From positions 9,672,001-9,736,000 of the forward strand of contig OX579637.1 of the NCBI GenBank assembly GCA_951230915.1: DNA of 64,000 nucleotides, read 5' to 3'. Origin of the DNA: Antitrichia curtipendula (lineage: Eukaryota; Streptophyta; Bryopsida; Hypnales; Leucodontaceae). A program made the translations under genes and the position numbers. The notes under the pieces were generated by a model. That model was not told the DNA's origin, did no database searches, and saw only the letters and a list, made by a program, of their open reading frames with translations. Each line of letters opens with the position of its first letter. Within the stretch, counting starts at the first letter, position 1. Of this stretch, positions 1 to 64,000 are shown one piece after another.

Positions 1-3000
1 TGCTAGAACATTGCAATAGGAACTGAAGCCCACAGTTGTAAGAGAGAGGATGGCTGCGGTACAATGGCAATTTCACAAAATGCTAGAATAAACATTTCAA
101 ATTCAACAAAGAGGACTACTGGGCGCTCCTGGATCTTGAATGTCAATTTCGCTAAATTTGCGGAATTATATGGGCACGTTTCATGGCGCGCAGCCTGAAA
201 TGTTAATCTATAGCTGTCCTAGTCCAGTTTGACGAATTTGGGTGTAGGGAAGTCCCTAAAATGAGCCACTCCTAGACAGACCAAAATCGACGAATTACTG
301 TGAATGACTGAACCGGAAATCACAAGCGAGAATAAAAGAAAGCATGAAGGAAATAGGGCTATTTGAGCTGGTTAACATTGACCTGCACCTGCACGAAACT
401 GCACGAAACTAAGTCAACAAATAGTTTAACATTTAAACGGCATTTAAACGACAAAGGGTATAAATAATTTTTTTGCAAAGATATTGATTTCATACGCTTT
501 GGAGCTAAGCTAAAGACTTCATTCATTCATTCAATAAATTCATAATATCGTTTACATTAAGTCAAAATAACCAATGTCAATTGAGATATGAAACATTCAA
601 ATTTCAGATTTAACCAAAGTTACTTAAATTTTTTTATTTTTTTTATTTTGGGCACTTTGAATATTTCAACGGCGAAAGAAAATTCATACAACAACACCTG
701 GAGCCAGGGACTGTACACGGCAGACGACTATGAGATACTAGGTCTATTTTTGATACACTTCACCTGCATCTCATCCCAAGAGCAGGTAGCTTAAATTTGA
801 CCTCAAGTTACCTAACATCTGACTCTCCAAAATTTAATGAGTTATCTTAAATTGTGGTGTTTTTCATTCCAAGTGCATGCTTCTATGTATGTGACACAAA
901 TCATCTAATGTTAAAAATATCTCGGCATCCAAAAACAAGAAAAGCTAAAATATGTATAAAAATCAGTTTTGATGCCCTACTTTGAACCATGAACAGTCTT
1001 CAAAATTCAAACTCTGATGAAAATTATTCGCTAAAGATTTTTGATGCGAACTATCTAAAAAAAGAAATGAGAAAACATTTTGAAATGTGAAAAATGCATG
1101 ACGTTTAAGGATTAAGTACTGGAGAGTGAAGACGACCAAACATGAAAGCAACATTCTATTACCGGATCTCTACAGCGTGTAACCATTCTGCTCTGGCTAA
1201 CTTAAAAGAACAAAAAATATACTTATTCCAATATCCACTGCAAAAATGGAATATCGATACTCTCCATCAAATGTAACTTTATCAGAATCGGGAAGAAAGA
1301 CTAGAACCAGTTTCAAGAGTGACGGTCATGATTGGATGAATTGAGCTCCAAACAATGTCCCGAACTCTCCCGAACAATGTCCAGACATGGGCATGGCAAC
1401 GCTAGTAGCAAGAAAGAAATGAAAAATTCAGGTGGTCGATTACGATAGTAAAAGTTGAATGAGAAATAATGACGAATCACTTCATCTATGTCTTCAAATT
1501 GGTTTTATTCAATCCTGAGAGTAGAAACGTATTCTGCTAATCCTATGCTTTGCATGGAATGTATATTCGCTATAGAACACTATTCTTTTCGATAATGCAG
1601 AAAATTGAGGAAATAATATCGATCAAAAAATATATATATCAGCAACTCGCAACTTTTCTTTCATTGCAATTTTATCAGAAAAAGGAAAATAGAAAAGCAA
1701 AACCCCAGGAAAAAGCAAATTGCAACTGTTATTTGTAAATGTGCTCAGACGAGCTGATATTATTCTGCCGAACATAAGTTGATTGTGTAGGGCATGAAAT
1801 CAGTATCGCCGATACCTAACTTAAGTAATGATAACACTGCCTGACCAGTGTCCGTTATTTCCATGTTGAATATGCAACACTGGAGGTGAGACAAGAGAGA
1901 CGCGTCTCAGCAAAATTTGCTTCAAAAATGTCTGGTAACGTCTCGAAACGGCGAGAGGCATCTCCTACTTGAACGGTAGTTGCAAGATAGGTCGAGAATA
2001 CGTTAAGTATCTGGAGATCAGAGATCATCGCAAGGTAGTAAAACATGAAAACAGAAGCCTGAGAAGCTTTGATATGAACAAAAGTGCCTGCAATAAATCA
2101 ATGCTTGATTTATGACGACAGAAAATGAAAAATGAAAAAATAAAAATATAATTATATGAGGATTTACTATCATGCACAGAATCAAAACTCGATATAGCGA
2201 TAGGCTTAGAACCACATCAGAAGCGCTAAAACTTCAGCGAACTCGTTGAATTTCAAGCTTCAGCCCCATTCTATTGGCATAATTATTGGAGGGTCATGTG
2301 GCAAACTTTAGTCCATGCTAGAGCTTTCTCCATGTGCAAATTTCATCAGCTAGCTCCTCTATTCTCGATGCATTGGGTTTCATCGAGTTTGTTGAAAGTG
2401 CAAGGTGGCACTCTGAGGAAGCCACGTCTATAATTCCACCAAGGGATTCAATTAGCAACTTAACCTAACTTGCTGAATTCGTTTTCACCTTACTGTGACT
2501 GCCCGTAATGTTGACAGAATCAGTCTGTTCTTTATTGGCTGTAAATAGGAGAAATATCGTCCACTCCAACGCGACATACGTAACTGTTGACTGATCAATT
2601 GACAAACTCTTATCAATCCACTATGATCTAGATTGAGTATTGTAAGCCATGCCCTACGCTTTGTGACGGGCACTTATCACTGGCAAGTCGCTCTAGGAAG
2701 AGACATGTTCACACCACAAACCGTATGACACTACATATATTAATACTCCTAAAATACCAGAGGTGCTATTAAACCCATTTATAATGCAGTCTAAGTTAGT
2801 AGAATATTCCCCTTGAGTGAAAGAGAACGAAACGTAGAAAGCAGCCCTCATGGGACCACGTACAGAGCAACTTGCTTTATTGGGATGCAACACAGAAACG
2901 TGAACCGAGTGAAGATGAGACACAACCGAAAACCGGCCCTGGACTTTTACCCTGGCTGTTTGATACAAACCTGCTTTGTACGTCAAACGATAGAATAATA

Positions 3001-4380
3001 ATCAGCGAACTAATTAAAAAACAACTCACGACGATGTCAGTGACGATCGTCGTGAAGTTAACTTGAACCGACAGGTCGTTTCTTCAACTCTAGAAGTACT
3101 GCTCCCTTTGGAAGAGTGGATTTCGTACAAGTGACGATCCACAACTCACGACGAGCTGATTCATTGCTTGCTTAATTGGGGTAATCTAAGCATGGATCAG
3201 ATGATATGACGCTAAAATTGAATGTCGGATTAACCAGGGAAACCAAATGATCACACCAAAATAACATTGAAATAATCTGAGTTAACCGACTGTTTCACGA
3301 TGAGAGTTCCGGCCTTTCGTCTATAAAGTGTAAATGTGTAGGGAAGGCAAGAAAGAAAGAAAAGACGAGAGAAGGGAGGCAACTGTTCTACATTCGAAAT
3401 ACACGATGGTGATTCAAGAAGTGCCCTATCGTGACTAACGGGGCAGGAGGCTTACGGAGGTGACCTACGTGACTGACTCCTCGATGCGACAATTCCGATA
3501 TACACAGGCAGCAGCCAAACATAAGCCTCGATAAGAAGATAACTAAGACGATCTGGAGTATGCGGCAATGACTAAAATCTTGATCGCTGTAGCTTAAGAA
3601 CCATAATATTGCCACACGAGTAAGCCAGCGAAGAAGTTACCAATGATTAACGAAAGGCGTTGAGAAAGACAGGTAAAGCTAACAGCTTTGAGGGGTAACT
3701 GAAGCACGAACGAGATCTCTGAAATATTTCAAATCTCCAAATATTGCCGGTGGTGACAATGATGTACAAAACAGCAATTGGATGTAGCCGTCAAGAAAAG
3801 TAACATCCCAAGAACGTGCCGGCCGCCAGCAGGCAATATGTGAAGGATTGTCAATATGATTTCGGTGGCACAGGGTGGGTGGGTGAAAACCACGGTCCAG
3901 ACGGTCCTATATCAGGGTTGTCATCAGCTGGTTGTCATAGTTATCAGGGTTGTTGTGGACTACTTGAACTCAGTTTGGGGGGGGGGCTCATTTTGAAGAA
4001 ATAGCAAGTTGTATCTTCAATACTCATGTGATACTTGGGTGATAATTGTTGATATCTATATGAAAACTAGACGATATTAGGTAGAATTTGGCTATTGGTC
4101 TTAAAATACAGCAAAAATATGGCTATTTTGACTCCCCAAAATGAAAATTTTCTTCACAAAAAATTACCCACATCTTTTGGCTAGCCAATTGGAAAAAAAT
4201 CATGTATAAAAAAAATACTACTTGAACTCCACTTTAAAATTGAAACCACTCTCCAAGCCTCATTGGATTGGTTAAATGATTTTGTAGAACTCAACCATGT
4301 ACCTAAGTTGGTTCCACCTTTGCAATTGCTCTCTTTATAGTGTAGTAGAGTATAAAACTCTTATAAATTGCCTACTATGT
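1..4380. other. No supported gene; mixed intergenic sequence
   Basis: I see only short open frames without recognisable domains. GC is somewhat higher between about 1,200 and 4,000 than in the following 6 kb. A TATAAA-like string lies near 3,323 and another (TATAAATA) near 461, but no gene follows either. The stretch from about 3,300 to 3,800 is less AT-rich and could be a retrotransposon remnant; no LTR pair, primer site or coding domain was found to support this. Confidence 0.5.
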
Positions 4381-4399
4381 CATGCAGTTTTTTTTGCTG

Positions 4400-5400
4400 A
4401 ATAGAGTATACAATTGAACTGGCATTTTTTGTTTTGCATAATTAATATTCAATTCTTATGCAATCCTAATTTCAATTCCAAAAAAACAAAATTTCAATTC
4501 CAAAAAAAAACAAAAATTCCAATTTGAGAGAATTGTTTCATTTAATAGTTATGGTTTTACATAATAATTGATTGAAAAACATTGGAGATGAATTTTTTTA
4601 ATTCAATTGCATGGGTATGTAGGAAACATCTATATGCACATTTTTTATATTAATTACAAACTACCCCATTATTTAAGAAAAATATGATTTATGAAGGATT
4701 CAATGTAAAAGTGTGATATGACCAAACTTTGGAAAAAAGATATCTCTAAATTTTAGCTATCATTTTCTATTTGTCCCTTGTAATCTAACTAATTCTGTAC
4801 CTTTGAGCATGATGGTAAAATTACTTTGCCAAAATTTTGTTCAAATATAGAGGTGTTTATTTTACAACGTTTATGCATATGACACCTTACGTTGAATTCT
4901 TCATAAATATTGTTTTTAAAAATTAAGGGGTTGATTTTAAGGATAAAGAGACATGTGTATGAATGTTTTCCACATATAATTAAGTTTACTTATTTCATCA
5001 ATGCCACATTTAACTATGAATGGTCCAAAATTAATAATAGAAAAAAAATGGTCATTTGGAAATAATGCAAAACATCAAGAGTTCTATGTAAAACATTGGA
5101 AGATCATTACAAAACATCTAAAGATCTATACAACCATCTGGAGATCTCCAGATGTTATTATCTGGAGATTTTTTAATGTTTTGTCCAAAATTCACGTAAA
5201 AGTCCAAAAGTAGTTAAATGTGGCATATCACCAATGTTTTTCAATCAATTATTTTATAAATCCACTACTATTAAATGAAACAATTCACCAAAAATAGAGA
5301 TTTGTTTTTGGAACTAAAATTTGGTATGCTTGATTAAAAATGCTAAATAATTGAATGTTAAGTATAAAAAACAATAAATGCTAATTGTATTCTATACTAT
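4400..5400. repeat. Long imperfect inverted repeat (foldback/MITE-like)
   Basis: About 4,530-4,590 (…TTTCATTTAATAG…GATTGAAAAACATTGG) returns in reverse complement at about 5,232-5,290. The outer flanks (about 4,400-4,530 against 5,290-5,400) also pair loosely. Inside, ATGCCACATTTAACT at 5,001 pairs with AGTTAAATGTGGCAT at 5,212, and there is a short perfect palindrome CTGGAGATCTCCAG near 5,142. The structure suits a foldback or MITE, but I could not fix termini or a target duplication. Confidence 0.55.
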
Positions 5401-5449
5401 GCAAAATTCTTTTGGTGACACAATATGCAGTTTGTAAGATTATTATATC

Positions 5450-8330
5450 TTATTATAAATGAGTGCATGGTGGAAATTTTTGTTTAATAATTTCTCTAAC
5501 ACTAATGCAAATGTAGATACCAAATTATAGGAAATTTTAATTAATCTATGTTATATATAATGTGTTTGTTATTCATAAAAAATATGTTGAAAACAAGTTC
5601 CACAATATTGTAGTGGATGTAGACTTCTTTATTATTCTAAATATAAATCTCCAAAATAGTTTTGAACACAAATTAATTATGTCTAAGAAATTGAGAATAT
5701 TGTCTCTAGTTTAGTACATTGCAACAATATGAAACAATTTAGAGCAAGGTCTAGGAACTTAATTGCTTAATCATACTCAAAAAAAGTATTTGTATTCCTA
5801 GCACAATTTCAAGTTACATTAACACCATAAATTATCTTATTTCTAAATTTGTCCAACTATAGAAAATGTAGAAATTGGTGTTAATTTTTAATTGCAAGAA
5901 TCCATTTGTGATTTAAGATCTTCAATAAAATGAATTTGTAGACAAAGTTCACATAGAAAAAAAAGAAATACATTTTGATATTCTTTTGTCTAATTTAATC
6001 CAGAATCACTGTGTAGAAGCTTCAAATTACAAACAAATTTGTGCAATTAAAGATTGAATAGGTACAACAATGTCATTGTACTCACTTTGCAAACAACTGA
6101 AGTTGATAACATTAGAATTTAATTATAGTATTTGAACACTAGCTCAATCACAAGATTTTTATCTAGATTTTTACTGTGAATGTTGGATGAAATATTTGGA
6201 TAATATCTCTAAGATAAAAACATGAAGGAATTTATAATAGGAAACATGATACTCCATATTTAATATAATAGATGTCAATTTCTACATCTTCTAAGTTGTA
6301 TAAATTTTGAAGAAGTTAAGCTACTACTCTTAATTGTGCTTTAAAGTTCTACTTTGTTCCATGATGTATTTCATATAGATTGTGGTACTTCTTATCTTTT
6401 TCAATGTTTTAAGTTTGTATAAATTACTTACCTTCTATTTAAATCTTAAAGATTTTATTGTCCTAAGAATTATAATTGAACATGTTAATAATTATAGAAT
6501 TGTCTATTCTATAAAATACATTTATGTTGACTAACAATGATTGCATAGAGATTGGAACATTATAACTAAGGCAATTAATATGTGACAAATATTTTCAAAT
6601 CTATATTCTTACCATATCAAAATCCAATTTCTATCTATACACTTCTAAAAATATTTCAATATTGGTCTAATTATTCATTGTCATTGCTCTTTGAATATGA
6701 ATCAATCTTCATACCAATCTACTTTCTAAAAATTATATCTCATCAAAGAGTTTACAATAACATATTGCACAATCAAAGATTGTAACATTTAATAAGTTTA
6801 TTGCTTTAGTTTAAATTGAAATTCCAAGTAGAGATGTTGATGTTTAAGTGTGCCTTTTGTGATCTTTTTAGATTGCCGCAAGATAAAGTTGAGATATTTG
6901 CTTTGAAGATAAATTCTTGCAAGTGATTTTTTTGAATTGATTAATTTTTGAAAAAATAAAATATTTTTGTAACCCTTGATGGAATATTAAAAAATGAATT
7001 TGGTTTTTGTGTGTACATAATCTAAGTGCATGTTTTGCAAGTAGGAAAAAAAAATGTTTCTTGTATGATGTCTATTTCTTACTTAACTTCTAAGGAATCA
7101 TATATGTTGTAGTAAGTATTAATTTTTAAAATATATTTTAAGATAATAAAATGAAAGATGTCTGGAAATACACCACAATTGCATTGTTGCAATTTTATTA
7201 ACTATATCCCTTGCATATAGAAACATTCTTTGAGAATCCAACATCAAACCATATTGGAAGTAAAAAGATGAGCTTTCAATATGCCCAAAAAATAAAAACC
7301 TTCCACAATATTTTGTTGATTTTGTTATTAATTTAGAATAGCAAATCTAAATTGCCCATTTTTTATGCTAAAAGCTCTAGTTACAAAATGACTATCAAAG
7401 GTACCATACTTTATTGTAAATAAAATAAAATAAACCAATGATGGAAATGCGCCTTTTTCAAATCAATTATTTTTACCAAATAATGACATGTGGAAAGTTG
7501 TAACTTCTTGCTTTCAATGAATTTTTGTTGCATGTTTGGAGGTGTATATAAAAATGCACTCTTGAGAAGAATACTCCTTATAAAAATTAGACCTCTTGAA
7601 CGTAGGGAGCTATTAAAGAAGGGATTTGACCAAGACTATAAAAATGAAACAGATTATAGTATAAAAAACTAATATTTGTTTAATGGTGAAATACAAGAAG
7701 AAAATCCTAAGTATCATAAATAAACATCACTATCTCATTTACAATCATTGAAACAAACAAATGTCATACTTCTACATAAATTTAAGCTCCACCTCAATAT
7801 TGATACACAATGCAAGTCAAGAAGGATTCTAGGAAGATGGATAAAGGTCTTCTTTAATGTATCATTGGTATATACAAAGTTCCTGCAAGTCAAGGATTTA
7901 GGATAAGATTACAAGAGCTCCCTTTTATATCTGTGTTTACAAACACATCTAAAGGTCTATATAGACCTTTTTCCAAATTATTGTGCTTGCAAATCTAATA
8001 GGGTATATACAAAAAACAAAATTATTCAAATTACAATTCACACCATACACATAAGAAAGAGGGACTTTCTATTGCAAGGGGATGCTTGTATGTGTTGATG
8101 TTGCTAATGTCTATTGAAGCATTGGCAACTTTGGAGCACTTAGTGCCTTCAATAGAATTGCCATCAAAAGGCAGTTCATGCTCTACAAGGTTGTGACTTA
8201 AACAAAATGCCTCGCAAATTGATCGGAAGTGCATCAAAAAATGCTCTTCCATGGGTATCTATTGTTTTTCTTGAACATTTGTCACATTCTAAACAGTAAG
8301 ACAAAGAGCAAGGAAATATATGTTGTTTTC
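5450..8330. other. AT-rich intergenic sequence, no gene seen
   Basis: Very AT-rich, stop-dense in all frames, with homopolymer runs. No open frame above about 70 codons shows any domain, and I see no clear repeat structure. Confidence 0.6.
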
Positions 8331-8333
8331 CAC

Positions 8334-8547
8334 CACTAGTGCAGTTTAAGAAACACCCAGCATCCCCGAATAAAAAAATACTCTAATTTGAAATGAATGT
8401 AAGGAAATGAATTGCCAAACTCTAATCCAGATGTTATATTGGACATGATTATTGACAAAAAAATACAAATTGTTTTTTTTGACATCACCTAAAATCCGTC
8501 TGAAAAAAATTTCAAAACGGCACCTAAAATGCAAGTTTCTTATAGTG
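8334..8547. repeat. Possible CACTA-type miniature element
   Basis: The left edge reads CACTAGTGCAGTTTAAGAAAC. The reverse complement of the right edge reads CACTATAAGAAACTTGCA. Both begin with CACTA and share the AAGAAAC block, as expected for CACTA/EnSpm ends, and the length suits a MITE. The three bases outside the two ends (CAC and ATG) do not match, so a target duplication is not supported. Confidence 0.3.
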
Positions 8548-10406
8548 ATGATGGATATAGGACAATTCTATAAATTGCCCAAGCCGATTCTATTTAGGAA
8601 TTTGTCTAATGCTATAAGGAACAATAATGCTAACTATAAATAATTAAGCACAAAGGTGCATAAAGGTAAACTTCTAATCATAATTTCTAAATTAGCCTAG
8701 TGAAATTGAAGATTGGGAAACAAAAAAAACAATGCAAAAAAATGATAAGGAATATAACTAGAACATTTTGTTGAGATTTGACAAATGATAAAAAGAAAAA
8801 CTTCACAATATGGTCACCATTAAAGTTGAGTAAGACAAATTATTCACAACAATCTAAAAAAATGAAAATTATCCTAAACATCATTGTACAAAATATGAGC
8901 TAATGATATGAATTTTTTAGTGTAGGGTAGTTAAAACAAATTTAATAAGGTTATAGGGTGGATTCATTCACAATGCTAGGGTAGGTAAGGTCCCTAAAGA
9001 CCTTAAATTATAAGAATTGAGCAAGTCATATTGGTAAACGTATTCTACACAATCCAAATAAATCCAAACATTACTATAGAAAATATTGTAAAATCCAAAC
9101 AAAGACATGTGCAATGAAAATGTAGGCACAATAGAAAGCATTGGTTGCCAACAAAAATTCAAGGCCCGAAGTACCAAGTGATGGTTAGTGGTCATTGAAA
9201 AGCTTCAACCTAATCCAAAGTTAGAAGCACTCTAAGCTACAATAAAGACAAGTGGCAATAATCATAAGGAATTTAAAAATACTTTTAATTATCAAGAACT
9301 AAAATTAAACAAATTCAAAGTAGATACCAAGAAGAAAGGTAAATTAAAAGTCACGTTGTAGGACTAGACTTTTACAATTTTAGTAAATAAGCACATTTGA
9401 ACTTGTGTACAAAAAGGAATGTCAAACATTTGTGATTAACACACAAAAGGTCAAGTTGGAATTGAAAGCAAACTAACACTGACCTCTTTAAGTTAGACAC
9501 TTTGTATATGCAAAAGAAACACCTAGTTTAAATGGCCAATACAATTCACATAACACAAGAAATCTAGGCGTAAAATCACCTTAACAAAAAAACAAAGTAA
9601 AGAACTAGAATTATGTTAATGCCATTGTTTTTTATTTGACATGCAGTTGCCCAAGTTCTCTGCATTGTTTGCATCCAGCTGGTACAAGTTTCTTGTAAAT
9701 TTCCAATTTCCACATGGTTTACCAACTCAATTCAATAGAAATAATAAAATTAGGGCCACCTTATGCTTTCCTTGCTTGAATTGATTCATTAAATCTATAG
9801 TTTGTTGGGATAGTCCCAATTTGGTATCCATTCTGAGTATAATTTGTTGCACCCTCTCAATGCACCAACAACCATCATCTGTTCCATTTGCAATTGGATT
9901 AGGTCAAGTTATCTTTGAAGTCTTGTCTCACTTTTTCCTCGTAGAAGCTCCATCGCTAAGACTCTTAATATACATACTATAGTCACACTAGACTACATGT
10001 ACTAGACTAAAGTAGCTGTAAAATAAGCATCACAATTTTTTAAAGATAATTTTTTTTAACCGAATCAACTTATCTTTTGAAAGAAAGAGATTTCCATTCA
10101 ATTGGCTAACCAAAATCAACATGCAAATCTTGTAACACTCAAGACTTAGACTCACACCCCTCAATATTGCCTATTTGTATTGGTACCTATCTAACATGCC
10201 CACCACTGTATCTCTTGCCTCTAGAATTACAACTATTGCATCAAGTCCATCATCTACAAGTTCGTTGTTTACATGCAAGCAATCAAGTACAAATAAGAAC
10301 TCACTTGCCTGTGATGTATTATGGAGAATTTTGCCATTACTTGTTGTCTTCTCTCCATTTGTTTTATTTGGTATTTATGCAAATTTTTAGAGTTCATGCC
10401 TTGCAT
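8548..10406. other. Intergenic sequence left of the giant element
   Basis: AT-rich, with no gene or repeat that I can support. Two overlapping short frames at 10,167-10,472 lack any domain; one of them runs into the terminal repeat of the adjoining element, so they are treated as chance. Confidence 0.55.
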
Positions 10407-10414
10407 CTCCTAAG
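10407..10414. repeat. Left 8-bp target site duplication CTCCTAAG
   Basis: CTCCTAAG directly precedes the terminal CAGGG of the large element and is repeated exactly right after its other end at 28,094-28,101. Eight bases is the standard duplication length for hAT transposons. Confidence 0.9.
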
Positions 10415-10431
10415 CAGGGTTGTCATAGTGG
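10415..10431 (+). repeat. Left terminal inverted repeat
   Basis: CAGGGTTGTCATAGTGG. It matches the inward-read right end at 16 of 17 positions and the left end of the second copy at 38,042 (CAGGGTAGTCATAGTGG) at 16 of 17. Confidence 0.9.
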
Positions 10432-10745
10432 GCGGACGTCTGATTCGGACGTCTGATTCGCCCGTCCGATAGAGGTCTCGCCCGTCCAATAAGGTCAACA
10501 CTAAGTTGACTTTCTACCACTGAAAAAATAGGTGATGTGGCTGCCACTTTGACGCCACCTGGTTGCCAAGTAGGATCCAGCCATCTAGGGCGCGGACGTC
10601 ACCGGTAGGGGCGCGGACGAAAGCCAAGGCGGGGACGAGACTGTGTCTGGGCGCGGACGCCAGACAGGGCACGGACGGAAGTCAGGGCGTGGACGTCAGA
10701 CGGGCGCGGACGAAAGTAGCCGGGCGCGGACGTTTTTTACTAGAA
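10432..10745. repeat. Left subterminal array of GGGCGCGGACG motifs
   Basis: Just inside the left end lie CGGACGTCTGATTCG repeated twice and CGCCCGTCC twice. From 10,588 there are about eight variants of GGGCGCGGACG, all in the same direction and about 15-25 bp apart. Clustered short repeats inside the ends are known transposase-binding sites in hAT elements; that role here is inferred. Open frames across this block are by-products of the repeats. Confidence 0.75.
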
Positions 10746-11037
10746 CAATCTCACCATTGAAATTAATGCATTTTCATTCCATATAAAAGATATTAATATT
10801 TTAGATTTTCCTACTATCTCCTACCTACTTCTACTTAACATTTTTTTTAATAATGAAAATGAAGCTTTTTCGAATTTTCTTTTTTTTGATAGATTTTCAA
10901 TTCAATTTTCCATTGTAAAGATTTAAAGCTCAAAACTTATTAGTGAAAAAATTTAAAGTTTAAAATGTTTAAAGTCAAAACATCTAGTCGCATAGTGTGC
11001 AGAAAAACTAATTTTTTTGTAAATTTAAAAGTAAAGA

Positions 11038-11365
11038 AGAGGAACCTTGCTCTGTAGACCCGTATTTTTTTATCCTTATAAGCGAATGAATTTAATTCAT
11101 TTGCCATTAAGAAGCAATAAAGGGGCCCTCGTTCAATTGAACCATATTTTTTGGCATTGTAGGCGAAAAAATACTAATTCCTTTTGAATTTATAAGCACT
11201 AACTTCCAACAAGGAAGGACCTTTGTTCATGCGAACCACATTTTTTAAATTAGACACAAATTCAAGTAATTTTTTTGGAAATGAAAGGGGGCCCTTGTTC
11301 AATCAAACCATTTTTTTCCATTGTGAATTTCAAAGTAAAGGTAAGGGGGCCCTTGTTGGCTTGCT
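11038..11365. repeat. Imperfect tandem repeat, about five units of 60-95 bp
   Basis: The core GGGCCCTTGTTCAAT followed by AACCATATTTTT-like sequence recurs with variation near 11,041, 11,121, 11,215, 11,288 and 11,345. Units are AT-rich apart from the core. No function is evident. The block lies in the spacer between the left array and the 3' end of the kinase-like gene. Confidence 0.55.
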
Positions 11366-12071
11366 CACTCACTCACTGCCTCACTCAGACCCGCTCTTTG
11401 TCGAAGGCTTGGTGAATTAAAACAGTTAGGAATTCACTTCATTTTCATATTGAAGAGTATTATATATTTCAAAGTCATTCCTTCCTACATCTTACGGGCT
11501 ACGGTTCTTTCAAAATTTCAAGGTGCCCACAGCATCTACCATATGCCCATGCTCTTTTGCATTCAAAGTTAATTGCTTACTCAACATTCATAAATTCAAA
11601 AAAGTCATACAATTACCATGATAGAAGAAAGACCAAATTCTATATTACAAAATTTTTCCTATACATTCGTGTCTTTATGTAGCACTTGCGAAATACATAT
11701 ACTCTTCTAAGTACAAAAGTGTGGTCTTCCTATAAAACTGCTACATACTAAATCTGAAAAAGTACAAACTATATACTATATATGATAACAACAATCAGGC
11801 ATAGTCCAACAGTGAGGTGCCTTCCTTAAAGTGTCTAGAACGTCAGGTACAGACGCCCTCTCGCCTACATCTACTTTCTGGAGGCTCAACACCTTAGTCC
11901 TCAAATTCTGATATTGCTTTGGTTTTTTGGTCGTAAAATACTTGGAATCCCATTCTTCTTTCCAAATTTGATATGTTATCCACTCCGTTGCATATGCATC
12001 AGCAGCCATGGAATACACCTTTTTTTGCATGACTTCAAGCGAGGTCTCTGACCCCTTCTCTCCGTACACGT

Positions 12072-14214
12072 TGTCGGGTAGAGAGGAGCGCGCTTAGGGA
12101 ACACACGAGGTGTCTGGTTGCAGGTTGTGAATGTAGATGAAAGGTAAGTAACAAAACTTGAATCTTCACTTAATCTTCTCTTCAATCTTCGCTTGATCTT
12201 CACTTCAATCTTCCGTTGACCTATTCTGTGGTGGTTCTATAGGGCCAAAGGTAAGGGTGTGTTATAAGAAACAAGGCCTCGGACGGGTAAAATGGGACGG
12301 CCAAACCACGAGTTGGCCGTCCGAAAGATTGGCTCCTAAAATCAAACCCTCGGTGACCAGGAAGCGCCTTTCACCGGTGGGAACAACAAATAAGATCAAC
12401 CATGTGGGCCATTAACCCCACTTCGTCGCCACAAACACGAAAATGAACACTTACTGGATAACCACGTCTCGCAACAGGTTTACAATGCAGAAATTGAATT
12501 GCAACTAGCTTCCAAATTCGGCTAGGAATAACAGAAATGAAAACGAACCACAAGCCACAACACACTGGAGACCCTCAAAGCTCTTCAAATCTTCATCTTC
12601 AAGTCTTTAAGCCTTCACATCTTCAAAAATATCTTCAAAACTCTAAAAGAACTCCAACTTCACTCTTAAACTACCTAAACTCCACTCAAAAAAAGAAGGC
12701 AGCAGACCTTTCTATGCTTCCATACTCATAACTTTTGCATTTCTTTTTCAAATTAAATTATTGATAGCTTTTCTGAGAGCTAACAAAATTTCCTATCACT
12801 CATACAACTTTCAAGTCATTCCAAAACTCTGTCCAACTTCTATGACCTCTCAAAGTTTCGGTCCATAGATGGTAAAAACAAGAGACTCTCTCACCTTCCC
12901 ACACTCACAACTCACTCATAAATGCTTCAAATTTAATGAATGATAGCTTTATAAAAATCTAACAACATGTACTACACTTCATCAAAGTTTCATTTTAAAC
13001 AAAGGACCTGTCTGTTTTCTATGGTCGGTCGAAGTCTTAGCCCCTCTTCATAGGAGGCAGCAGACCTCCTTCCACTCAAACAAGCACAAATCTCAACTCA
13101 CAACTTCAAATAAAGCAAGAGAGAACAATTTGAAAAGCTAACAATATGATAAACAACTCCTCCAATTTTCATAATCAAATTCCAAAAAACCAATACACAA
13201 TGAGCTCCCAAACACTCGGTTCCCCCAAAACAACATTGAGAGAGAAGATGAATAGTGTCCATCTTTTCCTCCCCTTTTCCAACACCTTTTGCCCCACCTA
13301 AACAAGTGTACATCAGCCCTTAACTCCCTCCTAAAGCCAACTTACACCTAATGGCCTTCATATTTGGCCCCACATCTATATCTTTATCTTTAACTTAGAA
13401 GGAAAATCACTTCAAAGTCCAAACTATTTTCATTCTTTCCTTCTACAACTATAACCAAACAAAATAGTTTCAACAAAATACTTCAAATATGATTGAAGTA
13501 CTAACATTAAACCAATGCCTATTAGAGGTAAAAAACTAGAATTCCAAGACTAATTTTACTCCATCTGCAAGAACTTGAGAATGCGCTTGATAGTCGCAGT
13601 TGTGTAATCAATACGACCTGCCTTTGTTAAAGGATTCACTGGCCCTTCTAACCAACGATGGTGACCACGACTTCCTTCAATAGGCTTCATCATGCAGTAA
13701 TATTGATCGACGTTGAGACCTTCGAAACATCCTTCAAATGTCACATCTCGACTGCCAGGCTCAACAAATCCAACCTGCAACAAAATCACCAGTGCCCGAG
13801 CGTCACGTTGAAGATTCCCGTGCCATCGCCGCTCTACACGAGGTTGCTTTGGTGGTCGAGAAGGCCCAGCTTCTTCTTGTGGACGCTCATGCGGCGGCGC
13901 AAGACTTAGTGGCAGAAGAGGTTGATCCGGTAGTTGTGACAATGAAAATTCAAATCCAGGCTCCGATTCTACTTATTCCTCTTGGGACTCTAAAAAAACC
14001 CTCCAGTTCGACATTCTGACTATAAAGTGGAAACCTAATACCACTAATGGACTTCAATGAAACTCTTAAGCAAAGCCGTCCTTTTAAATAGATGACATGT
14101 ACATCCACGAAACGTCATCTTGAAGTTATTCAACAAAATAGCGTCACCATGAAGCTACTCAACAATACATATTATAATATGTTTTTATACTATGAACAAA
14201 TTTACAACATGACA
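12072..14214 (-). mobile_element. 2.1-kb TG...CA insertion inside the kinase-like gene
   Basis: The kinase reading PELFY-V-YGE is continuous in the second copy of the element (around 40,370) but is split here by 2,143 bp. The insert starts TGTCGGG and ends CATGACA, and is flanked on both sides by ACGT (12,068-12,071 and 14,215-14,218). TG...CA ends with a 4-5 bp duplication suggest an LTR-type element. I found no LTR pair and no reverse transcriptase, so it may be a non-autonomous relic. Splice sites at these edges are poor, which argues against an intron. Around 12,700-13,150 there are three loose repeats of about 180 bp containing GGCAGCAGACCT or similar. Confidence 0.5.
13556..13942 (-). 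CDS. Hypothetical 128-residue ORF inside the insertion
   Basis: The frame has a Pro/Arg-rich start (PDQPLLPLSLAPPHERPQ) and a more globular end containing GFVEPGSRDVTFEGC, NVDQYYCMMKP and IKRILKFLQME. A good acceptor (TTTTGTTGCAG) sits just before GFVEPG, so the C-terminal part may be a separate last exon of a longer gene. I do not recognise the family. It lies wholly within the TG...CA insertion, so it most likely belongs to that element and not to the kinase-like gene. Confidence 0.35.
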   Translation of the reverse strand: MSQLPDQPLLPLSLAPPHERPQEEAGPSRPPKQPRVERRWHGNLQRDARALVILLQVGFVEPGSRDVTFEGCFEGLNVDQYYCMMKPIEGSRGHHRWLEGPVNPLTKAGRIDYTTATIKRILKFLQME

Positions 14215-15659
14215 ACGTAGAACAATTCGGGGGCTGCATGTTTTTGTTGATTTTTCTCCCGTTCGAGCTCTCCATGGTTCGATAACCATACCTTGATGGT
14301 TCCTTCTCTACGCCTCGACCAGAAAGCCCCTAGTCGCAAATCTCTATGTACATTGTGTTCTCTTTCCATTCATCAAAATAGAACAAAACGTTAGATGGAG
14401 TAATGTCATTGTGTAAATATTGTACTTCATGGCATTTTTCCATAGTGACAAGCAATGATAAAGCCAAGTTCATGCGATTTCTGCTATAAGTTGCAACCCA
14501 ACCTATTTCTTGCATCAAACTTGTATCATGTTGTCTCATGATGTCATCCACCTCCAGTGATTCACTCACTTTTGAATTGTACTTGGCTAAAAAAGAAATT
14601 AAAGAGCCTCCATTCCACCATAGCGTGTAGCCTTCCATTGTTTTGGGATGGATGTACGCAAGTCTTATGATACCAGGATGTATCACTGGACACCCCCCCT
14701 GCCTCATTCACAATATCTTGGCGCTTCTCTTTCTCATTTGAGGTCTTCAAAGTCTTTCCGGCGAAGCAAATCCAACTGGGAATGCTTTGTAGTCTTGTCA
14801 GCACCACCTTCCTCACGGTCCCATATGATCTAGTCGCGGTCTGATTTGGCATGGGATTCACTTTTATGCAACTTTCCAGCCACTTGAATGTTCCGCTAAC
14901 GCAATGAGCTTGTATTTGGTCTTCAAGCATCGCTTTCCATGGTGCTTGTTTCTTTCTACGGAAAGAAGAATATTGTTGGGAGCACTTTTGAACCTGGATC
15001 AATCTCGAAGCAAACTCCTTGTCATGCGTGTCCCAATCACTACCATCCTCCTTCTTCTTTGTGTGATAACACCCATTTGCCACAATATTAGTGGTCAACT
15101 GCAACACTTGTTTATCCAACCATTCAGAGTGCAACCAATAATCTTGATAATTGTTGAATTGCTATGATGCTCTAAATTTGGTCTCCAACTCTTGCCGCAC
15201 TTCACTAGTCAAGTTGTGGTATCCTTCTTTGTTGTAGTTCACGTATTCTCTGGACATCATTCCAGAGCTTCATCGTGTTTAAAAATTACCGCTATTGCTC
15301 TAGCCTCGAGCACATATTTGTGAGGGGGCATGTTTGGATTAGGTTGATTTTTGCGCTTCGACCTGCTGGATGATGAGGGATTGGATGACTCTGAAGCCAC
15401 TGATACGTTTGATGCTAGAGGTACCACTTCAAAATTTGCATCCAAGTCTTCAAATACCGATCGGTGACCCAATGACTCACCCCCTTCTTTTGCCATTATA
15501 CAATCTTTTAAAACCACCAAAACTTTGGAAAAAATAAAAAAAACCAGGTGCTATATGTGGGTCAAGCCCGATCACCCACCAAACTCACGTCCAAAGGTTG
15601 CTTTCGCAAACAAAGGTATGAGGCGTAGGGCGTGGACTTGGCAAAGACAAATGGGGGTT

Positions 15660-15990
15660 TAGGTGGGATTTTATAGTCCCACGTCCGCGCCCTAGCGAGA
15701 ATAAGGCGTGGACGTCCCCGCGTTGGCTCGGGGGGACGCATGCCGGCCCCGCGTGGTTCGCGTCCCCGCCCCGATGCGTGGGCGCGAACCACACGAGGGT
15801 CAGTACACGTCCGCGCAGGGGCGGGGACGCGTGCCGGCCCCCGCGTAAATTGTGTCCACGCGTAGGAGCAGGGACGCGTCCACGCCCCAACGTGGTCAGG
15901 GTCGTCTCCGAGCCAGGGCGCGGACGCGTCCGCGCCCTGGCTCGGTTAGGGACGTCCCCGACTATATAAAGGCGTCCCCGTCTCATTTGT
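15660..15990. promoter_or_regulatory. GC-rich divergent promoter between the two cargo genes
   Basis: A block of roughly 300 bp is packed with GGACG and GTCCGCGCCC variants in both directions and is bounded by outward-facing TATA boxes. CTATAAAA on the minus strand (15,669-15,676) faces the kinase-like gene. TATATAAAGG on the plus strand (from 15,963) lies 134 bp before the RING-gene ATG. The second copy keeps the layout (TATATAAAG on the minus strand near 41,552; degenerate plus-strand box). The repeat motif is the same as in the subterminal arrays, so one protein could bind ends and promoter; that is inference. Confidence 0.65.
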
Positions 15991-16096
15991 CCCCGCCTTG
16001 CATATTCCAGATCTTCCACTTCTTCATTGAGTTGGTTGTTGGCGTTGTGCAGGGTGACTTATTTTGACATACCGCCTTTGAACGTCCTTTTTCACG

Positions 16097-18472
16097 ATGG
16101 CAAACCTACCGAGCACTAACGAAGAAGAAAGAGACGGTACCCAAGAAAGGCTGGGAAAGATACATCCAAAGAAATTACACGTACTTCGAAACCTCAACAA
16201 ACTGGCATTTAGAGGTTGGAATGAAGTACCTGACCCATGGAGTATTGAGACTTGCACCACTTACATTGAATGGTGCCACATTGACAAGGCCTTCCCAGAA
16301 GAGCGGCACAACCATCACCGCCGGTTCCATAAAGCCATTTTGAAATACTGCATCGATGAGGCCTTCAAACAACGATGCATCGAAATATATCAGGTGTTGT
16401 ACAACAAATCCACTGTAAGAAGGAATGAAGTCCACCTTTTCATTGCACAAGGTGTGCATGTGGAGGTCAAATTGAACAAGTGGGTGGATTGGTCCACCTT
16501 GAAGAAGACGCCATCTAAGATCACAATACTGAAACCATGCGATGGAATAATTGCAAGTGGGGTTATGAGGTATCTTGAAGGAGGGCTGGGCAGGTTCAAC
16601 ACACGTATTGAGCCGCCCGACACTTATGAGACAATAAACTCTACAACGGACAATGATTCTGATGGGAATCATGAACCAAAGGTATTAACCCAGAGAGGAG
16701 ATCAACATGCAAAAAGACGGAGAGCTTAGCGTGCAGTTTGTGAAGAACTTCCGGAGCAAGGTGCTCATGTAAAATTCCATGGCCCTGAAGAACCAGTGGT
16801 TGGAGTTCCTGCGGAACAGGTCCAAGCGCCTGATGAACCAACTATTGGAATTGTTGATGTCATGACTGCTGCAGAAGACAAACAGAGCTTGAGGGTGCAG
16901 TTACAAGACACAAGTGTTGAAATGCATGCTCTATATGAAAATGTGGGCAACTTTAGGGAAGAAATCAAGCGCAAAGACGAAATAATTGCTCAACAAGCAC
17001 GTGAGATAGAGGAGCTTCGGCAATCTCTACAAGCAGCACAAATGATGAACAAAGGTCAGGATCCACGAGGACACGCAGAAGGACCTCCTTGCGATTCTCA
17101 GATTCCGGTGCAAAATGTGCACGATGCTGCTGCCATAACTACAGAAGAAGATTCATTGGCCTTTCCCAAACTTCCCACCACCGCCAACGTACCAATGCAA
17201 ACTGAAGTTGAGAGCAAGGTTATGGACAATAGCTCTGAGCTGAACAACTTGCGAGCGGAAAACCAAAAATTAAAAAGTCGTTTGCATGCCTTGGTGGAGC
17301 AGTACTACCAATGGAAGTTGACATGCGTGTTCACCGTCGACAAAACCCGACAATTGGTAGCTGAATTCAAAAAAATGGACCACAGCTACAATCAGCACAA
17401 TCAAAAAAAGGTGTTTGGCTTGACTTCATGGGCCCTTGTGGATGATCTTTTCACTCCCAACTTGGAAACCATTGAGCTTGATGGAGTTGATGGTGAAAAA
17501 AGTCAAAAAACAATCATTGATTGGTCCCAAGAAGGGTGGGATTACAAAAATCAGTTTGGGTCGAAATTCAACTACAAAGGGGAGCCGTTGTTGGAGTGGC
17601 CAAATCCTTCAGGTTTTGTGCACGATGGGACCGTATGCCCCATTTGTATGAATCCATTTGGCCCTAAAGGTGGAATGCACTTGGGCACGTGCAACCACTT
17701 GTACCACCCATTTTGCCTCATTAGTTCTATGATTATCTGTCGTCGATGCGCATTGTGCAAGGCTCCTTTCTATAAGCGCTTGTACGAATTATTTGGCTTG
17801 ATCTAATACATGCCACCACATTGGGAATTCCATATCAATAATGCTAATGATCACTATAATATGTGGGGAACAAACTTGGTGTGGAGTTGGAAATTACAAA
17901 TGACATCGTTGGACAAGACACAGGTCGGTGTTAAAATTGGTTGGGAGAGTGACCCAGATCAAATTGTCCAAGTCTGCCACCACTTAATTCCAATGAAAGA
18001 CAGGCAGAGCCAAGGACGACAGAATTTTTACTTCCAATGCTTCAATGGGCATTGGGACGAGGTTGGAAAGAAGTTTCAATTTAGACCTCACCCCAGGCGT
18101 TGGTTGTGGGGCGTTGATGGAGTCCGTGTCACCGAGGACGACGGGGTTGGAATTGAGGAGGACCTTGACATGCCCAATCCGGCGGAGCTTGCTCAATTAT
18201 CAGAATCTAAGTGGAGGAAAACTTTCAAAAACGAAAGGCTGGATTTCTTCTTTAAGCAGCACAGCCCAGATACACGCCGAGGGCTAGAGAGCCTCAAGCA
18301 GTCGCAAATTATGAGGATCATTTTGGAAGAAGACGGACCAGCGAGGAGAACTCGGTCTGCGGTTTGTAAACTTCAAATAGGCTCCGTTGAAGATTTTCCC
18401 ATGCAGCACGGCACACACGACGATGAGGCTGGACCTAGTGGCACTGCAAATAGTCCAATGAATATTGACTGA
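16097..18472 (+). pseudogene. RING-H2 finger cargo gene, copy 1 (two in-frame stops)
   Basis: One frame of about 790 codons runs from ATG 16,097 to TGA 18,470-18,472 and is interrupted only by TAG at 16,727-16,729 and TAA at 17,804-17,806. The N-terminal 200 residues belong to no family I know (FPEERHNHHRR is a conserved patch). Residues about 265-320 form a coiled coil (EEIKRKDEIIAQQAREIEEL), with a shorter second one near 380-400. Residues 514-554 are a textbook RING-H2 finger: CPIC, then CNHLYHPFC, then CALC, all eight zinc ligands present. The C-terminal 220 residues are Trp-rich and end acidic. RING-H2 proteins usually act as E3 ubiquitin ligases; activity here is inferred. The second copy reads GAG at the first stop and CCC at the second, so both stops are probably decay, although the TAA could mark a genuine short form ending just after the RING. 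Confidence 0.75.
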
Positions 18473-19049
18473 GTGCATTTTCTAGTGTGGTAATTATTAA
18501 TTACTAAGCAGCAAATCATATTTTGTGTATACACTTAGGCACTTACTATTACCGATGCTTATAGAATTGCTACTTCGGTACTTTGGTTTCTTAAATAGTA
18601 TTAGACAAAGACTTGTGGATATGCATATTTTCTCATGGAAAATGCGCTATATGCTTTTCCAATTTTGTACTACATGATGCATATGAAATACATATATTGA
18701 TTAATGATTATTGAATTGTTGAATTCCTTTGCGTGATGCATGTATAATTCCTTGACTAAAAACTCCCTGAGTGATAAGTTTATAAACTTCTTATACTTTA
18801 TGATTATCAACATTTCAATGTGAAAAGTATTTTAACTATTTAAAAAAAAAATTACAAAATGTAGTGTAATAGAAAAAAGAAAGCACACATAATTTTTTTT
18901 AAATGAACAGAATAGTAGGGATGCAAAATATATATTCTTGGACATCCCTAATCATTATTTCTCACAAACAAAGTGGTTACAAAAAAAACAATTCAAATTT
19001 GGATTTTGAGGAAATTCTTAAAATTAAAATTTTAATTTGGTGCAATTAA

Positions 19050-20604
19050 CCCCTAAGGTAAGAGGCTCAAAAAGTGACCATCTAAGTGCTGATCTGCCTT
19101 TTTCATGTATCTCCTCACATGGAAGTATTTTTAGTTTATTTTTCAGTCAAAGAAAAATAGATGAGGAATCTAACTCAAGTTGTTTCATATTTTTTGAAGC
19201 ATTATTGAATTAGTTACAAATTTTTGAACACAATATGATGTAGGTCCCTATTTGTGAACATAGGCCCTCAGAAACTCATTCATGCATAGTTTGAAAAAAA
19301 ATTAGGCCTTATTCGAAAACTAGCATTGCAACATGTACAAAGCAAATGAAATGGTTTCTAAAAGCATCCCTTTCTAAATCTGAAATGAATGCTTGATTTA
19401 ATCATTATTTCAAATTTTTCAATGCTTGTAAGAAGGTAGTTGAACAACAAACTCTAATTTTGAATTAAATTGGTAGACACCTAACCACTTAGTTAGGAAT
19501 GAACCCCATGTGGCTCTTAAACCATCCATTGAAGAAGTTAAAACAAATCTCATCAAGCTCCATTGTAATTGACATTTCTATTTTCCACAATTCACATGTC
19601 CATTTCAGAGCCCCTACTGGATGGTTGAAAATGCTTGGGCCGTTTTAGAGCCCTCTCCCATAAAGGTATCTGACTATGTTTTCAACAAAAATGCTCCAAA
19701 ACTGCCATTTCTAGTACACGTACCAAGTTTTGGAGAAAAAAACATTTTTGGACACATGTAACCATAGGATCTTGTAGCTAACTGGTTTGAGAAGATGGGG
19801 AAAAAATTTCAGAAATTTCTGCCTTATAAATTGCAAGATATAGGCATTTGAAATGACAAAAATCCCTTTTTTTTTTCCATGCAAAAATCCGGGCAGCTGC
19901 ACTTCACAAGGTCCCACCCTTTTTGAAAAAATGTCCAAAATGTTGGTGCTCCTTTGGGTTCATTCTTCAAGGCAAGTTGGCTACATGTTTCAAAAAATTT
20001 AGATCACTTCGAACTCTACAACATATAGGAAAAAATTTGTAAATAGAAAGAAGTAGAGAATGATTCAAAATACTAAATTGGTAACAATTTAGTTATAGAA
20101 TTGAAAAATGCCAATCCCAATGGTTGTAATGTTGTAATAAACTATCTACACCTAAATTTTTTATTTTTTTCCAAAAATATTGAAAATTGAGTTGAATGAA
20201 GGACTTCAAAGTTTATTTTAGAGTGGAGATTCCATAACTTCCTGCTAACTACCTTCAACTAAAACTCCTCATAACTTTCATCTCATAAATCAAAATGGAA
20301 CAATTCAAAGCTTCCCATGTATATATAAATCTAAAGGACCAATTTCTATTTTTTATTTTTTATAAAAGTGATTTTAAAAAAAGTTTTATTTGTTGTCCGG
20401 GTTGCCCGCCGAGCAATGAAAACTACAAATCATACAATAATTTTTTAACCGTATAGTGAGAAGTTATGAAAATTGTTGGGCCTTAAAGCTACTCCTTGAA
20501 AAAATGTTTTGTTAAACTTTCAAAGAAAAAAATAAAAATTCCATTCGTAGTGAGCGGCCAAAAATAACTATGTTGCCAACAAACGATGTTTGGTCCTTTA
20601 GGGG
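19050..20604. mobile_element. 1.55-kb element with CCCC ends and TTAA duplications
   Basis: The left edge is CCCCTAAGGTAAGAGG and the inward-read right edge CCCCTAAAGGACCAAAC. TTAA flanks both (19,046-19,049 and 20,605-20,608). TTAA target sites with CCC-starting inverted repeats are characteristic of piggyBac-type elements. No transposase frame is present, so it would be non-autonomous. Internal sequence is shared in inverted orientation with the element at 33,704-34,621 (for example the GCAGCTGCACTTCACAAGGT region). Confidence 0.55.
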
Positions 20605-21746
20605 TTAAGACTTAAGAACACAAAAATAATTGGACTGATTCCAAATCTTTTGGAATCTTTCAAACATTATGCTAATGTTCCATTGTTTGGTTCTAAACAT
20701 TATGCTATCAACTATCAATTATTAAATTTTAAAAGAACTGTATATATAATCTTTAAATTTTTTTGGTATGATCCAATTCGGTTAATTCTGGCTTTCTATT
20801 CCTTCTGTTTCCAAATTTGTATAAATTCTAGAAAAAATTTTATTTCTCATTTTAAAAAATAAATAAATACTGCATTTGCCTTAGATTCCAAAATAATTTT
20901 TTTCCAAGGGGATAAAAGCACTATTCATCTTCTTATAATTTTTCGTCTCCAAAAGCTGCATTTTTTGCCTCCATAATTGAGCATCAATAATTGTTAAAAT
21001 CTAAAAATGCAACGGTCAATATCTTTTATAATTAATTCCACACATTCTACTATTCTAAACATAATAGTCTTCTTTTTGGTATGCTTCTATTAAAAATTTC
21101 AAATACATCCCATACACAAATGAACCTTTGAAGTAGAACCCAAAAATATTAACTTGTATTTGAAGGGATTTCCAAATCCTTATAACCCGTACTTCAACTT
21201 GAAGCCCTTGAAGTACAAGCACATAGCATTTAACTTGTATTTGATTTGAATTTTAAATACTTAGAACAACAATTTACCAACACCATAAAGCCTTCAACAA
21301 TAACTAAATAAAACATATCTTCTATATGATTTGAAATCAAAACCCTTGTAGCATCCAGTAACAAGACTAAAGCCTTGAACTTGCTTCAAAACCATTAGAA
21401 CTTGTATTTTGTTTCCTTTCCAAATCCTTGTAATACATTTGAATACATTGTAATACGTCAATGATGAGAATTCCTATTTCCAAACCCTTGTAGCTTCCAT
21501 TACCAAAACTAAACCCACTCACTTAGAATCTACAAAATATGAGACGTGTTTGATTTGTTTTTTGAACTCATAACCCTTTTAGTTCCTATTTGGAGAATTC
21601 ATAAATGCATCCTTCAACTTGAATTAAAAAAAATATGTACCTTATCTTTTGTTATAAATCCAAAAAACTCTAGTGTCTACTTTCAAATTTTTTTAATTGA
21701 AGCGAGCATGTTAATTTTCATTTTCTGAAATTTCCTTTTGTGGGAT

Positions 21747-22010
21747 GGGTCCTAGTTCGCAAGTGCATGGTGAAGGCATGAAGGAGAGGTCCGAGCCCAA
21801 GAAGGGAGCAACATGCTTCCACACATGATCTTTGAACTTAAGAAATTGTTGGACCCCCTAATGCAGCCATTGACTTGAAGATATTTTCCTGAAATCAAAT
21901 TAAAGGCTAGCTGTATTAATGGGTTCCCCCTCTCCATGGAAATTAAGATTCTATGACTAAGTTCAACTTCTATTTCAACTTCCCCCCATATTGTGGCTGA
22001 GGAGTCGGAC
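21747..22010. repeat. Internal direct duplication, first copy
   Basis: The stretch starting GGGTCCTAGTTCGCAAGTGC and ending with GGCTGAGGAGTCGGACGTCC reappears with few differences at about 23,065-23,335, an offset of about 1.32 kb. Looser similarity extends several hundred bases to the left in both copies, so a segment of roughly 1.3 kb upstream of the transposase has been duplicated in tandem. A third, poorer version sits near 46,330-46,440 in the second element. Confidence 0.65.
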
Positions 22011-22082
22011 GTCCGTGCCCTTTCCAAGCGTCCGCGCCCCTCCGGGACGTCTGCGCCCCTGCGTCCGCGCCCTAACCTAGGT
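21999..22082. repeat. Internal GTCCGCGCCC motif cluster
   Basis: Four or five variants of GTCCGCGCCCC(T) follow one another, in the opposite orientation to the left terminal array. It is the left partner, by duplication, of the larger cluster at 23,330. Confidence 0.6.
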
Positions 22083-23064
22083 GTATGTGAGGAAACGTAT
22101 CCAAGTGATAAATCTGAAATTCCTCCAAGCCAAGTTCAAACTCCCTCCAAAAAAAGTTTGAACTCCCTCCAAGCCAAGGTTGAACTAACTTCAAGAAAAA
22201 TACGAACTCACTCCAAGCCAAACTTGAACGTGCGAACTCACAAACTTGAACACAAAAATATCTTAAGTAGTACTTCATTGCAATCCTAAACACTCTAGTA
22301 GCCCCTTATCAAAAAAAAATGTTGAAGGTGAATTAAACAAAAATCTTAACAAGCATTTCATTTCAATGCAAAAGCCTTCTCCAATCCCATCACCAAAAAG
22401 TACCGTTGAACTTGAATTCCAAAATAACTTAAGTGGTATTTGATTTCTATTCCAAATCTTTCTAGGATCATCCCATCACACAAATTAAATTTTTAAGTTG
22501 AATGATTGAAATCTAAAATAAAGTGATTAGTATTTAATTTCAATCCCCAAGAGGCTAAGACCCAAACCGGTTTGGTATCCCCATTGGACATTGGCCATTA
22601 CAAAAATATACCGTTGAACTTGAATTCCAAAATAACTTAAGTAGTATTTGATTTCTATCCCAAACACTTCTAGGATCACCATTCTAAAAATACACCGTTG
22701 AAGTTTTGAAGGCCCTTACCCTTGTAGCCCTTTTTTGCAAAAACAAATCCTTCTAATACATTTTAATGTATTGTAATTTTAATTTGATTTCAATCCAAAA
22801 CCTTGTAGCTATTTATTTCCAAAACAAAGTCTTCAACAAAAAGCCAAAAAAGTATAAGTTGATTATGATTTGATTTGTAAACTCCAAATCCTAAATCCCA
22901 AATAGGTTCTAATTAGAAGAATAAAAAATGAATCCTTAAATTTGATTATAAACAAATATGTACCTTGTCTTTCATTAGTACTCCAAACCCTTTGAGATTC
23001 TACTCACACAAATTTTATCCTTCTTGTTTGGAAGTTCATTTTCATTTTCAAAATTATTCTTCTT

Positions 23065-23335
23065 TAGATGAGTCCTAGTACGCAAGTGCATGGTGAAGGC
23101 ATGAAAGAGAGGTCCGGGCCCAAAAAGGGAGCAACATGCTTCCACATATAATCTTTGAACTCAAAAAGTTGTTGGACCCATTAATGCAGCCATTGACTTG
23201 AAGATATTCCCCTGAAATCAAATTAAAGCCTGGCTGCATTAATGGGTTCCCCCTCTCCGTGGAAAAGAAGAATCCCATGACCAAGTTCAACTTCTATTTC
23301 AACTTCCACCCCATATTGTGGCTGAGGAGTGGGAC
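23065..23335. repeat. Internal direct duplication, second copy
   Basis: Repeats 21,747-22,010 with small differences, including the ATGCAGCCATTGACTTGAAG and GGGTTCCCCCTCTCC blocks. It leads directly into the motif cluster and TATA box of the transposase gene, so this copy is the one in the promoter-proximal position. Confidence 0.65.
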
Positions 23336-23640
23336 GTCCGCGCCCTTTCCAAGCATCCGCGTTGTGTCATTACGTCCGCGCCCCTACGTCTGCCCCTTGA
23401 CCAGTAGTCCGCGCCGTGTCTTGATATCCGTGCCCCTCCATGACGTCCGCGCCCTAACGTCTGCGCCGTGTCTAGACGTCTGCGCCCCTGCGTCCGCGCC
23501 TTGACCAGACGTCTGCGCCCTAATAGGAAGAAGCATGACGTTCTTCACCAAACCTACCCTTCTCTGACGTCCCCGCCCTTGCAAAATCCGTCCGCGTCCT
23601 ACACTCCCAGGGTATAAAGGCAACTCCACTATTGTGACTT
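23330..23640 (+). promoter_or_regulatory. Motif cluster and TATA box of the transposase gene
   Basis: About a dozen variants of GTCCGCGCCC or GTCTGCGCCC run from 23,335 to 23,600, followed by TATAAA at 23,613-23,618. The transposase ATG is at 23,851, leaving a leader of about 200 bp. The arrangement (array, TATA, leader) mirrors the promoter of the RING gene. Confidence 0.6.
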
Positions 23641-23850
23641 CCCTACATTTGTCATCTTGGCCTCATATCTTGGACTTCAATCCAGTTTGAACTCCTTGTG
23701 AGTCTACTTGGGTGGAAAATGGCCCTGGTTTGCTGCTGAGGTGATGTAAAAATCAGTTCAAGCAGTGGATTGGCGCTATCTATTATTTTGTTCTTTTCAT
23801 TTGGTATGATAGCCTCTTCTACATCCTAGAAGAACACATTTCCATTTGTC

Positions 23851-26800
23851 ATGAATGCAATGGGAAATCAACGAAGGCAAACAAAAGAATCGGAACCATG
23901 GTATAATTTCTTTGATAATGGGAATAAAGTGAGCTGTGTTTTTTGTAATGCGACATTCAGCTATAAATGCAAGCGCGCGTTTGCTCACTTTGGATATGGC
24001 GCGAAGTCCGAGAGGTCAATTTGTCTTAGTGCGCTGCGAGTTGTGGGCCATCAATTTGCAAATTGTGCAAACTTTGTCCCGCAATGATTGAGCCCCGAAG
24101 ACATGTATGAAGGAGAATCAATTTTGGGTGGTCCATCGAGAGCAACTCTAGTTGCAAATTCAAGCCAATCCACTCAGAACGAAGTGACGGAAGGGGGCCC
24201 CGGTAGAGACCAAGCTGAAGAGGTTACTCTCCCTGATGGGAATGATCCAATATAGAGGTCCCAAAGTCTTGCTGCATCAAATTCCACGAGATTTGGGACA
24301 TTACTTCAGCAACGCATGAAGGATGCTTTAAATATTGCAAAGAGGAAGGAGTTGGATGACAAGTGGACATCGTTTTTTTACAAGGCAAATGTGCCATTTA
24401 ATGTGGCAAGGAATCCAGCCTTTATTGAGGCTGTGAAGGCAACCTCAGTGGCAAAGTTTGACTACAGTCCACCTTCTTATCATCAATTCAGGACTAAGTT
24501 GATTGAACCCAAAAGGTTGCAAATCGAGAAGCAAATCGAAACCAAAGTTGGTTTTGCAGTGAAGCATTATGGAGTGTCAATATGCACTGATGGTTGGAAT
24601 GACGTAAATCGGAGACCCCTAATGAATGTGATGATGTTGTGCCCTAATGGTGATGTATTTTTGGGGTCCATTGACACTACCGACAACAAAAAGGACATGC
24701 GCTATGTAGCGGACCAGATGAAAGTATTCATTGAGAAAGTGGGTTCGAAACACGGGACGCAGGTGTGTACGGATAATGCAAGGAACATGCTTGGGGCATT
24801 GGACGATATTGTTCACACGTACCCCCACATTTTCAAGCAGGGTTGCATGGCACATGCCTTGGATCTCATGTTGGAAGATTGGGCCAAAGTACCTGAATTC
24901 AAAGATTTAATTGAGAGGGCAAGAAGATTATGCCAGTACATTCGAAACCATCATGCAACCATGTCTGCTTTTCCAGAGTTGAGTCCGAACCTTTAGCTCG
25001 TAGTGCCAAACGAAACCCGCTTTGCTTGTAATTTCCTCATGTTGCACCGACTGGAGAAACTTTGAGGAATACTACTACGGTTAAAAGACCATGTGCACGT
25101 TCAAACTACTTTGATGGTCTGCAAAACAGACAGAATGGACCGCAAGCAGCTACGACTGCTCGTAATGTGGTGTCAACTATTGAAGATGTGGGCTTCTGGC
25201 AACAATGCGTGAATTACGTACACATGATTGAAGACGTGTTGAAGGCATTGTGCATATTTGATGGCAAAGAACCAGCTATGAGTTGGGCGTGGCTCGTAAT
25301 GCACAATTTGAGAAGCCATGTGTTTTCTTTAAGAGAGCCACCCTTCAACCTACGAGATGACATAGCCACCACCATGGAAGAGTCTTTCCAAATGAGGTAG
25401 GACATGGTCTTTACGGATGTTCACTACGCCGAGGCCCTTCTAAATCCGTATCTCTTGGATAACATGGTGCTTAGGGCTGATGGAGTTGCCCTCCGTACAT
25501 TGTACCAAGTCATCCACAAAATGGCGAATGTAGTGGGTGTACAGTTTAACGACGTGCTGGTGGAATTAATAGAATTTGAGGAGGGCACGGGGCCATATAG
25601 TGCTGCGGAGACACCTGGCTTCCGAGCAACACAGATGATTCCCCACCAATGGTGGCACAGGGTTGGAGATCGAGCACTATCTAAGATTGTCGTGCATATT
25701 TTAGCATTGACATGTTCAGCATGCTCGTGTGAAAGGAATTGGAGTATGTATTCCTTTGTCCACAACAAGGTCCGGAATCGGTTAGTCCCCAAGAAGGCTG
25801 AGTCATTGGTATATATTTATACCAATAACCGTGTACTTCAGCAAAGACTGGGGGCTGATCCGGTTTGTTGGTACGATGCTAATATCTACTCGGAGGATTC
25901 TGACCCAGATGCCCTTGGCCCCATTCCGATAGATGAACGCAATCGTGAATTTGATGTACTGGTAGCTAACGAAGAGGTTGATGTGGAAGCAAACCGAGCA
26001 CCCCAAGAGTACCGACCAAATCCAGATTTGTGGAGGGCGGGGGCCGATCACCTCGAAGATGCTAGAAATTATTACAGAGATGATGATGAAGTGGAAGAAG
26101 AAGTCTTCCATGGTTGCTAGGGCCCTTTGGGATCCGATCCTCACCAAAGTCCTCCTCCCCCAGGCCCTCAAAATCCAGTTCTTCCGGAAGTACAACCTCT
26201 GCCTTCGGAGAGTGATGATCTGGATGTGATGGACCCCAATGATGATAATGGTTCCTCCCACAATGACGATGACCTCCCTCTAGAAAATGAAGGGGAAAAT
26301 GGACCTGGAAATGGCGGTGGAAATCTGAGGAACAATGCAATTCAGAATACTGAAGGATCTGTTTGCAATCGTGATGGTAGTAGGAGGCCTGGAAGAGTGA
26401 GTGGTCGCGATCGTAGTAGAGTTGTCGAAGGGCAGCATGGCCAGAACATTGGAAATATAGGAATGGCACAACTGATCGCAGGAAATGTCAGGGGGGGTCC
26501 TGTAGCGGGAGCAAGGCATTTTGACCCTGAACGTTTAGATCCCAGTGATGTTTTTGCGTTTATTGACCCGCTTGAAGATTGAGTCCGTATACCCCCACCG
26601 ATTGCAGTGCGTACTGTTCTTTCTAACCGGAATACACCGGTGCAACATTTCCTTAACCCTTCTTCTCCCGCAACTTTGAGCATTCACCGTCAACCTTCTT
26701 AAGAAGGGCTAGGTTCAGTGGAAAATGTTGAATTGACGCCTCGAAGCATTTCAGATGTTACAAGGGGTGGTAGACCCCCTACCGCTCCTCGACCTGTAGT

Positions 26801-27383
26801 TCACCATATTATGGGTGAATATCAACAAGGACGTGGAAGGACTACCGTCCATAGAAGAACAAGGGGTCGTGCAAGGACCAGAGATGGTGCTGGGATTAGA
26901 GGTCGTGGTATTAGAGGTGGACGAATCAACAATAAAGCGTCATCGTCTAGGCCTTCTAAACGCCCTCTCCTAGGAATTAGGGTCAGAGACCAGAACGTGG
27001 TGATAGAGCCATTTTTGAATACGTATGTTCTAGGACCAACTTTGTCCATTCCAGCGTATGTCGTTCCTTGAGTACAAGGAGGCCCCACTATAATTTCTGG
27101 CACGGAGGACCCTAGAGCTCAACGACATAAGAGGTTTAAACGCAGTCGTAGGCATGGTGAATTAGTTGTGGAGCTTCAAAATGAGAACTCCGAAGTAGAA
27201 GGTCACTACACCACAAATGGTGACGATGGAGGAAATGAATGTGGAGCTAGTGAAGGCGGTGATGATGAAGACGACCTTGATTGTGATGAGGCACCAACAG
27301 ATGATGATGTGGTCATTCGAAATGCTGCATTAGGGGGTCCGGGTATACAAGAAGTCCGCAGATCAAGCCGTTTCAACAATTGA
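23851..27383 (+). pseudogene. hAT transposase, copy 1 (BED, DUF659, dimerisation domain, long tail)
   Basis: Domains in order: a BED zinc finger (WYNFF, CVFC, AHFGYG; first 55 codons); a DUF659/RNase-H-like core with CTDGWND and VCTDNARNM carrying the expected first two catalytic aspartates, and GCMAHALD matching the CxxH insertion motif; then the hAT C-terminal dimerisation region (ALTCSACSCERNWSMY) with the glutamate-bearing block. Stops include TGA 24,085, a TAG near 24,256, TAG 24,994 and TAG 26,118, plus a frameshift near 25,040-25,070. Past the dimerisation domain the same frame continues for more than 400 codons to 27,383: acidic, then RG-rich (RTRGRARTRD, IRGRGIRGGR), then acidic, ending EVRRSSRFNN. 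Total length near 1,180 codons is well above the 600-800 usual for hAT. The tail is broken by stops at 26,580, 26,699 and 27,069. Both the function and the loss of it are clear. Confidence 0.85.
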
Positions 27384-27854
27384 GGGGCACCTCACACCAT
27401 CTGTAGATCTTCATTCATCGTTAGTTCAAGACAGTTGCACCAATTGAAACATGAAGTAATGAAGATCTACAAGAACAAGAAGGAGGGTTTGAGATAACCA
27501 ATGGAAGCGGAGGCGCATCTTGAAAGTATAGATTGATTGTGTTGTGAAATTGTTATTGTACTAAACATCACTTGAAATTTATAAATGTTATTGGTTATCT
27601 GAAATAACAAAGTCTCCAAATCTCCAATTGTGTTTGCAAAATTATTACATTTGCCATGCATGTAGACTTGTATATGATTTGATTTCCAAACCCTTATACA
27701 GTTGTATCCTTAAATTCATAAACCAACCTTTTTGAAGATGACTACAAAGAAATCTGTGTGTATTGAATATGGATTTGAAACACTTGTAGCCACTATTTTT
27801 CAAAATAAAGTCTTAGACATGAACCTGGAAAAGTAGAACTTCTACTTCATTTGA

Positions 27855-28076
27855 ATTAAACTGCAGCGTCTCCGCCCTGACGAATCCATCCGCGCCCTGT
27901 AAAGTCCTCACCCTGACGATGACGTCCGCGCCCTGATTCCAGCATGGACTGCCACCGTGGCAGCGAGTTGTCAATTGGAAAATTGGAAAAATGAAAGGCG
28001 TCTGGGTTGTCTGAGACGTCCGGTTGTCCGGTTCGGTTCGCCCGTTTGTCCGTCCCGTCCGATCACCTGGACCTGT
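27855..28076. repeat. Right subterminal motif array
   Basis: CGTCTCCGCCCTGACG, TCCGCGCCCTG and GACGTCCGCGCCCTG variants, followed by ACGTCCGGTTGTCCGG and CGCCCGTTTGTCCG. The direction is opposite to that of the left array, so the two ends are mirror images. Confidence 0.7.
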
Positions 28077-28093
28077 CCACTATGACAATCCTG
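28077..28093 (-). repeat. Right terminal inverted repeat
   Basis: CCACTATGACAATCCTG, the inverted partner of 10,415-10,431 with one mismatch. Confidence 0.9.
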
Positions 28094-28101
28094 CTCCTAA
28101 G
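28094..28101. repeat. Right 8-bp target site duplication CTCCTAAG
   Basis: Exact copy of 10,407-10,414. Confidence 0.9.
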
Positions 28102-31100
28102 GCCTTATAAAACCATTAGCTATTTTGTTGCAAGAGACTCGTTTAGGCTTCGTGTTCAATGTGGTAACATGGATAAAAACAATCAAATGCAGAAGCTACA
28201 TACAGGGATACTTACTTTAAAGAAGAAAAATAAAAAATACAATAAAGTGGCAAGAAATTTTAGCATCATGGAAGCTTTGTTTACTGACATATTAAAAGAA
28301 TTTGTGGTGTTGATCTTCTTGGCATTCCAGTGACTTCATAATCTCCAAACTTTATCTACAACATCTATAATTTGAAAACAAAAACAAACTTTTGAGTCAT
28401 GCACGACTCTAGTCACTCTACTCTTCAAATCCAAGTTTGGTAACAAAAAAGTGTCAAAACAATCTTTACAACCCCCTAGGTATATTTGTATTTTGAGAGC
28501 TTTCCACTAATATATATCACTGCTAGTCCTAAATGTGTTCAAATAGGCTTCCACTTTCACTTAGCAAATGCATTGGGCAAATATCCAATTCTATTGATCA
28601 ATTTTATTAATATCCTCTAGTCAAAGTCTTTGCTTATTATTAAATATATATTTATTATAAACTTGAACTATGTGCTCAAGAAATCTAGTGTTAGTCCCCA
28701 ATTGAAGGAGTCCACAAAATTGTAAAGTAGATTCAAGATTTTTTTTCTTATTGTAGACACAATCTTAATCAAAAAGACTTCATGCCTCACCTTTTGCATT
28801 CAATCCTACATTCAAAATCCAACCTTCATGGTTCACTTTCAAATGTGATTTTTCTTTTATCTTGCAATTGTATGAAATGAATTGTTGCCAACAACTAGGC
28901 CTATTGGTAGGATGACTTACAATTAGCCTACAATAGAATGGCACCCTTCCGTCCATAATGCATCTAGTCTAACCCACTGGCTACAAACCTAGGCAACACC
29001 AAAACATTGCGAGTGTAACAAATTATGAATGTAAACTTTGAAAGCCTTTTGTGGAGAGAATTATCTATACTAACTCATGTAAAGTTTACAATTCTATTAG
29101 AAGCAAATGCATCTACAATACTACTATACCATGACTCTATATCCTAACAATGGGCTTGAAGTCAATAATGCATTATGGTTTTCTTTTGTACCAGAAAAGC
29201 CAATGAATTTATTTGCTTTAGAATCCAAAAAAATCTAAGACTTGACCTTGGTTTCATCTTCCACCCAAAAAATTGATAAAGGTTCAACAATGTTGTAAGC
29301 CTCTTTGTCTTCCTTGTAAGTCTATCATGCATTTAAACAAATTAGTATATTCACTTGGAATGAATATAACTCCATTTGTTGGATTCTATAATAGTTTTGT
29401 ATTTGTTTCGACAAAATTCATCTGGAATAATCACAAATTCATCTATCCCAGTAGATCTCTATAGTTTGCAAAAATACCACGTTATTAGCTCTCCATTGAC
29501 ACCTTTGCTTTTACCAATTGATGTTGGCAACAAAATCCTTTAAAAAATTCCCATAGAGCAGGTTTGCCACCAAAGGCATTTATATGATGGCATTCAAGAT
29601 ATTGTTGCAAAATCCAAAGACGCCTTTTTGATTAAAGAGTTCTAGTGAAATGGCCTTTAGCAAAGATTTACTCATTTTTAGAATAGCAAATCTATCTTTG
29701 TAAGCCAAATGTGCAACTCCAAATTCTTTTAGTTTCTTTTGAAGTTCCAACTATAACTTTCAACCTCTAAGACTTGCAAATACATTAGAAGATTTTTGAG
29801 GCCTTTAAAATATTGTGAGTTTCCAAATTGTGGAGAACGTAGGAACAACACCAAATCAACAATTTGATGTGGTTGGGACACAATCAAGTTAAATATATTT
29901 AAATAAATATATTTTTAAATATATATTTAAAAAAAGTTTAATTTAAATCTTTTAATAATTTGATAACATTGTAGTAGTTTGCAACAAGGGAAGCAACTTG
30001 AAACAGTCTCTTAGAGGCTTCAAATCCCCTCAAATAATCTAATCTTCTACCAACTCTATTTTTTCAAGTATCCCTTTTGTTGATGACAAAGGCAAACATG
30101 TTTACTTTCATTATGAAATAACGTTTCTACAGTGTTTATATACAAAAGAACATGTAAAGTGGGTGTAGGGATGATAGATATTGGATACCTACATGCATTT
30201 GTAGTATCTAAATATACCACAACAATTTTACATATCCTTTAAAGACAATTATCCAATTATCAAAGGCACCAATATGTAATTAGAACCAAGAAATGTATCT
30301 CATAGAGTTGTAACAACCCTTTCACATCGTAGACCATCCACCTTTTGTTACATCCACAAGTATTTTTCTAGTAATCCAAACACAACAGCCCTAATATAAA
30401 GCCAAGACTCATCAAATCTAAATCTTGATCTTCTATTGCAAAAGTGTAGTAAAGACTAGTCCCAAATTAGAACTAAACCAATTGTGCAGAATTGACTAAT
30501 TTGCAAGCACTTGTCTAGCAAAAAAAGGAGGACATCCTTTACAATACTCTTCAATGTTTCATGCTCAACTCATGTTACATGTTTAGTCCCTTTGATATGA
30601 TTTTGTAAGTTAGCCTCAAGGTTATTCTTCAAAGGCCATAGGTAGAAGAATCGGATAAAAGGAACTTTGAACATTAAATTTTGTACCAAAAGCACTTTTG
30701 TTTTCAGGCACCTGAATCTTCCATGACCTTGAAAGATTGCCTTTTTGCCACATCAACCGCTTTGTAAGTCTTCATTATTACTATGCCTTCTTTAAGTAAA
30801 CTCTTATGATGTGCAAATGTGAGCACAATAGGATTATTCTTAGTCATCTCAAATTGCAAATGAGATTCAAAAGCAATATCCTTTCTTCAAAATCAATTTT
30901 GTATATGCAAATTTGACACAACATGATTTTTTGGGAATTGGAGAAAAATTTATTAAAAAAAATCTTTGAATAATGTGAGCGCTTATTTACCCACCCTTGG
31001 TAAATAATCAAATATAATCAAGTTCTTGATAAATGGTAATTTATGGTTGATTTTATTTATGGATACCTAGTGTCAATCCATTGTGCCTTCCAAGCAAGGG

Positions 31101-33699
31101 ATCTTTTCTAATTCTTATTCATACGCATCTTGCAAGAGAACCAAGCAACACAAATCCAAATTGCAATGTTTATTCTAATTGGGCATACTAACTAGGCCGA
31201 TGTGGTTTTTTTAGTAAAGTTTGAGATAGTATAAATTTAACCATATAAGATGAGAGGGATTTATATGCCATTTCCAAAAACATAAAACTCAAAGTCATAC
31301 AATTTTCCTAGCAAAAGTTATGGGCGGATGAAGATTTAGCTTCCATAAGCCTATCTAAACTTCATCCATAGATTTAAACCCCTATTTCATTCCATTTTAC
31401 TTCAAATTTTTGACTCTGACTTTAGATTACCAACTTTTATCTAAATTTTAAGTTTGGTCTTGGATGAATGATTTTTATCAGATTTCATCCATATTCTAAT
31501 CTAAAGTTCATCCATTGATCACTCCTAGATGGTTAAGTGTTTTCTAAGGTAAAAGTAGTTTTGAACTCTACTAAGTTCCTTCTACCTATTTTTAAATCTA
31601 GTTTCCTTCTTTGATTACCTTATTCATTAGTTGTCTTTAACCTTATCCTACTTCTATGCTTTGGTACTTCTCCAATCAATTTACTAAATTTTGACTCTTG
31701 CTCACTAATCCTTGTAGATAATGATATTAGCTTTCCAGAATGTTAAGACACGTTCTAATTGGACCTTTCTACTAGGAATTATTGATGGATGAAGTTTGAC
31801 CGCTAATTGGTGTTTAAAACTTCATCCATTGATTACTACTAGCACTAATTTCAAAACTAATTTTAATTTTATTTTCATGTCCTAGATTATTTCTTCTAAC
31901 TAATTTCGTTCTCTTTGGTTACTCCTAAATGTTTTTCATCCAATTTAGGTGGTAAACTTCATCCACTAATTAATATCTTTCTCAATTCAACTCCAATTTC
32001 TAAGTGTAATACAATTTTGGAAATCTCTAACTAAGTTCTGCAAATTTATCTCTTTGATTCTTGGAAAAACCCTATTATAAACACTCTAAATTGGCCTTGT
32101 AGTTCAGCCCTACTTCTAAACATTCAATTTTGATAATTGAAAAGGAAGGGTTGTAATTAGTAACTTACCTCGTAATTGTCATAATTGTTGAGGTAGTCGT
32201 ACACTCCTTCAAATTCCCCATCATTTGCCATCCTTCAAGATTAATTGATATTTTCTGCCTACGGCTAAAGGAGGGTGAAAAATACAAGAATTCAACTTCT
32301 AAATCTCTCAAGTTCCCATCTCTTTCCCTTGTCTTTTCCTCTTTTCTTTCCTACTATTACTCTCAATTAATTTGTTGCCAAGGGTTGACTTTGAAATCCT
32401 AAATAATTGCAACAATTTCTAAACAATAATTGACTTTTGATATCTATAAGTCAATTATTATTCTATCTAAGTTTATCTGAGGGTTCTAAATGGATTTCCA
32501 AGATTTTCACCTAATCCCTTCAATTCTAAGACTTCTCTTTAGCTTCTAAACTACCCCTTCATTCTATCAATTGCGATTTGAGTGTGAGAAGTTTTATTTA
32601 TTAGCTTGTCTAAGTGTCTCTTCTTGTTTTTGAGCCTCTATTTTTCTTCTAAGATTGGTTTGTGACAATGAAAGGCTTGACTACTTAAGGTCTATACTCT
32701 AGTTTTCTCTCCCTTTATCCTTTTCTATACTACTCCTACATTCATTCTTTGGGTTTGATTTGTGCTTAGAGCTTGATCATATAAATTTTAGAACTTGAAT
32801 TTGCACCAAAAGCCAGTGGGAACTAGGCCTGGAGAGGTGTTGGTTGTGGACGGACGTTCTGGATTACAAGGCCTTGCAACTGAATGCAATTTGTGAACCA
32901 GGTATGCTTTTTGTATAGACGAGTTGACTCTGGCTTGGTTGGAAGAGCCTCCCTTTTGCAATCTGATTTTGATCTCTAGCCGAGTTGACTTGATCTAGCT
33001 TGGTCTGGAGAGCTAAGGCCTTCCCTTGCAACTTGATTTTTGATCTCTGGCTAGTTCTGAATTTTCTTGGAAGGTTTTCCCAAGCAACAGGCTTACTAAT
33101 ATCTTTCTGTAAAACTAGCACCAAGAATTTTCTCTCAAAGTTTGCACATTCAAGAACTAAGCCTTGTGTTCAAAATATCAAATAAAAATAAAATGGAGGC
33201 TCTGTGAACATCATTCCCGGTTTGGTCTTTTGAAGACTGATGTATGTGAACCAAGCATGTGCTAGACTGAGTATCGGCTGACTGGTACTGAAACTGGCCC
33301 GACTGGGCCACCTGAGTGCTGTCTAGCTGGGTCTGGTTCGAACTTCTAATGTTTTGGATCTTAATCCAAATCTTAAATGGTTGTTGCTCACCAATACTCG
33401 GATCTCCTTTAAAAGAAAAAAAACACGGAATAAATTTTGTCTAGATATGAAGCTTTGCTGTCTGGGGTGTTAAGCCTGATTTTTAAAGCACAAATTACAG
33501 ATAACTAAAGGAAAATTAGGTCCAAAGGCGAAGCTTTGCTGTATTTTTTAAAACACTTTAAGAGTCTAAGACAATTTCTAACACATGGGGTCAAAGCTTC
33601 GTTGTCTAAGGAGTTTTGGACAAAATCCTAGTACTTCCTAAAACCAACAAAGTCAAAGCTCCGCCGTCTTAGGGGATACAAGGAAAATGAACAAACGTT
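28102..33699. other. Gene-poor spacer between the two cargo elements
   Basis: AT-rich with no supported gene. A CTTCATCCATTGAT-like motif recurs irregularly between 31,330 and 31,980. From 32,830 to 33,060 a loose tandem (GAGTTGACT, GATTTTGATCTCT, CCTTGCAAC) is visible, and from 33,450 to 33,680 an AAGCTTTGCTGTC-like motif recurs about every 60-80 bp. None of these shows a function. Confidence 0.5.
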
Positions 33700-33703
33700 T
33701 TAA

Positions 33704-34621
33704 CCCCTAAAGGACTAGCATGCGATTTTTGTCAGTACAAAAAAATTTGGGCAGGTACTTGTGACTGGAGATTTTCATATTTTTGGCTGAAATTTTAATA
33801 GAAGGTGGGCGTGAGGAGTACCTTTCATATGCACTAAATTTCATGACATTTGGAAATAGGAATCAAAAGTTATGGCCAAATATTTTACTTTTTTTTGTAA
33901 CTGGGCAGTCTAGGCAGATCAGAAAAAATCACTTTTTTCAAAAATAAATTTGAAATTGGTTTTTTAGAGTTATATATATACGTAGAAAGCTTTGAATCAT
34001 TCCATTTCAACCAATGAATCAAAAGTTATGAGGAATTTTAGTTTGCGGGCAGTTATAGATTCTCTACTCTAAAATAAACTTTGAAGTTGTTTATTTAACT
34101 CAATTTTTAATATTTTTTTAACTTTTTTTTCATAGGATGTAGGTTGTTTATTACAACATTACAACCATTGGGATTTACATTTTTCAATTCCATAATTAGA
34201 TTCTTAACAATTTAGTATTTGGGATCATTCTCTACTTCTTGCTACTTACTGTTTTTTTTATATGTTGTACAATATCAAATGATTTGAAAATTTTTAAGCA
34301 TGTAAATAATTTGCTTAGGAAAAAGAATTCAAAGATGCACCACCATTTTGGACATTTTTTTATACAAATGTGACCTTGTGAAGTGCAGCTGCCCTGTTTT
34401 TTGCAGGGACAAAATTTTTTTTTGCCAATTCAAATGCTAATATCTTCCAATCCGCATGGTGGAAAATTCTGAAATTTTTTCGACATCTTCTAAAACTAAT
34501 TTATTATAAGATCCTATGGTTACATGTGTCAAAAAAAAAATTTCAAAAATTTGGTTCTTGTACATAAAAATGGCAGTTTTGGAGTGTTTTTGGTGGTAAC
34601 ATAGTCATAGAACTTTAGGGG
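33704..34621. mobile_element. 918-bp element with CCCC ends and TTAA duplications
   Basis: The left edge is CCCCTAAAGGACTAGC, the inward-read right edge CCCCTAAAGTTCTATG. TTAA lies on both sides (33,700-33,703 and 34,622-34,625). It shares internal sequence, inverted, with 19,050-20,604: for example CCTTGTGAAGTGCAGCTGCC here and its complement there. No coding capacity; probably a piggyBac-type MITE. Confidence 0.6.
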
Positions 34622-34625
34622 TTAA

Positions 34626-37600
34626 CAAAGAAAAATAAAACACAAGAGATGATACAACGATTGTTAGTACACATACAATAGTAAGAGGGTTAGTTTGAAA
34701 CTTAGTATAATAAGTTAGTACTCACAGAACTAGTCCAAACATGTTAACTAGTATACTTTCACATAATAACAACACTAGAAATCCTCCACAACGGCAAAGC
34801 CAAACTTATGGCGGTGGATAGTTTAGGATTAGTACAAAAAAAAGGAGATAACTCAATGACTTGATTAACAACCACAAGTTATTATAAAAATGAATTAGTA
34901 CGAGAAACTTCAACAAAAAAAATACAAGAGCAAGCTTTGAAGGGACTCCAATGTCCTTCAAAGGGAGCTTGAAAAACAACAACGGAGCAAAAATGCTCCT
35001 AAAACACACAAATTTGGCAACTTGGTTTGCAATGGCCAAAATCCAACTAAATGGACCCAAATTACAGTAACAGGTTCAAAAATGAACCAAAAAGGATTGT
35101 TTGAGAGGAGAAAGGATGCCCTTATATACTTTTCTCCAATCACCCACCTCCTCTCATTTTTCCGAAGGTAATCCTATCACTTAAGATTTTCATCCTAATC
35201 TCTTATTTTTGACTTTCTACATTGGTGCTACTTTCTAACTTTTGGAGTTTAACTCCAAATTGCAAACGGACTGTACCATTGGCTTTAGAAGGCCATTTTT
35301 AATCTTTGGATATCCCATCCCCTTTTTATCTTGCAAAAAATTGAACAAATCCTAACGCCAACTTAACGACCAAAAGGGGTAAAAACCCAACTTTTGGAGG
35401 TTGGTTTTTCTGAGAAAAGTGACTAGCCTGGGCTTTTTAGTAGGTGTAAGGGAGTAAGAAAAGACCCGTCTTTGACTTCAATACAACTTCATGTGTTCCC
35501 AATACGCTGGTCAACTCCACAAATAATCTTGAATTTCACCAGTCTTGGAGGATCTTGACAGTTTTAAAACTCCTGACTATCGAAATGCCAGAAAACTTGT
35601 TAGGGTGAGTTATTAACATAAAAGAAACTAAAGTAATTTTTAGTGAGATTTTATTGCAACTTGGATAATTTCTAGGAATTTCCCATCATAGGTTGTCGCG
35701 ATTGACCATTCAAAAGAAATACTTCTGTAATCTAGAAAATTCTGAAACTTTTTATAGAACCTCCTATAGAATCCTACAAAAGATGTGCAAGCTCATATTT
35801 TTACTTTGCACAATGGTCATAGGAAATCCACTTTTTGTCATCTCCTTCAATCACCAAGGTCTAGAGAATCTTTCACCTAAGGGAGAATCTTGGCAAACAA
35901 ATTTTTCCATTGAGTCCCCAACTTGGTGCTAATCCTAGAACACCCTCCTCTGGCTATAGATTCTCTTTCATGGCCCATCTTGAATTTGTAATACCTACAG
36001 ACTAACAATTGAGGTTTCTAATATATATGAAAAATGATTTGTTAATTGAAACCTCTCCGCAAAATTAGGTTTAGGTTTCTTACCAAGATTCTCTTGGATC
36101 AATTAGTCCCAAGTTGTCACAAGTTAGGTAGATTTGGCTATTTGGGCAATTCCATTCAATATCTACAATTTGCCCTATTTATAAGCGAGATCTGGTTCAA
36201 CCTAGGTAAAAACACTTCAATTATGACCAAATATTATATTGGTGTGTAACATACCTATTCTGGTTCTACTCTCTTTTGGGGGCTTTTTATATCTTTTTAT
36301 ATACTTAAACTCGCAAAAATCGAAAAAAAGAAAGTAGTGATTCCCAAGTGACAAATATGGGACTCACAAATGACCATCCATAGACCTTCCAAATTACTTA
36401 TTACATTTTGGACTCCGCAATTGTACAATACCCACATTGTTTTGATTACAGGTCCTAAGACTCTAAACAATGTTCTCAACAAAATTTAACTTCATTTCCT
36501 TCAATTATTCTTTAGTAACAATTTACTTCTCTAAAACCTCCTTTCCAAGCACAATGGAATTGAACTCCGATGGATGTCTACAATAAGTCTAGTGCTTATT
36601 CTAGAGGGTGCAATTAGAGGAGTAACAATAGGGCATTGCTCCTTCCCAATGACCTCACAATCAATACTACTAGATGTTGCTACCTTCTATAAAATTAACA
36701 ATTGACTACAATACCTCCACTTGTTGTCTTTATTGGACTAGTATTCAAAATTGGAGGTAGAAATAACAAACATTATTTCTATATTGATTAAACTTCTCAA
36801 ATTTGACTTTCATTTTGCATTTGTAATTGAATCTTAGAACTCAAAAGGCTAGTTGACTAGGCCACTATCTTCTAAAAATTAGTAGAATTGAAAAAATGAC
36901 AAGTTTTTAGATCTATGATTGGACTAAAAAATTGAGGGATAACAAAGTATGCTACAATTAACTACTTTTGAACTTTTGAGGGTAATTTTGGAGATTCTTT
37001 TTCAATTTCCATAGGCAGTGCAAATTACAATATTTTGTATAGGAAAGCTACTACATATGCTGATTTGATTTGTACATTTATAAATAATTAGCAAAATGAA
37101 TTTTATATCCTTACCATGTGGTGATTCTTGGTATGAGATGTTATTAGGAATTTGCAATTTTAATGTTGTTTTGGAAGTCAAATGTGTAACACACATCAAA
37201 AATTGTAAGTATTAAAAAATAATTTAATCTCATCCACATTCTTTTCAACCACATTGTTTTCAAGTACATGTATAACCAAAATTTTCAATTCATTGCAAAT
37301 ACTTCTTACATTCTTAAGTGAGCTTTATTTTTTACAGATTGACCTTGACAATTCAACATCTTACATCTGTAGTCTTGTTGATTGGAGAATGTTTTTTGTT
37401 CCGACTTTCTCTTGTAATCAAATTGAAGTGCTATTTTTTAGTATTGTTCTGACTACAATTGTATCAAACAATACTACTCAACGAGGTAAAGAAAAAGTGA
37501 TTAATACTACATTATTATTGATCTTTTGTACATTTTGCAATTTTCTTTTGCTTATTATAGTACAGTTTCAATCATAGGTGGATATGGTTTGAGAGAGTCA

Positions 37601-38033
37601 TACATACTACAATACCAATTTTTTGAAAATTATGCACTATGGCGTGTCTGGAAATGTCAACAACTAGTGGCTAAGTCAACTTTGTGTAATTAAGTGAACA
37701 ATGCTTTGGCTATATTTGAAAGAGGGTGTTATGGCAAGAGAAAGAGGATGGATTAGAATTGGAGTACTTATTGTCTTCATTGTTTGCATTTGTAGCAAAC
37801 ATTGAATTTTTTTTAAGTGAGATTAAGAAGAGACTATCAAGCCTAATTGATTCAACAGATAGTCCTTCAATACATGCACTCAAGCATTTATTAAATACAA
37901 CTTGACAAGAAATCAAGAAAAGATCAAAAATTGGCTCATCAAAAGATTGCGTTCAATATGATTTTTTAAAACAACAAAAGAACAACAATGATTTTGAATC
38001 CCATCTCACATTCTATTTCTTAGCTCCCAGGGC
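34626..38033. other. Gene-poor spacer
   Basis: AT-rich. Only short frames without domains; no repeats with recognisable ends. Confidence 0.5.
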
Positions 38034-38058
38034 CTTATCTCCAGGGTAGTCATAGTGG

Positions 38059-38300
38059 GTGGGCGTCCGGTTGCCTATCTAGTAGAGGTCCCGCCTGTCC
38101 AATGAAGTCAACACATAGTTGACTTTTTGCTAAGGAAAAATAGGCAACGTGGCTGCCACATTGCTTCCACGTGGCATAAGCAGGACGTTGGACGCGGATG
38201 GAATTGGCAAGGGCGTGGACAGAATCGATAGGGGTGTGGACGTTATCCTGGTAGGGCATGGACAGGAGGTCTTAGGACATGGACAGAATTCCAACATGTC
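38059..38300. repeat. Left subterminal motif array, copy 2
   Basis: GGGCGTCCGG, then degenerate versions of the motif (GGACGCGGATGG, GGGCGTGGACAG, GGGTGTGGACG, GGGCATGGACAGG, GGACATGGACAG). CG has often become TG or CA, the pattern expected from decay of methylated CpG. Confidence 0.65.
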
Positions 38301-40057
38301 ACGGAGGTAGAACAACCCCTTTGAACATGTTTAATTTTTCTGCTGAATCTGGACTATAATTATTATATTTTGGTAAATAAAATTGTGGTTGCATGCTTAC
38401 ACAATTCCATTACAGCCTACCAATTTGCAGCTTAAAAAATCTAAAATTCTATTTTTGGTGAATTTTTAAAGTCAAATTTCATGATTTATAGAATAATAGA
38501 ATAATTTTATAGAATAATTTATTGCAAGCAATTAGTGGTGAATTTTTAAAGTTTGATTGTGTATATATATATAGAACACCCCCACACACATCTTTCCCTT
38601 TGCAAACATTTCCAAAATAATATTATTATTTTTTCTATAGAAATTTTAATGGTAAGATTACAATAGTCAAATGTTGGAAATTTGGTGTTTTTTTATATAG
38701 TTAGATATTTCAATTTGCCCTTCCTGTGGTGATTAATTTCATACATTTGAGCATCATGGTGCAATTGCTTTGCCAAAATCTAGTTAAAATCTAAAAATAT
38801 CTATTTTATAAAGTTTGGTTGTATGATATTCAAATTGAGCCCTTACTAGGAGCTTATATTTTTGTTACTTAATGTTTTTTTTTTTTTATATGAAACATGT
38901 GTTTATGGATGTTTTCTACATATCTATGCTATCAAATTTTAAAAATTCATCATCAATTGTTTCAATAGAATATTATGTAAACCTATGGAAATTGTCTTTA
39001 AAAATTCACCACAAATGGAATTTTGCTTCTTTGAAATTGAGATTTGATAGGCTTGAGCAAAATTAAATAACAGTTGAGTATTAATTATGCAAGACAAAAA
39101 TGTCAATTTTAATTATATTTTATGCCCAAATCTTTGACTGCCTCAAAGAGGCAACTCGTAAATGAACTGGATCTAACTATACAAGTGTAACCTTGTTTAG
39201 TGCAATTGCCCGGATTTTTGCATCAATAAAAAGAAGGATTTTTTGAATTCAAATGCTAATATTTTGTAATCTACATAGTATAAATTTTTGAAAACTTTCC
39301 CACCTCTTCTTTAACAATTGTACTAGAAGATCCTATAGTTTCATGTGTATAAAATATTTTTATTCCTAAAATTCTGTGCTTGTACTAGAAATGCATTTTT
39401 GGGGCGTTCTGGGTGAAAACATAGTCTTATACATTTAAGGGTTAAAGTAACAGAAGATAAAAACAAAAAAAACTTTCTATTTAAGAAGAAAAATAAATTG
39501 GAATTTACTTCATAAATCAATTATGTTTTCTATAAATAAATAAATAAATGTTAAACTAAATGTTGAAATATAAAAATTAACTATTCTTAACAATATTCAA
39601 TGCACTTTGTATATTTCAATTTAATGATATATTTTTTATTTTTTTATTACAATATTTTTGAATTAAAATAAAATATTAAATTGTAGATCAATATTTATAA
39701 AATCAATAATGATCCTGTAGTTGCAAGTGTTCTAAAATGTTTATTCTATTTTATTTCATATACGTACTAGAAATGATAGTTCTGAAGCCCTACAATACTA
39801 TGTTAGTACAATTTTGAAGATGGCAAAGGACTCTACAATACGCCTATGCACTTTTCCATTCAAAATTGTTTACTTATTACACATTCATCAATTCACACAA
39901 GTGATACAATTGCCATGAGAAAAGAAAAAACAAATTGCATAGCATAGGGTTTTGACTATTGTATACGTCCGTGGTTTTATATATGAGGTGTTTGGCAATT
40001 GCCAAGTATACATGCTGCTCTTTGAGGATGACTTACCTTCTACATAACTATCATATG

Positions 40058-41359
40058 CTAAACTCCAAAAAGTAATAAAAACAAAATACTATATACGATA
40101 ACAACAATCAAGCATAGTCCAACAGTGGAGGCCTTCTTCAATGTGTCTAGAACATTTGGCATAGACGCCCTTTTGCACACATCTTCTTTCTGGAGGCTTC
40201 TTAGTTTTAACCTCAGATTTTGATACTGCTTTGGATTTTTTGCTATAAAATATTTCGGGTTCCATTCTTCTTTCCAAATTTGAGCAACTATCCATCTTGT
40301 CGCATATGCATTAGCAGCCACAAAGTACAAGTGTACTATGTGTATGGCTTAAATTGAGTTTGTTGAGCCCTCCTCTCCATATATATAAAACAATTCTGGG
40401 GCTGCAAACCTTCGCAAGTTTTTCTCTTTTTGAGTTGTATTTGGACAAGAAGGAAATTAGAGATTCTCCATTCCACCATAGCGTATAGTCTTTCATTGTT
40501 TTAGGATGCAGGTACGCAAGTCTAATAATGCCAGGATGCTTCACTGGACACCCTCCTGCTTCATTGATGATTGCTTGGCGCTTCTCCTTTTTGTTTACGT
40601 TCCTCAAAGTCTTTCCAGCAAAATAAATCCAATTGAGAATACTCTTCAATTTTGTAAGCATCACCTTCTTCACGGTCTAATACGATCCAATTGCAATCTC
40701 TTTTGGCATAGGAATTGAATCATTTTCATGGAACTTTCAAGCCACTTAAATGTTCTACTCATGCAATGAGCCTGTACCTCATCTTCAATTGTCAATTTCC
40801 ACGGTGCTTGATTTTTTTTATACGAAGAAGAATATTGCTGAGCAAACTTCTGGATCATGGTCAATTTCAAAACAAGTTGTTTGTCTTCCATGTCCTAGTC
40901 AGTACCATCCTCTTTTTTACTTGTGTAGTAATACCAGTTTGTTAAAATATTGGTAGTCAACACAATGATCTGTTTATCCAGCCAATCCCAGTGCAATCAA
41001 TAATTTGAGAAATTGTTGAATCTTTCAGATGCTTCAAACTTTGATTCCAGCTCCCTTCGCAAGTCGATAGTTAATTTATGGTATCCTTCTTCATTTAGCG
41101 CCAATTACCCCCTCATCAACATCTTTGTATTTCATCGAGTGTAAAACAGAACAACTATTGCTCTACTTTCGACCATAAATTCATGTGGAGGCATATGGAG
41201 ATTTGTTGGCTTTTTGCGCTTCTTTTGGCCTGATGATGAAGGGTTTGATGAACCCGAGGCCATTGACATGTTTGTAGCTAGAAGTATCATCTCACAAACG
41301 TCATCCAAGTCTATAAACATCAGACGTTTTTCCGACAACCCACTCCCTTCTCCTATCAT
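40058..41359 (-). pseudogene. Protein-kinase-like cargo gene, copy 2 (internal deletion)
   Basis: Read leftward from ATG at 41,359 (MIGEGSGLSEKR). Matches copy 1 through the Ser-rich N-terminus, LDKQ, QAPWK, FAGKTLR and HPGIIRLAYLHPKTM. At FLSKYNSK (about 40,430) it jumps straight to the equivalent of the APE region and then to the C-terminal part (YATRWIVAQIWKEEW). The catalytic loop and DFG-equivalent segment of about 300 bp are therefore missing, and several stops and frameshifts are present. It has no 2.1-kb insertion, which proves that the insertion in copy 1 is secondary. Not a functional kinase. Confidence 0.7.
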
Positions 41360-41549
41360 AATAAAAAAAACTTCTCCAACAAGCCTTTGTTTTAATCCCC
41401 AAGCGCAAAAGTTAAAAAAAATCAAAAAGTCCAGGTAACACATGTAGGCTAAGCCCACCGACCACCAAACTCACTTGCATAGGCCGCTTGGCAAACTAGC
41501 ATGTGAGGCCTAGGGCGTGGACTTGGTAAGAGAATGAGGAGGAGGAGGC

Positions 41550-41935
41550 ACTTTATATAGTCCCCGCCCCGCCCACGTCCCTGCTCTAGTAGGTGGCGTT
41601 CCCATCCGCTCCCACTCCCGTCCTTGTCCTATCCGGTCACCGCGATGATGTCTGTGCCCTGATGATACTATCCCCGCCTTGGTGCGATGGCATCCACGCC
41701 TTGGTAGCGATAGAGTCCAAGCCCTAACATGGTTATGTCCATGCCCTGACAATGTTGTCCCCGCCTTAGTATGATGGCATCCGCACCTTGATGAGATGAA
41801 GTCTACGCCTTGATGAGATGAAGTCTGCACCCTGGCAACAATGACGTTTGTACCCTGATGTCCCCCACTGGCCCTACATAAGGCCGTCCCCCACCCCATT
41901 TGTCCCTCCCTTGCATACTCCCAGCCATCCACTTC
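41550..41935. promoter_or_regulatory. Divergent promoter region, copy 2
   Basis: TATATAAAG on the minus strand at 41,552-41,560 faces the kinase-like gene. Between it and 41,880 lie degenerate GTCCCCGCC and GTCTGCGCCCTGATG units spaced about 25-30 bp. The plus-strand box is reduced to CTACATAAGG near 41,874. The leader sequence into the RING gene (CACTTCTTCATTGAGTTGGT) is nearly the same as in copy 1. Confidence 0.55.
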
Positions 41936-42002
41936 TTCATTGAGTTGGTTGTGGGCGTTGTGCGCGGTCTAGTTTGATTTGTACGAGCGGCTTTTTTCTA
42001 TG

Positions 42003-44251
42003 ATGGCGACATTAGCAAGATTGACAAAAGAGGAACGTGACAAGATCCAACTACGACCACGAAACAAACATCGAAAGTGGTTGCATATTCTATGTAACCT
42101 TACAAATGTTGCATTCAGGGTTTGGAAGGAAGTGCCTAAGCTATGGAGTTTTGAAGATTGTGCTAACTACATAGAGGGGGGCCACATTGACAAGGCCTTT
42201 CCGGAAGAACGACACAACTATCACCGACGCTCCTACAAGGCAAACTTGAACATTGCATCAACAAGGCGTTCAAAAATTGACGCATTCAAATATATTAGGT
42301 GTTGTACAACCTCCCCAACGTCAAACGGAATGAAGTAAATCTCTTCATTGCACGAGGTGTCCTTGCTGAGGTGAAGTTGAACAAGAGAGTGGTTTGGTCC
42401 ACCTTGAAGGGTTTAGGGGAGAAAGTCAAAATTCCTAGTTTAGCTAATGGATTCATTCCAATGGGGATATTGAGGTATCCGCAAGGTGAACTGGGCAAAA
42501 GAACAACATAGATTGAGGCACCAGACATATATAAGACTGAGGACTCTTCTACAAATAACAACTCCGATGAATCTTATAGTCTAATCATATTGAGCTATAA
42601 ATCACAATAACAAGCCAAGAAGAGGAGGGCTGAGCGGGCAACTAATGAAGTTGTATATGAAAATGTTGTTGAGGTGCAGCTGCCTGCAAATGACAAACCA
42701 ATAATAGGAATTGTTGATGTTATGGCTGCTGCAAAGACAATCCAAAGCTAGAGGACCAAACTGGAAGAAAGAAATGCTAAGTTGCATTCTTTGTATGAAG
42801 ATGTTCACAAATTGGGGGAGAAGTCAAAGAGAAAAACAATGTTATTGGTCAACAACAACATGACATAGAAGAGCTTCAATATGCTTTGGAGGTCGCAACA
42901 ATGATGAAGGGAGGTCGGGATCCACGAGGAGAAGCATAAGGGCCTTTAGGCAATTCTCAAATTCTATTGTAAGATTTACAAGCTGGTGCAACCATGTCTA
43001 CTCAAGAGGATTCATTGTCCTTTGGCAAATTACCCGCCACCGCAAACATAGCTATGCTCAATGCAATTGGAGGCATGGCAGTTAACAATAGTAGAGAAAT
43101 GACCGACGTGCTTGCAAAGAATTTGAGATTGCAAAATCAATTGACTGCGTTGATGGAGCAATATTATCAATGGAATTTGGCTTGCGTCTTTCCTATTGAT
43201 AGGACTTGACAAATGGTGGCAGAGTTTTAAAAAATTGACAACAATTATAGCGAACACAATCAAGAGAAGGTTTTTGGTTTGATGTCATGGACCTTTGTGG
43301 ATGATCTTTTTAACATGGATGAAATGGCGGCCATCAAAATTGGTGGTAAGCTAACAAACATTGATTGGTCCAAACATAATTGGGATTTCAAAAATGAAGT
43401 TGGTTTTGCATTCCACCATAAGGGCAAGTTACTATTGTTGTGGCCAAATCCTTTGAGCTTCATGTATAATGGTACTACATGTCCTATTTATTTAAATCCA
43501 TTTGGCCTTGAAGGTGGAATGCACCTAGGCACATGCGAACACTTGTACCATCCATTTTGTTTGATTAGCTTAATGATTGTTCATTGGCGGTGCTCACTAT
43601 GCAAGGCTCCTTTCTATGAGTGCTTGTACAAGTTGTTTGGCTTAGTTCCCTATAAGCCACCACATTGGAAATTCAATGCTCATAGTGCCTTTGATCATTC
43701 TCAGAAGTAGGGAACAGACTTAGTGTGGAGCTGGAAATTGAAGATGCACTCGTTGGACAAGCAGCACCTCTGTACCAAATGGGGTTGGAAAAAAGATCCG
43801 GCTCAAATTGTCGAGGTGTGCCACCACTTGGTCCCAATGAAAGACAAGTTCAGTCAAAAATGAAGGAATTTTTTCTACCAATGCTTCAATGGACACTAGA
43901 ACGACATTGGACAAAATTTTCAATTTGAACCTCATTTCAAACAATGGTTGTGGGCGTTGATGGAGTTTGTATGACTGACAACGACGGGAGTGGCAAGAAA
44001 TTTTTAGAAACGACGGGATGAACTTCTTGCTTAAACAATATAGCCCGGGAACACGCCAAGCTCTTAAACACCTTAAGCTATTGCAAATCTTGAGGGCCAT
44101 ATTGGAGGAAGACGGACCATCAAGAAGAACTTGGTCTACAGTTCATAGACTTTGTCTAGGCTCAAACAAAGACCCCTCCATTGTTGTAGGGATACATGAC
44201 AACCAGGCAGGCCCAAGTGGCACTGCAAATAGTCCGATGATTATCGACTAA
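42003..44251 (+). pseudogene. RING-H2 finger cargo gene, copy 2
   Basis: Begins MATLARLTKEERDK, aligned with MANLPSTNEEERDG of copy 1. Frameshifts (near 42,290, 42,830 and 43,780) and several stops break it. The 143-codon piece at 43,279-43,710 holds the finger: CPIYLNPFG, CEHLYHPFC, CSLC. The second zinc cysteine has become Tyr (CPIC to CPIY), so the finger itself is damaged. This copy keeps sense codons at both stop positions of copy 1 (GAG near 42,632; CCC TAT AAG near 43,649), which helps to show the ancestral frame. The end SGTANSPMIID matches copy 1. Confidence 0.7.
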
Positions 44252-46430
44252 GTGTACTTTTGAGTGTTGTAGTTAACGAAGTAAAATTTTCTCAAAAGAC
44301 TTAGACACTTAACATTATTAAGGCTTAAAGATTTTTGCCCTCAGTAGTATAAAGTATAAATTATATTAGGCAATGACACATGGATATTTAGATGGTGTCA
44401 TGGTAACCACGTCATATACTTTTCCAAATTTTTATTACATGGCGCATATGAAATACATATTCACTTCTCGAATTCTTTTGCCCAAAATTACATGTGTGAT
44501 TTTATGGATCTACTCATTTCAAATGAATTTATACATATGAATATATAAAGCTATAAATTTTTTTTTTATTAAAGTCAATTGTTCTTTTATAATAATGACT
44601 TCTTTTTAATAACCACTTGTGATTTGTTGTTAAATGTTGAGGACCATATGTCCCCTCGGGGGACAAAATAGATCCAATAACTATAAGCTCTTATTGATTC
44701 ATTTTGGATTTTTGGAGCAATTTTTTGACAAATTTACTGAGGTTGTGTAGCTCTGTAAGAGCTTCAAGGATACATAGTTTTCATTTCAATCCATGCATAG
44801 AAGCAAAAGTTATGCTACAATAACCGCATATAAAAGATTTTGGGTACAGGAAAAAATTCACAAATTATTAATATAAATTTTTTGTATTTATTTTCTTATA
44901 GATTATATTCTTTTTGTACATGTGAAGCTTTGATTCATTCCATTTGGATTTGTTATGAGAAAGTTAAGGATAGTACTATTTTTGGAACAATTTGAACATC
45001 TTTTTGAAAAAAAATAACTTACAAGATTCGTTTTAGAGTGCAATTTTCAAATTTTTTCAGTTTCTTTTTTAAAAGTTTTAATTTTCACTATAGAACAATC
45101 TCATCGTTGCAATTATTGTATTCCAAACCCATCTTTGAGATATTAATGATTTAGTTTTTAGTTCAGTGTTTGATCTAGTTCTATTGAACATTTTTTTAAA
45201 GAATAAAAATTGAATGATATTTGAAAAAAACAAACTCCTAGGCTCTCAACTCAATTTTTCCACATAAAAATCTGTAAATTCAAAACCTATAGTGCAAAAG
45301 TTTTCCAGATATTGTGGTCGAAGTCATCTAAAATTGCAATCCATTGTTTTAAAAAATCTTTATTTCCAACTTTCATTGATCATATCTTCCAATCCGTATG
45401 GTCAAATTTGATGAAATTTTTATCACATGATCTTAGACAAGTGAAGCGTAAGATCCTATGGTTAGATTTTTTTATAAGTTTACTATGGTTTTCTTAGGTG
45501 AATGCAGCAGAATTGGCAGTTTTGACTTTTGAGTGTTTTTTGACACAAAACACCCTTCGTCATTTAGGGGTTCATTTAATTTAATTTTTCCTCAAAGCTT
45601 ATAATTTTGATTTTTTGTCTATGTCTATAGCTTTGATTTTGTCTACGTCTATAGATTTAATTTTTCCTCAAAGCTTATAATTTTGATTTTTTGTCTATGT
45701 CTATAGCTTTGATTTTGTTTACGTCTATAGATTTAATTTTTCCTCAAAGCTTATGATTTTGATTTTATTTGGACTACAAATGTGAAATGAAGGATAATTA
45801 CGCTCTTTGTGCTATCTAAACATCTTCTTCAAAACATAACTTGTAGAGTTCATTTTTGAATGCAATTTTTCAATTTAATAAAAAAATTGATACAATTTTT
45901 GAATTAAAAAAGAATCCTTTGTAGCAATTATCACCCAAAATGGATCCTTTAAACATCAATCCAAAAAAATATAACTTGTAAGTTGAATAAAAAAAGAATG
46001 CCTTGTAGCAATTATCCCCCAAAATTCACCCTTGAACATGAATTCAAGATAAGCAAAATTACACAAACAAAGCCTTTACAAAAAATAACCATTCACCCTA
46101 GTGGAGGAGAAATATGAACACCAAAGATCTTTGTGTCCTAAGTTTCCATCGTTCAATATTATTCTAAGGAATGAACTTCCCAAGTTTTTATGTTTTTTTT
46201 TATTGGACTAGTTTTCAAGTGTTTGAGGAAGTAAAGAATGAGAAGTTCCGCCACAATAAAGGGGACATGTTGTTCTATGAAGTCTCTTGCAAATCCTAGT
46301 TGGTTGAACTCTTAATTTAGGCATTAGACTTTCATATACTTGAAGATATTCTCCGAATTGAAAATAAGAGCTGACTGCAATTAATGGTTCCCCCTCTCCA
46401 TGGAAAGCAGGAAATCCATGCCCAAGTGCA
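44252..46430. other. AT-rich spacer inside copy 2
   Basis: No gene. Sequence between about 44,640 and 45,570 resembles the internal part of the TTAA-flanked elements (GATCCTATGGTTAGA, GGCAGTTTTGACTTTTGAGTG, ATTTAGGGGTTCATTT at the right) but its ends are too worn to define. Confidence 0.45.
45585..45770. repeat. 76-bp tandem repeat, about 2.4 units
   Basis: TTTTTCCTCAAAGCTTATAA begins at 45,585 and 45,661 and again, with one change, at 45,737, giving a 76-bp period. Within each unit TGTCTATAG/CGTCTATAG alternates, so a shorter sub-repeat is also present. Confidence 0.8.
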
Positions 46431-46435
46431 TTTGA

Positions 46436-46760
46436 AATGTCCGCCTACTTTGTTGTATGACTAACGTCTGCACTCTACTGTTTGTGCCTTGACCTGACAC
46501 ACGCACCTTGAAGTCCGCACCCTGACCTACTGTCTATGCCTTATTGTTTGTGCCCTGACATGCTGTCCGCATCCTGACATTTCTGATTCAGGTGTGCGAC
46601 CTGAAGTTCCTCATCATGGATGAATTGTAACTCCTTACGTCAATGCCCTAATGTCCGCACCTACATGTGACATCCCCGCCTTTGCATAAGCGGTTCCCGC
46701 CCCTGCATGCCCTCAATATATAAGCAGCAAATAGGGCCAGCGCTCCCCACGATTGTTACC
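46436..46760 (+). promoter_or_regulatory. Motif cluster and TATA box of transposase gene, copy 2
   Basis: Degenerate GTCCGCACCCTGAC units (about ten) run from 46,440 to 46,700, then ATATATAAGC at about 46,717. The following leader keeps CTCCTTGTGA and CCTGGTTTGCT blocks seen before the transposase of copy 1. Confidence 0.55.
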
Positions 46761-48224
46761 TTAGCTTTTTTTTCTTGGACTTCAATTCATTTTGAGCTCC
46801 TTGTGAATCTACTTGGATGGCAGATGGCCCTGGTTTGCTTCTAAGTTGATGTCAAAATTAGTTCAAGCAGTGGACTAGCGCTAACTATTGTTACTGGCAC
46901 CTTGTCCTGTGGAATATCGTTTTTTATATTCAACACAAAAAAGGAAGAAGGTGTTTGCAATCATCCGTGAACGCAATGGAAAGTCAACGAAAACAAACGA
47001 AAGAATGGCAACCGTGGTACAATTTTTCAGAGAATGGGACTAAAGTGACTTGTGTTTTCTGCAATGGAACATTCAGTTACAATTGTGAGCGCGCTTTTGT
47101 TTACTTTGGATACGGCAATAAGTTTGAGAGGTGAATTTGTTGTAGTCTGCCTTGGCCGGTGCAATATAGATTTGTCAATTGTGCAAGCTTTGCCCTACAA
47201 CAAATGAATCTCGATGACATGTATGAAGGAGAATTGGTTCCGAGTGGTCCATCGAGAGTAGTTCCAATTGCAAGTTCAAGCCAATCCACTTAGAATGAAG
47301 TGACGGGTGGGGGCCCGAAAGAAGGGGCTAACCTCTCTGAAGGGAATGACCCTTTATACATGTCCAATAGTCTTGTTGCATTGAATTCCACAAGATCTGG
47401 GCCATTACGATAGCAACGCATTTTAGATGCCTTCAACATTGCAAAGAAGGAGTTGGATGAGAATTGAGCAAGTTTTTTCTATGAGGCAACTGTACCATTT
47501 AATGTGGCAAAGAATGCAACCTTCATTGAAGCGATGAGGGCATCCTCCGTGGCAAGGTTTGTATACAGTCCACCTTCTTATCATCAATTGAGGACTAATT
47601 TGATTGAATCCAAGAGGTTGCAAATCAAGAAGCAGATTGAAATCAAAGTTGGTTTTCCAGTCAAGCATTATGGGGTGTCAATATGTACCGATGGTTGGAA
47701 TGATGTCAATCAGAGGCCCCTCATGAATGTAATGATGTCATGCCCCACAAGTGATGTATTTTTGGAGTCTATTGATACTATAGAGCAAAAAGAATCCATG
47801 CGCTACATGGCAGACCAAATGAAAGTGTACATTGAGAAGGTGGGTCCTAAATATGTGATGCAAGTTTGTACAAATAATGCAGCAAACATGCTTGGGACAT
47901 TGAACAATATTGTTCTAACATACCCGCACATTTTCAAGCAAGGCTACATGGCACATGCATTGAATCTATTGTTGGAAGATTGGGCCAAAATAGAGGAATT
48001 TCAAGATTTAATTGAGAAGGCAAAAAGAGTGTGCCAATACATTTGGAACCATTATGCAACCATCTTTGTTATTTGCGAGTTGAGTCCAAACCTGCAACTT
48101 GTAGTGCCCAGTGAAACCTGCTTTGCTTGGAATTTCTTCATGTTGCATTGACTGGTGAGACTCAGAGGAGTATTGGAGCAATTGAAAGACCATGTGCGTG
48201 TTCTAAATTACTTTGATACCCTAC

Positions 48225-51200
48225 TGTCGTAGCACAAGAAAGTAGAATCCCTTCAGTAGACGTTCTAAAGTACTTAAAACGTCTTTAAGATGACTCGTGT
48301 ATCGTTCCCACAGAGATCGATTAACTTCTAAAGTGATGACTGGAACTGGATGCGGAAAGTACCACAACCACAAGTAAACCAGATTCTAAACCGGAAAGCT
48401 AAAGATACCTACGTGCTTATTTTCCATCCGATCGGACTATCCTACAGTAGTCCTTATCCGCACAACAACAACAAGGAAGGGTCCTAAACAATATACCACT
48501 CTCTTGTTCAATGATAACACTCTGATTTCTAGGAGATAGAACCGGAAACTAGAAGGAGTGTTGTTATCCTGTGCCTCTTCTAAATTCCGCTTCTGGATCC
48601 TCAAACTAGTAACTAGATATGAAGTTTAGCCTCTCTAACAGAGGATTCCGCAAATTGTAATTAAGGAAGGTTGCGTGAATTCCTACCCTTCAAGTTTTAA
48701 AGTGTCAGAAGTTCCACTCAAAAGAAAAAAAACAAAAGACGTAAAAGAATGGGACTTCAGTTTCTCCTCACAACTAATCCAGGAACTAATCCGGTCATAG
48801 AAGGTCACACAGGAAACCCTTACAATCTCCACATCACTACAACAACAGATTCCCCCGACCCAAGTCCCTAGACGGAGACGCTACTCCCGGAAACCGGATA
48901 CAGAGAACATCCGGGGACTTCTTGTATTCTCCAAAACCTGCAAACACAGCTACCTGCACTAAACAATGGTTCTAGCATTGCCGGCATACCAACCTAGAGT
49001 TGAGACTTTTCAGACCAACACTTAGGAAGTGGAAATCAGAATACTTTGCAATGGAAATGAAAAGAATACAAGCGGAAAACTTGTTCAGTCTTGCCTGGCC
49101 CAAGATTGAAGCTAACTTCAATCCCTCTAAATACTAAACACAAGGAAAACCCTAAAGGTTCCCTGAAAATCCTAAACTAAGGACTAGAGAATGACACGCG
49201 TCATTCCCTATCCACTAACAATTGACTTTACAAACTTGCGGCGGATTCCGGAAAAAGTGGATCTCAGATCCGAAAAATCCGGATCTGACTGTCCAGGTTC
49301 ATCCGACCGGAAGCTACTCTAAAGCTGCTTTCTACCTACTGCTTTTTCTATTTCTTCAACTGCTTGGATGGCGTCGGTGTAGACTTCGTGGTGCCCTTCC
49401 TTGCTGGCTGTTGTTGACTTGCTGAGGGCTTAGGACCGCGTGGTGCCTTACCCTTGGAAGGGGTCGGTCCCTTTCCTTTACCTTTCCCTGGTGTAGGTTC
49501 CGGTTCCGGTTCCGAGTCCTCTTCTTCATGTCCAGACTCATTGCTTGAGTCAAACTCACTGACCTCCTTCTAAGTGGTCTCCGGAGACTCATCCTCCTCT
49601 GAATATACATGAATAGGTGGAGATGGCTCCCGACCTCTCTTTGGAGTAGACTTACGCTTTGCCGAAATCCCTTTGGGAGACAACCCGGATGGTACGCGCT
49701 GTGGGGTTCCTCCTTCCGGTTTCTGACTTGGACTGAGGATTTGGGATTCAGGTGAAAACCCTTTTCCGGTCTCTGATGGTGTCCGCAACTTTGATCGGCT
49801 GCTCGGCATAGTCTTCTCCTCCATTCCTCCTTTCTCCTTCCGGTCAGCAGAACTTGGTGAGGTATGTGACTTACCCGGTACCAATTTCTCCAGCTTGTAA
49901 CCGGATTCCGACATAACTTCCCGTAACTCAAAGAGAGTTTTCTCCATCTTCTTATGATAATCTACCAAGACTGATACGATCTTGGGTCCTACCTGAGATC
50001 CCTCTTTCAATACTCCGGCATCAAAGAGATTGGCCTTATTAACCATATCACCCGGATGTCCTAGGAAATTCCGGATCCGCTTAAGGTTATCTGCGGATTC
50101 AGCTGAGATTCTCCTACTGTCATCTTCCGCCTTCTTCCCTAACTTCTCCTCGAGATCCTTAACTTGACCGGTTAGGCTAGCTATCCGGTCCTCTAACTTC
50201 CGGGTCATCTCTCTATCCCTCATCATTTGATCCCGGATGCCTTTCAATTCTTCAATGACAACCCCGAGAGGGTCATCCTTCTTTGTCCATACCGGATCCT
50301 TACTGGTTCCCTCTACTATTTCCTTCTTTACTCTCTTCCGGGCAACCTCAAGTTCCGGTTCTGATTCCTCTCGTGATGCTTCCTTTTCTACTTCCTGTTC
50401 TGGTTCCGGACTAATCTCATACAACATCATGACCTCTGCTTTCTTATACATGGTATTCTCTTTTCCTCTCAATAGTTCATTATGCTCATAGAGATGGAAG
50501 AGGAAGGGAGAGAGAGCTGATGGCTTTGATTTACCTACTACTGCCACCATTCTATTCACTACATCTCTCATTACTGACCCCCATGACACCTTCCGGTCTC
50601 CAGTCAAGGTCCCAAAGATTGTGTTAGCCAAGGTCACCGTGACCTTGGTTGGTCTATCCGGATTCAAAAGCGGAACTAAGAATTCTAACACTCTCCTATG
50701 CCTCAAGTTCGAACAGTCCGTTACTGCAAATCCGTCCTTGGGGTTGACAGGGTTGCAAAACTTACCATTTGTAAACTTGTCTGACCTTGCCGCCATGCCT
50801 TCTCCTTCCGTCGGAAACTCATACACCTTTGCCCACACCTCGGAAGTCCATCCGGTCGGCAGAGCTCGGATCGTCTTATGCCACTCGCTTGACTGGTCCG
50901 CAAGCAACTCCAACACCATCTCCTCATTTCTCAAACTCCAGGGCTTCTTCATCAAACCCTCACATCCGATCTGGATCAGATCCTCCTTCAAAAGTGCTCT
51001 CTCCTTTGTGCTTGCTGGTAATCCTGGCGTAACTGACCGGAGAGCAACCGAGAGTGGTTCATCGCTAGCCTCGACCTTCACCATTGTGCTTCCAGATCTA
51101 AACTTTTGCCTAAAAAATGACAATCACTCAAGGCTCCCTCTCGCTCGAGATAGCTCACTCACACCACTGTTCCTCGCCCAAGAAGGTGAAGGTCGGACTT

Positions 51201-51727
51201 CCGTCCTCCATTAACCGGGATTGCAAAACACTTAATACTCTTCAGATAAGCTCCTCAATCACTAAGAAACACTCTCAGAAAATAGACTACACCGGAAAGG
51301 AAAGAGATGATGACTAGGGTTTGAACAGGACGCTTCTTCTTTGTTTCCTTGTCCGGTTTTCCCTACCGTTAAAAGTGACCGTTCTCCTCCTTACTCGGAA
51401 AGTGTTTCCGTTCAACGGTCCTCCGCATCTTCCGGTAGTGTTTGTTGGTCGCCGGTTAGGTTTTTTGATACAAGTTTGGCCATACCCATATACCTGGGAA
51501 TCTTGTTTAGGATTTCTCATTGGTTTCCGGTTTCCGGTCTAAGATAGAAATAATAAAGATCCGTCTTAACCATTTTATCTCATTAAGGAGATACTATGGT
51601 TGCTAATCTATGAATCCAATAAATTGGGTAATTCTACCCTATAAACAATGAAAAAAATATAGAACTAAGCTGTCTTTAACTTAAATCTATTACAAAGTAA
51701 TAGATTTTGGTATTCCGGGTTCTCACA
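48225..51727 (-). mobile_element. 3.5-kb TG...CA element (LTR-retrotransposon-like) inside transposase copy 2
   Basis: Begins TGTCGTAGCAC and ends GGTTCTCACA, with CCTAC on both sides (48,220-48,224 and 51,728-51,732). Its absence from copy 1 at the matching place (about 25,110) defines the edges. TG...CA ends plus a 5-bp duplication are LTR-element hallmarks. GC is higher than in the surroundings and CCGGA/TCCGG strings abound. I found no pair of matching LTRs and no reverse transcriptase, integrase or protease, so it may be a gag-only or otherwise reduced element. Its one long ORF is on the minus strand. Confidence 0.7.
49570..51123 (-). CDS. Gag-like 517-residue ORF of the inserted element
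   Basis: An intact frame, starting MSFFRQKFRSGS. Residues 1-230 are globular with conserved-looking WSLRNEEMVLELL, ALPTGWTSEVWAKVYEFP, NPKDGFAVTDC and VSWGSVMRDVVNRM; this resembles plant proteins of the 'putative plant transposon protein' type, a judgement from memory. Residues 240-290 are acidic to basic (EPEQEVEKEASREESEPEL, then KRVKKE), 290-335 form a coiled coil (MMRDREMTRKLEDRIASLTG) and 400-517 are Ser/Pro/Lys-rich and disordered. No CCHC zinc knuckle is visible. It is the only long intact ORF in the 38-54 kb region, which suggests a younger insertion than its host element. A start further upstream is unlikely because no in-frame ATG is apparent. Confidence 0.55.
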   Translation of the reverse strand: MSFFRQKFRSGSTMVKVEASDEPLSVALRSVTPGLPASTKERALLKEDLIQIGCEGLMKKPWSLRNEEMVLELLADQSSEWHKTIRALPTGWTSEVWAKVYEFPTEGEGMAARSDKFTNGKFCNPVNPKDGFAVTDCSNLRHRRVLEFLVPLLNPDRPTKVTVTLANTIFGTLTGDRKVSWGSVMRDVVNRMVAVVGKSKPSALSPFLFHLYEHNELLRGKENTMYKKAEVMMLYEISPEPEQEVEKEASREESEPELEVARKRVKKEIVEGTSKDPVWTKKDDPLGVVIEELKGIRDQMMRDREMTRKLEDRIASLTGQVKDLEEKLGKKAEDDSRRISAESADNLKRIRNFLGHPGDMVNKANLFDAGVLKEGSQVGPKIVSVLVDYHKKMEKTLFELREVMSESGYKLEKLVPGKSHTSPSSADRKEKGGMEEKTMPSSRSKLRTPSETGKGFSPESQILSPSQKPEGGTPQRVPSGLSPKGISAKRKSTPKRGREPSPPIHVYSEEDESPETT

Positions 51728-52082
51728 CCTACGAAATGAACAAAATGGAGTGTAGGCAGCTATTGCTTCATGTAATGTGGTGACAACCATCGAAGATGTG
51801 GCCTTTTGGCAACGATGTGTGAATTACATGCACATGACTGAAAATGTGTTGAAGGCGTTGCATGTGTTGATGGCTGAGAACCAGCCATAGGTTGGGCATG
51901 GCTTCTAATGCACAATTTGTAAGCGCACGTGTATTATTTAAGGGAACCACTTTTTAGTCTACAAGCTAACATAGCTGATGTTTTGGACATGTCTTTCAAT
52001 GCAAGATGGGACATGGTTTTTACTTACGTTTACTATGTCGGGGCCCTTTTGAATCCATAACTCTTGGATAATGTGGTGCTTA

Positions 52083-52274
52083 CACTAGTAGAAAATGTAG
52101 GAATTTTGACAGAATTCTGTTGATTTGGACGTGTTGTCCCGGTCACTGTTTTATTGATTTCAACAGAAATCTGTTAATTTTAACAGATTTCTGTTGAAAT
52201 CAATAAAACAGTGACCGGGACAACACGTCCAAATCAACAGAATTCTGTCAAAATTCCTACGTTTTCTACTAGTG
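52083..52274. mobile_element. 192-bp perfect-palindrome CACTA MITE
   Basis: Both ends read CACTAGTAGAAAA(T/C)GTAGGAATT inward, and the two halves are almost fully complementary around a centre near 52,180 (AACAGAAATCTGTT). TTA flanks it on both sides (52,080-52,082 and 52,275-52,277). CACTA ends with 3-bp duplications are diagnostic of the CACTA/EnSpm superfamily. Copy 1 of the transposase has the empty site GTGCTTAGG at 25,467. Confidence 0.9.
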
Positions 52275-53724
52275 TTAGGACAGAAGGAATTTCCCTTCGT
52301 GCATTGTACCGGGTCATCTACAAATTGGAAGCTATAGTGGGTGTGAGGTTTGATGACGTGTTGGTGGAATTAATACAATTTGAGGAGAGCACTAGACCAT
52401 ATAGTGTTGATGAGACACCCAACATCTGTTTGCCACAGATGCTTCTCTACCAGTGGTGGCACATGGTTGGAAATCAAGCACTTTCTAAAATTGCCGTGCG
52501 TATTGTGTCATTGACATGTTTGGCATGTTCTTGTGAATGGAAATGGAATATGTATTCCTTTATTCACAATAAGGTCTATAATTGGTTAGCCCCTGCAAAA
52601 GCAAAGTCATTGGTATATATTTATACCAATATCCGTGTACTTCAGCAAAGACTAGGAACCAATCCAATTTGTTGGTATGATGCAAGTATCATCTTAGAAG
52701 ATTCCGATCTAGATGCCTTTGGCCCCGTATTGGTGGATGAATGCAATCATGCATTTGATGCGATGCAAGTAGAGGAAGAGGAGGAGGTTGATGTGGAAGC
52801 CAACCGAGCACCTCAAGAGTATTGGCCGAACCCAAATCTTTGGAGGCAAGGTGCCGATCACCTTGAAGAAGTGAGAAACTACTACGGAGATGCTGACGAT
52901 GTAGAAGAGGAAATCCTTGATGGCCGTTGGAGTCCTTGGGGATCCGATCCTTGTCATAGCCCTTCGCCTCCTCTTCCTCAAACTTAAGGCATTGCTGAAG
53001 TCCAACCTTTGTCATCCTCTTTAGAGAGCAACTATTCAAATATGGCTAATTTTAATGATGATAATCTCTCCCCTGACAACAACAACAATGACAACAACCC
53101 CCCACCAGGAGATGGCGGTGGAAATGGAAATGGCGGAGGAAACATGGGGAGCAATGCAATTCCAAATCATGGATGATCTATTGATGATTGTGATGGCAAT
53201 AGGGGACCTAGGGGAGTTGGTAGCAATTGAATCATCCAAAGACACCACGGCACAAACATTGGAAATACAAGAATGGCACGCCCAATTGCAAGAAATAAAA
53301 CAGTTGATAATGTGGCAAGGCGGTTTGATCTAGAATGTGTAGATTCCAACAATGTTTTTACATTTATTGAACCACTAGAAGACCTTGTTCGTGTACTTGC
53401 ACCAGTTGTGGGGCGTAGTGTTGGTCTTGACCAGAATACATCAACGCCATGTTCCCTTAATCCATCTTCTCCCACAACTTCAAATGCCATCCGCAAACCT
53501 TTTCAAGAAGGGTTAGACTCCGTGGAGAATGTTGAAGTGACAGTTGTAGAGCTTCATAATGAAACTCAGAAGTTGAGGGCCATTGGACAACAAATGGTGG
53601 CAATGGAGAAGATGAATATGGCAGCAGTGAAGGTGCCGATGATGAGGATGACCCTAATTGTGATGAAGCACCAACAAATGATGATGTTGTCATTTGAGAT
53701 GCTAATTTAGCGGGTCCATGTACC

Positions 53725-53795
53725 CAGGGTTGCTATTTTGTGAGCCTACGAGCATGAGTCTGTGAGCCTATGAGCCTATGAGCGTAATTTATTTG
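53725..53795 (+). other. Possible left terminus of a third hAT-like element
   Basis: Exactly where similarity to copy 1 ends, the sequence reads CAGGGTTGCTATTTTGTGAG and is followed by GAGCCTAYGAGC-type repeats (four variants within 60 bp). A CAGGG start and clustered subterminal repeats are hAT-like. The 8 bp before are CATGTACC. No matching inverted end or repeat of CATGTACC was noticed up to 64,000, so the element, if real, extends beyond the window. Confidence 0.4.
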
Positions 53796-54511
53796 AAATA
53801 AAAAATTGACAAAGTACCTACGACCGTGGTCTTCTAAATACTGTCTTCACCTCCCAATGTAGGATAAGAAACTAGAAATTGGACATATAATGTTGGATAT
53901 GAGAAAGTAATTAGTTTAAGGATAAGAGAAAACTATTGTAAATATATTATTTTGATTGAATTTAATTATTAAAAAAAGATACTTAATCCACTCTAAACCT
54001 TTGGCGAGCCTTCACACAAATTTATATTGCTTTACTGATGATGTTGATTTCACACTCCAACTAGTTGTTTTAGAAAGGTTTGGAATAGAAATACTTGAGA
54101 CTGTGATATTTAGAAGTTAAATAATATCGAAGGTTAAAAGTTTAGTTTTTGATATTTGACTTCGACAGCCTTCATTTTCTATGTTCAAGGTGCATAGTAA
54201 TCTAAAAACGTTATCCTCGCAAGTTTAAAAGAATAGGGCCACGAAGAGGCATATGAAATCATCTCCATATCATAAATTTGTTTCACTCATATGTAATTAT
54301 AAAATGGTTGCAAACAAAATGATAAGTAACAAGCCTTTGAATCAATACTCACATACTTCTCCTAGGAATGATGAAAGACAAAAGTGAAAACTTAGAAATA
54401 GAAAATGGCAAGTTCAGATGATACAAATGATAAAATTAGAAAAAAAAACATATAATAAACTGTAAAATAAAATCCAACATATGTTGATGTGCAATGCAAA
54501 TCAAAATAGAG

Positions 54512-57500
54512 TCAAATAGAAGATGTAGATATAGACTCTGAATGACCACTACTACGAGTCGATAATGTCTCGGTGTCTGACTCTAAGGCTGCAACATCTA
54601 CAAACTGAAGCACTCGAGGATCTATAGAAGTAGTTTTTTTGCATGTAGCAAAAAAATCTTGACATGCCAATGTTGAAGCTAAAGCCTCTGCATACGGCAG
54701 TAATACGTAGGACTTATCCGAGCTTGGGATACACTCAGACAAGGTGAAAAAAGGTCGATGGATTGCCTTCCTAGAAGTCAGGCTGAAAAATTACCATAAC
54801 AATATTAGAACTAATTTCAAAACAACATTGATGATGGGTTTAAGGTGCAATGTAATGATAAAGCAAAATACAACAAGGGCTATAAGATTACACATAGAAG
54901 TAGAAAAATTATGCTAGCATGGGATAGACTTACTTACTAAAACGAGATTTCTTGACAATATGAGGAACTTCAACTTCCATTGCATCCTCATCGTCATCCA
55001 CCGTTAGGACTATTGGCTCGGATCTTACTACCTCGGGAATAATACAAATTATAGGGGCCAGAATTGCATCAAAGATGGCTTTGTCTTCCTCAAGTGCAAT
55101 TATATGCCTGCTTAAATTCCTGCAAGCGTGGATGGCGGGCCCTAATTCCAAGAACAATAAAAAATCAATTACAACTAAGACTTTGGCAAGAGTCACAAAG
55201 AAAAGCAAAACAAAGATATCAAACGATGGTTTATGAAGACATCTTATATTACCTGTTGCAGCAGTGCAGTCCACAACAACGTCGTCAGGAAGTGAACATG
55301 CTTGAATCAACATCTGAAGGAATCTAGGATCCTTTTTCCTCGCACCTCTCCATGGTTTGGAATGCTTGTCCATAGACATAGTCTCCAGGTTCGTGAAATT
55401 CTGAAGGACATCATTAGCTCCAACATCCAAGTTCAATTTCTTCAAACTTGGAGGGCACGGCTGAAACTGGAACTTAGAAATGCCAACACCAAGCAATTTC
55501 CTCACTAACAACATAATTCCAAAATGTTGTGTCTGCAAGAAAGAAAATAGATGAAGATGGTTAGTCCATGGGAAAGAGAGAATACTAATGTAGTATCTGA
55601 TTAGGAAATGGAAACATCCTGCAAAATCACTCTGGGGAGCAGTTTAACAAAATAATATAAAAGCCAAACTGAACATTCAAATTGGAATGGAAACCTAAAC
55701 TAAGAATGCAAAGTATTGAAGGGAAAGAAATGGGAAAAAATGAGAATATTGAAATTCGAAATTCGAAATCACAATACCGTTCTGCCTAGACTAACTGGTG
55801 AAGCAAGGTGTAACGCGTTTGTCCCCCACCAGTCCTTCAACTTCTCAAATGAATAAGTGATACCATATTTGAAAATGGTTGCTTTTGTAATTGCCCTCAA
55901 TGGATAGATAATAATAAGCGCTCCATCGTCATGAAGATGACCATCACTGAATTCAAATAATGACTCCAGCCAAAGTGGATTATCCATATTCCACTTAGGA
56001 ACATGGGCTGTAGCTATCGACAAACCAGGGACAGACAAATCCTCTGGCATATCCGCAATAATAAGATCAATGCGTGGTTCATCAGTGTGAACTCCTTTGA
56101 AAAGGTGCTCTCGATCTCCCTTGTTCTGCAAAAGAGTTGTGGTCATCAGTAGGAAACAATAAAAAATTCAAATATCATATAAAAAGAAGCTCTTGGAGGC
56201 AAGTAAAGACGCTAACCTCCTTAATGAATTTCAAGATGTCGTGGTACACCTGAGGGAGAGGATCAGCCATTACATCAACGAGAGAGAAATTGAGGATAAA
56301 CTCATGCATGAAAATCTCAGAGTCACTGAGAAATTCCTTAGCTGAAAGACCACGCAACATCCCTTCCTCACAAAGTGAGGCATAATCAGCATCATGCTTA
56401 GTGCTTTGTGAAAAAGAGCCTTGGTGCTGTGAGACCTCGTCTTTCGTTGGTGAAGGTGGAACTAGATCCACTGTCCTCCTCCTTTTGGATTTCTTAGCCG
56501 TTGATGCCTGTGTTGCCTCTTCTAACTTCAAGGTCTTCTTTGTCATTTTTTCCTTGGCCTCTCTCCACTGCCTCAGAGTTCTTGATTGCTATCTTCTTGT
56601 CGGCATCCTCTCTCTTCTTCATAGCCTTGGCTTTTGCATCCTCATCAAGCCCAGAGAACTCGTCAACATCAGGAAAGATTTCGTGTGAATTGATGGCAAC
56701 CTTGATATGCTCCTCAACTTTTGGTGTGAATTCAGGTGAGCAATCCAAATACCAAGCCCCTGACTTGAGATGTGAACTGGTCCATATCTTCATTTGAGAG
56801 GGGGAGAACATGCATTGGTCGGAAGAGACATCCAACCATGTTCCTAAAAAAAGAGGTAAATCACGCTTCGTAATGGCCCCCTTTGTCAATAATTCGTACA
56901 TGAAGTACCTATAAAAAAACAAATCATGTCAATTCCTATACAGATCCAGCATTGAAATATATGAGCATTTTGATGAAATTATGGAAACAATGAGTAGGAA
57001 ATGGAAGAAGTACCGATAAATCACACGTCTTACAACTTGGTCACTACCCTTCCGCTTTCTAAAATCATCCCCTTTCCTAAAGCAGTCCACACCCTTGAAA
57101 GACCCTAGAAACACTTTGTCCCAAACTCGAATTCTCTATCCCTCAATGTAGTCATGAAAACTCTCTGGCTCCCGGGGAGAATCCATTGTCAATGCCAACT
57201 GGTCTTTCTTGACAATGTCATCAAGCATTTCAAATCCGAAATCCGAAATCTGAAAAAAGAAATTATGGAACAATTAGACCAAATTGTAGGATTTCCGTCA
57301 ATGAATACACTGTGATCTACATATGAAAATTATGAATGACGAGGTCCAAAATTACATGAGAAGGACTTACCCCCACATACCAACAAGCCTTTGCTAAGAA
57401 AGACTTCAACTCATTTTCTCCAACGGGTTTCAAGGGAAACCTTCTCGCCTCTCTAGTTTGAATTGATGAATTCCACCACCGCAGCCACTTAACCTTCTCC

Positions 57501-60500
57501 TCACCACTGACAGGACAAGTTGCAATCATCTGCAACTTATCTAGAGTCATCTCTGGAACACTGTTGGAACTCCAATGGCGCTCAATCTGATCATGATAAT
57601 ATTGGAGTGAGGAAAATGTAGTTTTGAAGGAAGAAGATAAAGTAATACCGTTCATGAAGTACAATCATACCTCTTTAAGAAAGTCGCTTCTAAAATTGGG
57701 ATTAGCCACAGCGGTTAGCTTGTTCATCTTCTGGATCAATTTTGAAGTTTGATCTTTAGCTCCAAACTTCATGGCAGCCACAATGCCTTTGGGTGATTGC
57801 TCTTCTTTGGGTGTCTCCTCTTTGTACAACCGAACCGCAACATCCGTTGCTGCAGCTCTCTCGTACTGTAGAGAAATACAAACTTAAGAACCCCTGCGAT
57901 GAAATTACAAAGAAATTGACAAGTAGACAATTGAAATGAAGACATGAAATCTCACCCGAAAAATGAAAGAAGTAAACACTTCAACCGACATATAGTACCA
58001 ACTCTTTTGTGTATTCTGTTGGCACTGCACCATGTCAGAGGCGCTCAAATGCTCTGCAAATTTCTCTAGAGGAAGTAATCCATACTTTTGAACATGAAAT
58101 AAAGTGTACACAAGGCTGGTTTTGATAAAATAATTCTCAGTGTGCCTGCACAACCGGAAAGTGATGCTCAAGAAAATTGAATCAAGAACTACAAGGAATG
58201 AAAACTGAAATGAGAGGATTGATGAACTTACTTATTAACATCGTGCATGGCATGCATGACTTGCCCGATCTTCCCCTTAGTGTCCAAAATGATTGAGTCC
58301 ACAGAAATGTGCCAATCGCAATCGATGTCATGGTATTTAGATACGTATGAGGACCACGCAAGCAACCTGTGGTTACCATCACATACAAAGAACTTGCAGC
58401 GTTGCAAGTGTTCCAATCCGGGTGTTGAACCAAGCACACTATTGAAGTTATCATTCTTAGCATTCCACATTGGTCCCCAAGCAACTTTCTCGGCATCTGT
58501 CACGTCCTCCATCTCTCCTTCTTCATTAGTAACAGAAACATAGAATACCAAGGACCCATCTCTATAACCATTCACGAAATCCTCCTGAAGCCTCGAGATA
58601 TCACTTTGAAGCGCCGGACGAACCATAGGCATTACAACAAGGCGGCACAAGGGAACCATTAGGCGAGATATCGAATGAGGTTTCATCCTCAAGGACACAA
58701 TGGAAGCAACAGAGTTTACTTTTTGAGCTTTGCGAAATGCATCCTCAGAAGCATAGTCCGTATCCCTCTTGTTTGTTACCGTGTCATCACTTCCACCGTC
58801 TAATTCTCCCACCCCGCTGGAGTTCTCAATGTCTTGAATGCGAGATATATGATCATGAGATACGGTAATCACCTCCTATATCACAACATAGGAACAAAAG
58901 TAAAAAAGACAATTGATAGACTGGAATCCATAGGGTCAAGGAGTTCGACTGAAATCCCACAATCCTCAATGTTGCGAGAGTCAATGATCATGCTATTTGA
59001 CTAAAATTATTCAGTATAGACATTGCCAGAGAATAAAAGGGTTACCTTCGGCGCCCAGGAGAGAAGACAGCCCTAAGAGGTTATATATAATCATGGGAAC
59101 ACATAAAACTGAAATCCTAACGAGGATCCTCCCAGACGCACGCGATTGCACACATGTTAATCAAAATCTGCAAGTACGTTCTAAGCGGAAGTTAAGCGGA
59201 AGTTCACCTTCTGTGTCTGCGCGTCGGCGTCCCCTGAATGGAATTCTTCTTCAGTCTCCTCCATGTCCTGGTCAGTCTTCATGATCCCTTTGTCAACGAA
59301 TGAAGCGGTGACATGCTCCATCACAGGCCCCGTAACCGGAATCGGTGTACCTACTTCCACCTGAGATACAAACATAAAAGACATTGAAGTCGATCAAAAA
59401 TGCAATACATTCAATGACTAACTGCGTAGGTTGTCCAGGACCTTACCTGTTCAGGACGGCGTGAGCCCTGCCTTCGACGCCGATGGCAAACCAGGGTGGC
59501 CAGTGAACCCAATTGAAAACCACAAAAAATATTTCTACAACGTGGTGACTTGGGAGAGGGATCCAAGACCTTACTTGTCCGGGACGGCGAGACACCCTCT
59601 TCGCCGCCGATGGCTAACCAGGGTGCCCAGTGAACCCAATTGAAAACCAAAATAAATATTTCTACAACGTGGTGACGGCGAGGAGGGATCTTGGACCTTA
59701 CCTGTCCGGGACGGCGAGACACCCCCTTCGGCGCCGATGGCAAACTAGGGTGCCCAATGAACCCAATTGAAAACCAAAATAAATATTTCTACAAGGTGGT
59801 GACGGCAAAGAGGGATCCAGAACCTTTCCTGTCCGAGACGGCGAGACGCCCCCTTCGCTGCCGATGGCAAACCAGGGTGGCCAATGAACCCAATTGAAAA
59901 CCACAAAAAATATTTCTACAACGTGGTGACTTGGGAGAGGGATCCAGGACCTTACTTGTCCGGGACGGCGAGACACCCTCTTTGCCGCTGATGGCAAACC
60001 AGGGTTCCTAGTGAACCCAATTGAAAACCAAAATAAATATTTCTACAACGTGGTGACGGCGAGGAGGGATCTTGGACCTTACCTGTCCGGGACGGCGAGA
60101 CACCCCCTTCGGCGCCGATGGCAAACCAGGGTGCCCAGTGAACCCAATTGAAAACCAAAATAAATATTTCTACAAGGTGGTGACGGCAAAGAGGGATCCA
60201 GGACCTTTCCTGTCCGAGACGGCGATACGCCCCCTTCGGTGCCGATGGCAAACCAGGGTGCCTAGTGAACCCAATTGAAAACCACAAAAAATATTTCTAC
60301 AACTTGATGACTTAGGAGAGGGATCTTGGACCTTATCTGTCCAGAACGGCGTCAACCCTGCCTTCGGCGCCGATGGCTAACCAGGGTGCCCAGTGAACCC
60401 TATTGAAAACCAAAAAAAATATTTCTACAAGGTGGTGGTGGCGAAGAGGGATCCAGGACCTTACCTGTCCGGGACGGCAAGACACCCCCTTCGGCGCCGA

Positions 60501-61780
60501 TGGCTAACCAGGGTGCCCTGTGAACCCAATTGAAAACCAAAAAAATGATTTCTACAACGTGGTGACTTGGGAGAGGGATCTAGGACCTTACCTGTCCGGG
60601 ACGGTGAGACACCCCCTTCGGCGCCGATGGCAAACCAGGGTGCCCAATGAATCCATTTGAAAACCAAAAAAAATATTTCTACAAGGTGGTGGCGGCGAAG
60701 AGGGATCCAGGACCTTACCTGTCCGGGACGGCAAGACACCCCCTTCGGCGCCGATGGCTAACCAGGGTGCCCTGTGAACCCAATTGAAAACCAAAAAAAT
60801 GATTTCTACAACGTGGTGACTTGGGAGAGGGATCTAGGACCTTACCTATCCGGTACGGCGTGAGCCCTGCCTTCGGCGCCAATGGCAAACCAGGGTTTGA
60901 TAGACGGGTGACGGGTTCCGAAGGAAACTAACCTAAATCCTAGGAGTGGCTAAAGGCAGAATGCTAATACCTCCGAGGTCGCAGGATTTGTTGCATCCGT
61001 CGTGTTCAGTTGGTGCTGCCCTTCTTCCTCATCATTGCTGTTGATTACGTTTTCACTTCTGTGCGCCTTGACAACCGCGCTCCTAGTTGTCCTTCTTCTT
61101 GCCATATCTCTCTCCTTCTTCTTGTCGAAAACAATGCCAATGTTTAGGGATCGCAGATCCGGTCCTTCAACCATGAGCCCCCCGATTATTTGGAACCCTA
61201 GCTTCCTAGAAACCTGCTCACGGATCGTGCTCACGCTTCCTATCTTCGGTTATACACGGCTTTTAGTATGACCAGATGATTTCTCATTTCTGATGAGTGG
61301 TCTACTAAATTGTTTATATTAGACGTGGCGGTCATATTATTTCAGGAATTTATATACTTTGAGAATGGTTACCTGATTTACAAAAGTATGTACTGCCATC
61401 CCCCGATACATCAGTAAGTATGTTCATGGTAGTGTCAATAAACAATGTTGCAAAGAGGATAGCAATTAGGAAGAGAGAGTATATTTACTTACAAGATCCG
61501 ATGATTGCCTGTGGCTAGTGCTACATGTCAATGACCCTTCTTCTGGGACGGTTTCAATATGCTGACTCCCGGCAATGACATCTCTATGGAAGCCCACTTC
61601 TTGCATTTGAGCAGCTGGAGTTCCACTGGGAAACTCGGACTCACGGAGTAATACAACGTTCTTACTTCTACTCCTTGACCTCTGCAGCTCTCTCCTAGAA
61701 GAATATAAAAGTTTCTTTTTCTTCCTCTTTTTCCTAAAACTGTGCACAATTCCATCGCGTGTGGAATATGGCATAAGCAT
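54512..61780 (-). CDS. ParB-like/DNA-methylase-like fusion gene, 13 exons (two lesions)
   Basis: Exons by reading GT-AG sites: 61,780-61,493; 61,213-60,971; 59,360-59,208; 58,875-58,232; 58,145-57,956; 57,865-57,671; 57,586-57,371; 57,249-57,014; 56,908-56,217; 56,125-55,778; 55,532-55,253; 55,141-54,934; 54,782-54,512. Reading phase is kept across every junction, giving about 1,320 residues. The N-terminus is Lys/Arg-rich. Exon 4 ends in a ParB-like block with FFVCDGNHRLLAW (G-x-HR), near residue 400. Exon 10 has IDLIIADMPEDL, positioned like the DPPY catalytic motif of N4/N6 amino-methylases but degenerate; exons 11-12 have VVVDCTAATG and ACRNLSRHIIALEED, like the SAM-binding motif I. The order IV before I matches beta-class enzymes, which in phages and bacteria are often fused to ParB domains. 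Lesions: TAG at 57,136-57,138 in exon 8 and a 1-nt frameshift near 56,550 in exon 9, so this copy is probably a pseudogene. Methylase activity is doubtful. The upstream gene at 62,564 is divergent. Confidence 0.65.
59440..60897. repeat. 127-bp tandem array, about 12 units, inside intron 2
   Basis: The GACGGCG(A/T)GA mark recurs at about 59,452, 59,580, 59,708, 59,835, 59,962, 60,089 and onward to 60,850 in steps of about 127 bp. On the gene strand every unit includes GGACAG|GTAAGG or a variant, a near-ideal splice donor. A few units (near 59,612, 60,376, 60,508, 60,750) read CCTGGTTAG|CCATCGG, which makes an acceptor-like AG where the others have CCTGGTTTGCC. As 127 is not a multiple of 3, open frames hop between units; these frames are not genes. 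GC is much higher than in the flanking intron. Confidence 0.85.
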
Positions 61781-62563
61781 CTGACTAACAGTATATATTC
61801 CTCACCATATTGGTGGGAAATGGGCTACTATATTCAGGTAGAACCATCTATACAATCTGCATAATTCAAACCAATGATGCTATAGTGATTGCTTTTGCTA
61901 TGCAAGTCAGTGAGTAGTTAATATTTCAATTTGTCTTAGGCGTTCATGATTTAAATATGTTTGCCATTTGTACGACTATAATTAGTATTTGCATGTACTT
62001 CACGATTGTCCAATCCGATATATGAAATCTCACATTCAAATGATAGACTCCTCTATTTTCAATATCTTTTTGTGTGCCAATTGTTTTATTTTTATATTGC
62101 CGGTGGCTGGTGGAACTCTAAGATAAGACTGCATACTGAGCGGTACTTAGTTTCAAGAAGAAAAGATCTCCTTTACATAATGGCAGAAGCTTCTGCACTA
62201 AGAAATTCTATAATTTAGTCATGTTCTTACTCCGCCACTAATAAACTACCTAGCTTAATAATGTTCATTTAATTTTACTTTGATTTCACTCTCATTTAAG
62301 GGACAGGTGAGCGCATTTCTTTAATTACAACCGCAAACGTCTGTGTCGTTGGCGCTTCCAAATTACATTATGTACGAATTTTAATTCAATAATGGATATT
62401 AATTGCAGATGGTGACGTCGCAAATACTTCATTATTAAAATCCAACTTCATTTTATTCATATGTGCCTTGCACTTCAGAGGGCGCTATGTTCAACCGTTC
62501 TTGATTGTTGAAATAGTTTAGGTCGTTTTGTTACTGTCGATATTGTTTTTTGATTTTTTAGAA
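61781..62563. promoter_or_regulatory. Intergenic space between two divergent genes
   Basis: 780 bp of AT-rich sequence between the ATG at 61,780 (minus) and the ATG at 62,564 (plus). No GGGCGCGGACG-type motif is present, unlike the cargo-element promoter. TTTTTTGATTTTTTAG directly before the plus-strand ATG looks like an intron acceptor, so that gene may have an untranslated first exon here. Confidence 0.35.
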
Positions 62564-64000
62564 ATGGCATCCCTTCGAGCGAATGGCCACGAAGTTCCTC
62601 TCATCATACCTCTAGGAGATGATGATTTTGTTGTCGTATCAGCTCATCTTATTCATGTACGTTTTCAATTTGCCATGTCTAGTATCTATGTTGAAGAAGA
62701 GATATTGTCTGAGTCTGGCATTTTGAGAGAGACGATTCATATTCAGAGACTGGTAGTTGATGACAGTCATGTCTGGCATCTTCGTCGAGGACGCTATTGT
62801 GCTTATGGTTTATCGTCTGTCATGAGGGTAGACTCCACTCAAATATTACCTCGCCCTTCCGGGCATTCTACAGTGGACATGCCTCCTTCCCATCGGGAAA
62901 ACTGGAACACTTCTGAGTACGCGTATCTTACTAATAGTGTCACTCCTCTTCCGTTCGTTACCATAAAGCAGGAATCTAATGACCCTGTCATAGATCTCTC
63001 GAGTGAGTCTAAGGGAGAGTCTTCAAATCAACCTGGATGTCCTAGTAGAGTCTCCAATGATGCCCTGAAGACACCGTCTAGTTTAAATCTAATGCCTTGT
63101 ACTAGTCCTGCTCTATCCACGCACTCGCGTCCACCAACATATCCCGGTAGTGCATCCACAATTAGTATTGTTGGTTGCTTAAGGAAGCTAGCTTTGATTC
63201 GTGGTTTTCAAAACAAAATAGCTTCAATAGACTATGATGCACTCATCCATCACAAGGTGCAAGACCTTCCTGCAAATTATGACGGAGATGTAGTTTTTGA
63301 GTTGCCTTTCCTTCTAATTTCGACTTTGTCATCGGGTGCTGGGAAATTACAGGGCATGGATAAACGGTACAATGGTCACGCTTGGTGTAGGACAATGACA
63401 TCTAACATCAACAATGACGATGGCCTAAAGTTTAGAAAATCTTCTTGTATAGGACATCTTATCTGTAAGAATTCAGAGTGCGATTACTTAAAGCATTCTT
63501 CTCAGCCAAACGAGACTAAGTGGTGTGGATTTACTCCTGGGCCATTCCGTATTGGTGCCTTCCCTCCAAGGGATTCTAGTCTCCTCTGTAAGATATGTAA
63601 ATGTCCGCCTCATTGCATCAATGTCTGTGATGCTCGAATTTATTACGTTTTCGGAGATTCCGCAAGCATGACTAGAGCTTGCATTCATTTGGGAAATCAC
63701 CTGCATCCTGTAGCTTTAGGAACATGTAGGGAGTCCTTAGGTGCTATAGCTAGCCTCATTACTCGCGAGGTTTCAAAACCCCTAGTGCCACTAACTCGGC
63801 CATTGCCCTAGCAGCTAGTAAACAATTTCTTGATAACCACTTGATACACAACGGTGAAGGTCCGAAGCAGATGTTGCGGGGAAATTCGTTAGAAGATGTG
63901 ATGGACAAGTTCCAGATACTGAGCTCTCCTAATATCCAAAATGTTATTTCCTCATTCCGTTCAAGTGGCAAAAGTGGGATAATAGATAGTATTATGAATA
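62564..64000 (+). CDS. Zinc-binding (WRKY/GCM-like) protein, transposase-like, partial
   Basis: Start chosen at ATG 62,564 (MASLRANGHEVPL); an upstream non-ATG extension runs through a likely intron acceptor. Residues about 130-200 are Ser/Pro-rich. From about residue 275 a zinc-binding region is visible: WCRTM, CIGHLICKNSECDYL, CKICKCPPHC, then CIHLGNHLHP. The C-x-G-x3-C-x4-C plus H-x-G-x-H-x-H-type pattern recalls the WRKY-GCM1 DNA-binding fold found before the catalytic domain of several transposase families; this is inference. The frame ends at TAG 63,809-63,811, but a second frame, one base off, stays open from about 63,790 to the window edge (NSAIALAASKQFLDNH…). A 1-bp loss in the AAAACCCC run near 63,778 would explain this, and protein sense is clearly maintained after it. 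The gene is cut by the window end. Confidence 0.5.

Follow-up and report, generated by a model that had tools for sequence, protein, structure and literature searches.

To our knowledge, the transposase is normally the only gene of a plant hAT element, and elements of the Ac/Ds and Tam3 type are a few kb long. Among plant MULEs, some have been described with accessory genes, and such genes are also found on DNA transposons of fungi. Plant MULEs with extra open reading frames include MuDR, with mudrB, and VANDAL/Hiun, with VANC. The VANC protein has DUF1985 and DUF287 domains, acts against silencing and binds DNA, recognising short motifs that form arrays within the element (PMC6446971, PMC5735166). 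In fungi, TET-bearing IS3EU families have an alpha-kinase gene opposite the transposase, and hAT7 families carry TET/JBP and make 7-bp duplications (PMC12730594); the whole word RING is absent from that text. Pack-MULEs and other gene-capturing elements hold host-type genes inside transposon ends (PMC6446971).

The element studied here, e1, resembles hAT elements of the Ac/Ds and Tam3 type in its 8-bp duplications, short CAGGG-type inverted ends, transposase with DUF659 and hAT dimerisation domains, short non-autonomous derivatives and subterminal motifs, but its lineage measures about 14–18.6 kb across the copies read and has two further conserved genes, for a protein kinase and a RING-finger protein. 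Like IS3EU and hAT7, it is a DNA transposon with accessory enzyme genes; those families have fungal hosts, and IS3EU carries an alpha-kinase whereas the e1 lineage carries a kinase of the Pkinase family (PMC12730594). MuDR and VANDAL are likewise plant transposons with accessory proteins beside the transposase, but belong to another superfamily, and the accessory proteins of the e1 lineage are a kinase and a RING protein (PMC6446971, PMC5735166). Pack-MULEs lack a transposase and contain gene fragments (PMC6446971), whereas the e1 lineage keeps its transposase and whole, apparently selected genes; we therefore rejected the classification of this lineage as Pack-type. A search of the open-access literature, with subscription papers and Repbase reports outside its range, turned up no description of a hAT lineage in plants that conserves both a kinase and a RING protein. 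We consider it highly probable that e1 belongs, as an inactivated copy, to an abundant plant hAT lineage whose standard set is transposase, kinase and RING protein, the last two being selected cargo.

Structure of e1 and of a second copy in the window

Within the 64-kb window (the whole stretch of DNA analysed), comparison of the flanks of e1 revealed a perfect (8/8) 8-bp target-site duplication, CTCCTAAG, at positions 10407–10414 on the left and 28094–28101 on the right. The terminal inverted repeats are 17 bp long: CAGGGTTGTCATAGTGG on the forward strand at 10415–10431 and, on the reverse strand at 28077–28093, its complement with one mismatch (16/17). Both features had been reported in a preliminary description of this DNA and are borne out; the span given there, 10407–28101, includes the duplication, the element proper being 10415–28093 (17,679 bp). 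At 0–1 mismatch, the e1 end occurs at 288 places (134 + 154) in the 400-Mb genome, compared with none (0 + 0) for a reversed control pattern, and a chance origin of the ends is thereby excluded. An Rfam scan of the window gave no match.

As had been claimed, e1 encloses three gene units, only one of them a transposase, but all three are disabled. The kinase gene (11776–15496, reverse strand) is split by a nested insertion of ∼2.1 kb (about 12072–14214, with ACGT on both sides), which is absent from copies A and B described below, and it carries stops and a frameshift. The RING-finger protein gene (16097–18472, forward strand) has two in-frame stops, at 16727–16729 and 17804–17806. In the hAT transposase gene (23860–27383, forward strand), which contains several stops, Pfam detected DUF659 at 122.3 bits (cut-off 34.7) and the hAT dimerisation domain PF05699 at 30.4 bits (cut-off 21.4). 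Both domains are present in many relatives of the transposase. Open frames of about 1155–1200 aa occur in relatives; named plant relatives are only 27–32% identical. Judged by its 8-bp duplications, short inverted ends and hAT dimerisation domain, e1 is a member of the hAT superfamily, with a predicted cut-and-paste mode of transposition.

The window also contains an older copy, e2, on the forward strand from 38042 to about 53717, with the left end CAGGGTAGTCATAGTGG and the kinase (reverse), RING (forward) and transposase (forward) genes in an order and orientation identical to those of e1. Its transposase is split by a ∼3.5-kb insertion (about 48218–51739), and its right end was looked for and not found.

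The non-coding parts of e1 share the motif GCGGACG, chosen as the most enriched 7-mer of the element, which occurs 18 times in e1, compared with 0.72 times in shuffled sequence and not at all in ∼30 kb of flanking DNA. Six copies in one orientation form a left subterminal cluster (10432–10732, forward strand), and four (15682–15933) lie between the kinase and RING genes, which diverge from a region (15497–16096) upstream of both that we infer to be a shared promoter. Further motifs, together with an internal ∼660-bp duplication, are found in the non-coding region upstream of the transposase (21421–23595), parts of which are retained in geneless derivatives; the right end of e1 holds only one of the 18. 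GCGGACG is thus an element-specific motif that sits close to the ends as well as ahead of each of the three genes, and is probably bound by the transposase. As for a counterpart of the VANC-type recognised motif, the element-specific motif is present and the domains of the accessory proteins differ from those of VANC.

Related elements and linkage of the three genes

Two further copies of the e1 type (class 1), both on C2, have exact ends, contain all three genes and are colinear with e1 at 84–93%: copy A, of 18,412 bp, with an 8/8 duplication, and copy B, of 18,464 bp, with a 7/8 duplication. A third class-1 copy (C5:7.89M; 14.2 kb) also has all three genes, with three mismatches in its left end and a 7/8 duplication. 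In a second subfamily (class 2, left end CAGGGTTGTCATATCGG), the two copies read both show 8/8 duplications and all three genes. A third (class 3) has the ends CATGGTTGTCATACTG and CCGTTATGACAACCCTG, the right end having 89 exact matches (control, 0); among nine class-3 copies, picked from those with all three genes listed, the duplication is 8/8 in seven and 7/8 in two, and none was found in the two other class-3 copies in which it was looked for. Class 2 and class 3 ends are related to those of e1, the class-3 ends being less alike to each other. Relative to the other subfamilies, one has the kinase in inverted orientation, and in the three genes e1 is 58–89% identical to other copies at the protein level. 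A much diverged kinase–RING pair (class 4, about 31% identity) lies just downstream of a class-3 element, where too little sequence was read past the pair to tell if a transposase comes next; its kinase has at least 83 scored genomic matches, most of them 92–96% identical and many with open frames.

The genome search for pairs of ends enclosing all three genes that the preliminary description had proposed therefore has a positive outcome in copies A and B and in two further subfamilies. Ends of the same kind enclosing the transposase alone, named there as counter-evidence, were seen in none of the copies that were read from end to end. Ten short derivatives with e1-type ends contain none of the three genes, and their duplications are 8/8 in six, 7/8 in three and 6/8 in one. 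The kinase–RING cargo is a trait of several subfamilies and not the product of one capture event.

A first look at the genome yielded 1248 transposase, 1305 RING and 1270 kinase candidates, which are not confirmed copies; all of those scored (at least 150, 114 and 138, respectively) match, many with open frames. Among the 114 RING matches listed, 91 have a listed transposase and/or kinase within 25 kb and 58 have both; a transposase match lies near 79 of the 114, compared with a mean of 2.4 when RING positions were placed at random. Similarly, 129 of the 150 transposase matches listed have a listed kinase and/or RING match. No listed partner within 45 kb was found for 19 of 150 transposase, 22 of 114 RING and 17 of 137 kinase matches among those listed, figures from which the share of true solo genes cannot be read, since copies A and B, which are three-gene elements, are themselves only partly represented among the matches listed. 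Most scored kinase, RING and transposase matches thus adjoin one another, contrary to a kinase–RING pair found mostly outside hAT ends, the other form of counter-evidence that had been named. In addition, the identities of the three proteins correlate across up to ten elements (r = 0.93, 0.95 and 0.97 for 36, 36 and 45 pairs), indicating that the genes travel together. Relatives of the cargo genes lie mostly on short contigs without gene context.

Cargo proteins, selection and sequence decay

In intact relatives the kinase is a single open frame of ∼526 aa. The e1 kinase match falls below the Pfam cut-off while those of relatives exceed it (Pkinase: copy-B fragment, 36.1 bits; relative P0001, 33.4; cut-off, 31.7). 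Residues G223, K248, E265, H363, N370, D389, G391, A423 and P424 are invariant in 17 aligned sequences, and D365 and E425 are conserved in at least 90% of them; we take these to represent the Gly loop, Lys, Glu, H-x-D, Asn, D-x-G and APE motifs. A structure model (pLDDT 79.9) matched PDB kinase domains with a best E of 5e-8, and the best 50 PDB matches are all kinases, with target TM-scores mostly about 0.6 and rmsd of 6–11 Å. By profile, catalytic residues and modelled fold, the cargo kinase is a eukaryotic protein kinase (Pkinase) and a predicted enzyme. The alpha-kinase fold differs from that of the Pkinase family.

The RING protein has open frames of up to 784–828 aa in relatives. Three of these were tested for zf-RING_2: P0042 (30.5) and, barely, P0035 (27.4) were above the cut-off and P0023 (26.1) was below it, as was e1 itself (19.8). 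Seven of the eight zinc-ligand positions are invariant across 19 aligned relatives, the eighth being H, C or another residue, and a profile search returned RNF24 as best match (2.8e-7), followed by RNF38 and Arkadia. A fold search gave RING-domain matches only at a weak E of 0.49, and the model (pLDDT 62.3) is too weak to read the fold outside the RING. By its profile and zinc ligands, the cargo RING protein is a putative RING-type E3 ubiquitin ligase.

Between subfamilies, dN/dS was 0.124 and 0.098 for the kinase, 0.108 (C part) and 0.247 (N part) for the RING protein, and 0.169 and 0.166 for the transposase; two recent class-2 copies showed weaker constraint (0.357 for the kinase and 0.658 for the transposase). 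From these ratios, the kinase and RING genes seem to be kept by purifying selection.

Since every class-1 copy examined, including e1, A and B, is broken, this class gives no proof that the cargo is needed. Changes in class-1 copies are mostly C-to-T, with the per-site rate highest at CHG and CG and no CpA bias, a pattern of decay that fits methylation in a plant. Contigs C1 and C2 each begin with a telomere array of plant type, which likewise points to a plant; a plant-type 5.8S fragment had no match at up to 3 mismatches, and a fungal host had been considered on account of a Ty3-type polyprotein. A stop at the kinase DWG motif is common to e1, copy A and two other copies, and could reflect movement after kinase loss. 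However, W/Q/R codons account for 94 of the 156 stops, versus a background of 13.9%, and several stops recur in different copies, so that those in common may mark methylation hotspots; the shared lesions are accordingly weakened as proof that e1 and A were still mobile once their kinase was dead.

Possible roles of the kinase and RING protein

The transposase would act on the terminal repeats to cut and paste the element, and the GCGGACG motifs, both near the ends and upstream of the genes, are probably bound by it. The kinase and the RING protein may serve the element in trans as accessory factors; in the simplest case they would form one pathway in which the kinase marks a protein and the RING ligase has the same protein ubiquitinated. 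Host silencing machinery or its regulators may tentatively be named as the likeliest class of target, regulation of the transposase being equally likely. About equally tentative is a 'mark and destroy' scheme, in which the element kinase would phosphorylate a host silencing factor and the RING ligase would send it to degradation, allowing many copies to move despite methylation, with the pair kept through several subfamilies and an older sister lineage. The kinase and RING protein could instead regulate the element itself, adjusting its activity through modification or turnover of the transposase or a partner. This reading is possible to the same tentative degree as the host-target one: a kinase paired with a RING protein is able to set the level of any single protein, the element-specific motifs upstream of all three genes suggest that the element may regulate itself, and gene content and selection fit equally well, no result separating the two.

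Other origins of the pair are less probable. If it were a mobile unit of its own, hitch-hiking in or beside hAT elements, the inverted kinase of one subfamily and the class-4 pair beside a class-3 element, with its many similar kinase matches, would be accommodated; we regard this as improbable, considering that the pair lies between hAT ends in every complete element read, that the distances of all three genes agree, and that no separate pair ends were seen in a search that was not systematic. Plant DNA transposons are known to capture genes (PMC6446971). Accidental uptake of host gene fragments by one hAT copy, in the style of Pack-type elements, is nevertheless very improbable here, given whole genes with open frames, a gene content shared by no fewer than three subfamilies, low dN/dS and at least 150 scored transposase loci, 129 of those listed having a partner; recent segmental duplication of e1 is excluded by the protein identities to e1 given above. 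Kinase and RING genes are frequent in viruses, which would suit a virus-derived or virus-like element, but the hAT transposase and the duplications account for mobility, and such an origin is likewise very improbable. Pattern scans of viral contigs for the two cargo proteins matched 26 and 11 stretches, none confirmed as a relative, a Pfam scan of 14 window ORFs found no virus family above cut-off, and no relative was confirmed in prokaryote genome contigs.

The cargo system proposed in the preliminary description thus stands insofar as the same ends and 8-bp duplications enclose all three genes in independent copies, the role suggested there for it, in host signalling or protein turnover, being conjectural. 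Phosphorylation and ubiquitination are means better known from viruses. This hAT lineage allows their possible use by a DNA transposon to be tested, and with its many copies, open frames and dN/dS near 0.1–0.25 it can serve to examine how transposons might turn protein modification against host control.

Gene content of the element and of its copies

By each feature examined, the element in the window (e1; 10415-28093) is a hAT element. It is flanked by a perfect 8-bp target-site duplication (CTCCTAAG) and its ends match at 16/17 positions, bearing out the ends and the duplication claimed in the preliminary description. The end sequence occurs at 288 places with 0-1 mismatch in the 400-Mb host genome, compared with 0 for a reversed control. 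The kinase-like, RING and transposase units claimed for e1 are likewise present, as a kinase gene on the - strand and RING-protein and hAT transposase genes on the + strand, though every one of them is broken, the kinase gene being interrupted by a nested insertion.

In order to find other elements with these ends, we surveyed the first 100 of the 288 sites, all of them exact, for adjacent, facing ends no more than 60 kb apart. Of the 14 pairs found, 12 were read. Two (18.4 and 18.5 kb, duplications 8/8 and 7/8) are colinear with e1 over all three genes, so the complete gene set does recur between such ends, and none of the 12 encloses the transposase alone. The other ten are short derivatives of 2.4-6.5 kb; counting matches of 60 bp or more to e1, their similarity is confined to its ends and to non-coding sequence preceding the transposase (window 20268-23521), so that they hold none of the genes. 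Among the matches listed, RING matches fall in both of the remaining pairs (39 and 56 kb) and kinase matches in one of them.

A second, older copy (e2; window 38042 to about 53717) has the same layout, with colinear stretches 68-81% identical to e1. Its right end was not found in the window; CAGGGTTGCTATTTTG begins at 53727, about where e2 homology stops, and may mark where a further hAT-like insertion begins, one that took this end away. The e2 transposase carries a ~3.5-kb insertion (48218-51739) whose - strand has an open frame of 517 aa, for which a Pfam scan gave no match, and a near-perfect inverted repeat lies inside e2 at 52076-52281 (102-nt arms, 97% complementary, 2-nt gap). A ~0.7-kb repeat is found inside e1 (19657-20375) and, inverted and 76% identical, between the elements (33925-34621), with parts also in e2, and about 12 units of 127 bp form an array at 59438-60896.

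Linkage and constraint of the three genes

Linkage was counted within 25 kb on the matches listed (114 RING, 137 kinase, 150 transposase). Among these, at least 91 RING, 119 kinase and 129 transposase matches have one or both partners nearby, and 79 RING matches lie near a transposase, compared with a mean of 2.4 under random placing. At 45 kb, 19 transposase, 22 RING and 17 kinase matches listed are without a partner, which may be unlisted. Across 36-45 pairs drawn from ten elements (nine in the case of the kinase), identities of the three proteins show correlations of 0.93-0.97. Pairwise Nei-Gojobori dN/dS between class 3 and class 2, two subfamilies with their own ends, is 0.124 and 0.098 for the kinase, 0.169 and 0.166 for the transposase, and 0.108 and 0.247 for two RING-protein parts, values that are rough because dS is high (0.86-1.8). 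Two recent class-2 copies, compared with each other, give 0.357 for the kinase and 0.658 for the transposase.

The kinase of the 18.5-kb copy (18,464 bp) scores above the Pkinase cut-off, and the catalytic residues are kept across an alignment of 17 sequences, the least similar of which shares 27% identity with the first. The structure model of the kinase resembles kinase domains, with a predicted helical N-terminal part. Seven ligand positions are invariant across 19 aligned RING relatives, of which the most distant is 38% identical to the first; profile matches are RNF24, RNF38 and Arkadia. Beyond the RING lie long helices and other conserved parts, and no convincing match was found for these. 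Kinase searches returned 19 proteins (28-88% identity), RING-protein searches 32 (34-87%) and transposase searches 44 (26-76%), most of them on short contigs. In the kinase tree the closest relative found joins class 3 (100/100), apart from this genome's other elements, a grouping that suggests an origin of the subfamilies before that of the host species; the RING tree was built without the corresponding relative.

Subfamilies and their distribution in the genome

Seven further transposase loci were taken from the top of the match list and read. In the stretch fetched, five carry kinase, RING and transposase. A locus on contig C10 has RING and transposase, plus just a short kinase match where the fetched stretch stops, and one at C7:13.45M has the transposase alone in its 20 kb; kinase and RING matches, among those listed, lie 36-39 kb upstream of it, close to an exact left end. 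Two of the seven share the left end CAGGGTTGTCATATCGG, have exact duplications and represent a second subfamily (class 2), and one represents class 3, which has unequal ends. Among nine class-3 copies selected for having all three genes among the matches listed, the 8-bp duplication is exact in seven and 7/8 in two; two other class-3 copies checked had none. In class 3 all three genes share one strand, whereas in the other subfamilies the kinase gene is opposite to the RING and transposase genes. Synonymous divergence between classes 2 and 3 is about half as high for the transposase (0.86-0.89) as for kinase and RING (1.4-1.8), and the transposase could have been exchanged or converted between them. 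Open frames of a Ty3-type retrotransposon polyprotein, identified by eye, lie just past a class-2 element (C2, about 4.5375-4.5406M; locus L034).

A much diverged pair (class 4) consists of a kinase with an open frame of 533 aa and, after it, a gene with homology to the RING-protein N-terminal part (locus L028, 5992-7590 and 8754-9995; C2:52.532-52.536M), about 31% identical to classes 2/3. Its kinase has 83 scored matches genome-wide, most 92-96% identical. On C5, the contig of the window, none of the 89 exact class-3 right ends is located (expectation 8.3, P about 2e-4), old class-1 (e1-type) RING copies are concentrated (9 of the best 22 matches, P about 8e-5), and class-4 kinases are more diverged than elsewhere. 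The history of this contig may differ from that of the others, e.g. through low recombination or as a sex chromosome. Opposite-orientation match pairs with identical or nearly identical scores (C2:8.07/8.14M, C4:25.94/25.96M, C8:3.92/3.99M, C4:12.77/12.81M, C1:21.56/21.61M) look as if they were large inverted duplications.

Proposed mechanism and probable host methylation

Within the mechanism that we propose, the mobile unit, the gene set and selection are observed. The element would be moved by hAT cut-and-paste. hAT transposases bind subterminal repeats, and by analogy GCGGACG, chosen as the most enriched 7-mer of e1, is a candidate binding site. It occurs 18 times in e1, compared with an expectation of 0.72 from shuffled sequence, and is absent from ~30 kb of flank; 6 copies are close to the left end, 4 lie in the interval separating the kinase and RING genes, 7 are upstream of the transposase and 1 is close to the right end.

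The kinase and RING protein would serve the element in trans. When six class-1 copies are compared over the RING gene, C-to-T (or G-to-A) accounts for 200 of 303 unique changes, at 0.064 per CHG, 0.048 per CG and 0.027 per CHH site, a pattern indicating that the host has probably methylated these copies. Silencing is therefore no more than a plausible target of the two proteins. The nearest known systems are those MULEs that have extra ORFs, including VANC with its anti-silencing role (PMC6446971, PMC5735166), and fungal IS3EU/hAT7 elements bearing alpha-kinase or TET/JBP genes (PMC12730594). Among hAT elements, it is the cargo genes that make e1 a new variant.
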